DNA of 64,000 bases from Dastarcus helophoroides (Eukaryota; Arthropoda; Insecta; Coleoptera; Bothrideridae). Below are positions 1-64,000 of this stretch, piece after piece. The stretch lies in NCBI GenBank assembly GCA_028583605.1, contig CM053336.1, positions 22,863,004 through 22,927,003 on the forward strand, read 5' to 3'. The translations under genes were made by a program, and so were the position numbers. The notes beneath the pieces are model-generated. The model was not told the DNA's origin. It did no database searches and saw only the letters and a program-made list of their open reading frames with translations. Within the stretch, counting starts at the first letter, position 1. Each line of letters begins with the position of its first letter.

Positions 1-504
1 ATACGTGCACACAAATGATTCATGTATGAATCGCCATGCAATCGCAACCATATTCGCTTTTATATGTAATGTAATACGAGAAAAATAAAGCGATTCAAAT
101 TTGAATCAGTGCGCAATGTAGGGTTAAAATTTCAAAAAAGTTAAATTTGAAAACTGGAACTTAGTACTTTGAAAAGAAAATAATTAAATTTTTAGCCAAA
201 AAATCTGAAATTTATAAAGAAAATTGAAGCTTCATCCCTTACATAAGGGGAAAAATGCAAAATTTTGAGTTTAAAGTAAACATTTTACACAGGAAATATA
301 GAAGTGGGAATACTAAGAAAAATATGAAAATTTTGAAAAATTCAGTTTAAAAACATGGTCTAATTTTAAAATTCAAAGAAGAAACGTGCAAGCAAAAATT
401 TTTAGATGCTAAAATTGGATATTTTCGAAAAAAAAAGAGTACACTTTGACTTGACACTAATTGTAAGCACATAGAATGTGTCACCCCTTTACCACCATTC
501 ATAA
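1..504. other. AT-rich stretch without a gene
   Basis: I see no coding potential here. From about 120 on the DNA is A-rich and made of loosely repeated AAATTT-type words, the same texture that recurs in the receptor introns. Confidence 0.5.
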
Positions 505-1035
505 ATATTCTTTACCGCGTACAAAGAAAGAAATAAATAGCTTCTTAGGTCTTGTAGGATATTGTAGGAAATTTATATAGGACTTTGCCAAATTAACGAA
601 ACCCTAACAACATGTTTAAAAAAGGATGCTAAAATAATACACTCTTCAGAATTTATCAGTAGCTTTGAGCTTTGTAAAAATTTATTAAGTAACGAACCAC
701 TAGTTTTGTAGCAACCATTTAATCTTACTGCAGACGCAACTACGCTATTGGAGCAGTTTTATCATAAGGTCCCATAGGTGAAGATAAACTCGTCGCTTAT
801 GCCTCCAGGGCACTTAACTACTCGGAACAAAATTATTCAACAATTGAGAAGGAAATGCTTGCCATAATATGGGCAACGAAATACTTTCGTCCATACTTAT
901 TCGTACAAAAGTTTAAAATCTTTTCAGACTACCGACCCCTGCAATGACCTTTTACGTTAAAATATGTCAATTCGAAATTACTTAGATAGCGCCTGAAATT
1001 ATTGGAGTATGATTACGAATTATTCGAGGATTTTA
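505..1035 (+). pseudogene. Ty3/gypsy pol remnant (RT end and RNase H)
   Basis: This is a decayed piece of a Ty3/gypsy-type polyprotein. From about 526 the forward strand reads KEINSFLGLVGYCRKFI, the conserved block just after the reverse transcriptase palm. From about 725 it reads as the RNase H-like region, with DATT, then [17 protein letters not shown] and [19 protein letters not shown], then [11 protein letters not shown]. Several stops and frame changes lie between these blocks, and no gag, protease, integrase or LTR was found, so it is a fragment. A second, better preserved gypsy pol lies at 23490-26925. Confidence 0.8.
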
Positions 1036-2480
1036 GAAAGAAGACCACTTTTAAAAGAAAAGTCGAAGCTTCAAAAAAAGCTTAACCCAAATAATAAAAA
1101 TTTGTGGAAAATCAGATAAAAAACATGGAATTTTTCAGAAAAACGCCCCTTGATAAGAAAAATAACGAAATTTTAAAAAAGGCATATATTTGGTAAAGTT
1201 GTCCGACAAAAATCCGACATTTTCCAGAGAAAGTAATATTTTAAGGAAAAATTAGAAAAAGAATAAATTAAAACAAAAAAAAATTGAAAAAAAAAAATAG
1301 TTGAAATTCTGAGAAAAAGACGAAATTCGAAGACAAAAAAAATCCGACAAAATCAAATCTTGAAAAATGGTCAAATTTTGAGGAAAAATCTGAGATTTCT
1401 GGAAAGGTATAAAATTTTGAAAATTGATAATGATTGATGGATTTTGAGACAAATTACATAAATTTTCTAAAAAAACGATAAAAACTGCGGGAAAAAGACT
1501 AATTTCGAGAAAAAAATTGAAAGATCTGAAAACTCAAACGAATTTTGAAAAAAATAATCGAAATTTCGAAGAAGAGATGTAAAATTTTTAGAAAAAATTC
1601 GAAATTATTTCCTGACAGTTGTGGCCGGAACGCTGGCCCACCCTGTATGTGTTTTTGTATCATGTTAATAACCATATAAAGTTTTTGTAAAAATGTTATT
1701 TTGAAACCACAGAGACATGATACCTTACCTACCTTAATTTTATTTATAAAAATATATTTCATATAACATCTTTATTTATAAAAAAAAAACAGCTAAGAGT
1801 CACGCCCTCACAGTTAGAGGTTACGTACCAATTACTACAGTTAACAGTCACTAGACCAAATTAAATCATTTTTACTTATGTATAAATTTGAAATTTTATC
1901 CAAATTTTTTTTTGTTTATAATTGAAAAATAAAAAAAATGTCTATTTTCAGATAGGCACACTTTTTCTACAATGAATGCACATATTTATGGAACTGATAA
2001 CTGTGTTGATTATGGCTCAGATAAAAAGCATTCATTCGCAATAAGTCGATGACTAACACAGTTTGTGAGATCACGTCGAATCGCGCTAAAATATTTGATT
2101 TCAACAAATTTAATAAACTAGCGCTAACTCCGAAAATATTTAACTAAATGAAATAATGCAAGAGACAAATTTGATATGCATTCTATCCTTCAGCTAAGTC
2201 AAGTTTTCATTTGAAAACAATTATTACTATATGGGTCAAAAAGCCTTGGAATGCAAGAACCTATTATTTCATAAACTATTTATTTTTTCAATAACTATTA
2301 ACATATCAAAAAACCCTGCAGTTTTCCGATAATTAATGGCCCTATATTTAGTAACCTTATAAAAATCTAAATTTTACCCTTAGAACCTAGAAGAATACTG
2401 GGGAAACGGCCATTTCTGACTTATCTTGAGCTGTATCTTTAAGACGATTGGACCGAAAATTATAAATATTTTAGGATTCT
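1036..2480. other. Non-coding AT-rich DNA
   Basis: No gene seen. 1036-1640 is A-rich with loosely repeated GAAAAATTCGAAATTT-like words on this strand; the small minus-strand ORFs here are low-complexity F/I/N strings caused by that composition. 1641-2480 shows no recognisable structure, though its right part may be the untranslated part of the element ending at 2735. Confidence 0.5.
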
Positions 2481-2735
2481 CGGAGTTAGGATATTAACTA
2501 AAATTTGATTAATTGGGAGAGCAAATTAATCCCCCATTTTATTATAATATATTTTCTTTTTCTAATCCTTGACTGGCGGTATTTACATAGGTTGCCGAAA
2601 ACTAACGCTGGGCCAAATTTCAAATTCCTACATTACATAGTTTTCGATGAAAACCTCCATGTGACAGACGGACATGAGAGTGAGATTATAAGGGTTGTGC
2701 TTTTTACTTTTAAGATACAGAACACAAAACCATGA
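2481..2735 (+). repeat. Possible RTE-type LINE 3' tail
   Basis: The stretch GTGACAGACGGACATGAGAG followed by ATTATAAGGGTTGTGC and TACTTTTAAGATAC resembles the common tail of insect RTE-like elements (GACGGACGGACA, then ATAAGGGTTCCGTTTTTAC, then TGAGGTAC). This is a match to remembered family style only. The short ORF across it is not a gene. Confidence 0.35.
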
Positions 2736-2769
2736 TTCATTGATCAATTTTTGCAAAACATTGATTACG

Positions 2770-2935
2770 TTAAAATTTTATTTTTAATATAAATGTGATT
2801 ATAGATACCACAAATTTAGAGAACTAAAACAAAAAGTATTAATAAATGAATCACAGTTACATACATATGTAACTGGGTTTTATATTTTTGTCTACTTACC
2901 CTGACGATAAAAATAATTAATCTACACAAACTAAC
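2770..2935 (-). pseudogene. Duplicated receptor terminal exon with exon 6 stub
   Basis: Downstream of copy C's own last exon lies a second one. On the minus strand a GTTTTAG acceptor opens at 2823 into FSKFVVSIITFILKIKF and stop TAA at 2770-2772, the same 54 nt length as the other terminal exons. It is closer to copy A's exon 7 (FSKALVSIVTFILKIKF) than to copy C's own (FLRIVGSIITFIIKVKF). Just upstream, ending at 2900, is the last few codons of exon 6 (FIVR) with an intact GTAAGT donor; the rest of exon 6 cannot be recognised. It could be a relic of a lost neighbour or an alternative last exon for copy C. Confidence 0.7.
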
Positions 2936-2977
2936 ACAAAATAAAATATGAATCCCAAAAAAGGTGTAACACTCAAT

Positions 2978-2983
2978 TTTATT
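2978..2983 (-). other. Candidate poly(A) signal for copy C
   Basis: AATAAA on the minus strand, about 100 nt after the copy C stop codon. It lies between that stop and the duplicated terminal exon, so its use would exclude the second terminal exon. In such AT-rich DNA the hexamer is common, so this is weak. Confidence 0.3.
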
Positions 2984-3081
2984 TACATACTTAAATACAT
3001 ATAATATCTAGCTAAATATTTCTACAAAAAATATCGATAAATTGTACATGTTGAATAATTTTTGCAAAACATCGAATACAT

Positions 3082-3714
3082 TCAAAATTTTACTTTTATT
3101 ATAAATGTTATTATGGACCCTACAATTCTTAAGAACTGAAATAAAAAATATAATTATAATAATAAACAAATAACAAGTATATGTTTGGTTTTATATCTTT
3201 ACTACTTACTCTGACTAAAAACGTGAAGTCTATGTTATAAATATATTCAGATACTTTTATAGGATCTTTAGAATGTACCAGGAACATCAAAAGAAGATAT
3301 CTATTATGTGCATTCCATTTGTAGTAAGGTACTTTAATAAGTGTAGAGTAGACGTCCCCCCACTAAAAAAAGGCAGGTCCTTTAATTCAATCTCATTTAA
3401 AAGCTCCATGACTAAATACCTGATCTACCAGTAATTGGCCGGCATAAACAATTACCAATAAATTCATCAGCATTATCCAGCATACCATTGCAAATATAAA
3501 TGTGCTAACTTGCTCCTAAAATCAACTTTTTAGTTGCAATATTTCTTTTACATAACAGCTAGCAGTTGAAATAATAATTCATAATTAAGCATAAGATTTA
3601 ATATTAACAATTACCACAAAGAATAAAAATATTGCAAAATAAGCTGCCCCCGTTCCCATCAGACCAGCAACTACGAATGATCTACCTAGTTTATTAAAGG
3701 TGTTCCTTAGTACC
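3082..3714 (-). CDS. Copy C exons 4-7 (C-terminal half)
   Basis: Exon 4 (3714-3615) opens after CTCTTTTAG and completes the split codon left by exon 3, giving VLRNTFNKLGRSFVVAGL and a membrane segment. Exon 5 (3515-3420) is a further membrane segment ending VYAGQLLVDQ. Exon 6 (3362-3210) carries the conserved cytoplasmic-side block with HSKDPIKVSEYIYNIDF. Exon 7 (3135-3082) is 17 codons plus TGA. Introns 4, 5 and 6 are 99, 57 and 74 nt, so this half is compact, unlike copy A, where intron 6 is 6.8 kb. Confidence 0.82.
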
Positions 3715-6700
3715 CTAAAAGAGAATCAGACAATGTTTAAGCGATATTTCTAATAGTAATATATAATATACAATTGGGACCAAGAAGAAAATCTCCAATA
3801 TAGATTATGTAGAAGTTTAATTGTGACCAAGGAAATTTATTCCAGTTTTGCCTAACCAGACATTATAGCCCAACCAGACATTACATAATATTGGGATACC
3901 CATAAAGGAGATTCTGGAAGTTTTGCTTCATTTTTTTTTCAGAATTTATCGCAACACGTGACAAATTCAAAAAATTTTAAAACATATGCAAATTATTCAG
4001 AAATGAAGTGAGGAAAAAGATGTGATTAGGGCTTTATAATGCGGGTAAATCAGAAAACTGATCCAATTCAACTTTTTCAAAGTGCCAACTTATTTCTCAA
4101 AATTTCGACCTTTACCTCAATATTGGATATTTTCTGAAGCAAGGTGCTTGTCTTTCTTGACTTAGGTAGTCATTATAAAATACATATTCAGCTCAAAAAT
4201 TTCGACTCTTTCTGAAATTTTGACTTTTTCTCAAAATTTGCCTTTTTTCGACATTTTGTCAAAAGATTTTTTCTGAAAAAAATTCGAACCTTTAAATTTA
4301 GAATTTTTTCTTCAAATTGCTATCCGTTTTTTAAAATGGATTTTTGGAATTTTTTCAAAATTCGTTCGAGTTTCTGTAACTCTCGATTTTTGCATCAAAA
4401 ATCGTCTTGTTGTCGAAATTTCATTATTTTTAGAAAATATGTTTTTTTCCAAAATTTGACTTATCTTAAAATCTGATCCTCTATATTTTTAGAAATCTCA
4501 CGTCTTTCCTAAAAGTTTAATTTTCTGTAAATATCCATTTTTTTTTCGACATTTCGTTTTTGTCGTCGAAATTCGTCTTTTGTTTTGGAATTTTGACCAT
4601 TTTACTTTTATTTAGGCTTTATACAAATAATTCACCTTTTTTTTTTAATTTGGACTATTTGCAAAAGTATACTTTTTTTTAAATTTGACTTTATTTGGAA
4701 CATTTTAAATGTTTTCCAATTTTAACTGTTTTCTCAACATTTCGGTTTTTTAATGATTTTAGAAATGTTTACCATAATTTAAAAAAATCGTTTTCTTTTT
4801 AGAAACGCATTTTTCTTAATGTTAGGCTTATTTTTAAAAATGTCGTCTTTTTTTTAAATATTTCCATAACTATTTCAAAATTTAATGCCTTTTGATTCTG
4901 ATAACTTATGCTTAAAATTCGAATTTTTCTCCAAATTTCGATTTTTCTCAAAATTCATTATTAGATCTAGATTCTAATAACCATCTGAGAAATTTGGAGA
5001 AAAATATTTTTTGTAAATTTCTTGTTAATATAAAAGTAAAAATTCCGAGAGAAATATTCTTACAAATTTGCGTTTTTTTCTAAATTTGATTTATTCTGAA
5101 AATTTAGATTTTTCTTGCTAAATTCGACTTTTGAAAATTTTTGGAAGTTTTTAGAAAGGTTTGATTTTTATTTTAAACTCCATTTTCTGAATTTTTTCCT
5201 AAGTTTGTTTTTTTATGAAATTTCTAATTTAATTCGATCCCCTTAATTTACGTTATCTCTGAACGAAATCCCACGGAAAGCGTTTCCTGGTGTTTCTGAA
5301 GTTTTGAAAGTGATCCAATGCTTTAAATGTTTAAGAAACCTCGTATTTGAGGTTAAGTTGAAATTTTGCCTTCAATCCTAAATTTCATTAAAACAATTCT
5401 CCAATTCTCGGGTGCATAAAATCAAGTTTAAGATTGGAATGTTGAGGAAAATGTGCAAAATTTTAGACGTTAACAAAAATAATTCAAAGTTTTAACAGGA
5501 AATTCCGAGACTTATTTTTCTTGTATTTTAAAATTTAAAATGTAAGCTTGGAATCTTGACAGGGACTTGATAATTTAAAGGTTTATTTTTTTAAAAAAGT
5601 GTAAGTTTAGAGATAAAGGTCCATTTTTGACCATTTTTTTTTGGGAACTTTAACCCATGACTGATTGTAAATTTAGACTTTTTCCAAAACATTTGACCTT
5701 TTTCCAGAAATGTTAACTTTTTTGATCTTTTATTTAAAAAAAAATACAAAAAAAATTAGGCAGCCCCCGAACTGCTGTCAGAAGTGAAAACTCCTTAAAT
5801 GTAGTTAAAATTTGTATTTTTGTGAATAGCTCAGTGGTTAAGACCGTAGTTTCATAGGTCTGATAAGTTGAGGTTTTAAATTTCTCTGTCGTCAATGCGC
5901 TTTTTAATTCCATTACATCTCTTACTCATAGCTGCATAGTACTGTTAACGTTAAAGCATGTCGCGAAATTAAATTAGCGTGATAGTAATGCAAAACCATA
6001 AGTTTTCCACCTATCTAAAATTGTACAACGCGCTTAAAGAAGTTTTCACTTTAAAAATCGATTCCCAATAAAGTAATAAGTGAGATCGAGTGACATCAGC
6101 TAGTTTCTAAATAAAAAATTACAGAAAAAATACAAGACCAAAGTGAACTTCAAGTTAGAAGAAGAAATAGTTAATAAATTTGATAAAAACAGAAGAGTAC
6201 GTTGGTAACGCGTGATGGTCAGTCGTGATGGTAACACAAAACCATAAGTTTATCTCCTATGTATGTAACTCGGATCATTACGCAACCCGCAATTCACGCA
6301 TTGATCCGAACACGTGAGCGCGACATGTTGGTGTGTGCGGCACAAGCTGGTACAGCCTGGTACAGCCAGTGCTCGGAGATTCACAAATCACGGTGCGCAT
6401 TTTGATGATGTAATTTATCAATTGTATTCAATGTACTTAGTTATTTATCGGCAGTCGATGTGTTCGGATGATGGTGATCGAGAGAGGCCTGAAAGGGGTA
6501 GACCTCCTTTCTCATTAGTTAACGTGACAGGTACCGCTTTCAGGTGGAAGAGTACAGCCCTTGGTGTCTGTAATACCGGTCTTAATAAAATGGATCGGTA
6601 CCTTTAAGGGGTATATAGACATAACGTTTTCTTTTGGGGAAGTTTGTCACCCAATGGCTATTAAAGAACTGCCTTCACCTCATCTTCCTTGTTACCACCC

Positions 6701-9700
6701 ATTCACTCATCGATTGCCAAAGCAAGTGAATAAATAGTGATCATGGCATCATGAATATGTTTTGGTGAGTTTTTTTGTCTATTTGCAATATTTTTTAATT
6801 CTTTTTTAACTTAACACTAAATTTTGACTTGCAGGTATTACTTTCTTATAATTATGCATGGAGCTGTTTAATTTACCAATTCATCAGTTTACTACTTTTA
6901 TGTTAATTATATACGGAGATCATAGACTGTGTTGTCGTCTTTTGTGTTGTGTGTTTACAATTCTTTTTGCAGATTAAGCTCCAAGTTTCGACCAGAAGGG
7001 AATAATTTTGACATTTTGTATTAATGTTTTTTTTACATTGCTATTGCTCTGTGTAGTTTTTAATATTTCTAATTTTTACTGTTAGTTTGTAGATTGTTGT
7101 TATTTAGTGGCATCTCACAATTTCAGAAAAATGTAATATTATATAATGTAACATTGTTTTACAACCGTCAAAAAGATTTTTTTATTTTATTTCATCATTT
7201 ATTTTAAGCTGTATCGTCTGTATGTATATTTAATAGTTTCGTCAAAAACAGTAGACTTTAAATGTTTAGTTATTGTTTGATGTTTGTTACTGTTTGTTGA
7301 GAAGTGAGTCTTGCAAATTCGGTATCGCCTTCCAAAATTCCGGCAGACAAGAAAATAAAACTAGAAGGTAAACTACTGCGTTGGATAATCAAGAAAGGGT
7401 GGGTCTGTGAAAAATCTTGTTATTTGACACAAAGCTAAATACATTTTATATACTTTTGACATATTTATTAATCTAATAGAGATTGCATTATTTTTTTCTT
7501 CAAGGACAAGGTATATAATTTTTTTATAAAATTATTTCAATGTAGTTATATTTTGTTAACAGGAATTTTTATTCTTTTTATTTAGATAATCTTTATTTTT
7601 ATTATTATATTATATTGTCTTAGTCTGTTTAAATTTTGTTTAACAAGTAGCAGCGACCAGTGATGCCGAGTCTAATACTTGGTACATTTATACTCAGGAT
7701 AGGTGAATGTTTCTCAACTTTATATTGAGAAGTGAGTCTTGGAAATTCGATATTGCCTCTCGGGATTTGGGAGGCAAGAAAATAAACAAGAAGCGTTGGA
7801 GAATCAAGAAAGGGCGACTCTGTAGAAAATTTTCCCATTTTAACCAAGCTAAATGCATTTTCTATACTTTCGACAGATATTTATTTAACTAATGAGCATT
7901 GCATTATTTTTTCTTCTACGACAAGATGTATAACTTTTTTATTTCAAGTTGGTTACACTTTTTTAACTGAAACGTCGAATTTAGATATTTAAATTTTTAT
8001 TTTTTTCTTCGATAATCTTTATTATTGGTCTAATATTCAATTTTCTTAGAATAAAACAGATACCATTTTATGAAAAAAGGTTACCTTTGATAATAGGCAT
8101 ATAAAGAAAAATGTCTATTAAGCAGTGGCAGGTGGTCCTAACGAGCGCGCGCACCTCGTTAACTGAGTGATTTATTGTCTTTTCTTTAATGTAAACGAAT
8201 ATGATTTATTACATTTTTAAGCACCAAATAATGGTACCTTAATCAACTTGTAATCGTAAGTAACTTAGACCCTAGACTCCAACGACATATTAGTGAGTTT
8301 TGACGTCACTTCACTATTCACAAATGTCCCAGTTTCCGACGCCATGACGATAATTCGTCAATTACTTTCAGGCAAAGAGAATGCAGATTCTCTAGCTGAT
8401 TTAACTGAAATGTGCCTCACATCGACTTATTTTTCTTTTAATGGCAGTTTCTATAAACAAGTCTCCGGCACCCCGATGGGTTCTCCCTTATCCCCAGTCG
8501 TAGCAAATATTTTTATGGAATCTTTCGAAAACACTGCGTTGGAAACTGCGGATTTAAAACCCAAGGTTTGGCTTCGGTATGTAGATGACACATTTATTGT
8601 ATGGCCACATGGCAAGGATTCACTAAATTTATTTTTGGAACACCTAAACAGCTTACATTCCTCTATTAGCTTCACTATGGAAATCGAAAACAATGGTTCT
8701 CTTCCTTTTCTTGACGTACTGGTCACTCGTTTACCAAACGGTCGCGTTTCTCATTCCGTTTATCGAAAACCCACCCATACTAATCGTTATTTGCATGCAG
8801 AGTCCCATCATCACCCTTCCCAAAAACGTTCCGTCATAAATTCAAAGGTTTCACGAGCTGTAGCAATTTCACAACCAATAAATCTTTCAGACAAGTTGAA
8901 CAATATTCGTTTCAACCTCCGCAACAATGGTTACAAATCGCACGACATTGAAACTGTCATTAAACGACATCTTCACCCTACCCCTCGTCCTTCACAAAAT
9001 TCAATAGTTTCTTCTAAAGTCTTTCTTCCTTATGTTTGCGGAGTAACAGATCAAATCGGAAAATTATTGAGAAAACACAACATTAAAACCATTTTTTCAT
9101 CATCCTCAAAGATCCAACAGCTCCTCCCATCTCCCAAAGATGGGGGTCCTTTTGTTCTAATGGCGTGTATAGGGTTCCTTGTTCTTGTGGTTCAGTGTAC
9201 ATCGGAGAAACGGGGCGATCATTTAAGACGCGAATATCCGAGCACCAAAGGTGTCTTAGGTCTGGTTTATTTTCGCAGTCAGCCATTGCCGAACATCAAC
9301 ATGAGACCGGACATAAGATTCTCTTTGATAATATTTCAACTATATCCAATAATCCCAATTACTATAATAGGAAGATACGCGAGGCCATCGAAATCCAAAA
9401 ATTCCCCAATAACATCCACAGAGACGAAGGTTACATGCTTTCCTCCATCTGGAAACCAACCATCGGAAATCTTCGGAAGTGATCGCACAGACGCGTGGTA
9501 TATAAAGTTTCCCTTTCCCTCTTTCCTGTCAGAAGAGTTTCGCCTCTGGTATGGTGGACATACTGAGTTACCGTACTCTTCTGCCTAAACTTTCTTTTGT
9601 ACCAAGTTTTCAATTCAGAAGAGTTTCGCCTCTGGTATGGTGGACATACTGAGTTACCGTGCTCTTCTGTCTAAACTTTCTTATCCTTTGTACCAATTTT

Positions 9701-12700
9701 CAATTCAGAAGAGTTTTGCCTCTGGTATGGTGGACATACTGAGTTACCGTGCTCTGATGTTTTGAAATTGGCCTTTTTCTTTTTTGCATATTCCCTCATA
9801 TTCCTCTTTTCATCTATTTTTCTTTCTTTGTTCCTGAAGAAGCCCCCTACGATGGTGGGCGAAACGTCGAACACTTTTAGTAGTTCTTTGACACGGTGTA
9901 ATCCCGGAAGAAGTATATCCTGAACTTAGAATAAAGCACGCTTACGTTTTATTTCATTATAAGGAAATTTAAATAAGTTGGTGTGCTCGGAACTATGCCC
10001 CCAGTGTAGCTTCCTTGCCTATCAACAGCATCCACGCACTAAGGAGATTTAATTAGAAATAAACCACGGAACACCATGCTAGAACGGTGCGCCGCACCGC
10101 CTGTTTACAACGGTTTTGTATGAACTTTAAAATAGGTCAAATCAACTTAAGAACTAGTACTTTTAACCATAAAAAAATTTATTGCACTAAAATAAAATAT
10201 TTTCACAATAATCAACTGCACTTTAACATTGCCAGCTTTACATCGATGTTAAATAATTTTAGTTTATAAAAATATTATTATAGAGATCACCTCGTTTTTG
10301 AAGTGGAAACTTCTTTAGGCGCGTTGAGCTATTTTGATACAGGAAAAACTTATGACTTCTCTTCACCATCATGCTAATTTGGGTTATCAAGAGGTTCTAA
10401 TGTTAACAGTATTATGTAGCTGTAGATAAGAGGTTTAATAAAATTAAAATATTTATGAATATCAGCCTCTCAAGCAAAATATGTCGCCTTAACTTATTGC
10501 GCTATATTACTTGTTGACAACAATATAAATTTTAACTGGCTTTAAGGGTATGGGGGCGGTATACTCCCTTATGATCATAATTTAAATTTATAAATGATAA
10601 CATTTTAATTTTTGACCCAAAAATTAATTTGAAAATAAATTTTCAGTTCTTTCAGTAGTCCCCATGACTGTCTCATTTTTTTTAGTCGTCAATATTTATT
10701 TAGAGTATCACATTTTTGTCCTAAAGTTAATACCTTCCTACAAAACTGCAGTAACGTAACCAAAATTCCAGTTAATAACATTTTTTACATCTGCGTTCTC
10801 CCTAATAAAAAGTTACCAGACGCCGCTGATATTAAGAGGCACAAAATAAAAGACGTAAAACTTTAATAAAAGACAAAAGGCAAATTTTTATTTAAAGGCA
10901 GAAAGTAAAGATTTCGTTATCAAATTAAAATACAATTTAAACAATTACAGTATACACATTTTCACATATTAAATTTAAATTCAGTGGCGTAGTGGTAGAG
11001 CAATCGACTAGTAGTTCAAGGTAGTATTTTTTGGTGACGCAGTACCGATATAAGTATATTCCATATGTGGCAATACCATCCATTTGTTCCCTATCTTTTC
11101 ACTTTAATAAATTAATAAAAATGTCGAGTTTGAACTCGGATTTTTACAGTCACAATTTTAATAAAGCGACTCAAAATTTCTGGGGAAAATAATATACTTG
11201 TCAAACTTTACATTTTAATTTTAAAATGTTGAATAAACTTGAGTATTTTTTTTCGATAATTTGTAAGTTTTGTTACTGAATTTCGTTTTAATTTGAACTT
11301 TGATTATTTTTAGTAAACCCCATAATTCAAAAAAATAACACGAAATTTTGATAAATGATCGAATATTAGACTTTTTGCTAGAAACCTCAAATCTCGGATA
11401 AATTCAAAACTTCTAGATGAGTGTCGAATTGTTGATTTTTTTTCAAAAATAGACTTTGACTTGATATTGCTTTTTCTATAAGAATGTTGACCTTTTTATT
11501 TCGAAATTTGGTTTTCTTGAATGATTTAATTAACATAACAATAAATAAATCAAAATGTTATGTATAAATTGGGAAAATTGTCAAATTTTTTTATGGATAA
11601 GTAAGGTTAAGTTTTTTTGAATATCCCAACATTTTCTTAAAATTTTGTGACTTGCTCTTAATATCTGTGCTTCTATTTTTCGTACTTTCTTGAGTAAAAC
11701 TTGACATTTCTAAATACAAAATCCAAACCTGAGAGAGAATTTTTGGCTCAAAAGAATTTTTGGAAAAATTCAAAATTTCGAGATGAAAGTCCCAGCTTTT
11801 GATAATTATTTTTAAATAATATTAAAACTTTGAGTTTCAATGGACTTTTTTTATTGTTGACTTTACACTCGCAATTTCAACTTTTTTTTCTTAAAATTTT
11901 AATAGATAAAATATTTTAGTTCGAAATTAAAGTTAAATAAAAATGGCAAGTTTAAATTTGGAAGTTTAAGAAAAATGTCAAATTTGGAAAAAATCACTCG
12001 AAGTTATTAAAATTCCCAATATTTTTACTCTAATTTCGAAATGTTAATTTTAATTTCAATACCCCACATTTATCTCGAAATTTTGCGAGTTTCTGTTATT
12101 CTCATTGGTTTTTTGCACCTTTCTTTGAGTAAAACTTAAAAATTTCAGTCTCAGATTTAAGCATGAGACGAAATTATTGGAAAATGTGAGACATTTCACA
12201 AATTTATTTCGATTTTAAACTTGAAATTTTGATAATTAGAATATTAAACTTTTTGCTTAAAACACTTTTTGAAAAAACTGGAAACTTCTAGATGAAAGTC
12301 TAACTTTTGTAATTTCTTTAAATAAAATAAAATTCTGATTTTCACCTCTAAAGATAGGTTTTTTGAGATTTACATTTATCTTGAAATTGTAATTCTTTTA
12401 CTGGACATTTGCATTAACAAGAAAATTTTGATTTCAAAATTTCGACTTTTTCTGTAAATTTTAGATTTTTGTAAATTTTGATGTAGTATTTTGAAACATA
12501 TACTACTTATTTTTAATTTCGACGTTTTTGAAAAGGTTGACTGTTTTTAAAGCATTTGACATTTAAAAAAATTGATTTTCTTTAAAATGACAAGGTTTTC
12601 TCAAAATTGTCATCTATTTCAAAATTTCGGTTTTTTATGAATACGTTGACCTTTTTTAAAACTATGATTTATTTTAAAAACTTCTATTTATAAAAAAAAA

Positions 12701-13679
12701 GTCTTGTAAAACGGAATTGGCACTTACAATTTGATTCCAGCGTGGTTTTTAATAGTCCTCAATAGTGTAAGTGTGACCAATCTTTGATATTCTTCATTTT
12801 CCTGTGTAAAATCTTTCTTATCTATCATTAATTCCCCAAGTGTCAGCTGTGCCATTTTTGTAAAGGGTATTCCCACTGATATGTGGTACAAAAAATAATA
12901 CGATACGGTGTTTATATAAACCATTAGCGGCCAGCAAGATAAAACAATCAGATATACTAAGTAATCGTAGTGATATAGACCTAATTTTCCTATCATTCCA
13001 TAAATGGCCAGCGATTCTTTTAGGAAGGATCTGCTTGCTGCCGTTGGAAAAAACAAGAAAGTAAAAGCGACGACTGATATTGCAACTTGTAAAAAATAAC
13101 TTAAGGAGACAATTTTACAAAATTTTCTATGGTTCGCGAAAAATTTGGATGTGGCAGTGCGATCAACATAAGACCACTTTATTCTGCGGACAGCTGCAGC
13201 TCCTGCGCTGATAGTGTGCCTATGGAACCACCACAGTATCATTGATCCGACACCCTGAAATAGGCTTTTTTTCAATAGATAATCTTTCAATAAATATATA
13301 TCTTTCACATTGCAATCTAGCATGGTTTGTAGTACGTGATCACATTAACTATTTTCATTAGATACTTACGTAGATTTCAATTAGACATATAGGAACTTGT
13401 TTCTTCAAAATATTTTTATCTTGTGTTTCGACTAGATTCAAGAATGTAACTATAATATTTAAACTATTTATTCCTATAATAAAATAGCAATATAGTTTAC
13501 AAAGCAACCAATCATCAATAAGATGGACCATCAAGTAATCAATAAAGTGAAGAGGATTTGCTAAAACCTTTCGCAAGAGTTATATGTATTATTTTTTTTA
13601 ATAATTAACTAACATCTTTATAATGTTTAAGTATTTTAGATTGAATTCCAAATACATCCAGATACTCAAGAATGTGCAT
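3082..13679 (-). CDS. Insect odorant receptor-like gene, copy C (7 exons)
   Basis: Seven exons splice to a 397-residue protein: 13679-13614, 13567-13370, 13254-12728, 3714-3615, 3515-3420, 3362-3210 and 3135-3082. All introns are GT-AG, with phases 0, 0, 2, 0, 0, 0. The product looks like an insect odorant receptor: about seven hydrophobic segments, and a C-terminal block running from W-G-D-V-Y-S-T through KVPYYKWNAHNRYLLLMF to the short final exon ending TFIIKVKF. Such receptors sit in antennal neuron membranes as ligand-gated cation channels together with the co-receptor Orco; the ligand cannot be told. Reading through intron 4 gives TAA and TGA, which splicing removes. Intron 3 is 9 kb and full of repeats. 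Start chosen because the 22-codon first exon is conserved in all three copies. Confidence 0.82.
3720..5760. other. Intron 3 of copy C: T-rich degenerate repeat
   Basis: No gene. From about 4080 to 5250 and again near 5580-5730 the DNA is a run of diverged short words such as TTTTTCAAAATTTCGACTTT, repeated with no strict period. It reads like an old, decayed satellite or simple-sequence expansion. Confidence 0.5.
5761..6110 (+). repeat. tRNA-headed SINE, copy 1
   Basis: Near 5823 the sequence AATAGCTCAGTGGTTAAGA resembles a tRNA D-arm/A-box, followed by CATAGGTCTGATAAGTTGAGG, as in a tRNA-derived SINE head; the B-box is degenerate. The body (about 5900-6080) is clearly related, in inverse orientation, to 10280-10440: shared words include GTTAACAGTA, AACTTATG, GCGCGTT and AAAACTTCTTTA. 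Two related copies within 5 kb support a dispersed repeat family rather than a tRNA gene. Confidence 0.55.
6111..7296. other. Non-coding; small GC-richer patch at 6250-6610
   Basis: No gene I can name. 6250-6610 is less AT-rich than its surroundings and has an open frame of 97 codons whose product matches nothing I know; the repeated word TGGTACAGCC at about 6350 suggests repeat-derived DNA. 6700-7296 holds nothing visible. Confidence 0.4.
7297..8075 (+). repeat. Two-unit direct repeat, period about 424 bp
   Basis: The word TTGAGAAGTGAGTCTTG begins two related units at about 7299 and 7723. They share GACAAGAAAATAAA versus GGCAAGAAAATAAA, AATCAAGAAAGGG, AAGCTAAATACATTTT versus AAGCTAAATGCATTTT, GCATTATTTTTT and GATAATCTTTATT. 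The pair lies about 200 bp upstream of the Penelope-like coding region. Penelope-like elements often carry partial tandem copies of themselves at the 5' side, so this may be the element's 5' region, but it could be an unrelated repeat. Confidence 0.6.
8281..9480 (+). pseudogene. Penelope-like element: RT plus GIY-YIG endonuclease
   Basis: The first frame (8293 to about 9150) is a Penelope-like reverse transcriptase: SFDVTSLFTNVPV, then GTPMGSPLSPVVANIFME, the catalytic WLRYVDDTFIVW, then SLPFLDVLV. The N-terminal part is missing. Near 9130-9160 the frame shifts by one base; in the new frame (to 9482) the protein continues with GVYRVPCSCGSVYIGETGRS, the hallmark of the GIY-YIG nuclease that these elements use for insertion, with the conserved R and E downstream. 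So this is a 5'-truncated, frameshifted copy in intron 3 of receptor copy C, on the opposite strand. The tail contains tandem repeats (9529-9755) and a hammerhead motif (9830-9873), as is known for this class. Confidence 0.9.
9529..9755 (+). repeat. 86-90 bp tandem repeat, 2.6 units
   Basis: Units start at 9529, 9615 and 9705 with TCAGAAGAGTTT. Each contains CTCTGGTATGGTGGACATAC and TGAGTTACCGT. In the first two units the core starts CAGAAGAGT and ends with ACTCTTCTG or a one-base variant, so each core can fold as a hairpin about 54 nt long. The repeat sits between the GIY-YIG frame and the hammerhead motif. Confidence 0.9.
9830..9873 (+). ncRNA. Hammerhead ribozyme motif of the Penelope-like element
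   Basis: Core boxes are in order: CTGAAGA at 9834-9840, a stem II of GCCC/GGGC type in 9841-9860 and GAAA at 9861-9864, followed by CGTC with predicted cleavage after C9868. The flanks pair as stem I (TGTTC 9829-9833 with GAACA 9869-9873). Stem III is minimal (A-U and C-G, no loop), which in known Penelope hammerheads is thought to need a dimeric fold. An unpaired A at 9841 and a C/U mismatch in stem II weaken it. Confidence 0.75.
9874..10279. other. No gene; end of the Penelope region and spacer
   Basis: 9874-9960 is probably the last part of the Penelope-like element (AATAAAGCACGCTTACG). The rest has only a 60-codon frame of no recognisable content. Confidence 0.4.
10280..10560 (-). repeat. 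tRNA-headed SINE, copy 2 (inverted)
   Basis: The reverse complement aligns by eye with 5800-6090: AGTGGAAACTTCTTTAGGCG against AGTGAAAACTTCTTTAAGCG, AAAACTTATG, ATGCTAATTT and GTTAACAGTA. The tRNA-like head is more decayed than in the first copy. Confidence 0.55.
10975..11060 (+). repeat. tRNA-like fragment
   Basis: AGTGGCGTAGTGGTAGAGCA looks like a tRNA D-arm with A-box, and AGTAGTTCAAGGTA like part of a T-arm with B-box, but the spacing is too short for a complete tRNA and no cloverleaf closes. It is probably a SINE head or tRNA fossil. Confidence 0.35.
11130..12720. other. Intron 3 of copy C next to exon 3, shared with copy A
   Basis: No gene. AT-rich decayed repeat words again, but parts match the same intron position of copy A (59340-60550): for example CTTTGAGTAAAACTTAAAA with AATGTGAGACATTT about 80 nt on, at 12125-12200 here and at about 59930-60010 there. 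So this intron segment was present before the receptor duplication. Confidence 0.6.
12728..13679 (-). CDS. Copy C exons 1-3 (N-terminal half)
   Basis: Exon 1 (13679-13614) encodes 22 residues starting MHILEYLDVFGIQSKILK. Exon 2 (13567-13370) starts VLANPLHFIDYL, contains the first membrane segment and ends QVPICLIEIY before a perfect GTAAGT donor. Exon 3 (13254-12728) starts GVGSMILWWFHRHT, holds two or three membrane segments (around FLQVAISVVAFTFLFFPTAA and LIVLSCWPLMVYINTVSYY) and ends in phase 2 at GTAAGT. Intron 1 is 46 nt and intron 2 115 nt. The second stretch, VSYYFLYHISVG, is nearly identical in all three copies. Confidence 0.85.
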
Positions 13680-13900
13680 TTTGGGTATATATTACGAAAA
13701 AAAAAAATTCTAGAAGTTTCATTCACATTGATTTAGCATTACCAAGTCCTCAAATATTTAAATAGCAGAGGTAATACTGCAATTATTAGAAGTGTATTAG
13801 TTTTATCGGTTACTAGTTAATACATAATAATGGTTGTTATTCTATTCGAAATCCTCTAATATAAAAAGCTATTACGTAAAATACTAACGCATTTCAGGAA
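13680..13900 (-). promoter_or_regulatory. 5' flank of copy C, shared by all receptor copies
   Basis: Directly upstream of the start codon lies DNA related to the flanks at 31620-31850, 42250-42495 and 61690-61890: words such as TTTCATTCA, ATTGATTT, AAATATTTAAAT, AGAAGTGT and AAAAGCTATTACGTAAAA recur in order. It probably includes the core promoter, but no TATA box or initiator can be fixed. Confidence 0.5.
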
Positions 13901-13924
13901 ACTTTATTAATGTCAGACGGGTTA

Positions 13925-14060
13925 TTTTGGGGACTGCCCAAAACAGCCACCTTAATTGCAGATCGTTAAGCGGACTACCCTAAACAGCCACCATCAATAT
14001 CAGGTACCCTTCAATGCAATGACGAAAACAGCCACGTGTGCCGAGCGCTGATTATCTTCA
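13925..14060 (-). repeat. Three-unit minisatellite, about 43 bp
   Basis: The word GTGGCTGTTTT occurs three times on the minus strand, about 43 nt apart, with variable tails. The same word with GGGCA next to it recurs once at 23452, just before the gypsy fragment, so it belongs to a dispersed repeat. Confidence 0.6.
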
Positions 14061-16947
14061 GAATGATGCTAGCCTCTGAAAAATATGAGCCCTGTGATTT
14101 TATTAAGAAAAAAATTTACAGATTTCGCAATCCTTGCAACCAACGAAGACATTGAAAATGATAACACCAAATAGAAACATAATTAACACTGTATTTAACA
14201 TACAAGATTATACAGGGTATTTACAAATTTCAAAGACAACGCTTGGCAGTTGATTCGGAATGATAAATAAATACGAATTACGAAAAGAAAAAATAATAAA
14301 AAATGTTTACTTTTCGAATTGCAGACTTTTAAAGTTGTTATAAAAAATAATTTAATAATAATTTCATAACCTCCTTACCGATCGTGTTGAAATATGAAAC
14401 TTTTATTTATTTAGATTATTAAGGCTAGAATCTTAGTGACGTCAACCCTTGTGTTATCCAACACCCCTTGAAATTCGCCACGACAATTATCTATGTATCT
14501 TTGAAGTAGTAGATAATAATAATTACATAAAATATGTATTGATTTACAACAATACGTATTAAGTTTAGTTTAAAGTTAAAGTTTAAAGTTTAAAGTTTTA
14601 AACTGATTAAAATGTCGTTAAGGCTGACTGTGTTGATAGTGTTTGCAGATGTGTCTTACTCCACATGAATTTTATGGCCCTTCACAGTTTGTTTGAACCC
14701 CCTGGTTGAAGTAGTACATTTCAGAAATTTGTCATTCCGACAAGTGGTTCTTAGATATTCTGTCATCCCTATTTTTCCAAGTTTAAGAATCATTTTATTG
14801 ATACTGAATGTGCCTTCTTTCTTTTTTGAAAGGCAACGTTACAATGAATAGACCACAGGGTGCTCGTAAGTAGTAATTGTCTTGAAAGTGTTATTCCTGG
14901 CCTTTTCTTCTTGGGATAAAAGTATTTTGTTTTTAATTTCCTCTTGATCCTAAAATTTATTGCCCCGGTCATGTAATTGTTCTTCCTGACAAGAATTTAT
15001 GATCTTTCAATTGCATGTCATATTTTTGTTTCTTTGAATGGACTGTTAAATGACCAGCTGCATTCAACCCAATTTGGTTTCTTGAAAATCAAGTTAATTT
15101 TTTCTGATTTCAAAGGAATTTCTAATTACTCCAAAAATAAACTTGTTTCAGTTAATAAATCTATTTATATTATTTTGCACTGAAATCAGGATCATCGAAA
15201 AAAACATTAGAGGGCAGTTGAATGGCAAATTTATCAATCTTAAAAATTGAGGTTGGTTCTGTGATTTTGTTTATCATATTCCAGATCACACGTGAATTCG
15301 TTTAGATGTGATTTGATCCATATGTTATATTACTTTAAACTCTTTTAAAGAATATTACATTTTTTAACTAATGCTGAAGTAATGATGTTCGCTTGACACC
15401 CTGGATTTACCAATGCTGGACATTGTTTAAAGTTGCTGCACCTATTTCTAATTAAAACTAGAGCTGTACTGGTTGTACTGATTGCCATTTTCGCTTTGCA
15501 TGATCATTTAATTTTTCCGCTATTATGGGAATAATAAATAAAAGTAATTCCCTTTTTTTGCCGAAAGCTCTAAAACCTTTATTACAGTTAATTAGTTGTC
15601 TTAGATCGAGTTGTGTGGTTCTTGTGAATTAAAAAATGTTTAGGCCGGTTGTGACCTGTTCTTTTATTTTAAAGCGGTCTTGCAGCAACTCTATTGCATA
15701 ATTAATTAATAATAATAATAAGCTGATAATGACAATGATTCAATAACGTCACTTGAATCTCCTTCCACAGAATCGCAAAGATAATGAAATTTCTTAATAT
15801 CAAAAATACGCTTGTCGTAATGAACTGACCACTTAAATGAATCTAAAAACAAAAATGGCAAGCGATTAGGGCTTTAAATTAGCAACAGATATGGTATTTA
15901 ATTATCTCGAGCCGCTTAATAATGACAGAGTGAGTCTGATTGAATTAGTAAATTTCAATTTATGTCAGTTAAAATTTTATCGGATGTTCAAATGAAAAAG
16001 TCATCAAGTGTGCTCTAAGTTTTTAGAAGAGAACGTAGCGAACCCGGCATTCGATTACTTATTGATTATTTTGGTTGATTCGACAAGGGTCATTTTGACG
16101 TCTTATTTATCCAGAGAGGTTAAAATTTTCTAACCTAAAGAAAATCGTCTAGAAATCTATTTTACTCTTATTTTTACTCTTCTTTACAAAATTATGCGCT
16201 TATGCTTTCAAAATAATTATAAACACAAATTTTGGGCTTTTCCGAAATTTAATAATTTCTTCGACAATTTCCAAATTTTTAAATTTTTACATTGAAATTG
16301 CAATTCTTGTGTTCTTTTCCTAAAAATTCGGATTTCAAACGGATTCAAAATTTGAACACTAGTCTTGACAGTCTAACCCAAGATATTGCATTAAAAAAAT
16401 AAATATAGAGTATTTTCTTGAAATTATGACTTTTTTACAAAATTCCTCAAGCTTTCAAAATGTCATTTATTTTTCTTAAACTGCCAATAAATATTTACGT
16501 TTTGTTTAAAATTGTCATGTTAAATAATAAATTCTAAATATTTCTAAAGATTTTGACTTATTTTCGAAATTGTGACCACAGCCTAAAAAATTCTTAAAAT
16601 TATAAATATATAAACTTGAAAACTCAAGATTTTTTATCGAAATTTTGTAATGTCAACTTTTTTTTCGAAATTTAAGATCCCCTTTTTCATTAAATCATGA
16701 GTGGTGGGTTTCCTCAAATTTTAAAATCCCAAAATTCAAACTTTACTTTCTACTCTTATTTCCAACACCAATAAAGGTTTCAACCAGCGTTAAAGCTTTA
16801 ATTTTTTATTTTTAAGGTTTTAAATTTAACTTTTTTTTTTAAGAACACAAGTCATTTATTTAAAATCTTGACTTTAAATGAAATATTTTTTTTTTAAATG
16901 ATTTTGATTTAGTTGCAAAATTTTATCTTTAACCTCAAAATGTTGAC
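14061..16947. other. Intergenic DNA between copies C and B, no gene
   Basis: Nothing certain. 14580-14610 is a short GTTTAAA repeat and 15700-15725 a TAA microsatellite. The frames of about 60 codons at 14790-15183 match nothing I know. From 16100 the DNA is AT-rich with the same decayed TTTTCAAAATTT words as the introns; the retrozyme-like element at 16960 is inserted into this. Confidence 0.45.
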
Positions 16948-17028
16948 ATATGTTTTGAACAAGTCACCCAATGGAGGTTTGCTTTCTTGAATATTTATAC
17001 GACTGACTAACGGCTTTAAATTGGAAGT

Positions 17029-17100
17029 GTATACAACCACCGTACCATGCTGACGAGGCCAAGGAAGGCCGAAACTAGTCTATGGTTGCGGTTGTACATA
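17029..17100 (+). ncRNA. Hammerhead ribozyme 1 of the retrozyme-like element
   Basis: CTGACGA at 17050-17056, stem II GGCC-AAGGAA-GGCC at 17057-17070, GAAA at 17071-17074, then CTAGTC with predicted cleavage after C17080. Stem III is tiny (AC/GU with a two-base loop). Stem I is long: TATACAACC upstream faces GGTTGTACATA downstream, and CCATG faces TATGG, so about 15 pairs can form with an internal loop. Confidence 0.88.
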
Positions 17101-17494
17101 TTTTCAATTTTGAGCACGTTTAACTGTTTAATTACAGAACATTTAATTGGTCATTTGTCAAAACTAGATGAAAGTAAAGTCACGCCGAGGACGTTTGTAT
17201 CTATGGATGTTGCGATGCAACCCGTGATACAAGCTTTGCCTCATCTACGTGAACTTTGCAATTGCAGTCTAATTTTTATTAGATTCTAATGAAATTAGAT
17301 TTCAATTGCATCGTAATAAACTTGTATATATTCGTATATGCAAGGCTTATTATCTCAGCAGAGAGTAATGCTTCAATTAGCATGTAGCGAAAATGTTTGC
17401 GTAATAAACAGTTAAAAGTCAGTTACAAGTCACCCAATGGAGGTTTGCTCTCTTGGATACTTATACGACTGACTAACGGCTTTAAACTGGAAGT

Positions 17495-17570
17495 GTATAC
17501 AACCACCGTACCATGCTGACGAGGCCAAGGAAGGCCGAAACTAGTCTATGGTTGCGGTTGTACATACATA
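17495..17570 (+). ncRNA. Hammerhead ribozyme 2 of the retrozyme-like element
   Basis: Same core as in the first unit: CTGACGA at 17516-17522, GGCC-AAGGAA-GGCC, GAAA at 17537-17540 and CTAGTC with predicted cleavage after C17546. The core is identical and stem I is kept; the downstream arm has four extra bases (CATA). Confidence 0.88.
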
Positions 17571-17643
17571 TTTTCAATTTTGAGCACGTTTAACTGTTTA
17601 ATTACAGAATATTTAATTGGTCATTTGTCAAATATGTTTTGAA

Positions 17644-18949
17644 ATTTTAGAACATTATGAATTTTTTGAAATCCTGGAATATTTTCCTAAAATTGTCTAT
17701 TTTTATTACTGTTTTTCTCACAACTTTTCTGAATTTAAAATTTTGGCCTTATTTAGCTATTTTTTTTAATTTTCGACCTTAATATCGAAGTATTCGACTT
17801 AAGATTTCGAGTGAAAACTTGAATATTTAAATATTTTTCTTTCGACTTTTTTCTATTTTTAAGGTTATTTCTGCAATGTTTATCTTTTCTAAATTTACAG
17901 TTTCCATTAGCCAAGTTTCTTCTGAAAGATTATTTTTTAAATTGAAATATACTCGTATAACGAAATAGACTACGAAATAATTTAAATCAAAATAATATTA
18001 AGGCATCTATGCTCATGGCTCTTGAAAGAAATATTTTAGTACAAAGCGAAAACAATGAAATATTAAAATATATTTAATCTACAAGCAAATATTTGTCAAC
18101 TTTATTGTAAAAGTAATTTACATTTATTTGAGCCCTAAAAATTATAAGTGCAGATATTTTACCACATTCGTTTACTGAGTACTTCAAGGTTTTCAAGACA
18201 GTACGTGAATTGGATTTAGGGTAAGAGTTTACAGCATAATAATGGAATTATAACCCCTTAGTTAAGGGCCGCTGACTTGGGTAGCCCGTGTAAACTTCAG
18301 AACCTTTAAGTTCAGTAAACGTTTTTTACGCTCTCGATATTTCTTACACTTTTCGCTATTTTTCATACTCTTAATATCCGTAGCTGATAGCCTTATCCAA
18401 TGAAACGTCACTGGATTAAACGAATATGGTGCACTGCAGTGAACTGCAAACTTAACATTCTCCCATAGTTTTCACGCCGGCCTCTCGACGCCGAGAGCGC
18501 TCGACTGGCGAGTATGTCAGAGCGACCGACACCGTGTTCTCTCAAGCTTGAACGAAAACCCGAAACTTCACCCCATATCTTAACATAAACATTTCCAATG
18601 TTAAAACTATTGGAGAACAGTATAAGCGCCGCCTGATGCGACCGCCTCCTCGCATGATACTACCGCACGACACTGATGAACTACATAAGTGTACCGCGCA
18701 CGGGTATAGGTGGATAAGTTTAAACAATTTAAAAAAGCATTTTTATTATAAAACAAAAACATGTCATAATTTCAATTTACAGTAACGTTATACACATTTA
18801 ACAAAATGTAAGCGACTTCTTTGTTTGTCGCGATATTGTTTCCTTAAATTGCTAATGATTTTTTATTTACGCCACATTTTCGGTTTCAAACAAAGCTTTT
18901 CCCTCGTACTTTGCATCTTGATGTACGTGTCAAATTGAAAGTCCTTAAG
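17644..18949. other. AT-rich and unassigned DNA
   Basis: 17644-17940 continues the decayed repeat words into which the retrozyme is inserted. 18240-18560 is less AT-rich and contains a small hairpin, CTCTCG-ACGC-CGAGAG, at about 18482. No gene or known element was recognised. Confidence 0.4.
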
Positions 18950-19560
18950 TACGTCGACAAAGCTATACAAAGATGGATGAGGATTATAAAAACTTAAATT
19001 AAATCTAGAGTGGAACGATTGGTCGTTCTCAAAAAATTTACAGCGTTTTCAGCCCATATTGTTGGTTGAAATTGAGAGCCTTCGTCTATATAATTTTCGA
19101 CTAAAAAGTTGAAGAAGCTTCGAAGACCCTCATGTTGAGGCCAACCTTCTGCAAAATCTAGCGCAAAACAATCACCAACATTACTTGGGTCAGATCAGTC
19201 CAAAGGGGTACCTTAACCATTTACCAATAAGGGCATCTGGATTCTTATAAAGCGAGAAAAATCCTAATTTTTGTATTTTTCTCCACCAAGCTTGCTGTAG
19301 GTGAAATCGTCATTATGGATGGAAATCTCAAAATCGACGACAGTAGTATATACAGATAAGGAAAAGTTTTCATTGTCCATGTAAAACGCTAAGAATTGTC
19401 CCTTCCATAGTTTTCTACGGCCGCTGAACGTATTCCCCTACCTTGACGCAGCATGCTCGTATCTTCCAGTTTAGATGTTAGAAAAAACTGGTCGAAAGTT
19501 TTACAACAGACTGGAATATTGTTTAGCACCGTCTGGCGGCCTATTTAAACTCATATTGTA
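18950..19560 (-). pseudogene. MULE-type transposase C-terminal fragment
   Basis: The minus strand reads NFLVENYIDEGSQFQPTIWA followed by FLRTTNRS near 19010-19120, which fits the C-terminal part of Mutator-like transposases of insects (VxxYI, PxxWA, RTTN). Frames upstream to about 19560 are broken. The MULE at 24264-26027 keeps an earlier part of the same kind of protein. Confidence 0.6.
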
Positions 19561-20136
19561 ATGTTTAAAGAGTTATTTTGTTATATTCTTCATTAGAATT
19601 ATTATTTACTTTGTTCAAGCAATCTCGCTTAATGATTTTGGTTATCAAAGAATATCAGTTTTATTTTGCCTCAGACGTTGATTAAATCAACGGACTAAAA
19701 CAACAAACAGCATGTGGTACGCAAATTTTAATAAAATTGTTGCCTGCCAGCAGTAATCCCGTAACAAATCACGTTAGAAACTATGATGTACTACTGAAAT
19801 CTCCACCAGCATTGATCGCTGCGCTCTGCGTTGAATTGTTTGCATCTGTGTAGGAGAATACAAGGCGCCGCCCATCTTTCCCACTATTAGCTCTCTATAT
19901 TAAATCTCGCATTAACATTCTTCCTATGGACAGTGTTTGACTTTCCTGATGTGTATAAGCTTACTTTGGCTCACCACCGCCAAATTTTAATCCGGATCCA
20001 GTCTGAAAATGTGGCATTTCTAGGTGAAGGGCATTCTAGGCCAATGTTAAAGCTATAGGAGCGCTACTAAATCACCATCCATTACCCACCTAGGGCGTCT
20101 GGCCCAGTCGAAAATGTGGTGCGGAGTTGGCCTAGG

Positions 20137-20276
20137 TGAAGGTCAAAGGTGAGGTACTTCATCAGACTGAGAAAAAAAAGACTTGCCGCCGTCGGGATTC
20201 GAACTTAATACTTACCTGACCAGAATCCGACACATTGACCACTGAATCATTAGGCCTTGTACAAAGTTTACACTAA
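20137..20276 (-). repeat. tRNA-derived SINE or tRNA fossil in the left arm
   Basis: The minus strand carries CCTAATGATTCAGTGGTCAA (A-box region) and, about 45 nt on, AAGTTCGAATCCCGACGG (a good B-box/T-arm). An A8 run and unrelated DNA follow. The piece is absent from the matching right arm, where GTGCGGAG runs straight into AGGTTGAC, so it is an insertion. Confidence 0.65.
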
Positions 20277-20344
20277 GAGGTTGACTACTTTCGGTTAAAC
20301 GAGATAAAGAATTCGGTTATCATTAATCGCAGATTAAAATTGCC

Positions 20345-20800
20345 GAAATCTCTTCAACTTAGTAGTTAGAAGCATTTGCGGAGTCCGTTCGTTAGGAACA
20401 GTAATCACCAAGAGCATGTAAGTTCGAGCCATAAGTGTAGTTCAATGCCTGAAAGGGTATTAGCCATCAAAGTAGTTGTTTCTTGTAGATCGGGCTTCAA
20501 ATATTTAAATTTTTACCACAGTAAATTATTGATGAAACGTCTATTCATGTTAAAAAATTTTTCTATATTTTTTACAAGTTTTATTTTGAAGAATTTCTTC
20601 CTCATTGTTCCCTTTCCATGTTATGCACTGCTGACGAGCTCAAATGAGAGTGAAACATCGATGTCCAGTGCTACAACCTTTTTTATGTATTTTTTGATAT
20701 TTTTATATTTTCATAATTTATCAACAACAAAAAAATTTTTTTTGTTCATATCTAATGTTGGTCTTCTATTTTTCATTTTTTCTATTCTGTGTAAAATAAA
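20345..20800 (+). repeat. Possible hammerhead-bearing SINE-like unit
   Basis: 20359 onward, TTAGTAGTTAGAAGC, resembles a tRNA A-box region and GTAAGTTCGAGCC at about 20427 a B-box. About 200 nt downstream is the hammerhead at 20625-20671, followed by a T-rich end. A tRNA-like polymerase III head plus an internal hammerhead is known from the Sm-alpha SINE family of schistosomes; here the link between head and ribozyme is inferred from closeness only. The 142-codon frame over this stretch is not a gene. Confidence 0.4.
20625..20671 (+). ncRNA. Hammerhead ribozyme motif
   Basis: Textbook layout: stem I GCACTG (20625-20630) pairs perfectly with CAGTGC (20666-20671). CTGACGA is at 20631-20637, stem II GCTC/GAGT with a six-base loop at 20638-20651, GAAA at 20652-20655, and stem III plus cleavage triplet in CATCGATGTC, with predicted cleavage after C20665. 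All core bases are intact. Confidence 0.88.
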
Positions 20801-21087
20801 CTAACTTCTTATTTTGTCAATTGTCATGAGGTGACGTTTTAAATAAATTTAAATATCACGTAGTCATATTTCAAAAACTGTTTTAGAATATTGTCAACAA
20901 ATAATAAAAATTTAAATATTTTCAAACTGGGCCGAAGAAATGTTAAATAAAATTAATAAACAAAATATTATATAATTAAGCTGTTCCAAAATACATATTT
21001 GTCTGCTTGGTTACAATGACTAAATGACCTTAATTAACAGAATTATATACCAAGCTTATCTTCAAACTGGTTTGTTAAGGTTAGAGT

Positions 21088-21516
21088 TCAAACATATCTT
21101 AATTGATTAAATTTGATGAAAAAAGTATTATTATGCTTGTTAACGTAAAAAGCAGTTTTACAATAATCTACATAAAAATTCATTAAAACCTTAGAGGCTA
21201 ACTGTTCAAACATTAAAACATTTGTGATCTGTTTTAATTGAGGGAACATTATAAATAACATCTTTGGATGAATAAACAGAAAAACTATTATCATAAAAAG
21301 AATTTCTTTGCAAATTTGATCTCTCAAATGGAATAAGGTCCAACCAGTCTTGGTCGAGTCGGTTTCTAGAAAAATATCAATGTCGTGCAATATCGATCGT
21401 AAAAGTAAAATGACTTCTTCCAATATAGTGAGATAATTCGCGTCTAAATTCGCCCTTAGACCTGCTGGTAGATTATCAGTAACAAATACCGGAGTATCAA
21501 AAATTATCTTGGTCAA
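21088..21516 (-). CDS. Unknown 142-residue open frame
   Basis: I do not recognise the product. It starts MTKIIFDTPVFVTDNLPAGL, has an acidic/leucine-rich middle (ILEEVILLLRSILHDIDIF) and a hydrophobic stretch (ILFMIIVFLFIHPKMLFIMF), and ends LRYV. The first two thirds has a protein-like composition not forced by base content. It lies inside the transposon of 19951-23251, on the strand opposite the transposase, so it may be a second element gene, an exon of an older insertion, or chance. Confidence 0.3.
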   Translation of the reverse strand: MTKIIFDTPVFVTDNLPAGLRANLDANYLTILEEVILLLRSILHDIDIFLETDSTKTGWTLFHLRDQICKEILFMIIVFLFIHPKMLFIMFPQLKQITNVLMFEQLASKVLMNFYVDYCKTAFYVNKHNNTFFIKFNQLRYV

Positions 21517-21625
21517 GGGTGGTTGTGGAATGTAAAACGTGTGTCTTTAAATTTTTGAATATGTTTTGTTGTGTCAGAATCTGTCAAGTCATTGTGCTGA
21601 AATTTTCTAATCCAGTTTTTGAATC

Positions 21626-22706
21626 ATGCCTCTTACCACACAGCACAAAATTTTCATGATTGAAGCCTATTTTCGAACGGGTGCGCTAGTTAATGGAAAT
21701 TGGCAATACAGTCAACGTTTGTGTTTGGACAATTTTCGAGAGCACTTCCCAAACGTGGCAATATTACCGGACAATTTTTATGCGTGCCTTACAAATTGTG
21801 TTGAAGTGTTTTGCGAAACTGGTTGTGTGACTCATAAAAAAGGTGCTGGTAGACCAAGAGTTCGTACAGAAGAAGTTGTCAATGACGTTCGTCAACGTAT
21901 GGAAGAGGAGCCTGCAAAACCTTTGAAACGTCTTTCTCAGGAAATTGGACTTTCTTATGGAACATGTCAGAAGATTTTAAAGAAAGACTTGAACATGCAT
22001 CCATATAAGATGCAAGCATATCAAGCTCTTCTGCTCGTAGACCACCCCAGACGCCTTGCTTACTGCCATTGGTTTGTCAATAATTTAATGAATGACGATC
22101 TTCTGGACTTAACTTTTTTTTCTGACGAAGCGTGGTTCCACCTTTTGGGATACATCAATTCTCAAAATATGCAAATGTGGAGCAATGACAACCCTCCTGT
22201 TTTTACTGAATCGTCACTACATACTCAAAAAATTGGTGTTAGGATGGCAGTTTCTCGTAGAAGGATAATTGGGCCAATTTTTTTCGATTTCACCGTCAAC
22301 GCAGAAAGATACAGACACAAATATTTGGCTGAATTTGTGCAACAGTTAAACGATGATGAACTTCGGTATAGTTATTTTTAGCACGACGGGGCAACAGCAC
22401 ATACTACACGAGAAAATATTGCTTTTCTCCGCGAGTTTTTTGATGACCGGCTGATAAGTTTGCATACAGAAGTTGAGTGTCCTCCGAGATCACCTTGTTT
22501 GGCAGTTGTGGACTATTTTATATTTCCTTATTTAAAAACAAGATTTTCGCAACTCCGGTAAATAACTTGCAAGAACTGTAACACAGAATTGTTCAGCAAT
22601 GTGCAACCATAAAGCCAGAAATGCTGCAAAACGCTTTTTACAGCATCAGGCGCGTCAACTTGTGCATCGAACAAAACGGGAGACATTTCCAACAATTACT
22701 GTAGTT
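21626..22706 (+). pseudogene. Tc1/mariner (IS630)-type transposase, DD41D-like spacing
   Basis: The N-terminal part is an insect helix-turn-helix module (IFMIEAYFRTGALVNGNWQY, then GAGRPRVRTEEVVNDVRQRM), followed by LSQEIGLSYGTCQKILKKDL, a second HTH. Catalytic blocks: FFSDEAWFHL (first D), HDGATAHT (second D) and PPRSPCLAVVDYF (third acidic position is D, about 41 residues after the second). The first 251 codons are open; TAG at 22379-22381 replaces the expected Q before HDGATAH, and there is a frame change near 22555 and another stop near 22577. The end NAFYSIRRVNLCIEQNGRHF is recognisable. Inactive as it stands. Confidence 0.85.
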
Positions 22707-23489
22707 TAGTTTTTCTTGTTACTAAAACCGTTATTTCATAATTTGTAGTTCACTATTGTTTTACAACTGAAATAACTAGGTATGAAATTAGGTATGAACT
22801 TCTGAGAAATGATAACCAAATGTCTTATCTCGTTTAGCCGAAAGTAGGTTACTAACTTGTCAGGACTAGTTTTTATGTTAATTAGATTACTACTTAATAG
22901 GTTAAATAGATACGCATAATAATTAGTACATAAAAGGTCATCGTTTAAATTGATATTCATGATTCGCTAACTTGTCAGGAGTCGTTTTTTATGTTAATTA
23001 AGATAATATAGTTTTAATTATCGAGAAATGATAACCGAATTCCTTATCTCGTTTAGCCGAAAGTAGTCAACCTCTCCGCACCACATTTTCGACTGGGCCA
23101 GACGCCCTAGGTGGGGAATGGTGATTTAGTAGTGCCCCTATACCTTTAACATTGGGCTAGAATGCCCTTCACCTAGAAATGCTACATTTTCAGACTGGAT
23201 CCGGATTAAAATTTGGTGGTGGTGGTGTGCCAAAGGCAGCTTATATACACTACTGACGACGACAGTTTTCGGTTTTAGCGTAAACTTCTGTTTATGTGCA
23301 CTTGGTCTTCAAAAATTGGAGAAGGCTGACATAGGTATTAGTTGCCTTATCCGGTAATTTATCTTACAGATAAAGGGAATTTTGTTGTAGCTTCTTTGGT
23401 CATCCCGTTTCAGGTATAAAACTTATACCCTGGATTAACATATCATTAGTGGCTGTTTTGGGCAACCCCGGTTATTTTGCATTCCTAAT

Positions 23490-26400
23490 TATACGGATAA
23501 TAGGATAATTATTTCTTTACCAGAACCCATTAAATGTCTCAAATTCACTGAAAAGGAACAATCAAATTTTAATCTATTTCATTCTGACCATTTCATATCA
23601 GAAGAAAATCAAATCAGTAACAATAGAATAATACCAACTGACAAATTAATTAGAACTAATCGTTTAAATTAAGAAGAGAAATCAAAAATAATAACTGTGT
23701 AGAAAATTTTTTGACATTTTTATAAAGAAAATGATAAATTAACTTTCCCCAACCAAATAAAATATAAAATTAAAACAACTCATGAAATCCCAATCCATAA
23801 TAAATCATATCGTTATCCCTTTATACCTAAATCCAAAGTTGAAAAACAGATAAAGAAAATGTTGAATGATGGCATTATCAGACTATTTGAAAGTCCATGG
23901 AGTTCTCCAATTTGTATAGTTCCAAAGAAATTAGATGCGAGTGGTAAACAAAAATGGAGAATTGTAGTAGACTATCGAAAAGTTAACGAAAAAACAATCG
24001 ATGACAGATATCCTCTTCCCAATATTACAGATATCCTTGACAACCTTGGTAGATGTCAATATTTCAGTACATTAGATTTAGCCTCCGGTTTTTACCAAAT
24101 TGAAATGGACCATCAATCCATTAAAAAAACCGCTATTACAGTAGAAAATGGACACTATGAATATGTAAGAGCGCCGTTTGGTCTAAAAAATGCTTCTGCA
24201 ACCTTTCAGAGAATCATGGATAACATACTTAAAGATTTGGAAGGCAATATGGACGATGTTATTGTCGGTGTGGCATCATTGCGCTGATCACCACGGTCAA
24301 TCTGTTAATGACATCGTTCCCCTGAGACCTTCAAAGTGGGTTTAACACTCAGGGCATCATTCCCCTGATAATTAATTATACATGTTTCAAGGGCGCTCAC
24401 TTATTTGAAAATAAAAAGAAATAATATTATATTTAACGAAAATATATTAATTTATATTGTATGTACGTACCTACATGCTACATATCTATGTCACTATAAA
24501 TCTTATGTAACACTACTTATTATTTATTACTATTTTAATTAGTGTTGATAGTGGTGTAAGGCGCACTTAACAAAATGAGATCTTGTAATTTCTTTACATT
24601 TATATTTATTTATAATATCTGACATATATTCCAGTTAGGTTTTATTGTAGATCCGTACACTTTTTATTTTGATGTACACATCTGTTTGAAAATTAAACAA
24701 GACTTCAAAAAACTGGTATATATTCGGATGTGAATAAAAGTGTGAATTAAGGTTTGCATGAAACGATTCACATGCCTTTGTTGATCTTTCACAGATAGCA
24801 ATGTTACTTGTCTACATTTCTGGTGTAAACTCCAATATAATTGTCCATTAAATAGTCAGAAAGTACTGTTAGGTTTTCACATTTCGTTTGTACTGTCAAG
24901 GGTCAAACACAAAACAATCTGCAACACTTGCTGGATCTAACACTGGCAGTCCAAATAACCAACGTAACCACTTCTCGATGTCACTTGAGGTATCTTTGTA
25001 AGCCTTTGCCATGCTTGGGCCAGATGAAAACGGCATCCCAGTAGTTTGAGCAGTTGTCCACATAGCTCGGACAGCTTGGTGTATAGCTTCTTCAAAGTCC
25101 GACATTACAATCTTTGATTGAAAGTTCAGCTTTATTAATCTGCAATGCGTCTCTATATCTTCAAATTCTTGCACTTATGTACCAATCTGTTTGCCAACAA
25201 TCAAAAGGCCAAAGGAATGTAATGACCATTTTTTATGCAGTGTATTGCAAATAACTGATAGAAGTATTTTACACAACATTTAAAAGATCCGTCAATGTGG
25301 ATCATTTCACACGAATACAACATTTGAAGATTCCCTGAACATGAAAAAATTACAAGCTTTTTACTTGCATCATTTACCAATAAGAAATCTTCATCCTTGA
25401 GAGTTTTCGTATTCATCTGGGATAATGTGATGTGAATCTCTAAAATATTCTTAGCTAGCGCTGATCTTTGAGAACGTCGAGATGTGTAGATGCATTTTCT
25501 GATATTGTAGATGTGCTTTGTTGTCATGGAATCAATAATGGATGGATTTGCAGCTAATTCTTTATAAATAAGTTTGTCTAAGTAAGTCTTTATAAATAAG
25601 TTTGAATTTGAAATTTTTTGATTTGTTAAATTTGGGTCCGGAGCATGATTATGTTGTTTCAGTTTTCAATAAAACTGATCCACTTTGATCCATATATATT
25701 TTTGCAGAGAATTTTTTTTGTGTACACCTCCATTTGACACCAACAGTCGTTTTACAGTGTTTGTAGAATTTATACTGATTGAAAATAATTAATTTTCGAC
25801 CGCGTTTACTTAATATGTACTCCATGTTTTACAACAAGTGCTTGCAAACTAACTGATATGTAATTATTAATTTTATTTTCAAGAGTTGAGAATCGAAGTG
25901 AAAGTGGTCATTCTGCTAATGTAGTTGTTAATGAGAATTTTATTATCAGGGCAACAATGCCCTTGCTTTAATCCTCTTATCCTCAGACTGCTAATTGCAC
26001 CCTGCGTTTCAGGGGAAAGCTGCCTTACCCATTATTGTATTTTCCACTTCTCTTCAAGGACATGTAAATAATTTAAAATTAATTTAAAAAAACTTAAATA
26101 ATTAAGATTTAAAATACAATTAGACAAATTAGAATTTCTAAGAAAAAAAATTGAATTTTTAGGACATGTATAACACCTGAAGGTTTCAAACCAAATCCAA
26201 AAAAAATGAAGCAATCAAAAAATTTCCGATTCCAAAAGGAGCTAAAGAAATTAAATCATTTTTAGAATACTACAAAAAATTTATTAAAAACTTTCCTAAA
26301 ATTACAAAACCTTTTACAAAAAGTTGAAGGAAAGGAGAAAGAATTGAACATACACAAGAATTCATTGAAACTTTCAAAATTTGCAAAGATCTTTTATGTA

Positions 26401-26925
26401 ATGATCCTATCTTACAATATCCTGATGTTTCAAAACTATTTAATTTAACTTAAGACGCATCAAATTTTGCAATCGGTGTTGTTTAAAGTCAAGGCCCCAT
26501 AGGAAATGATTAAATAATAGCAATATAACTATAGTACTATTGAAAAAGAACTTTTAGCGATAGTATGGGCAACCAAGTAGTTTCAACTATATTTATTTGG
26601 TAACAAATTCAGTATAATAACAGATCATGAACCATTAGAATTGATTCAAAATGTAAAAGAACCTAACTCAAGATTAGTCAGATGGCGACTGTCTCTTGGA
26701 GAATATGACTATAAAATTATATATAAAAAAGGCAAAAATAACACAAATGCTGATACTTTATCTAGAATCAAAATAAATAATATTAATGGCAAAGATGAAA
26801 CAGAATCTGTACAAGTAAATATGTATAGGTGATGCTAAAGAAACTGTCAACAAATACCTAGAAAATCCAGATTTAATTTTCATTCCAGATAATAAAGTTA
26901 AAATTATTTCTGATGTTCAGATACA
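23490..26925 (+). mobile_element. Ty3/gypsy pol, split by a MULE
   Basis: From about 23790 the frame reads as a gypsy-type polyprotein: KVEKQIKKMLNDGIIRLFES, SPWSSPICIVPKK, WRIVVDYRKVNEKT, LDLASGFYQIEMD, FGLKNASATFQRIMD. It breaks at DDVIV (24263) and resumes at about 26028 with FSTSLQGH, then KLEFLRKKIEFLGHV, the RNase H part with [19 protein letters not shown] and FSIITDHEPLE, and the open frame 26641-26832 (VRWRLSLGEYDYKIIYKKG). Many stops occur in the second half. No LTRs, gag or integrase were found; the matches end near 26925. Confidence 0.85.
24264..26027 (-). mobile_element. MULE (Mutator-like) insertion in the gypsy element
   Basis: Minus-strand frames at 25527-25201 and 25174-24896 encode successive parts of a MULE transposase: HIDGSFKCCVKYFYQLFAIH (the DDE-region start with D), NGHYIPLAF, SDFEEAIHQAVRAMW (second acidic block) and EKWLRWLFGLPVLDPASVAD. 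The two frames are separated by a shift and small losses. The ends carry related words in inverse orientation (AGGGCATCATTCCCCTGAT on the left, ATCAGGGCAACAATGCCC on the right). Gypsy coding resumes on either side of it, with TTATTGT repeated at both borders, part of a decayed target duplication. Confidence 0.75.
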
Positions 26926-26929
26926 ACCT

Positions 26930-27980
26930 CGCTGCGTATTATAACATCACAAGTGTGATGCTTAATCAACTGATTAAATTTTATGTCCATTTTTGTAAGT
27001 TATAGCTAAATGCATTATGTGATACCGCCCCCGCTCACGCATGTAAAATTCTTTTGTCATTATATTTTCTGATGTAAATTGACTTTTGCTTGAAAATAAA
27101 GCTGTAGAGGATATTTCCAAACAAGATTTTTCCAAATGAAAATTATTTCGGGAACCTAACTCTTTAAGTATAATATTATTGGAAATTTAGTTCCGCTTTT
27201 TGTACAATAATTTGGACTATGTATTGGGTTAAATTTTTTGTTTATGGGTTAAAGCTGTGCATGATTTGTGATTTAATTTTATAAACAAATATACCAAGAT
27301 ACCAAATTTCATCACAGAATCAAAAAAGGTTAAAAACTACCATTATTTTTGAATGCGTGTTATAAAATATGGAGCGCCTACTCTAGGGTTAAGTGAATTT
27401 TAATTGTAGTGTTACGAAATAAGTTTGAAATAAAGTGGTTACAATTCACGAAGTTTTAATTTTCGAACAGATAACGTAAAACAATATCTACTTAAAAATT
27501 GATTTGTCCCGATTTTTGCGTTTGAAAATATCACAGCCTTATCTATACCCATCGGTCTTATAATTCATTTGGAGCGAAGACCTATTGACATTTGCCGCTA
27601 CTAAACCGTTGCTGCCCCTAGGATGCGGCATATTGGGTTTAATCACGTATCAAGCAGCGGATTATTTCTGTTTACAACCTTTCTGTGTTTCCAATAATAA
27701 AAGTAAAAAATTCTGAAATTATAAAATCAAGATGATAGCTTGGCCATCGAAATGCGTTAGAACAATCTTTGTTATGTTTTCTAATCTTTCTTGGTTTCAG
27801 AGGACAAGATTTAAATTTCAATTTTTATAAAATCACCACAATAGATGATAATATAAGCAGAATCTAATATTTTATTCGTATTTGGAAAAGAGCAAGTTAT
27901 TGAAATGTACACACATCATTTTGTATTACCAAAATATCCCAGAACTTTATAAAATGCTCTTGTGGAAAAGAATTAGCACT
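26930..27980. other. No gene seen
   Basis: AT-rich DNA between the gypsy fragment and exon 3 of receptor copy B. It should hold the start of copy B's intron 3, but the conserved intron sequence seen in copies A and C is not present, and exons 4-7 of copy B were not found here. Confidence 0.5.
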
Positions 27981-28645
27981 TGCCATTTGACACTAGCGCG
28001 GTTTTTAATAATCCTTAATAGGGTAAGTGTGACCAATCTTTGATATTTTTCGTTCTCTAGGTTGATTTTTTTTTTCTCTATCGTTACTTTCTCAAGTGTC
28101 AGTAGACCCATTTTTGTAAAGGGCATTCCCACTGATATATGGTACAAAAAATAATACGATACAGTGTTCATATAAACTGCTAGCGGCCAGCAAGATAAAA
28201 CAATCAGAAACACTAGGTAATCGTTGTGATATAAACCTAATTTCTCTATCAATCCATAAACGGCTAGCGATTCTTTTAGGACAAATTTGGTTGCTGCCAT
28301 TGGAAACAACAAGAAGGCAAACATGACAAGTGTTATTGCTATTTGCAAAAAATAACACAAGAGGGCAATTTTACAAAGTTTTCTATAGTTCCCGAATATC
28401 TTGGATCTTGCAGTGAGATCAATGTGTAAGACCAACTTATTTTGTTAATATCTGCAGCTGCTGAGCTGTTGGTGTGCCTATGAAACCATCAGAGTACGAT
28501 TGATCCGACTCCTTGAAATAAAATATTTTTCAAGAAATAATCTTGCAATGAATATGTGTCGAATTATAATCTATAATATTTGTAGTAAAGTAATCACATT
28601 AACAATTTTCATATGATACCTACGTAGATTTCAAAAAGACATATA

Positions 28646-31201
28646 GGGTAGGGTGGTATATGATTGAGTGGTTTGCAATCAATAGGTTATAAAATAAAAA
28701 AATATTAATCCTATCTGAAATCAATTATTTATTTATGTAACCTTATTAATATGGCAACAAATTATTATACGAATGGTAACAAAAAACATATAATCTTCTA
28801 AGTAATTAAACCAAAATCACAAATTGGCATTTGCGCAATTTTGTACGCCGTAGTGTGTAAAATTGCGCGTTGAGATCGATAAGATTGCGCAACTGTATTA
28901 TTTGCACACATCACAAATAAAATCGTCGGAGCCATTTTAGTCTGAATAGTTTTAATGCCACCACTCCTTACATGTATTGCATGCGATCCAGTCTTCTACT
29001 TCGTTTCACCCACCACACTTCCAAATCTTTTTATTATTAGTCTTTGGTTTAGTTACTTTTTTCATCTTCTTTGGCTTTGGTTCAGATTTAGACTTATTTT
29101 TTTGTTCATTTTCTTTCTCTAGTTGTGTTATATGGTAAACTGCTAATCACTTCTAATCTGTTGTGCTTTCAATTAGAACTCCTTTTTTGTGTAGATTTTG
29201 GCAAAGGAATTAAGTCAGCCAACGGTGCTGAACCTACTTGAAGACCAGACATCGTTTTCACAACATATGATGGCTTTTCAGATACATGTGGATCAATTTC
29301 AACAGTCTCTTTTAGTACGTTTACTGTTTGTACTGACGAAACGATCATTGGTATAGGCTCACACGAGACACTTCCTCCAGAAAGTGACGGCTCTTGATGA
29401 ACAGACTGGGTATTTTGATTCTCTTTTGGGTGTTCCCGTTCAGTAACATGGCTTGCCAGGAAATTAGCGTCAGTAAGAATGTCAGGATTCCACGGCACAA
29501 TACCAATGCACTTAAAGAGTTCTACTTCACGGCCAGTTGTTGCAGTCTGGTGAAAAGCAGGTGTAAAAATTGAAGCCATCTGATATACGGTTATAGCTCT
29601 CCCTGGGTGGTTACGCAGCCATTTTTCACACTCGCTGGAATAAAACTTCTTTAGAGCTCCATGGAAACCTCTATCAAGAGGCTACATCTTGTGGCTGCCG
29701 TGAGGAGGTAACGTTAACGAAATTATATTGTTCTCGCGGTAAAATTCCACAGCTTTTATTGTACAATGTGACGAGTAATTGTTTAAAAAAAGGAGAATAG
29801 GCTGTTCTCTAATCGGCTTCGCGTGGTCTTTGAAGTGAGTCAGCCAATCGAGATAAAGATCTGAGTTTATAAAACTGGAATCTGAGACCATGCCGACAGA
29901 TCCAGGTGGTGCAGCATCTAACAGTTCTGCCTTCATTCTCTTCCTTCCAAATATAAACACAGGCGAAATGAAATGACCAGTCGCAGACACAGCATTGACG
30001 ACAGTCACGTTGGTGCCCCGCTCTCCGCTGGAGTTTTTGTTGACCGAGTGTTTACCCTTTCTAGTCAGTACTTTCGCTGTCTATAAGGTACGGTGGATAT
30101 ACCTGTCTCATCCATATTATAGATAGACTGTGGTGGAAAATTATATTTGTCCATTAGCGCAGATAAATTTATCTAAAATTTCTTCACCTGCGGTCTGTTG
30201 AAGCCTACTGCACGTGCAATGCTTGTGGAAGTTGGCTGTCTAAGAGAAATATCCGGGTATCGTTTCAGAAAGCCACGTAACCACTTCTTCCCTGCCATTT
30301 AGTTTCTCTGTTGAATCTATGAGGAATTTTATTTCTTTCTGCATACTTGCACGCTCAACTTCTCAATGTTTTTGGTCTTAAACCTTAAATCATGTCGTCT
30401 AAGATAGTCAAGTGCTTGCTTGCAAAACTCTTCTTCTACCTCTTTTGAAAATGTTGTGTCATATCTGCCTAATTTTTTAACACAATGTGGTTGTTACAAA
30501 CGGAATCGTAAAGTAGACTCTGCCATCCCTAAAGACGCAGCCACAGCTCTTTTGCTTTCCCCATTATCAATTAGCCTACGAGCTTCTTTGATAGCCTCAT
30601 CAGAACAAACCTGGCGAGCTGTTTTCCTTTCTCTTCTAGACTTTCTGAAAAAATAGAATTATGTATTGCGAGTCAAGAAAATCCAATAAATAATTAATTA
30701 ATCGATTGAAATTGGTAAGAAAAATAAAAACCTGGCCGAACAATTTAAAAATATTATTTATATTTAACTATTAAAAATTTGGACGTGTAAAATTGCGCGC
30801 GGAATCTTACAAGCATCCAAAGTGCGCAATTTTACACATTGCAATACCACTCAAAACATCGCGATATTACTGCCATCTCTTAGAAAATGTTCGAACTACT
30901 TCCTGTGAGGTCGAAACAAGAGTGATACTGCCGCGACAAAACAATAACAAATTATTAAAATTACTTAGAGTTTTGGTGCAGTAATGCATTCATTTTATCA
31001 AAAAATTAAATCAAAAGTGAATAAAAACTTTGTACTTACATATCTCTTTTGTTTTCCACCCATATGCGATTTTTTTGCGGAGCACATGTCAGTTAGGATC
31101 GCTAACAAAACACACTGAAGTTGGCTACGAAGCTCGCTCCGTTGTCCTGCTATGACGTATGCACAATTTTATCGCCCGCACAATCTTATATCACCCTACC
31201 C
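28646..31201 (-). mobile_element. pogo/Tigger-like transposon in exon 2 of copy B
   Basis: The 2556 bp element starts GGGTAGGGTGGTATA and ends with the inverse TATATCACCCTACCC, giving inverted ends of about 21 bp with two mismatches. It is flanked by a TA duplication (28644-28645 and 31202-31203). The intact copies A and C have no insertion at this place. Subterminal words GTGTAAAATTGCGC (28856, 30787) and the inverse near 30822 may be transposase binding sites. Confidence 0.92.
29169..30650 (-). pseudogene. pogo-type (CENP-B/jerky-like) transposase, broken
   Basis: Reading leftwards from 30650: a psq-like helix-turn-helix (EAIKEARRLIDNGESKRAVA), a second DNA-binding part, the first catalytic block IYNMDETGIS near 30110, VNAVSATGHFISPVFIF, then LFLNNYSSH near 29790, where the usual D of LDNHxSH is N, and LTLPPHGSHKM, the block that normally leads to QPLD. 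The tail (29579-29169) is the S/T-rich C-terminal region. Stops and frame shifts occur between the blocks, so it is inactive. Confidence 0.8.
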
Positions 31202-31494
31202 TAAGGACCTGTTTCTTGAAAGTACTTTTATCTTTCCTTTGGACTAGATCCACGACTGTAACAGTAATATTGAAAGCATTTATCGCTATAATAAAATAGC
31301 AATGTAGTTCACAAAAAAACCAATCATCAATAAGATGGACCACCAAGTAATCAATAAAGTGAACGGGATTTGCTAAAATCTTCCGCGAGAGTTACATTTA
31401 AAAATACTTCATTTTAATAATTTATTACCCCTTTATAATGTTTAAGCATTTTGGATTGAAATCCAAATACATCGATACATCTGTCAATCCGCAT

Positions 31495-32130
31495 CTTAGC
31501 TTTACATAAACAATGCGAAATAACTTGCATTCTCATCGATTTTACATTATTACATTTTTTAATATTTAAATGAGCCTAGTACAATTAACGTAAAATACAT
31601 TCAGACACTTAGCAATATGGAAATATGCATATTTAGCTATATATTATGAAAAGAATTTTAAATAACTTTCATTCATATTGATTTTGTATTACGAAACTAT
31701 CAAATATTTAAATAAGAACGAACGCATAACGCAAATAACAGAAGTGTCTTAATTATAATTAACTTACTTAAGGTATTTCATTCTATTAAGTATAGTTATA
31801 TTAAAAGTTCTTACGTAAAACTTTCTCAAGCCACGTAATCCTTTTTGTGTATCGCTAATTGTGCGTACCACTAACAAAAATATTTTAATTTTATTAAAAT
31901 GTGTTACATTTTAAAAAAAAGGTCACTTGGCCAAAATTCTTCTACTACAATATGATGTAATAAAATTTGACTACCAAAAAAATGGGCTTTTATTTCCACA
32001 CCCTAGCCGTAATAACAATTTTCGCGACTGCATATTCGACCTTTGGATCTGTGTACCCCTTACAGATTGTCCCGTAAATCTAAGGGGCATGTGTGCCACC
32101 GGTTGAGGACCCTTGACGTAAAATACTACT
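31495..32130 (-). promoter_or_regulatory. 5' flank of copy B, homologous to that of copy A
   Basis: About 630 bp upstream of the copy B start match 61501-62190 upstream of copy A: AACAATTTTCGCGACT, CTACAATATGAT, ATCAATTGTGC-like words and the CTTTCATTCATATTGATTTTG block occur in the same order and spacing. So the duplicated unit included a long 5' region. Two related sub-blocks (near 31500-31580 and 31640-31700) look like an internal tandem duplication that copy C lacks. Confidence 0.6.
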
Positions 32131-32229
32131 ACTAATTTTCAAAATTTCGACTTTCAAAATTTAGATTTTATTTGTTAAAATGTTGGCTTAATTTTGACCA
32201 GTTTTTTTACTTACTTTTTAAAATCCTGA

Positions 32230-32470
32230 TTTTTTTGTATACAGCGTGTCCCACGATGTTCATATTAGGCTATGTCTCCGTTAGTTGATATGATGGAGAC
32301 AATGCGCCCTCAAAACCTTGGTAGTTGCTGCCATCCTGAAGAAACCAGGTTCCCATCCTTTTTTCAAATTGCACCACTAACCTTTTTTACTACGAATGAA
32401 TCTTCAGTTCATTCTGAATGGAACCATATGTAGCATTTCATTATTGAAGTGACCTGGAACCGCTAAAGAA
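32230..32470 (-). repeat. Dispersed 240 bp repeat, copy 1
   Basis: The reverse complement matches 39490-39725: ATTCAGAATGAACTGAAGAT against ATTCAGAATAAACTGAAGAT, CCAGGTCA at the start and GTGGGACACGCTGTATA against GTGGACACCCCGTGTAGATA at the end. Type of element unknown. Confidence 0.55.
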
Positions 32471-33249
32471 AAGAATAATAGTTAATAGGGTAATGACACC
32501 AGTAATTGTCATCACCCTAGTAGTTGTCAGCAAACATATTCTTGGAGAAAAAATACGGTCGTAATTAATTCACATATGTAAATATTTGCAACAATTTTAA
32601 AAGAAACTTTTAATGGTAGTAGTTCATACAAATTCATTGCTAAACTAAACAGTACATCAGCTTCTTGTCTAAAGTATTTTGTCCTGATTGTTAGTGAATT
32701 TGTTAAGGTAGGTTAAAATAATTTAGCTTACATTTTGGAAGTATTTATTGTAATGAATACAATTTACACGGAAATAAAGTACCCTTGATAGACTTTGAAA
32801 TAAGATGTTTTTAGGTTTGTAATTAGATTTTTGTTATGAAAAATTTGGTTGTGACAATTACTTGATAAAAAAATCAAAATAATCCAGCAGCTGTCACAGT
32901 GTGAATAACTCTCACAACTTGAATAACTGACTATAAGTAGATCTGTCAATGACAATTTTTGTTTTAGTATACAGAGTGTTAGTTTTGGTTGCAATGAAGT
33001 CTGTAAACATTGTATAACATAGTCAAGCACTAATAAAACATTTAAAGTATACAGAGCGGCACCTAAATATCAAGTTTTTGAGAAAAATAAAAAGCCAAAA
33101 GTGTCCAATGGATTAAAAATATTACAAGAAAAGGTTTTTCACGTAAAAAAGATAACCTTACACTGGCAATTTCGTGAATTATAGTGAACTCAGGATGACA
33201 CTGGTAATAAATTAAAAAAGAATAATTACAATTTTTTTTAAAGTGACAT
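32471..33249. other. No gene seen
   Basis: AT-rich; an 88-codon minus-strand frame has low-complexity content and no known motif. GTATACAGAG at 33040 resembles the end word of the repeat at 32230 and may be another element border. Confidence 0.4.
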
Positions 33250-34640
33250 CCTTATTTATTTCACTCATGAGCATACACATTCCTCTTTGGACGTGGAGAT
33301 TTTAGAACAGTTCCAAAAATAAAGCAACTAAAATATCGATTGAGAATAGAAGCACAATCGCCTTCCGAATCAATCTTCTTGTTAAGGTGCCTCATCCTGG
33401 TGGTGGCAATCCTGACTTTGTTCATCGTCGAAATGCGGAAAAGTTAAGTGGAATTTAGGCCGAACCACTCACGTAAGTTTTTCATTCAAGAGTGACGCTC
33501 TTTACCTGTCCTCCTTTTCGCTTCGAGCTTGGGCTGCACTATTAGTTGCAGAAGCCTATATTTGATGTGCCTCATTATATGATCGAAGCATTCCAATTTG
33601 CGTGTTTTCAAGATATGTACCAGCTCCATATTTTTATCCATTCTTTAAAGGACTTGTTTGTTGATAACGTGTTCTGTCCAGGAGATTTTAAGTATGCGAC
33701 GGTATAGCCAAATTTCAAAGGCATTAATTTTCTCTGTGATTTTTTCGTTGATCGTCCACGCCTCGGCTCCATATAACAGACCAGAGACCACGTAACATTC
33801 GTACTTTAAAGGTAGGCTAAGATCTTTGGCAACGAAAAAGCTTTTCATTTGGAAGAATGCAGTTCTGGCTTTTTCAAAACGGCATCTTATCTCTGCACCG
33901 TAATCCCAAATGTCCTGCATGGTTGTCCCTAAGTAACTCGTTATTCATCATTAATGGTCTTTGCGAGTTAACTGGATTTTTCGACATTACCTTAATTTTG
34001 GTTTTAGCTGCGTTTAGGTTTAGACCATGTCGGAATAAGTGCAGGTATATTAAACTAACCAAGTTTTGTAAGTCTTCAAAGCTGACAGCTATAAGGGAAG
34101 TATCGTCTGCGTATCTAATATTGTTGATATGTTCTTCATTCATTTTTATTCCCTTCTGACAGGCCAGCGCTTTCTGGATTACTTGCTCATAGTATAGATT
34201 AAATAAAGTTGGAGACAGAACACATCCCTGGCGTACGCCCTGACGAATTTTTATTTCATCTGATGTACTGCCATCCACTCTCACCACAGCTAGTGGTTTC
34301 CACTAGAAATTGCCAATTATTCTTATATCCTTCCCATCTACTTCCGTGGATTTAGGTATTTCTATAAGTTTTTCATGTTGGACGCTGTCAAACGCTCTGG
34401 AGGAATCAACGAAGCAGACATGAACATCATGGCTCATATCTTTATATCTTTAGATGAGCACTCGCAAGGAAAATATTGCCTCTCTGGTGACGAGAGAGTT
34501 CTCCAATCCGAATTGGCCTTCAGAGATACACGATTTGCACTTGTTATATATACGCAAGTGGATTACATTCACAAATATTTTAGTGATGGTGTTAATCAGA
34601 CAAATCAATCGGTAGTCGTCGCATGTTACACACGTTAGTA
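33250..34640 (-). pseudogene. LINE reverse transcriptase (RTE-like), partial
   Basis: From 34622 leftwards: CDDYRLI, SFDSVQHEKLIE after a frame break, then DGKDIRIIGNF, the open frame 34287-33874 with IRQGVRQGCVLSPTLFNLY and the catalytic INNIRYADDTSLIA, and 33920-33645 with LLYGAEAWTINEKITEKINA, LYRRILKISWTEHVINKQVL. This order and wording match RTE-type LINEs that databases often label craniofacial development protein 2-like. The 5' part is missing; the pogo element at 34641 adjoins the break. Several frame shifts make it inactive. Confidence 0.85.
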
Positions 34641-35109
34641 AGGTGGATGAGCCAAATAAAGCCTATGTCCTAATAAGGCCTATTTTTTAAATTTCCCACT
34701 TTACGATTTCAAATGGCCGCCAATGTTTGTAGAAGTGTGCGTGTACATTAACTAATGCTTACAAGCACAGCAAGTGGCCTGTGCCGAGAGTGTGTTGGAG
34801 CCTGCAGTCGAAAATAACCACGACTCGGAGCGCACGTTTGTTTTTATAAAGTTCTGGCAGAGTAAACAGTAAGTATTTTTATTTTTATTCGTATTGTTTA
34901 CCTATGTGCCATGCCCTAATAAAACCTATAAAAATAATTTATAGGCCTTATAACGGCACAGGTACAGGCATTACTAGGACAATGTTTTATGTCAGTTAGA
35001 AAAGTATCACAGTAAAATAGTAAACCCTTGTTTTCAGTAACATGATGGAACACGGATCACCAGCTTCTACCACAAAGATAAAAAGTCCATTAAACGGACT
35101 TCGCAACAG

Positions 35110-38100
35110 ATGGAAAACGCTGTTAAAATGGTAGAAAGAGGTATATTATCTACATATGCTGCTGCAGTCAGATACAACATCCTAAGAAGAACCCTACGCA
35201 ACTATCTAGCGTGTTGTTCAACTACACGAAAGCTAGGTCGGTCGGCTACATTGACTACAGAACAAGAAGCTGGGCTTGTCAGAAGAATCATACGTTTGGC
35301 TGATGTTGGAGTGCCGATGACTTCAAAGATGTTGCGCGTACATGTTGCGCGTACAGGCTTTTTCATTCTGTAAAATTAAGAAAATTCCAAACACTTTCAA
35401 TGATGCCAAAAATGCCGCGGGAAAGAAATGGTTGAATTTGCAGAATTAGCACGTCGTAAAGCACAGATGATGAATCCAGCTCGTGCTCAAAAATTAAATA
35501 AAGATATTGTTGGCGATCACTTTTCCAAATGCAAAAGCGTGCTGGATAGAGTTCCAATTGAACATACACCTGAAAGCATTTACAACACTGATAAAAAAAA
35601 TTGTCACATTTCTTTGCACCATCAGCAGGAAGTTCTGACAGCCAAAGGGAGAAAGAGAGTTTATCAAATAGCGAATGAGCATGCTGAAAATGTGACTGTG
35701 GTAGGCTGCGGAAATGCTATAGAATTAGCTATTCCGCCAATGATATTGTTCAAAGGCAAGAGACTAAAGCCAGAATTCCAAAATAATTTACCTTTAGGCT
35801 CTCTGATGAAGATGACGCCAAAAGGAAGTATGACGACAGAAACTTTCATAGAGTTTATTAATCATTTGCTTAAATACAGAACATCAGGGCTCATATTTGA
35901 TGGTGCAAAATGCCACCTGGACTTTACTATTGTCGAGGAAGCTGAGAAATGTAGCATTATCTATTATCTATCTATCTATTATTGTCTTCCGTCAAATACC
36001 ACGCACAAGCTACAGCCCATGGATAAATCTGTTTATCGTTCTTTTGAGCGCCATTGGGACCAAGAGTTGATTAAATACGTCAATCAGCATCCCGAACGAA
36101 CCCTTAATAAGATAAGCTTCAACGTCATTCTCTCACAAGTATGGCCGAAATGTATGACTATTACCAATATCTCGAATGGGTTTCGCGCTACAGGTTTATA
36201 TTCATATAACCCAGATGCTATTCCTGAAGAGGCGTTTGCGCTTTTTGCGTTGTCAGAACTTCCAAATCCTACAAGCAGTGTGACTATTGCTATCTTATCT
36301 GATGAATCGGGGGAACAAGAGATTTCAACTGCAAATGTGGAAGATTCAGATGGATCAGGCACAGATACTGAAAATTTGCCACTATCCTTGCTCTCAAAAA
36401 ACAATCCGAATGCTGGAGCTCCACATAAGATACACAATAAATCAACCACGTGTGAGATTCATGAATTTTTACCAACTCCTAAGTTAAAAGTTGGAGCGAC
36501 TGCTCCACGCTAGAAGTCTCTGAATTACAGGGCTCAAGAGCTAACAAAAGATTTGTTTGGTGGCAATGCTACGAATTCCACATCATAGATTACTGTACCA
36601 TCGTCAAGAGTAGAAGATGTTCCTGGTACTTCTTCCATGATAAAGATTAACACAAAGATCCGAAAATCAGCGTCCGTTACTGGCTGTACATTTGCACAAC
36701 CTGCAGTTGCAGCAACGCGAAAGCGAACCTCAGTAAAGACTGCTTCTTTGACAGCAGATAAGCTTACGGGATCTAAACCAAATGGTCACGATAATGAACC
36801 TTCTTGGTACTGTCCAGCTTTTAAAGAAGATCAAGTTGATGATATTTATTTATTTATTTATTTAATATTATGCCCAACAGAAGTATTTCCAATTAGTGAG
36901 CATTAAAACATAACAAATGTAAAAACAAGACAAATATTTCTATAGCCGTAAAAATATAAATAACACAGAGACTTTAACAGATAAAAATAAATTGTGTTGA
37001 CTTACAAATTAAACATAACATAAAATTCAAGTATAAGTATACATTCCAGGCAAAAACCTTTATATTACCAGCATTAACCCAACTAAAGGATGACACATTT
37101 TGTTACTACCCAAACAAACAAAACGAGCAAGGGCTATCTATAACCCGAATTGATTTTTCCTGCACCAACAATGCAGGATTTTTAAGAACTATAGAGCGTA
37201 CTGTTTGTAAATTGCTGGAGTAGAAATCACAACGTCCAGATAGGGAATTGACGTATTTTCCTATAATATGCAAAGGTGATCTACGCCCGACATTAGTGCG
37301 TGGTGTTGTAACATCCAATGTCGTACTATATCTAGCCCCTTGCCTTAGTACCTTGAAATTTAACCTACTTAATAGTGCCGGAGAATCGATTTTACTGTTA
37401 CACAGCTTATGAAAAAATATTAGAGCGGTGACAATTCTTCTTGTCTGCAGGGAATGGAAATCAAACTTGTTTAAAAGACATTGTTGAGGTATTCTTCTAG
37501 CTGGCCAATTTCCCTCAGATCTGAATTCCAAGAATTTCAGGAACTTGCGGTCAATTTTATCCAGCATCAACTTCTGATAGGTGTAGATGGGGAACCATAT
37601 CAGAGAGCAGTATTCCAGCCGAGACCTAACCAAAGCATAGTACAGCTGTTTAAAGGTACTTATATTATTAAAGTTTGTGGCGGTTCTTAAAGCAAATCCT
37701 AATATTTTTAAACCACGTTGGTAACGTGCGAGTCAAAACTAAACTTCGCATCAAAGGTAATTCCCAAATCTTTAAATGAATTACTTCTTGGTAAAATATT
37801 ACCATTTGTGGAATATAAGTAACCAATTCTAGCCACACGTTTAGTAAACGAAACTACACAACACTTTTCAATATTAACAGATAGGTAGTTGGCTCTACAC
37901 CATCTCTGGACATTGTCAATATCAGTTTGAAGTTGTTCACAATCAGATACCGAATCAATCAAACGATAGATCTTTAAGTCATCTGCGAATAGAAGAAACG
38001 AAGAATGTTTGATTACACATAATATATCGTTTATATAAATTAGAAACAGCAGGGGACCCAAATTAGGCCCCTGAGGTACGCCTGAAATATTGTCGTACAT

Positions 38101-38210
38101 ATGATATGCGACAATGTCTTAATTGTGGCGTTTAGTATCATGATGTGTGTGTTGGACTCACACCCGCTGATAAAATATTTTACGTTTCAGGAGATTGTTT
38201 AAAAAAAAGA
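35110..38210 (+). pseudogene. pogo-type transposase with PHD-like C-terminus
   Basis: 35110-35373 encodes the psq-type HTH (ENAVKMVERGILSTYAAAVR). After a frame break, 35428-36513 is open for 361 codons: SIYNTDKKNCHIS (first D kept, but DETG has become DKKN), AIPPMILFKGKRLKPEF, SGLIFDGAKCHLDF (second D kept) and THKLQPMDKSVYRSFERHWD (third D kept), then an acidic S/T-rich tail. The last part, CPAFKEDQVDD, is cut by a LINE at 36846 and continues at 38101 with MRQCLNCGV, a stop, YHDVCVGL and GDC, a Cys/His pattern like a PHD finger, which jerky/pogo transposases of insects often carry. Confidence 0.85.
36846..38100 (-). mobile_element. 5'-truncated LINE (Jockey/CR1 group) nested in the pogo element
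   Basis: The insert is 1255 bp with a 7 bp target duplication ATGATAT (36839-36845 and 38101-38107). Its 3' tail is a TTTA repeat on the plus strand at 36846-36868. On the minus strand it encodes SGVPQGPNLGPLLFLIYIND, FLLFADDLKIY (catalytic ADD) and, after a frame shift near 37700, MVRSRLEYCSLIWFPIYTYQ and a thumb/C-terminal region to 37106. Truncated at the 5' end, as usual for LINEs. Confidence 0.92.
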
Positions 38211-38562
38211 TGAAAAAGGATGATGAGAAACTCGTTAAGTCTGATCTAAAATGACCAAAAGTAATTAATAGGTTCTCATCAGATTTAATTTAAGTATTGA
38301 CAACGTTTTGTATTAATTAAGAAGTTGAATGCTTACTTGTTTTTATTAGGGCTTTATTAAGATACAGGGTTTCGAATAAGTGACACTTAAGGTATTTGTG
38401 TACACAAAAGTGTAATTTTTGTTTCTAAAGCAATTTTGTTTCATTTATTACAAACTCCAATAAATACATATAAGTATTTCAAATTACCGGAGCATTTTTA
38501 TTATAAACCTGCTAGTTAGGTAATAAAAAAATTAAGGTAGGCCTTATTTGGTGAACTTTCCT

Positions 38563-39479
38563 TATTAAAACAGCATACTTATACAAACGTGGATCACCAT
38601 GTGACACCTTTATTCAGCATAAAAGCTTATTAAAATGCAGTATAAATCCTGGAAGAAATATGCAACGAAATGAGGATAGTTCTGGGTGGATGGATCACCT
38701 TTTCACATTTCCACCGATCATTATTTTGGTTGAAACCTCAATCAAGCGACAACGAAGAAGTGAAAGTTATATTTTTCAAGAAAAGAAAATAAAAAAGAGA
38801 AAATAGTAGAACAAAGAAGGGAATAAATACAAGAAAACTAAAGGGGCTTGAAAAAACAGGAAAAGTCAAACATAAATAAATACACCTTCTACATATTTGG
38901 GCATATACACGCATCTTGGGAACATTTTCATGTGTTTCCAAACAATTAACAAACTTCCGTATTGTTTAACCTTTTTTTTCAAAAGCAACTTAACGATTTA
39001 AATTTGATGATAGTTGCTGTTTTTCTAAACAATAAATAAACTTCCATATTGTTCAATTTTTTTTCCAAAGAAACTTAATAATTTAAATTTGATGATAATT
39101 ACTGGAAAAGTTAATGACAATTACGTCAATTTTTGGTTAAATGACAAAAATATTTTTATTTAATTTTTTTTTTTTAACAAAAAACGTGTTGGTAGTTTTA
39201 TAGCAAAGAAACTAATCTTTTGGGAATTAGTGGTATTAAAATATGGATTCAATTTTTTCGGTATCAAAAATAAGTTAGAGGTACGTCTAATAATGGCAAT
39301 TACTGGTGCCATTATCCTACAGCAGTAGTGTTTCCTGTCTGTATAAAATAAGGTTGTAGCAAAAAACCAATGGTCTTTCACAAAAGCATGGGTTGGTGGG
39401 GAAATTACAATGATTGTTATCAGTCATCAAGATCTCTGTTGAAGCTTGAAATGTCTGCCTGTTCTCAGTTTTAATTTGA
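38563..39479. other. No gene seen
   Basis: AT-rich. Two related 70 bp stretches at about 38940-39010 and 39020-39090 (AACTTCCGTATTGTTTAACC and AACTTCCATATTGTTCAATT, each followed by TTTAAATTTGATGATA) form a small tandem duplication. Short minus-strand frames are low complexity. Confidence 0.5.
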
Positions 39480-39725
39480 CAGCGTGTAACACTGGGTCAC
39501 CAGGTCAAATAAATTGTTAAATATTTATATGTCTGTATTCAGAATAAACTGAAGATTTATTTTCAGCGAAAAAAAAGATTAAACACTTTGTAAACTCCGC
39601 CATATTTTTATTTTGCAGAGCTTTGGTACAGAGATGAAATTGCTTCTTAAAAGTTTTTCATAACTTCCGTTACTATTGAGTAGTTATTATACTATTGCAC
39701 ACTAGGTGGACACCCCGTGTAGATA
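39480..39725 (+). repeat. Dispersed 240 bp repeat, copy 2
   Basis: Homologous in inverse orientation to 32230-32470. It starts near CCAGGTCAAATAAATTG and ends GGTGGACACCCCGTGTAGATA. Confidence 0.55.
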
Positions 39726-39847
39726 TAAATGTAATTAATTTGTTTAATTTGATTTTAAAATATTTTAGATTGTACATTGAAAGTACAACCATTTCATTGC
39801 ATGCTGTAGATCAATAAATGTTCTGTTAATATTGAATTTGCATTAAG

Positions 39848-40269
39848 TTAGGTTATTTCCTTTCCCGCCATACTGGACAGTAGCATTTGTTTTTCCTTGT
39901 TGTATGATAAATGTCCAGTGGCACCCATTATACTTGAGTTTAAATACAAATTGTTGTTATTTTCCTTATGAATCGAACAAAATAAAAATTCTAACCCGAG
40001 AACTCCGCCCTCCAACCAACAACTAGCTGCCGGAGCTGGTGTACTTTCATCCAAGTGGAAAAAGCGGTGACAATCTCCGGATCTCAATAACTGCAAACCC
40101 GTTTTCGGTATCTGTTTGCGGGAGTCTCGCCTTCAACCACGGCACCAGTCGAAAGAAGTGGTTCTTGAATCAGAATTTCTATTAAATCCCATAGTGATTT
40201 CAAGTTGTTCTGTTTGTCTTCCAGTAAACCAAAAAGTTCCGGAAACATAACTGAAGTAATCTTTTTCAT
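39848..40269 (-). CDS. Two overlapping unknown open frames
   Basis: 40269-40084 reads KKITSVMFPELFGLLEDKQN and ETPANRYRKRVCSY; 40096-39848, in another frame, reads FHLDESTPAPAASCWLEGGV and ends with a string of residues without clear domains. The DNA is somewhat richer in GC than its neighbours and the first frame has protein-like composition. It may be a frameshifted fragment of one gene from an element. I do not recognise it. Confidence 0.25.
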
Positions 40270-41929
40270 TTTATAAAGAATCTCAGGGTCTTTGGTTTTT
40301 TTTTTACTTATTTCTCTTGCGAAAAAATTTGTTAGTTTGCTTGGAGGGAGTTTAAATTTGGTCTGGGATAATACTTTGATCTGTTGATACTATCAGTTTT
40401 TTATATGGTTCTTTTGGTTAGTTTATTTTGCTCTTTTTTCTTCAGTCTACCAAAACAAATTTCTACAATGTTTAAATTTAGGCGGTTTTAATGAGGCAAA
40501 TGGTTTAAAATTGAATACTTATTTATTGGATAAATTTTAGTTTTTTGAAATCGGATTTCAGCGCATGATCACTATAGTAGAAGTGACTGCCAAATTTTCT
40601 TTTATATTTATTAGGTACTTTAAAATTACATCTGGAAGTTATATGACAATTAAAGGACGAATTGTAGAACCATGTTGAACCAGATGTGCACTTTAGAGTA
40701 GACTAGGGGTACCTTGGATAAGGGCCAAAGTAAAGCGTCTAAATAGGCTAAAGATGTACACATTCTCAAACAGGTTATTTTTAAAAACACGATTAACATG
40801 TATAAAGAATTTCAGAGTCTTCAGAAAGATCTACATGTGTTATGCTCCACTTGCTATATTTTGGGCTCAACGTGTAACATTTTGGTTTGTTGTTAAAAAA
40901 AATACGCTCTAGAACAGCTTTATTGAAATTTATGCATAACGAAATCTATTAGGCCTAACACTACAGATTTAAGTTTTAAGTAGTTTGCACAAAGTTTCAC
41001 GTATAAAAGCCATCATTTCGCTCCTTCGAAGGCCTACTTTAAGTGTCAAAATATGGAAAACAATTTCTCTGTCAGGTACAAAATAACACCTTAAGGGACA
41101 AAGTAACCCTGGTTTATGGCACTTAAAAGGAACTCTCTAATAAACTATGTTTTTCTTTATTAAAATTAAAACTATTTGATTAATCACTTCCAAAATCAAT
41201 AGGGTTCTATTCTGAGAAATTTCAAATCGATAAAAACAAGAATGAAAAAAATAAACTATGATTTCAGACCTGCACCGTTATATCTCTTAATAACAGACAT
41301 TCACACAGATTGACACTCGTTTTTTAGAGACAAACTTTGTTACTAATTGCAATTTAAAAATTTAGCAGATAGTGTTATCGTTTAGAGAAGAGAAAACTCT
41401 ACTACTCAAAGAGCTATATAACGACTGATTTGGTGCAAAACTACCCGAAATATAGTCAATTTTATGGTAAAATGTCATGTTATTTGGAATTTCTCGATAA
41501 TAGAGAAAACCACTACCAACGGTCCTGGTTTCCTCTATTATCGAGAAATTCCTGTCCTTGTCTTTATTAGATATTTTCTCAAGTAAATCAGTTAATAAAG
41601 TAACGATGCCGCAATAAATAAATAAATTCGGTGGAGCTCAAAAATACGCATTAACTTCTTAAAGGGGCCAGTTAGTGCGGAACCGATTAAGAGGAGTATA
41701 CCGTATTTCACTTGTAGTGATCAAAATAATTAATATATATCAAAAACGGGGATGTATTTAGAAGTGAAAGTTGTAATGAACAGTAAAATATTAGACATTA
41801 GTTAGGAAAATTTTCCTTTTAATAGAAATTGTTTAAAATGCTTATCTCTAAAACCTTATACATTTGTTAGCGCCTTTATTAAAAAATTGTTTTAGTTTAA
41901 AGTAACGATTTATCGCGAAATGACTCTGC
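40270..41929. other. No gene; contains one strong hairpin
   Basis: No coding region or known element was recognised. The notable object is the hairpin at 41486-41552. Confidence 0.45.
41486..41552. other. 27 bp-stem hairpin, 13 nt loop
   Basis: GGAATTTCTCGATAATAGAG at 41486-41505 continues for seven more bases, then a 13 nt loop (CTACCAACGGTCC), then the inverse arm 41526-41552 ending CGAGAAATTCC. 26 of 27 pairs are Watson-Crick, with one A/C mismatch. The size is like a microRNA precursor or a tiny inverted-repeat transposon. Confidence 0.9.
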
Positions 41930-42240
41930 CACATATGTTAAATTTTACAGTTTTTTTGGGTTTAATAGCTTTTCTAAAATCAACCAATTTTATGTAACCT
42001 CGAAAACAAAAATCCACCGGGTTGAAATCAGTGCTACGAATAATCCATAACATTGGATTGTCACAATGTATTCAACAATCCAGACATTTTTTTAAAGATA
42101 GAGCTGTAATTGAGCAAAAAATAAGGGTAAGCCCCACCTTGCATAAAGTAGGTTTTCTGTCGTAAATTTAGTGAAAATTATTCAGATAAACAATTAAATA
42201 GTGTTAAAGAATTTAAACAGCAACATTATTGGAATTTATA
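41930..42240 (-). pseudogene. Tc1/mariner-superfamily transposase fragment
   Basis: The minus strand reads WIIRSTDFNPVDFCFRGYIK near 41990-42055, matching the last catalytic block of IS630/Tc1/mariner transposases (RSPDLNPxDFxxWGYxK). The rest of the stretch is too decayed to read. It abuts the orphan receptor 5' flank at 42250. Confidence 0.6.
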
Positions 42241-42249
42241 GATCCCTAG

Positions 42250-42495
42250 AATAAAATGTCAACATAGATATTATACAAATAATGTGATAAACTTTCATTC
42301 ATATTGACTTTGCATTACTAAATTATCAAATACTTAAATAACAGGGATCGTATTACAATTAACACAACTGCACAAAATTTTATTGGTTACTACATAATAC
42401 ATAATGATTGTTATTGTATTTCAAATAATTTTACATCAAAAGCTATTGCGTACCTACCTAAAATACTAATACGATGATGTATAGATAGGATTGCC
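42250..42495 (-). promoter_or_regulatory. Orphan receptor 5' flank without a gene
   Basis: CTTTCATTCATATTGACTTTGCATTAC, AAATACTTAAATAACAG, GGTTACTACATAATACATAA and AAAAGCTATTGCGTA follow the same order as the flank of copy C (13690-13900). The match stops at about the position where the start codon should be, where unrelated transposase debris begins. It lies just downstream of copy A's last exon, where the next gene of the array would start. Confidence 0.6.
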
Positions 42496-42597
42496 AACAT
42501 TAACAACAAATATATTTCGTGTAATACCTTTATTTCTAACCAAATAATGATACTTTGATCAATTTTACAAACCCATGATTATGTTTATTAATTTTAT

Positions 42598-42651
42598 TTA
42601 AAATTTTATTTTTAATATAAATGTTACTATGGATACCAATGCTTTAGAGAA
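42598..42651 (-). CDS. Copy A exon 7 (terminal exon)
   Basis: TTTGTTTCAG acceptor, then 17 codons FSKALVSIVTFILKIKF and TAA at 42598-42600. It follows exon 6 in phase 0. AATAAA on the minus strand at 42584-42589 could serve as poly(A) signal. In copy C the same exon lies only 74 nt after exon 6. Confidence 0.8.
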   Translation of the reverse strand, partial: FSKALVSIVTFILKIKF

Positions 42652-45600
42652 CTGAAACAAAAAGCATAAATAAGTGAATAACAAGTTTATACTATTGCTT
42701 CGGGCTAAGATTGCCATTACGTCACAAATAATATTCATATGAACTAAAGACTTAAAATCCTGGTCAATTTAGTGTCTAAATCTGTCACATTGAATAGAAG
42801 GGGAGACCTAGAAATGCATCTCCCATGAAAGTACTTGTAGAAAAGAGATTAATCACCAACCATCTGCCCGTGCTCTAGTGTTTCGAGAAAATTGGTCAAA
42901 CTCTTGTCAACAATGAGGCGAATAACTCTTTTTTGAATTAAATCCAAAAGAGCTAAAGTGTGCTTTGGTGCTGAACTTCAAACACGAGAGCAGTATTTTA
43001 ATGTTAGCCCAACTTAAGCGTTGTATATTGTGAGTAGCTGATGAAATGTGAAGCACTTTTAGCTCTAAAAGGAAAGTCCAGCTTTGGCAAGCGCGCACAA
43101 GATCGTCCCAGGAGAAGTTAGTGCTTGCATTCACTCCTAGGATAGAAATTCTATCGGGAGGATTTTATCGTCCATGAGTATGTTTGTTGTATTATCTCTT
43201 GATGTTTTCTTAAAGAAAACCGCGACCTGACTTTTTGAGGCGTTAAAGTCGACTAAATTTTTCTCACCCCATTTGAGAATGCTTGCGAGATCCTTATTAA
43301 TCATCTGTATCTGCTGTCTTCTTCACCGATCTGAAGCAGCGACGAATAATGGTTTGTCGAAGAAAAAAGATGACACCAGGCTCTATCATCTGAGTAACTG
43401 TATATTGGATTGAAAGTTAAAGCTAAGTGATCGTTTATGTGTAACAAAAACAAAGAAGGAGACAGGACAGACCCTTGCCATCAACAACGACCTGAAGAGA
43501 TCTGCCAGCGAGAAAATTGGATATCAAGTGACAGAGTCTAGGACTAGGCGGAAGACCATGGGATGTTAATTTGACGAGAAGAGATTGGTGCCAGACCTTT
43601 GAGATATCCAACGCCACAATTCCAGCCTCACCGTGTTATTCCAGAGCTGAGTTACAAAAATGAGTAACATATGCCAGTAGAACGCCAGTTCAGCGTTGTT
43701 GTCTGAAACCGTATTGTCTGTCCGAGATGATTCTATTCTTCTCCAGATATTTGAGGATCTCGATGCTGATAATCTTTTTCACCACTTTAGATATAACGGG
43801 CAACAAATATACAGGTTGGACCATAAGTAATGGTACATAGAACAAGAGTGAATTTTTTGTATAAAAATAATGTGATTAAGCTATATTTACCATATACCAA
43901 AAGTTGTTATTAACAGGGATACAGCATTTCAAAGTTAAAAAAAAACATTGATTTTTTTGGTATAACTATTGAATAAATTGTAATATAGGCACCAAATTTG
44001 GCACAAGAGGGTTTCTTAAGTCGACAAACTCTAATTTGCTAACATATTACCAATAACTGATAGAGGGCGCTACCTGCACTACCCTGCATGATTCTAAATC
44101 ATCATAACTTTTTTGTGTACCCACGTATATTTATTTTGGATAGGTTGTTTTATTTCTCCATATTTTCTACGTAAGAAAAGCATATCTTATGAAAGTCGAT
44201 ACGAGCAACCATTTTCAAGATATTTGCCTTTAAAGTTTGAAGTGCCTTCGTTTTAAATAACTAAGATATTAAATTTTCGAAGTAACTTGAAAAAAGTAAT
44301 GATAAGGCAGCTTTTAAAATAATTTATGTTAAATATTACTTTGTTGATAATATTATTACCCAAATTTTGCAAATCTCAATAAAGAAAATGCACAAAATTG
44401 TATAGGGCGATAGTTGTTAGCCAGATTCTTTTTTCTTTATTTAGGGACAGGCTGCACCCTAGCAGATTTTCAGATATTAGAAAATACGCCTTTGTTGTAG
44501 GAGTGTGAACAATTTGCTTAGGACAGGAATCAACTCTGGAGAGCACTTCTTAAGAACAATAGCGCGATACCATCAAAGACGAAGCTTTCGATATGTCGAG
44601 CTCGAGGAGAATACTCCTGACTGTGCTTTGTCTGAAAACAACTTCAGGCATCAAAGTGCCAACCTTCGGAAGAATAGAAGTTTCTGCGTTTCGAGAATCA
44701 AAGGTTGGAATTTTCCAGCAAACATTAAGGCTAGCACGTCGGCCTTTTCCTTGAAAGTAGTCGCAATATTGTTGTTGTCATTGAGTAAAGGTGAAAAATT
44801 TGAAGATACAAAATTCTTTCCAATTCAATTTGCAAATTCTTAAAAGGACTGGAACCTTTCAGACAGTTGATAAGCCTCTGGTGCATTTTACCATCGAAAT
44901 CACTTTTTGCCTCGTCTATAACCTGTTCACAAAAATTTCGTGCATTTATAAAGGTAGTTCGAGCCATGACCGAGGGATTATTTCTCTAACGACGATATAG
45001 GTGATTTTTGTTGGATACAGCCTGAGCACATTTTTTGCTGAACCAAGATTTACTGGTAACAGACTTCTTTTGGAAATAAAGAATTGAGCATTCAGTACGA
45101 ACCAGGATAGTTTCAGTGATGAATTTGGCGACTGAGGAAGAATTGTCTGATTTAAAGTAGACTTCTTGCCATGAAAAAAATGCAAAGAAGTCTGCAAATT
45201 CTTCCTAGTTTGCACAGTTTAAGTGCTAAAACCTACGTGGCTGTGTCTGAGAAAAAGGTGGTATATGAAGCGAGCAAGAAACTGCTACAAGCTTGTGATC
45301 GGAATTTCCAAGCAATGATCTCACAGTGATTGTATACGACTTTGAAAAATTTGTAAGGAAAAGGTCAAGAAGATGAGGTTGATGGGTATCTACATTAGGA
45401 ATTCTTATGGGTTCCTTAACCAATGGCAATTGTCCACAAGTGATGGCGAAAGCCTCTGCCACTTTTCCCACGTCGTCAGTTCGGAAAGAAAACCTCAACC
45501 AAGGAATGTTGTGTACGTTGAAGTCACCGAGAAAGACAACCTCTGCGTTTGGATATTTCATTTGTAGGTGATTGAAGGTTGCGGAGAGATTAGAAAAAAG

Positions 45601-48600
45601 TTGAATCTATGAGGGATCGTTTGGAGATAGATAAGGTAAACAAACAAATATTTCTTCGATTTTGGAGCAAATTTTTAGCCAAATCACATCATGATCAGCC
45701 GACTACAGTACTTCTTCGCGTTCACAGGACAGGTTGCTTTGCGTAAAAGCACATATTCCCCTCTTGTGTTGAAATTTCGAGGGAAGGTCGTAATTAGGGC
45801 AGAGTAAATGGACCATATTTATGGATAGGAAGACTTGAGTTGCTGTCTCTGACAGCGATTCATCGATGTACTTAGTCGCTGTCTCTGACAGTTTACCACA
45901 TTAAAATTTTTTGTCAATTTTGGATTCCTTCGCACATTCTCCACTCGGACATCCGAACGGGAGGGTAGTTAATGTCCGAAATTTTTTGCATGAAGAGAAT
46001 TCATCATCTTTATTTTTTTTTATATTACAGAGAGACGAAAAAAGTAAATAAGGAAAAGGACAGGATAGGGAAAGAATAATAACAGGAACCAACTCACGTG
46101 TCAGAGACGGAAACATGATGTAAGCATCATTTCACCTCCTCCTAGTGACCCGGGGTGGTACTACCTTAAACAACTGAAATGTTTAGTCTACTACTTACTT
46201 CAGATGTCAAACAAATATATTAGAAAAGCGGATAGGGGCATGACAAACCGAATATATAAGTTCGCTGCTGAAGTGAGCTTACATAATAAAAGTCTAGGCA
46301 TTGCTGCCTAGAGTTGGGATTTAAATTATACTTCCTTTTACCGTTTTATAAAGAAGAAAAAAGCATTTAAGATCGGCGAGTCTCCCAAGGCATCGTTAGC
46401 TAGATATTCTAGATCAGCTGTTTTTTACAAAGCTCTGATGCCAACTTTGGGGTAACACCAAAAGTAGCTAGATCACTGGCACATCAGATGGCTGGAAAAT
46501 ACAACAAACGGTTTTCTGAGACTATAGAGGTGTAGTTTAATCTGTTTAGAAAACTGTTTTCTGTTATCGCCTTGAGAATTCCACAACCGACCAATATGGC
46601 ACGTGCAACTAATTTTAATAAAGTTGAGGTTACACTGTTTTTCTAAAATCACACATATCGCCATGCTTGAAAAACACAAACTAGAAGCTAAAGATATTTG
46701 GAATATGGACAAGGCGAGCACTACCACAGTTTAGAGACCAGATCAAATGATCGCCAGGTGTAGGCAAAAGCAGGTTAGCGCAATGTCGTCGGCAAAAAGA
46801 GAAATGTGGGTAACCATACCTTTCGCTGGACATGCTATAGACAATCACTTTCCATCAATATTCGTTTTCCGCGAAAACGACTTAATGACTACTTTATACG
46901 CGATGGCCTCATTGGATCAATAGAAAGAGCCTGGATGGATGAAGGAAGATGATTTCCACGGCTATTTAGAGCACTTCATTAAACAAGTCAAGCAAAGAGC
47001 ATAAAGTCCTGTTACTGGACAACTACTTGTCGCATATGGCAGTGAAAAATATAAAAATTTGCTGACAAAGCGAAATTATTTTATTTACATTCCCTCCTCG
47101 TTGCACCCATAAACTGCAACCTATGGATCAAACAGTTGTTTGCCCGGTAAAGAAGGTTATAACTTCAACTTGTGAGAGCTGGATGCGCTTAAATTCAGGT
47201 AAAGTGGTGTCCATTTATGATATCCCCGGAATAGTGAAAACATCTTTTGAGATAGCGGATGCAGCAAGAAACACCATAGGCGGCTTTCAAACGACTAAAA
47301 TTTGGCCATTAAATCCTCTAATATTTGGAAAGCATGAATTTCTACCAAGCTAAGTTCCGGATCGGTTTTATCAGCAACAGACACATCAAGACAATTAACA
47401 ACTTAGCCTTCTACAGAGTTAGCTGCCATTAATTCGAGAAATGATGCCACTGATCATCAACCCACCAACTGAGCACAGAACAATAGGCGAAGTTTCTCCA
47501 GTGCCATTTCCTGCCACGCATTCCTGTATATCAAAACCTTCGAATACAAAATTGTCTGCTGCTGCTTTACCTCTTAAGTATGGTTTACCTGAAAAACAGT
47601 ACCGCAACATTCCCCCAGTGCCTAATGTTTCTGCTAAGATAATAGCCGATAGGAGTGTCGCTAGATCGAGTTCGGAATAACAAAAAGAAAACTTAACACC
47701 TCCAAGCAGCACAACTTTATCTGATAATGATGAGAAATCATGGACGATATCTGCGAGTAGGTCAATATCGCATATTTTTTTCCCAAAATCTGTCCCTGCC
47801 CAAGGCTAGGCCAAGAAAAGCAACCCAACAAAAAAAAGAGATAAATGAAGTCAGATATCTCAACAGACTCTTTTGTTATAAACGAACTAGCTGCTATCGA
47901 AGCTAATAGACTGAACAAAACAGTCCAAAAGCCTGCTGTTAAAAAAATGCGCAAAAGCAAAAGAGCATGCATAAGGAGCAGGTGAAAAGTGAAGGTGAAG
48001 ATGGATGCCTTTGTTGTTTAGAAGCATATTCAAATAGCAAAGTAAACAAAAAGTGGGTGCAATGCCCAGAGTGCAAAGCTTAGTCACACGAAGCTTGTGT
48101 CATAATATGCCATAATTGCTTATCAGAATGAAATAAAAATATTGAAATTAATTTGCAATAAAGTGTTTAATGACGATGTGTTTTAGCATTTTATTTTATT
48201 CTTATTTAGTAGCAATTCTTAGATGTTTCAACCCACCTAGTTAACTATTTCAACTCACTTATATTCTGTTCACCCAAGAGTTATAGTTAGGCAACTCCCC
48301 CTTAAAAAAAGATCGGTTCACACAATATCAAGAGATAAAGCAACGTTGCTAATTAACCAAACTTTTCTGATGTATGTGATAAGGGAATTTTTAGATTCAA
48401 CCAATGATACCGTAAGCGTTCCGCTAAAAGACGACACTCAACACAAAACATATTCCCAGAAAGCAGATAAAGAAAAATACCAAATATAGAAAGGGCCAAC
48501 TAGTCATGTACAATTAATCTTTTGTAACGGTCATACCCATTATCAATCGGTTGCAGCCTGACAAAATGAATTATACAGAAAAGGATATTAGAGAGGACAC

Positions 48601-51600
48601 CAACGAGACGCGGTACTTAATTTCTATGAAGGAAAAACCTTTCAGGAAATTCTAATTTCACTAATGTTCCCGGAACAAGTATAAAGCTGCTTAATTGTTG
48701 GATAGAAATGTTTTGTAACGGTCAAACCCATTATCAATCGGTTGCGGCCTGACAAAATGAATTATACAGAAAACGACACTAGAGAGGATGCCAACGAGTC
48801 GCGGTACTTAATTTCTATGAAGTAAGAACCTTTCAGGAAATTCTAAATTCACTATTGTTTACTAATGTTCCCGGAACAGTATAAAACCGCTCAAGTTTTG
48901 GACAGAAAGGGCAGATTCCATCAGATTCCGTTCGTCATTCGAAAAACACATCTCTCCCGAATATTAGTCCGCGTCCACATCGCCACTTTTCGAATAGTGC
49001 CGTGCTTGTACCTCACTTTAAAAACCTTGCGGTACCAATTTAATTGTTCCAACGTGAAGCGTGTGCGTGCGGTATTACCAACAGAAATAATTTATTCAAA
49101 TATCCCGTTTTGTTTAAGGGAGTAATCTAACTATATCTCTTGGGTGAACAGAGTATAGTAAACTGTTTCAATTTACTAAGATATAAGGAGAGTTGACAGA
49201 AATCGTCCTATTGTGTTTGAATTATATTTTTAAGGGTTACATGATCCCTGAATTCATTTTTAATATAAAAACGATTATTCGACTAAAAAATCTACAAAAC
49301 ATTAGAGTTTTAGGCGAACCTTTATTTGCGATTGCGAGATATATGATAAAATGTAACATTATTTCAACTCTCCTAGATTTTCCCTAATGAGTATCAACAT
49401 ACATCGCTGCAAATTCATGATGCATTGGAAAAAAAGGGCGAAGCAATAATACGTAACTAATGTTGGAGTTTTTACACATTTGCAACTTACCCTGACTATA
49501 AATGTAAAGTCTATGTTAAAAATATATTCAGATACTTTTATAGGATCTTTAGAATGTACCAGAAATATCAAAAGAAGATATTTGTTATATGCATTCCATT
49601 TGTGGTAAGGTACTGTAATAAGTGTGGAGTAGATATCCCCCCACTAAAAAAATACATATTTTTTATTTCATCCTCATTTAGACTTTATGATTAAGTACTT
49701 GATCTACTAGTAATTGTCCAGCATAAACGATTACCCATAAATTCATCAGATATATGCAACTTATTAGTGCGGACGTAGATGTGGAGACTTGCTCCTAAAA
49801 TTGAACTATTTAGTGACCTTATTTCTTTTACATAACAGCTAGCAGTTAAAATAATAAACCACAAGTAAGTATAAAAGTTAATATTGACAATTACCACAAA
49901 GAATAAAAATATTGCAAAATACGCTGATCCAATTCCCATCAGACCAGCAACTACGAATGATTCACCTAGTTTATTAAATGTTTTCTTTAGTACCCTAAAA
50001 GAGAATCAGATATTGTTTAAGTAATATTTCTAGCTGTAAGGTAAATAATTGGGACAGAAAAAAATCTCTAATACAGATTAGGTAGAAGTTTAGCTGTAAT
50101 CAAGGAAAGCCATTCCAACTTTGGACCATTCTAGTCGATCCAAAGACAATAATGCAAACATGCATGGTTATGGAAGTGTTAGTTTTTTTTGAGCAATTAT
50201 TAAAAACTATAAAAATAAAAAAACCGTGTTGGAAGTTTACTCGAAATTTCAACTTCAATTAAAAAATTCTTTAATTTTAGAGTTGAAATACATGAAAGCA
50301 AGTTTATAGAACTTTGACGAAAAGGCGCAAATTTTCGGAAAAATTAAAAATTAACAAAAATAAATGCAAACTTTAGCACGCAATTCAAATATTTTAGTTA
50401 TTTATATTTTAATATCTAAAAATTTCAAATTTTAAAACTTGACAATAACTCGAAAAGTCAACATTTTGCTCGAAAGTTCAATTCTTGAAAAAAAGGAGGT
50501 TTCGAGATAGAACTCTATTTTTGACAAATTTTTTTGATATTCTAATTTTTAAAAAAATACGAATTAAAACTTGGATTTTGGCAGTCACTATTTTGATAAA
50601 ACGAGTCGAAATTTATGAAAAAATGTTAATTTTTTTCCTGAAATTGAGTACCGTAAAATCGCCTACTTCGGCTAGTTCGGTCGTTTTTAATTTTGCCGAA
50701 ATAGTGGTACTCGACCGTATTGGACAAGGAACGACTTTTGAAAATTGCATATTGCATATTGCGTTGCTTTGGTTGCATAGAATTTTTTTAATTTGTTGAT
50801 TTCTTCAAAGTTGGCACTGAGAATCAAAAAATTCAGAAAATTTGGCAAATTTAATTGTTATTTTTTTTATCTTGTTCTTGAGGAAACAAACTATCCCACA
50901 CAAATAACAGTGAACGGTTCGGATTTATAGGTGTTATAATTTTGTTGAGTGAACTGTTCTTAACACTTTCACTTGATTTAGTCGATCTCAGCACACCCCT
51001 GCCAAGACCTACATTACAGAACGGGGAAAAACATGCTCATTAGTGTGGGTTGAGTTTAAATTTTGTTTAATTTTGAAAGTCCTCTAGCAGGATAAGTTAC
51101 CTATTGGTACCCAGTTTTTAAACCTAAAATATAATTTAATTTTAACAATGCTTAGCCCCCCGTCGGGCCCCTTAATATTTATAAAAATTATAAATTCTAA
51201 AACTAAATTTCATGTGTTGGGAAATGTTTTGAAATCCTTTATTGGCCAAAAATAAAACCTATGTTTTTAATTATTAACATATTTAGATAGGTCAACCCTC
51301 TCCCCTCCTTCCGTACATGGAGTTACCTTGGCGGTAGAACTAGTAATGGTTCATTAGCTACGAATAAAATATGCATGGTGTTCGCAAATTGGCAGCCTAT
51401 AACTTAAAAACTTCTTAATAAACTTGTTTTTGTATATTGTAGTTATTTATTGTACTGAATCCTCTGTTAAGCGTTGCTGGTGAAATTTGCGAACATCCTG
51501 TATTTTGGAAAAATGACGTTTTTTTCACAATTATTGTGACACATTCCAGTTCATCATACAACACCTCATCACTACAAACAACATTAATATTTTATTCATC

Positions 51601-54600
51601 GTCCTAATTTCTTTCCTATCTACTTCAATCTAAGCGTTGATGGCGTTGTTCAGCATCAAAAGGAACGATTAGAAAAAAAAATGGTTCATCTAAACCAAGT
51701 CTGCAATTAATGTGTCTTTTTTAAAATACATAAGGTCTTATCCTTTTTCTTTAACAGCATTATCCGTCGTTGCTTTAGATAAGCTAAGGGAACAGCAGAT
51801 ACAAGTAAACTCGAAATCATTTTGGAAGGACAATTCTGGTTGACCTCAGTGCTTTAAAAACTTAGACCTTTGTTTTTTTCTAGGAAAACGTCAAAGGATA
51901 ACGCATTCAATATTCTCGTAGACATTAAAATCATCCCTATGAAATCTAATTTGTCCATCCGAGGAGTAAACGTAAACGCGGGCACATTTATTTACTTATT
52001 TAAATAACTGTTTCCCGGCTATTTTCAAATTTACTGCCTCTTAAAAGCTGGCTTTCTTTTTTATGCTAAAAAACACTTTTTAACCGATCAGCTCTTCACT
52101 CCTCTCAAAGCTCAAGTAAGACCAGTTCTAGAGAACTGTTGTTATGTTTGGGATTAAGCCCTCATGCTTCCATTGGCTCCTTTGGGTTCAATTGATGATA
52201 AAATTCTAACCCAATCTTTCCAGACATTTAAGCACAAATAAATAGTTGGTGATTTTTTTCTATAACTACATTCATGGAAGATGTTCAACAAATACTGATG
52301 ACTCTGGTCTCTCCAAGGGTAACATTCTTGATGCATCCAAGACAATCGGAGACACCAAATTCCCACGCAACATAGCTTGAAACAGTGAGAGCTGCTATTT
52401 AGGGCAACTTTTTATTTCTACAAAAGTTTCAGTTCTGAAATTTCTTTCGTGCGAAGCAAAATTTTCCATATTAATTGCAACGTATTCTTGTTTAAATCGG
52501 CAGTTTGTCGCCACCCATCTTCATTTCCATCTCTTACTCGCACTGATCCAAGAGCACAATTCCCACCGCAAGTGGATATTACTTAAAAAGAAACCCTAAT
52601 TAGAATACAGCCCATAAGCCATAACTAGCATTTTTAGATCTACCCCGTCAGGCATAATTAAAAAAAAAGCTGCGCACCAAGTAGAAGCTTTGAAATTGTT
52701 ATCATTTGTTGATCTCATGAAAAAAACCAATATAAATATTATTTTAATCCCTACTGGGTGTCCTAATTTCTTTTTCAGTGAATATATTACTTCTATACCA
52801 TATTACCTCTCGTGCGTGTTCATAGGAGTTACGGACACACGACGATTTTTGTCGCGCAAGTACTGTGGAGAACTAAACATATTCCGATTTTAAAAATATT
52901 TTATATATGTGCATAATTCACCATTACGAAACCTTTTCTAGCGCAATTTTTATATTTAGGGGCCTGGCGGAGGGCTAAAAATTGAAATAAAAAAAATAAA
53001 AAATTATTTTTTCATTTCAAACAATTACACAACTTTTGGCATTACAGACCATTTAAAATTAGAACATGGACCCACCCTTATTTATTTATTTAGTGTATGG
53101 CTACACATGAATAAGTATTTTAAGTCCTAAATCCTAATATTCATATTTTCTATCCACGTGACAGTTGATGAGGTGGCTCTTAGGAAGTCTTCAATTGTAC
53201 AGTCGTTAGGCTTATCATCGTAATGGTGAGTGAGCTGGCGAATTGTTTGACTCTCTGCAATTACATGCTCTGGATTCGGATTTACCCCACTTAAATAGGG
53301 GATCTGCGCATATGCCACAATTTGTGCGAATTCGGTTTAATCTGCACTATATTTTGAGGAGCATTGTAACGCCAAGAGGTGTTTCATTTGTATTAATGAT
53401 GCTATATATTTCAGGAATGACGCTGGCTTGCCACTCCCTTTTTCATTCTTGATTCAGGTTAAACCCGTTCGTAGTTAAAAAGTTTGGCAGTTTGGGTGGG
53501 TAGTCTTCTGGAACGTAGTCTCTATCCCAGGTGGGCGATTTCTTCGTGAATTTTAGTTTTTGGGTTTTTCAGGATTTTACTATATTCTCTGCAGAGAGTG
53601 TTGGAACGGTGTAGGTAAGGCGATGGAATATTACTTAGAATGGGTAGCCAGTATGTGAGGGTGGGTTTGATGGTTTCACTAATAATTCGCATGAAGTTAT
53701 TTGTTGGGCGTCTACTAGTTTTATATGTGGGTTGTCCAGCCATGTCGAGAAGCAGTATTCTGCTGTAGAGTATACCAGCTACAAAACGAAACATCGCACT
53801 GTGTCTGCTGACGCTCCCTAGGAAGAGCCGCTTAATTTGGAAATGATTTTCTTTCTGGTCTTTAGTTTTGCAGTTACATTGGTCAGATGTCTTTTAAATA
53901 ATAGTGTTTTGTCCAATGCAATTCCAAAATATTTGAAAACTTCATTATGTTTTAGTCGAGTGCCACTGAAATAGATGTTTAGTTCAACGTTTTCCCGTTT
54001 ATTGTTGAGATGGAAGCAGGATGATTAAGTTTTTGTTGTGCTTGATTTTTATTTCCTGAAGTAGTCATTCATGACAATTAAATCTGCGTTCAGTATGTAT
54101 TTACTTTCAAGCTGGTTATGGTGATTAAATCCGAGGGTCATATCGTCCGCGTAGCAAAATTTTTTCTAGCGTGTTTCGGACACACACCTATAAGTTGAAA
54201 AGTATAGGGGCGAGGACTGACCCTTGGAGAGACCGTTTCTTAAGACGTATTTCCTACTTATCTTGTCATCCATGTGGAACCTGAATGTTCGATTACTTAG
54301 CATCTTTTCAATAAGCCTAGTAGTTGTCTTAAATTTAATGGTTTTCAAGAGTTTATATATAAGACACTGGCGCCAAACTGTGTCGAATGCTGCTGTAAGA
54401 TCTATAAAGACAATTGATGTTTTCTGTCGTTTTTGGAAGCCGGCTTCTATAAAAGGACTTGGTCACAGCAGCTGCGATTCTTTCGGAAAACTGCTTGTTC
54501 AATTAAAAGAAGCCCCATTATTATATCAACGCTTCGACTGTAGATTATTGGGTCCAGTAGTGCACGAACTTAGCAGGGCAATTGGCCTATAGTTTTCTGA

Positions 54601-57600
54601 CTTGTCTTTGTCTTTGCCAGGTTGAAGGACTGACGTTATTTTAGATTATTTTAGTTTTGGTGATAGGTATCCATTGTGAAAGATTTGGGAATAAAATTTG
54701 TCTACAGTTTTTGGTTTTTAAGCCACAGCGAAGTAGAAATTTCAAATGTATTCCATTATATCCGGAAGCTTTGCCGTATTTTATTTCTTTTATGGATCTT
54801 GCAACTTCTTTTGTTCCTTTTGTAGCTGTGTTAGCTGTTTTTTAAATATTGTTGTATGCTTTTTGTCACTGCTAGTTCTGGATGTCAAAACAATGTGGTT
54901 CCCGTCCTGGTCTGGGGTTACTGCTGGATTAATTTTGACAGGTGGTGTGCTCGATCCCAATTTTCTAAGAAGGCTTTAAGCTTTTCTGCTGGAGCGTTTA
55001 AAGTCCATATTGTATAAAGTTTGGACCTACTCTAATGCTCATCCTGGAAAGGTAGGTAGGTAAATTGCTTCACATCTTTATCAGTTCAGGAGGAAATTTC
55101 TCTTGATGACGGCATTATGCAAATGATGATTTCCACTCGCAACCACCAACATACCAAACCTAGTCAGGGGATACTAGGGCAGTAAGGCATGGACTGTACA
55201 AAATAATAAGAGTCGCCTCGCTAAGCAGCGAATGAAGAACCTTTAGTCACGCCACTTCGCCATTTCCAATAGAATTGGGGAAAACATAAAAAAAACCTCG
55301 TGCGGTGGAAAGCTGCGAGATGATAAAAATTATTTTGAGCATCTCACTAGTACACTGAAGTACGGTTTCCCGATAAAAATTGATAAATATGAGGAAACAA
55401 ATTTCATGGATGATCTGGGAAGGTCATCCTTGGAGCTAGACGCGGTCCCCGTCATCCAAATCGACTCTTTAATAACAATCACCTCGGCAGCTGGGACATC
55501 TGATGGAAAATTACTACTTCCACATATTGTTTGTATTGTTTACAAATCGTTACACCTGTACCCAAGATGGAGAGAAGGGGGAGGAGCTAGATGGGGTTAC
55601 AACCGAAACACAAGTGGTTGGCTTGACAAGCATGAGCCCATATTCACGGAATGGTTTTTCAAAACCTGTCTTCCATATCTCAAGAAACTTAATAGCAAAA
55701 ATTAGTGAGTATTTTTGACTAGCGACGGAAATCGTTTATATACTAAAAACTAAAAACATATTCTTTATTCTCCGAGATATCGGCTATGGGGATGTTAATT
55801 GAAACAACCTGTATTATTGTTTTCCACTAATTCTAGATGGGTGGTCAAAGTAAGCTAAACTAGGCAGTTAATTTTGGCCACCTTCAAAATTTTATTTCAA
55901 CATATTATAGATGGTGGAAAAAATCAGTATAAGAAAATTTGAAATGTGAGATGTTAAGCTACCTAAATTAATTTTTTTATTAAAAATAAAAATAACGGTG
56001 AAAGTTATAGACAAAAACACGAAAAAATGGCACCAGTTAGATGATTTGATTTTTCTGTATTTCTTTTTTTTTTCTCAAAATTTTATTAGTTTTTGTTAAC
56101 CCATTTAGGACCATCATAGAAAAAATATACAAACTTCTTGTTTTTTTTTCCTAAATAATTACTTATTTAGTTATGGTTAAGACTTTATAAAATAAAAACA
56201 AACAACAATTTTCCATATTTTTAGGGCGTTTCGTTAACGCAACTTTAGGAACATACATGATGTACAATAAGACCTATAGGAAAATGAGTATCTTTCTTAT
56301 TGGCAAAAATAGAAAATCTGTTAATGGGACAAAGTGTGCCAAATTTTATACCCATCCCAAAACATCTTTGAAAAAATAATTGAATAGTTGTTTTGGTTTT
56401 ATTTGGAAAAAATAAAAAATGTGAGTTTGTAAATACTGCTGCGGTTCTAGTTGTAGTCCGGTTTAACAAAAAAACTGAATAATTCTTCTTAGGGTGCTCA
56501 AGAACTTTCCAGTGTCATCCTTCGTTCTTTAGATAAATCGATAAGTTATAACTTGTAAAAAAAGTGTCAAAATATATTTTGTGTTCAGATTAATTTTCTA
56601 ATTAACCAGAATGATAACAATCAAGACCAAAGTCTTCTTTTATGTTTCAGATCGATTTTCTAGTATGGGCCATAAATGTGTTTAAAAATCCATTCCTAGA
56701 TGCCACAGGCAGTATTTTGAAATCAAAAAACCACTAAAACGCTAACAAAAATTAAAGATTGTTTTTGTTAATGCAGGTTCTTCTCCAAAAAAAATTGCCT
56801 AATTTATTTTGTGTATTTGAAAAGCATATTATACGATTTTTTGATTTAAAAAATTTGATATCACATTTGAATGTTTTCTAATACCACCTCATACAAACTT
56901 TACCAAAAAAATTAATGTCTCAAAAAAATTATTTTATCTACAATACGTTGAAATCAAATGGGTTAATAAATTTGAGTCGAATCTGATAGTTGATCTATGC
57001 TTGGCAATCTCGTTCATTATGCTAAAGATACTTAAAGTTGCAAAAGATGTCATTTTTTATATAAAATCCTCTGTCATTTTTGAATCTATAATTGTATTTT
57101 ATCAAAAAAGTTATTCGGTTGAGGTATAGCGGATCTTATATGAAAAAGAAAATAATAATACTAATAATATATTTCCTGCAGATATTTAAATATTCCCTAA
57201 TTTAACACTGAAAACTTTGCAAATATCGATAGATACTCCAAACCTCGTATCAGCGGTCTTTGAATTAAAAAATAAATATGTATTTTTAAGAAAGACTAAG
57301 TTTGGCTATACTAGTAAAACGTGTTTTAATGTTAATAATAATAATTACTTTTGTTATGTTGCAATGCTTATAACAGGTGCTCCATTAAAAAAGTTCTTAT
57401 ATTTTAGGAGGCAATTCCGTACGTTAAAATAAAAAAAAAAGTTTGTATTAAATAGACTATACAGAATTATATTAAACAGAGTCCTCCTAATGGAGCCAGA
57501 GCACTTTGAAAATTGCACCCAACATATGTTTTTTTCTAAATATCTGGTGGCTTATTCAAGCTACATTTTGAATATAGGATTTTTTTTTTACTACAAATCC

Positions 57601-60600
57601 ATTGCTGGTATTAAAAGATTTGTTTCGCTACCAGTAACGTAAAACCAAGGAGGTCTCGACAAAAAAAAGCACAATTTAAAATTTGTCCAAAGTGCAGCAT
57701 TTTTAACTTATAAAGTTGCCCAAAATTTCTTGGAAGCGATATACCTGGAGATTTTTAGCAAGAGGATCTTGCTTCGTAAAATATGCAGAGACTTCTATTT
57801 TACTGTTAAAATTCACAATATTTTTCCAAACAAATAAAATTCGAGTATTTTTTATTGAGAACCCTCTTGATTCTACATCACTGATGGCGATACAAATGTT
57901 CTGCTACCATTAATACGAAGGTAAATCAAATATGAACTGGAATTTCTATCATGTCGCCATGAGGGCGTCGGGAGTGGACGCATAATCTTAGACATATTAG
58001 GTGGTGATATCACGTGACTTCCTGCGCTCAAGCAAATTTTGTTCTCGCTGCTCGTCAGTTGTAAATATAATGAGTGAGCAAGAGATTCATCCGCATGTTG
58101 CGGAGCACATTATTATTAAATTTCTTGCCGCTGAAGGTGTAAAGAACGCCGAAATTCTTCGTAGACTAAAAGCACAGTTTGGGGATGCTTGTTTGAAAAA
58201 AATTCAAGAATCTGAATTGTACAAAAATTTTTTGGAAGGTCCAACTCAAGTTAAAAATGAATCTTATGTCCGTCGTCTTCGGACCAGTGTGATTGCGGAG
58301 AAGATTAACGCTGTTCAACACCTTTTGGAAGGTGATCGCCGTTTAACTGTTGGTGAAATTGCAGCTCAGATAAGGATAAGCTTTGGGAGTGCTTAATCCA
58401 TCATTACAGATAGGCTGGGGTTTCAAACAATTTCTGCCAAGTGGGTACCTCGTCTCTTGACTGAAGAAGAGAAACAACAACGTCTGGAGATTTGCCAGCG
58501 CTATCTTGGACGTTTTCAACGTAAAGGTGATGGTTTTTTGCAACGTATCGTTACGTGTAATGAGACTTCTGTCTACCATTAGATCCCTGAATCTAAACAA
58601 GCAAGCATGGAGTGGAGAACAAAGGGGAAAAGTGCATCATTCAAGGCAAAAACTCGCCTTTCAGCTGAAAAGGTTCTTGCGACAGTGTTTTGAGATTTAA
58701 GAGGAGTTTTGCACGTCGATTTTCTAACTAAACGTTGTACGGATAATGCTGCCTATTATTGCCAGCTATTAGATGAAGCAAAACGTGCATATAGGCGGAA
58801 GAGGAGCGAATTTTTTGACTTCACGACAATGCCCGCCCCCACTCAGCTAATCTGACACATCAAAAATTAAAGGAAGGCATTGGTCAACATTAGAACACCC
58901 TCTTAATAGTCTCGACCTGTTACCGTACGATTGTCACAGGTTTAGGCCACTAAAAGAAAAAAAAAACTAGGAGGTGAGCGATTTCACGATGATGCTGCTG
59001 TTTAAACATTTGTGCGCAATTCGCTACAAACACGCCTTCGTTCTTTTTATGATGATGGCATTAAAAAATTTATTATAAAATAGTTAATAAATTTCATACG
59101 TGTATTCTGTACCAATAAATTTTTAAAAACAAATGCCGGTTTATATTTTACTTACTCTCGTAGATTTGCAGCGAAAATAACCCTTTAATTTAAATTGTCC
59201 CTGTAAGCTCCCAAGCAACATTGATTACTATAATAAACGTTTATTAAATTAAAATTGCGTTTATTTTAACTTTAAAAAACGTTTATATACCATTCAGTGT
59301 TGCTTTAAATCACCTTTAAATAAAATTAACATAAAATAAATAAAAATCTCATGCTTATACTAAAAATTTGGAGAAAACTGTAAAACTTTTTATGAATAAA
59401 TTACTCTCAAAATTTGCACCTTAACTTTAAAATGTTAAGTTTAAATATTTTTTTCAACATTTTTGGAGTTTTAGCTTTTATTTTTCGCACCTTTTTAAGT
59501 AAAATTTAAAATTCTAAACCGTAAATCCAAGCCTGAATTCGATATTTTTGTTTAAAACAATCTTTAGAAAAATCAAAATTTTGAAATAAAAGACGCGGCG
59601 CAACTTTTGATAATATCTTTTAAATAGTACTAAACTTTGGCTTTGACCATAAGGTTGTTTCCTTTCGAAATTTCGATCTTTCTCCTCAAATTTTAATTAA
59701 AACATTGCACAAGTTCATCAAAATTAAAATTAAATAAAAAGGGAAAATTTAAACTAGAACTTTAAGAAAAAGAACAAAATATGGAAAAATGATTAGAAAT
59801 TTATGGAAAAAATTCTCAAAATTTTCACATTAATTTCGGAATGGTAATTGTAAATTTGGGTATTCCACATCTTGTAAAAATGTTTTGAGTTTTTGGTCAT
59901 AGCAATGGTTTCATTTTTAGCACTTCTTTGAGTAAAACTTAAAAGTTCGACTCAAATTTAAGCTTGAATACGAAATTGTCAGAAAAAAATTAGAGAATGT
60001 GAGACATTTTATGAATTTATTTTCTAGATTAAAAATTTTGATCTTAAACTTAGGATTTTGATAAAAAATGGGCTATTCAACTTTTTGTATAAAAAAACAT
60101 TTTTGAAAAAATTCGAAATTTCGAGATAAAAGTACCTATAACATTTGATATTTTATTAAATAACATAAAATTCTAACTTTCGTCTTCAAAGTTGGACTTT
60201 TCTGAGAAAATTTACATTTTGTATCAAAATTTTGACTATTTTAAAAATTTGAAATGAATATTTTTTGAAAATTTCGTTTACGAAATTTTAGCTTTTTCTT
60301 GTAATTTTAATTGTCTTTAAATTGTGACTTCATATTTTGAAAAAAAATCATTTTTTTTTTAACTTTTTCGTGAAGCTTGACGGTGTTTAAAATATTCAAT
60401 TTTTTACAAAATGTCAACGTTTTCTCAGATATTTTTTAATTTCGATTCTGTATCAAATTGCTGAATTTTTTCAAAATTATTATTATTATTAAAAATTTCC
60501 ATTTTGTCTTCAAAAAAATCTATGAACTGCTCTTGCGAAAAGGGTTTAGTACTTACCATTTGAGAGTGGAGTGGTTTTTAATAGTCCTCAATAGTGCAAG

Positions 60601-61500
60601 TGTGACCAATCTTTGATATCTTTCATTCTCTTGGGTAAATTTTTTCTTATCTATGGTTAGATCCTCAAGTACCAGTTGCCCCATTTTTGTAAAGGGCATT
60701 CCCACTGATATATGGTACAGAAAATAATACGATACAGTGTTAAGATAAACTATTAGCGGCCAGCAAGCTAAAACAGTCAGACACACTAAGTAATCACAGT
60801 AATATAGTCCTAATTTTTCTATCATTCCATAAATGGCTAAAGATTCTTTTAAGAAGGACCTGGTTGCTGCCGTTGGAAAAAAGAAGAAGCTAAAAGCGAC
60901 GATTGAAATTGCGACTTGGAAAAAATAACACGAGAGGGTAATTTTACAAAATTTTGTATAGTTCGCGAATGTCTTGGATATAGTAGTGCGATCAATGTGG
61001 GACAAATTCATTTTGCTGATAACAGTAGCTCCTGCGCTGATAGTGTGCCTATGGAACCACCACAGTATCATTGACCCGACTCCCTGAAATTTTAGTAAAA
61101 AAATCCTTCAATAAATATATGTCAAATTACAACCTACAATATTTGTAGTACGGTAATCATAACAACAATTTTCATTAGATACCTACGTAGATTTGAAAAA
61201 GACATATGGGAACCTGTTTCTTCAAAATGTTTTTATCTTTCGTTTCGACTAGATCCATGACTGTTACTATAATATTGAAAGCATTTACCGCTATAATAAA
61301 ATAGCAATATAGTTTACAAAGCAACCAATCATCAATAAGATGGACCATCAAGTAATCAATAAAGTGAAGAGGGTTGGCTAAAACCTTTCGCAAGAGTTAT
61401 TTTAAAAAACATGATTTTTAAATAATTTACTAACCCCTTTATAATGTTTAAGCATTTTAGATTTAAGTCCAAATACGTCTATACACTTACTAATCCGCAT
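42598..61500 (-). CDS. Insect odorant receptor-like gene, copy A (7 exons)
   Basis: Exons: 61500-61435, 61384-61187, 61083-60557, 49994-49895, 49794-49699, 49643-49491 and 42651-42598, all with GT-AG introns. They join to 397 codons plus TAA, the same exon lengths and phases as copy C. The product has the layout of an insect odorant receptor: short N-terminus, about seven hydrophobic segments, a long middle part before IKNHSTLKW, and the C-terminal signature with YHKWNAYNKYLLLIFLVHSK, YIFNIDF and a final TFILKIKF. Introns 1, 2, 4 and 5 are 50-103 nt, but intron 3 is 10.6 kb and intron 6 is 6.8 kb, both filled with transposons. No lesion was found, so it is probably functional; transcription across the long introns is unproven. 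Confidence 0.85.
42850..45860 (-). mobile_element. LINE with endonuclease and RT (Jockey-like), decayed
   Basis: Reading leftwards: an apurinic-type endonuclease domain from about 45840 (NMVHLLCPNYDLPSKFQHKR, HDVIWLKI, VVFLGDFNVHNIPW, LLGNSDHKLVAV), a linker (MARTTFINARNFCEQVIDEA), RT blocks after 44500 (NNYRPI; then MALDISKVWHQSLLVKLTSH and FLAGRSLQVVVDGKG near 43617-43435), a YSDD-like catalytic block near 43395, FNASKSQ near 43245, and NASTNFSWDDLVRACQ at the C-terminus. Frames shift several times. It lies in intron 6 of receptor copy A, same strand. A small element interrupts it at 43820-44405. Confidence 0.85.
43820..44405. mobile_element. Short mariner-type fragment or MITE in the LINE
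   Basis: LINE coding for the NNYRPI...PVISKVV block is interrupted exactly here. The insert starts ACAGGTTGGACCATAAGTAA, which resembles the inverted ends of some mariner elements, and TA lies at both borders. The right end does not mirror the left well, and no transposase frame is present. Confidence 0.5.
45861..46359. other. Spacer with a twice-repeated palindrome
   Basis: GCTGTCTCTGACAGCG at 45842 and GCTGTCTCTGACAGTT at 45881 are two copies of a 13 bp palindrome (just at the left edge). No gene was recognised between the LINE and the pogo fragment. Confidence 0.45.
46360..48150 (+). pseudogene. pogo/jerky-like transposase, strongly decayed
   Basis: Blocks in order on the plus strand: KHKLEAKDIWNMDKASTTTV near 46670 (first D kept; DETG has become DKAS), KREMWVTIPFAGHAIDNHFP, LLVAYGSEKYKN near 47030 (where LDNHxSH is expected, lost), LQPMDQTVVCPVKKVITSTC near 47118 (third D kept), then GGFQTTKIWPLNPLIFGKHE (to 47355), and a C-terminal GCLCCLEAYSNSKVNKKWVQ with CPECKA, HEAC and CHNC near 48000-48120, a PHD-like zinc pattern. 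Many stops. It lies in intron 6 of copy A, opposite strand. Confidence 0.82.
48227..49192. mobile_element. Foldback-like element with 80-90 bp inverted ends
   Basis: Left arm 48227-48306 and right arm 49108-49192 are inverted copies, best matched over CTGTTCACCCAAGAG / CTCTTGGGTGAACAG and the following TATAGTTAG / CTAACTATA. The centre holds two direct repeats (48519-48905). No transposase is present, so it is non-autonomous. Confidence 0.7.
48519..48905 (+). repeat. 192 bp direct repeat, two units
   Basis: Units start TTTTGTAACGGTCA at 48519 and 48711. Shared words: CCCATTATCAATCGGTTGC, CCTGACAAAATGAATTATAC, CGCGGTACTTAATTTCTATG, TTTCAGGAAATTCTAA and AATGTTCCCGGAACA followed by GTATAAA, which may be a core promoter. 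The second unit is about 10 bp longer near its end. Confidence 0.9.
49491..49994 (-). CDS. Copy A exons 4-6
   Basis: Exon 4 (49994-49895): first base completes the W codon left by exon 3, then VLKKTFNKLGESFVVAGL and a membrane segment to FLFFV before GTAATT. Exon 5 (49794-49699): EQVSTSTSALISCIYLMNLW to LLVDQ. Exon 6 (49643-49491): WGDIYSTLITVPYHKW to NIDFTFIVR before GTAAGT. The alternative of reading through the 100 nt intron 4 gives an open frame in copy A but stops in copy C and a wrong frame in exon 5, so the intron is real. Confidence 0.85.
50000..52049. other. Intron 3 of copy A, no gene
   Basis: 50260-50640 is the decayed AAATTT-word repeat. 50640-50740 (GCCTACTTCGGCTAGTTCGG) is a less AT-rich patch of unknown kind. 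A short MITE-like unit is at 51370-51503. The rest is unassigned. Confidence 0.45.
51370..51503. repeat. Short MITE-like unit
   Basis: TGTTCGCAAATT near 51377 and its inverse AATTTGCGAACA near 51484 bound about 130 bp of non-coding AT-rich DNA, with a partly matching extension on both sides (GGTG and CATCC). The inverted ends are about 12-14 bp. Confidence 0.45.
52050..52640 (+). pseudogene. LINE C-terminal fragment
   Basis: The plus strand reads FTPLKAQVRPVLENCCYVWD, then LAPLGSIDDKIL and, after frame breaks, PSLTRTDPRAQFPPQVDI and further pieces. This is the C-terminal (post-RT) region of a Jockey-type LINE, where RPxLEYC and the cluster before the end are typical. Opposite strand to the receptor gene. 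Confidence 0.65.
52641..53080. other. No gene seen
   Basis: AT-rich spacer in intron 3 of copy A; a 67-codon frame has no known motif. Confidence 0.4.
53081..55040 (-). mobile_element. LINE (Jockey-like), RT domain, decayed
   Basis: The 3' end has a TTTA repeat at 53081-53093 (plus strand), like the LINE at 36846. On the minus strand, from right to left: the core IDLTAAFDTVWRQCLIYKLL near 54420, KMLSNRTFRFHMDDKISRKY to VLRNGLSKGQSS (54348-54190), the catalytic FCYADDMTLGF near 54145, the RPTNNFMRIISETIKPTL region (53794-53522) and a C-terminal stretch with MAYAQIPYLSGVNPNPEHVI (53318-53127). Frame shifts separate the blocks. It lies in intron 3 of copy A on the same strand. Confidence 0.82.
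55260..55705 (+). pseudogene. pogo/jerky-like transposase fragment
   Basis: DKYEETNFMDDLGRSS (55378-55425) matches the first catalytic block (NYDETNLxDDPG); then SAAGTSDGKLLLPHIV, HLYPRWREGG and YNRNTSGWLDKHEPIFTEWF with KTCLPYLKKLNSKN to 55705. This is about 100 residues of the DDE domain; the rest is absent. Opposite strand to receptor copy A, in intron 3. Confidence 0.72.
55720..57915. other. AT-rich intron DNA, no gene
   Basis: No frame in this stretch has recognisable content; homopolymer runs are frequent. Possibly old, unreadable transposon DNA. Confidence 0.4.
57916..59160 (+). mobile_element. mariner element, near full length, inactive
   Basis: Inverted ends CGAAGGTAAATCAAATATGA and (inverse of the right end) CGAGAGTAAGTAAAATATAA, both followed by ACYGG, about 29 bp. 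TA lies on both sides (57914-57915, 59161-59162). Total 1245 bp, the usual mariner size. Transposase from 58070: MSEQEIHPHVAEHIIIKFLA, KNAEILRRLKAQFGD, stop TAA at 58394, then ITDRLGFQTISAKWVPRLL, CNETSVYH where the first catalytic D is N, ESKQASMEWRTKG, LHDNARPHSAN (second D) and PYDCHRFRPL (third D). DD34D type. In intron 3 of copy A, opposite strand. Confidence 0.93.
59161..60550. other. Intron 3 of copy A next to exon 3, shared with copy C
   Basis: AT-rich decayed repeat words; several ordered matches to 11170-12720 in copy C (see that entry). No gene. Confidence 0.6.
60557..61500 (-). CDS. Copy A exons 1-3 (N-terminal half)
   Basis: Exon 1 (61500-61435) encodes MRISKCIDVFGLKSKMLK plus four residues. 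Exon 2 (61384-61187) starts VLANPLHFIDYLMVHLIDDW and ends VPICLFQIY at GTAGGT. Exon 3 (61083-60557) starts GVGSMILWWFHRHTISAGAT, includes FFQVAISIVAFSFFFFPTAA and VLACWPLIVYLNTVSYYFLY, and ends KNHSTLKW at GTAAGT, phase 2. Exon 1 is too short to be seen as an ORF but is conserved in all copies with its start codon and donor. Confidence 0.85.
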
Positions 61501-62190
61501 CTTAGCTTTATATAAACAATGCCAAATAACTTTTTTTCTGATTGATTTGCATTACAATATTTTTAAATATTTAAATGAGGGAACTTGTAGGAGAATTAAC
61601 TGAAGTATACGTATTAAGAAGTATATAACATGGAATCCAAAATATAATCAGTTACTTAGCAATATGCATCTTTAGCTATATATTATGAAAATAATGTCAA
61701 ATAACTTTCTTTCATATTGATTTTGCATTATCGAACTAATAAATATTTAAATTACAGTGAAAGCATACCTCAATTAACAGAAGTGTACTAACTATCGGTT
61801 GCTACATATTACCTAATTAACTAATGGATTTACTATTTGAAATATAGTTACATCAAAAGTTATTACCTAAAACAGGAGCATCTCAACCTTTCTCAATCCA
61901 CGTAACCCTTTTGTATATCATTAATTGTGCCTACCCACAAATACATTTTAATTTTATGTTAAATTCATTTTGAGGTCCAAAAAAAGTTCCATTTTCGAAA
62001 ATCCTTTTTCTACAATATGATAATATAAAATTTGACATCCAGAAAATAGGGTTGTCATTTCTATCGCCTAGCTGCCATAACAATTTTCGCGACTATTCGA
62101 TCTCTGGATTCGTGTATCTCTTGTGGATTTTCCCGTATTCCCAAGGTGTACGCGTACCAACGGATGAGAACTTTAACGTAAAACACTACC
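61501..62190 (-). promoter_or_regulatory. 5' flank of copy A
   Basis: Homologous to 31495-32130 over its whole length and to 13690-13900 and 42250-42495 over its near half. Two related sub-blocks lie at 61501-61580 and 61670-61750 (TTAGCT-A-ATA, AAATAACTTT, TTGATTTGCATTA, AAATATTTAAAT), a tandem duplication also seen in copy B. TATATAAAGC lies 6-16 nt before the start codon, too close for a TATA box unless the start of transcription is farther up. Confidence 0.5.
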
Positions 62191-62429
62191 ACACTGCTAT
62201 ATAAACTCCTTGGTAAAATTGACGCACAACTTGATTTAACTAAAATTATTAGACCTATGAGAAAAAAATGGGAGAAACTAAACATTATTTTAAACTATTA
62301 AACAATTCTTTTGATAAAAATGATAGAAAATATTAAGACGAACTTTGAAATAAAAATCATTTAAAAAATTAAAAATGATATAGTTAATGGATCCAATGCG
62401 ACTTGAATTAACTTGAAGATCTTTCCTTA

Positions 62430-63000
62430 CTTCTTATTATTATAACTATACCCCTTGGCGTGTTAGTGATTACATTTTCAATAGTACCCTAGGGAATATT
62501 TTCTCATTCTTCAATTAATGCAGTCCACAGTTGATTAAGATTGGCAAGTGAAAATCTGTTACCTCGAATATTCTTTTAAAATATTCTCATAGACTTTTAG
62601 TGGGACTGATGTAGGTACGGTACTTATTTTATTAGCGGAATACCAACAACATCCAAGTAGTCAGTAACCTGTCCAACCAAGTAGAGACACACATTGTCCT
62701 GCAATAATAGAAAAATTTTGACCACAAAATAGCAAATAGTATTATGCTTATTAGCTCAATAATTCGTACTCATAGACCTCTCATGTATAAGGGGCCAACT
62801 CTGTATTAGCGACGAAAGGAAGCACTACAAAGCCGCCAACAAACAAAGCTCTTGGCATGCTCAGATCCTTTAGGCGATTTTAAGCTAAACCTGGTTTTAT
62901 CAATGTTGACGATTTCTGGCAAATTCCACTCTTTGTACTTTGTGCCCTCTGGCAAGTAATTATTCTTTTGCTGGTCCCTTGCTTTTGATTATTTTAGATG
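62430..63000 (-). pseudogene. Tc1-like transposase fragment
   Basis: The minus strand has LANLNQLWTALIEE followed by ENIP and TIENVITNTPRGIVIIIRSK near 62440-62570, matching the C-terminal end of Tc1-type transposases (LxxLxxALxEEWxxIP, then the region ending in the RG-containing tail). A stretch near 62900 (VNIDKTRFSLKSP) resembles the first catalytic block. Decayed. Confidence 0.6.
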
Positions 63001-63009
63001 ATATTGCAA

Positions 63010-64000
63010 CATTTCGAAGCTTTCGTATCTCCTTTTTCAACCTATTAAAAGTTTCTGAGGGCTATTGTTTCGGAAAAGGGTAATCTCTTTGATGGGTATA
63101 GTGTGTTTTTTTTTCTCTTGATTTGGCCTTTGAATTGTAATCCTGTTCCGTTAAATACTCCTGTCATGTTATTTATTATAAAATGATTTTTTTTAAACAG
63201 AAGCAATATGATGCATCAAGTATTCCTTATCCAACAGAGTTGATTCCTATCCATCCAGTTAGTTATCCAGATAATTTTTTCTAAACCAAACGTTGTCTAA
63301 CTTTTTATTTTAAATTAGCTATTATCCACGACTTCAAATTACAGCTAATAATGTAATGAGATTATTATACAATTTATAATAATCTAGGACGCTGCCAAGT
63401 GACGAGGCGTTAGCAGAGTCGTCTAGCCACGTCCGAGATTGTTTAAATCGCTAATAATCGAGTTGTATTCAAAGCTTTATTGTATTACTGACAACGACGA
63501 CATAAAAAAAATCAACAAACTTTCAAAATGAAATATGTATCTTGGGTATTGTGATATGATATGTTACTAACGTATTATAATTGAAACTTACGTATTTTGT
63601 GCTACTAAGTTGTAACTAAGCTGCTATAATATTATGAGGTTAATAATTATTCATAAAGATTTAAATTAAAGGACACTTAATTTTCAATAATATGATAAAA
63701 TGAAACAGTTCTGGGAAATAAAGGAGCCTAATTTATATTTCGAGTTTCAAGTAAACTCTATAACAATTTTCGTCGAAATCTGTTCAAGAGTTCAGCCGTA
63801 AAAAGGTAAGCAGACTTATTCTCGTAGTTATATATGTCGGAAATGTCTCAGGTGGCGGCGTGGACATTTAGATTCTTGCACGTTTACGGGGTGACGCTTT
63901 TGATTTACCACTCATAATTGCACAATTTATTGTTGTTGACACAAATAACAAACTTAACTTAACTTAATATAATAGTCTAAATAAGAATTGTCAATAAGTA
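63010..64000. other. No gene; possible element tail at the right edge
   Basis: 63380-63450 (CTGCCAAGTGACGAGGCG) is a GC-richer patch of unknown kind. AGTTCAGCCGTAAAAAGGTA at about 63787 resembles the tail of some insect non-LTR or SINE elements. Nothing else was recognised before the window ends. Confidence 0.4.

Follow-up and report, generated by a model that had tools for sequence, protein, structure and literature searches.

A retrozyme-like insert with two hammerhead motifs and a 12-bp target duplication in Dastarcus helophoroides

The insert and its hammerhead motifs

The window, i.e. the whole 64,000-nt stretch of D. helophoroides DNA that was analysed, contains a 672-bp insert (16960-17631) flanked on each side, without mismatch, by the same 12-bp sequence (Table 1). 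The perfect 12-bp target duplication noted in the initial annotation was confirmed as an exact repeat, and among 62,900 equally spaced point pairs tested in the 64-kb window it was the sole match of at least 12 bp, the next-longest being 8 bp (n = 3). A or T occupies 10 of the 12 positions of the duplication, in a window of 67% A+T. Direct-repeat comparison reproduced the proposed arrangement of one full 466-nt unit followed by 206 nt of a second; with 1.44 units and two hammerheads, the tandem is short of a full dimer. The spacing of the units is 466 over the first 142 nt and 470 past a 4-bp indel, and apart from this indel the units differ by five substitutions over 203 aligned positions (2.5%). 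All five (16984-17140 versus 17450-17610) are transitions, a number too small to separate editing from ordinary mutation; three keep a predicted pair, one breaks a pair, and one lies at an unpaired position. Compensatory change between the units was dropped as a line of evidence because five substitutions are too few to count, and with only these five, selection on the ribozyme is not claimed from its absence of changes, nor do so few changes separate the two readings offered earlier for the identical cores, a young insertion or conserved cores.

The GC content of the unit is 37%, versus 28% in the flanking 1 kb on each side. The longest stop-free run of the insert is 89 codons, which agrees with the earlier statement that it has no coding capacity. 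A poly-A or simple-repeat 3' tail is absent from the insert, neither a PBS nor a PPT was seen in it by eye, and sequence comparison found no further copy of the 466-nt unit elsewhere in the 64-kb window.

Table 1. Positions of the insert, its predicted RNA features and the Penelope-like neighbour within the window
Feature	Position	Strand	Basis or remark
Putative Penelope-like RT remnant, possibly related to the mobilising enzyme	8269..9588	+	RVT_1, E 1.1e-11
Minimal hammerhead motif CUGAAGA...CGAAACGUC; follows the Penelope-like ORF, outside the insert	9834..9868	+	
Left target-site duplication, 12 bp	16948..16959	.	Exact direct repeat
Unit 1, 466 nt (phase of the initial annotation)	16960..17425	+	Direct-repeat comparison
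Unit 2, partial, 206 nt	17426..17631	+	Carries a 4-bp insertion absent from unit 1
Right target-site duplication, 12 bp	17632..17643	.	Exact direct repeat
Hammerhead 1, type I	17031..17103	+	Core CUGACGA at 17050, GAA, palindromic ACUAGU; predicted cut 17080/17081
Hammerhead 2	17497..17569	+	Same core at 17516; predicted cut 17546/17547
Predicted self-excised RNA, 466 nt, cut to cut	17081..17546	+	Folding prediction; strongly self-paired as circle
Predicted stem-loop with A/C-rich loop UCAAAAC (17158-17164)	17151..17171	+	Folding prediction; insert 3' end matches 17161/17162 in the loop
Putative reverse-transcription phase: 5'-truncated upstream copy, 202 nt	16960..17161	+	Phase set by the 3' end of the insert
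Putative reverse-transcription phase: full downstream copy, 470 nt	17162..17631	+	

Each unit carries an intact core, and both copies comprise CUGACGA, a 4-bp helix II with the loop AAGGAA, GAA, ACUAGU and the cut triplet GUC. As initially annotated, the two cores are identical; both are within a stretch shared without change by the two units (17022-17094 = 17488-17560), and both give matches to the Hammerhead_HH9 model. Both copies have the conserved core positions CUGACGA, GAA, GUC and A15.1-U16.1 (standard hammerhead numbering), together with helices I and II. The long helix I contains an internal loop; in cis, helix III consists of a single A-U pair around CUAG, giving the palindromic ACUAGU. 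The claim that the hammerheads lie exactly one unit apart holds for the cores (17050 to 17516, exactly 466) but not for the 3' parts, which are 470 apart.

A search with Rfam hammerhead models, proposed earlier as a check, gave a divided result: gathering thresholds were reached nowhere in the 64-kb window (0 matches), whereas in a local search of 801 nt both copies matched Hammerhead_HH9 over its full length with 22.7 and 22.3 bits (E 0.0051 and 0.0068, respectively). When the 64-kb window was searched at any E value, core 1 appeared at E 0.41 and core 2 was not listed at E up to 1. A descriptor of the core plus three helices, in which a loopless helix III was accepted, matched the window three times, at both insert hammerheads and at 20631; the expectation, derived from 60 simulated windows, is 0.033 matches. 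The hammerhead pattern with ACTAGT had 0 matches in viral contigs and 0 in prokaryote genome contigs, collections that are not expected to hold animal DNA. Three microRNA models also matched the insert (E 4.5-9.4), which was taken as chance on strong hairpins.

In the lowest-energy fold of the isolated hammerhead, part of the core pairs with the helix III strand. The predicted gain from dimerisation is small for the insert hammerhead (-2.8 kcal/mol) versus -9.7 kcal/mol for the hammerhead at 20631, both calculated with standard energy parameters. Because these parameters do not describe the hammerhead catalytic core, cleavage by the insert hammerheads and their action as dimers are treated here as putative.

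The hammerhead outside the insert (20616-20688) is also of type I and more canonical, with 34.9 bits to HH9 (E 4.6e-5 in 64 kb) and a helix III that is a 10-nt palindrome, ACAUCGAUGU. It was found without a tandem partner in the window and is unlike the 466-nt unit; its pattern had 0 matches in viral contigs. The longest direct repeat considered as a target duplication of this hammerhead, an 11-bp AAAAAATTTTT pair (20552, 20730), was judged uninformative in AT-rich DNA.

Predicted RNA folding and neighbouring features

Folded as a circle, the unit gave -150.6 kcal/mol, versus -99.8 ± 5.6 kcal/mol for 60 dinucleotide shuffles (z -9.1). This value was better than those of all 137 successive 466-nt tiles of the plus strand of the window, in which two of the five best-folding tiles overlap the insert. 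In the linear form the z value was -7.84, and none of 100 shuffles folded as well. The minus-strand circle reached -133.5 kcal/mol (z -7.2). Because the plus strand, which carries the hammerheads, pairs better by 17 kcal/mol and has more G-U pairs in its circular fold (17 versus 9 for the minus strand), the folding model suggests that the plus-strand RNA may be the selected form.

About 7 kb from the insert lie an RT remnant and, behind it, a minimal hammerhead motif (Table 1). We read the remnant as Penelope-like from its sequence motifs, and a putative GIY-YIG motif was recognised in it by eye; Pfam and solved-structure searches of the frame with this motif gave no match. Among the 120 homologues of the remnant that were listed, from a total of 1,868, three contain the GIY-YIG family PF01541, and the same 120 come from insects and also from lizards, lamprey and others. 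The pattern of the minimal hammerhead occurred in 0 of 100 shuffles, the pattern having been written after the site was seen. Its layout behind the RT remnant resembles that of the printed template of PAc, a purified lizard Penelope-like enzyme (PMC11167929).

Several repeats and reading frames were recorded in the surrounding DNA. Copies of an 86-90-bp tandem repeat occupy 9529-9755, past the last of the Penelope-like frames and ahead of the minimal hammerhead. A direct repeat of approximately 345 bp (7280-7623 and 7707-8049, 72% alike, 427 apart), in which the hammerhead descriptor had no match, closely precedes the RT remnant. Three related ORFs (12724-13344, 27947-28444 and 60553-61107, minus strand) are located in duplicated blocks with 74-80% DNA identity; the two that were searched had no Pfam match, no homologue was found for 60553-61107, and as a guess they could possibly represent a chemoreceptor-like family. 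Inverted copies of a short repeat at 19950-20339 and 23012-23249 look by eye like a tRNA-derived SINE, and ARAGORN reported no tRNA in the window.

The 3' end of the insert

The insert ends 85 nt past the second predicted cut, which corresponds to 81-82 nt in the numbering of unit 1, where the 4-bp insertion is lacking. At this position a stem-loop is predicted whose loop, UCAAAAC, is the only one with at least 80% A/C among the eight hairpin loops listed. The pair probabilities of its stem are 0.76-0.89 in the circle (0.43 for the last pair) and 0.53-0.72 in a 71-nt piece (0.34 for the last pair), and in the 170-nt linear piece 17081-17250 the stem-loop is not predicted (0.03-0.07).

A start of reverse transcription inside the RNA is described for PAc, which initiates internally at two adjacent sites, the commonest position being an AC-rich stem loop at 111-118 bp of the ORF (Frangieh and others, PMC11167929). 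Counted on the printed template of that work, with the cut after nt 29, this start lies 82-89 nt downstream of the cut, or 85-92 nt if the "26 bp downstream" given in the text counts from the first base. In the fold calculated here the PAc start stretch is unpaired (0.84-0.99) and forms an internal loop, not a hairpin loop. The 3' end of the insert and the PAc start are close in distance and in loop type, a comparison made post hoc on one insertion. According to the same source (PMC11167929), PAc in vitro uses unprocessed RNA and also inserts RNA with dead hammerheads, its hammerhead needs protein, reads ending at the cut were not found, and AT-rich targets are favoured. The A or T at 10 of 12 positions in the duplication informs little on this last preference, because the window itself is 67% A+T.

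Where the insert ends on its 3' side is suggestive of a Penelope-like enzyme without being proof of one. The template was presumably a circle or a multimer, since a linear RNA opened at the cut would yield only about 81 nt from this 3' end. In the part of the literature that was searched, no paper was found that connects the 3' ends of retrozymes with the site where a Penelope enzyme starts. The proposed link of the insert 3' end to Penelope-type initiation is the new part; the element itself belongs to a known kind.

Comparison with known elements and origin of the insert

Animal retrozymes are described as tandem units of low GC content with type I hammerheads and self-paired RNA circles, without LTR signals, and their target duplications, when present, exceed 4 bp (PMC7229834). 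The non-LTR retrozymes of coral, mussel and axolotl resemble the insert in having a type I hammerhead in each short, AT-rich, non-coding unit, a target duplication, a highly self-paired predicted circle and a Penelope-like element in the same genome, as is read here (PMC7229834). The insert has the type I core, the low GC content without coding sequence, the duplication of more than 4 bp and the predicted self-paired circle of this group. Its unit of 466 nt is slightly above the published 150-450-bp repeats and 170-400-nt RNAs (PMC7229834), and we take the 150-450-bp range as descriptive and not as defining.

Helix III of the insert, with its A-U pair and palindromic CUAG, is like that of the amphibian Amex1 ribozyme and unlike the stable form of most invertebrate ribozymes. 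In the axolotl Amex1 ribozyme, one base pair is joined to a palindromic tetraloop, and its cleavage is described as poor in the single ribozyme and far more efficient in dimeric constructs (PMC7229834). The same one-pair helix III with a palindromic tetraloop, and better cleavage as dimers, are reported for newt satellite DNA and axolotl Rtz_331; these differ from the insert in being of vertebrate origin, with a 330-bp unit and approximately 60,000 motifs in axolotl (PMC7229834).

The nearest arthropod case found in the literature searched is pDo500, a satellite of Dolichopoda cave crickets, which like the insert unit is a repeat of approximately 500 bp with a hammerhead, and for which single- and double-hammerhead cleavage has been proposed (PMC2837043). 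As a satellite it makes up about 5% of one genome (PMC2837043), whereas the insert consists of 1.44 units with a target duplication, and the two are likened by description only. Plant LTR retrozymes share with the insert two hammerheads flanking one unit and the RNA circle model, and differ in their type III hammerheads, size of 600-800 nt, 4-bp duplication, primer-binding site and GC content above 55% (PMC7229834); the insert has the type I layout and a 12-bp duplication.

Type I hammerheads as in the insert are also found in Penelope-like elements, such as PAc Poseidon of the green anole (PMC11167929) and Penelope of the rotifer A. vaga (PMC3846280). The A. vaga element includes a partial tandem of a full and a 5'-truncated copy that resembles the layout of the insert and that, unlike the insert, is described without a target duplication; 9- and 10-bp duplications are reported on other A. 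vaga Penelope insertions, with inverted pseudo-LTRs (PMC3846280). Penelope-like elements are autonomous and encode RT and GIY-YIG endonuclease, whereas the insert codes for nothing.

The earlier proposal that the insert originated from a multimeric or circular 466-nt RNA is supported in part: the anatomy, the strand-asymmetric folding and the target duplication point to a retrozyme-like element copied from a circular or multimeric RNA, and the differences between the units (5 of 203) are not what a circle predicts at birth. The reading that we prefer, tentatively and at somewhat less than even confidence, is that of a non-LTR-retrozyme-type insert whose circular or multimeric RNA was copied internally by a Penelope-like enzyme. 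Against this reading count the single insertion and post hoc comparison, the dependence of the 3' stem-loop on the folded piece, the internal loop of the PAc site, the insertion by PAc of RNA with dead hammerheads, the rotifer tandem without a target duplication, the dissimilarity of the unit to the Penelope region, the unfavourable fold and small dimer gain of the isolated hammerhead, the one predicted pair broken by a substitution, the non-identity of the units and the Rfam scores below gathering threshold. Mobilisation by a LINE-type or other RT, with the 3' end falling in the A/C-rich loop by coincidence, is possible but on the unlikely side. LINE-type insertion is likewise compatible with a 12-bp duplication, and the window contains further RT-like remnants (RVT_1 at 23715-24287, LTR-type by eye, and Exo_endo_phos_2 at 45226-45606) as well as LINE-like RT motifs recognised by eye only at 33874-34302 and 37708-38118; Cervera and de la Pena leave both LINEs and PLEs open (PMC7229834). 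This explanation is opposed by the lack of a poly-A or simple-repeat tail on the insert and by a 3' end at the distance and in the loop type of a Penelope enzyme. The template may also have been a linear multimeric transcript, produced by read-through of a tandem array and copied from an internal start, with the hammerheads incidental; we regard this as conceivable rather than probable, and it is compatible with internal copying by a Penelope-like enzyme. It would fit the difference between the two units and the use of unprocessed RNA by PAc, for which the hammerhead is dispensable in vitro (PMC11167929), whereas the strong, strand-biased self-pairing of the circle and the identical intact cores suggest, indirectly, a processed RNA.

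Descent from a deleted, non-autonomous Penelope pseudo-LTR tandem, instead of an independent retrozyme family, appears improbable to us. Penelope pseudo-LTRs do carry minimal type I hammerheads in tandem (PMC7761336), partial tandems occur in Penelope elements (PMC3846280), and helix III of the insert is nearly missing in cis, as in the minimal Penelope variant. However, comparison of the 466-nt unit with the Penelope region showed no similarity within the window, helix I of the unit is long and has an internal loop, the HH9 match extends over the whole model, and the helix III palindrome is ACUAGU in place of the ACGU of the Penelope motif. Very improbable is a short LTR or TRIM-type element with terminal repeats of approximately 203-206 bp, or an origin as part of a satellite array. 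Direct terminal repeats are indeed present, but LTR elements follow the rules of a 4-6-bp duplication and TG...CA ends, whereas the insert has a 12-bp duplication and its ends do not read TG...CA; for a satellite fragment, a matched 12-bp duplication is not expected.

On the preferred reading of internal copying by a Penelope-like enzyme, the insert would belong with the animal non-LTR retrozymes, as a retroelement that is non-coding and non-autonomous and has a type I hammerhead in the RNA of each 466-nt unit. A transcript with two hammerheads would free a 466-nt RNA, which would probably be joined into a circle. A Penelope-like enzyme would nick AT-rich DNA, begin copying within the A/C-rich loop, some 80-90 nt downstream of the cut, and complete 1.44 turns of the circle or the equivalent length of a multimeric transcript, leaving a partial tandem of a truncated and a full copy with a 12-bp duplication. 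For the enzyme that moves animal retrozymes, Penelope-like elements are named in the sources consulted only as strong or likely candidates (PMC7229834, PMC7761336). As a more general proposal, which we consider speculative and rather doubtful at present, animal retrozymes may be copied by Penelope-like enzymes from an internal start of the type used on Penelope RNA, an A/C-rich loop whose distance downstream of the cut is constant at about 80-90 nt, with the hammerhead and the loop acting together as a copying tag that is recorded in genomic 3' ends. If an A/C-rich loop 80-90 nt downstream of the cut turns out to contain the 3' end of many retrozymes, the question of the mobilising enzyme would become answerable largely from genome sequence, and if the proposal is true, the Penelope hammerhead would gain a place in template recognition.
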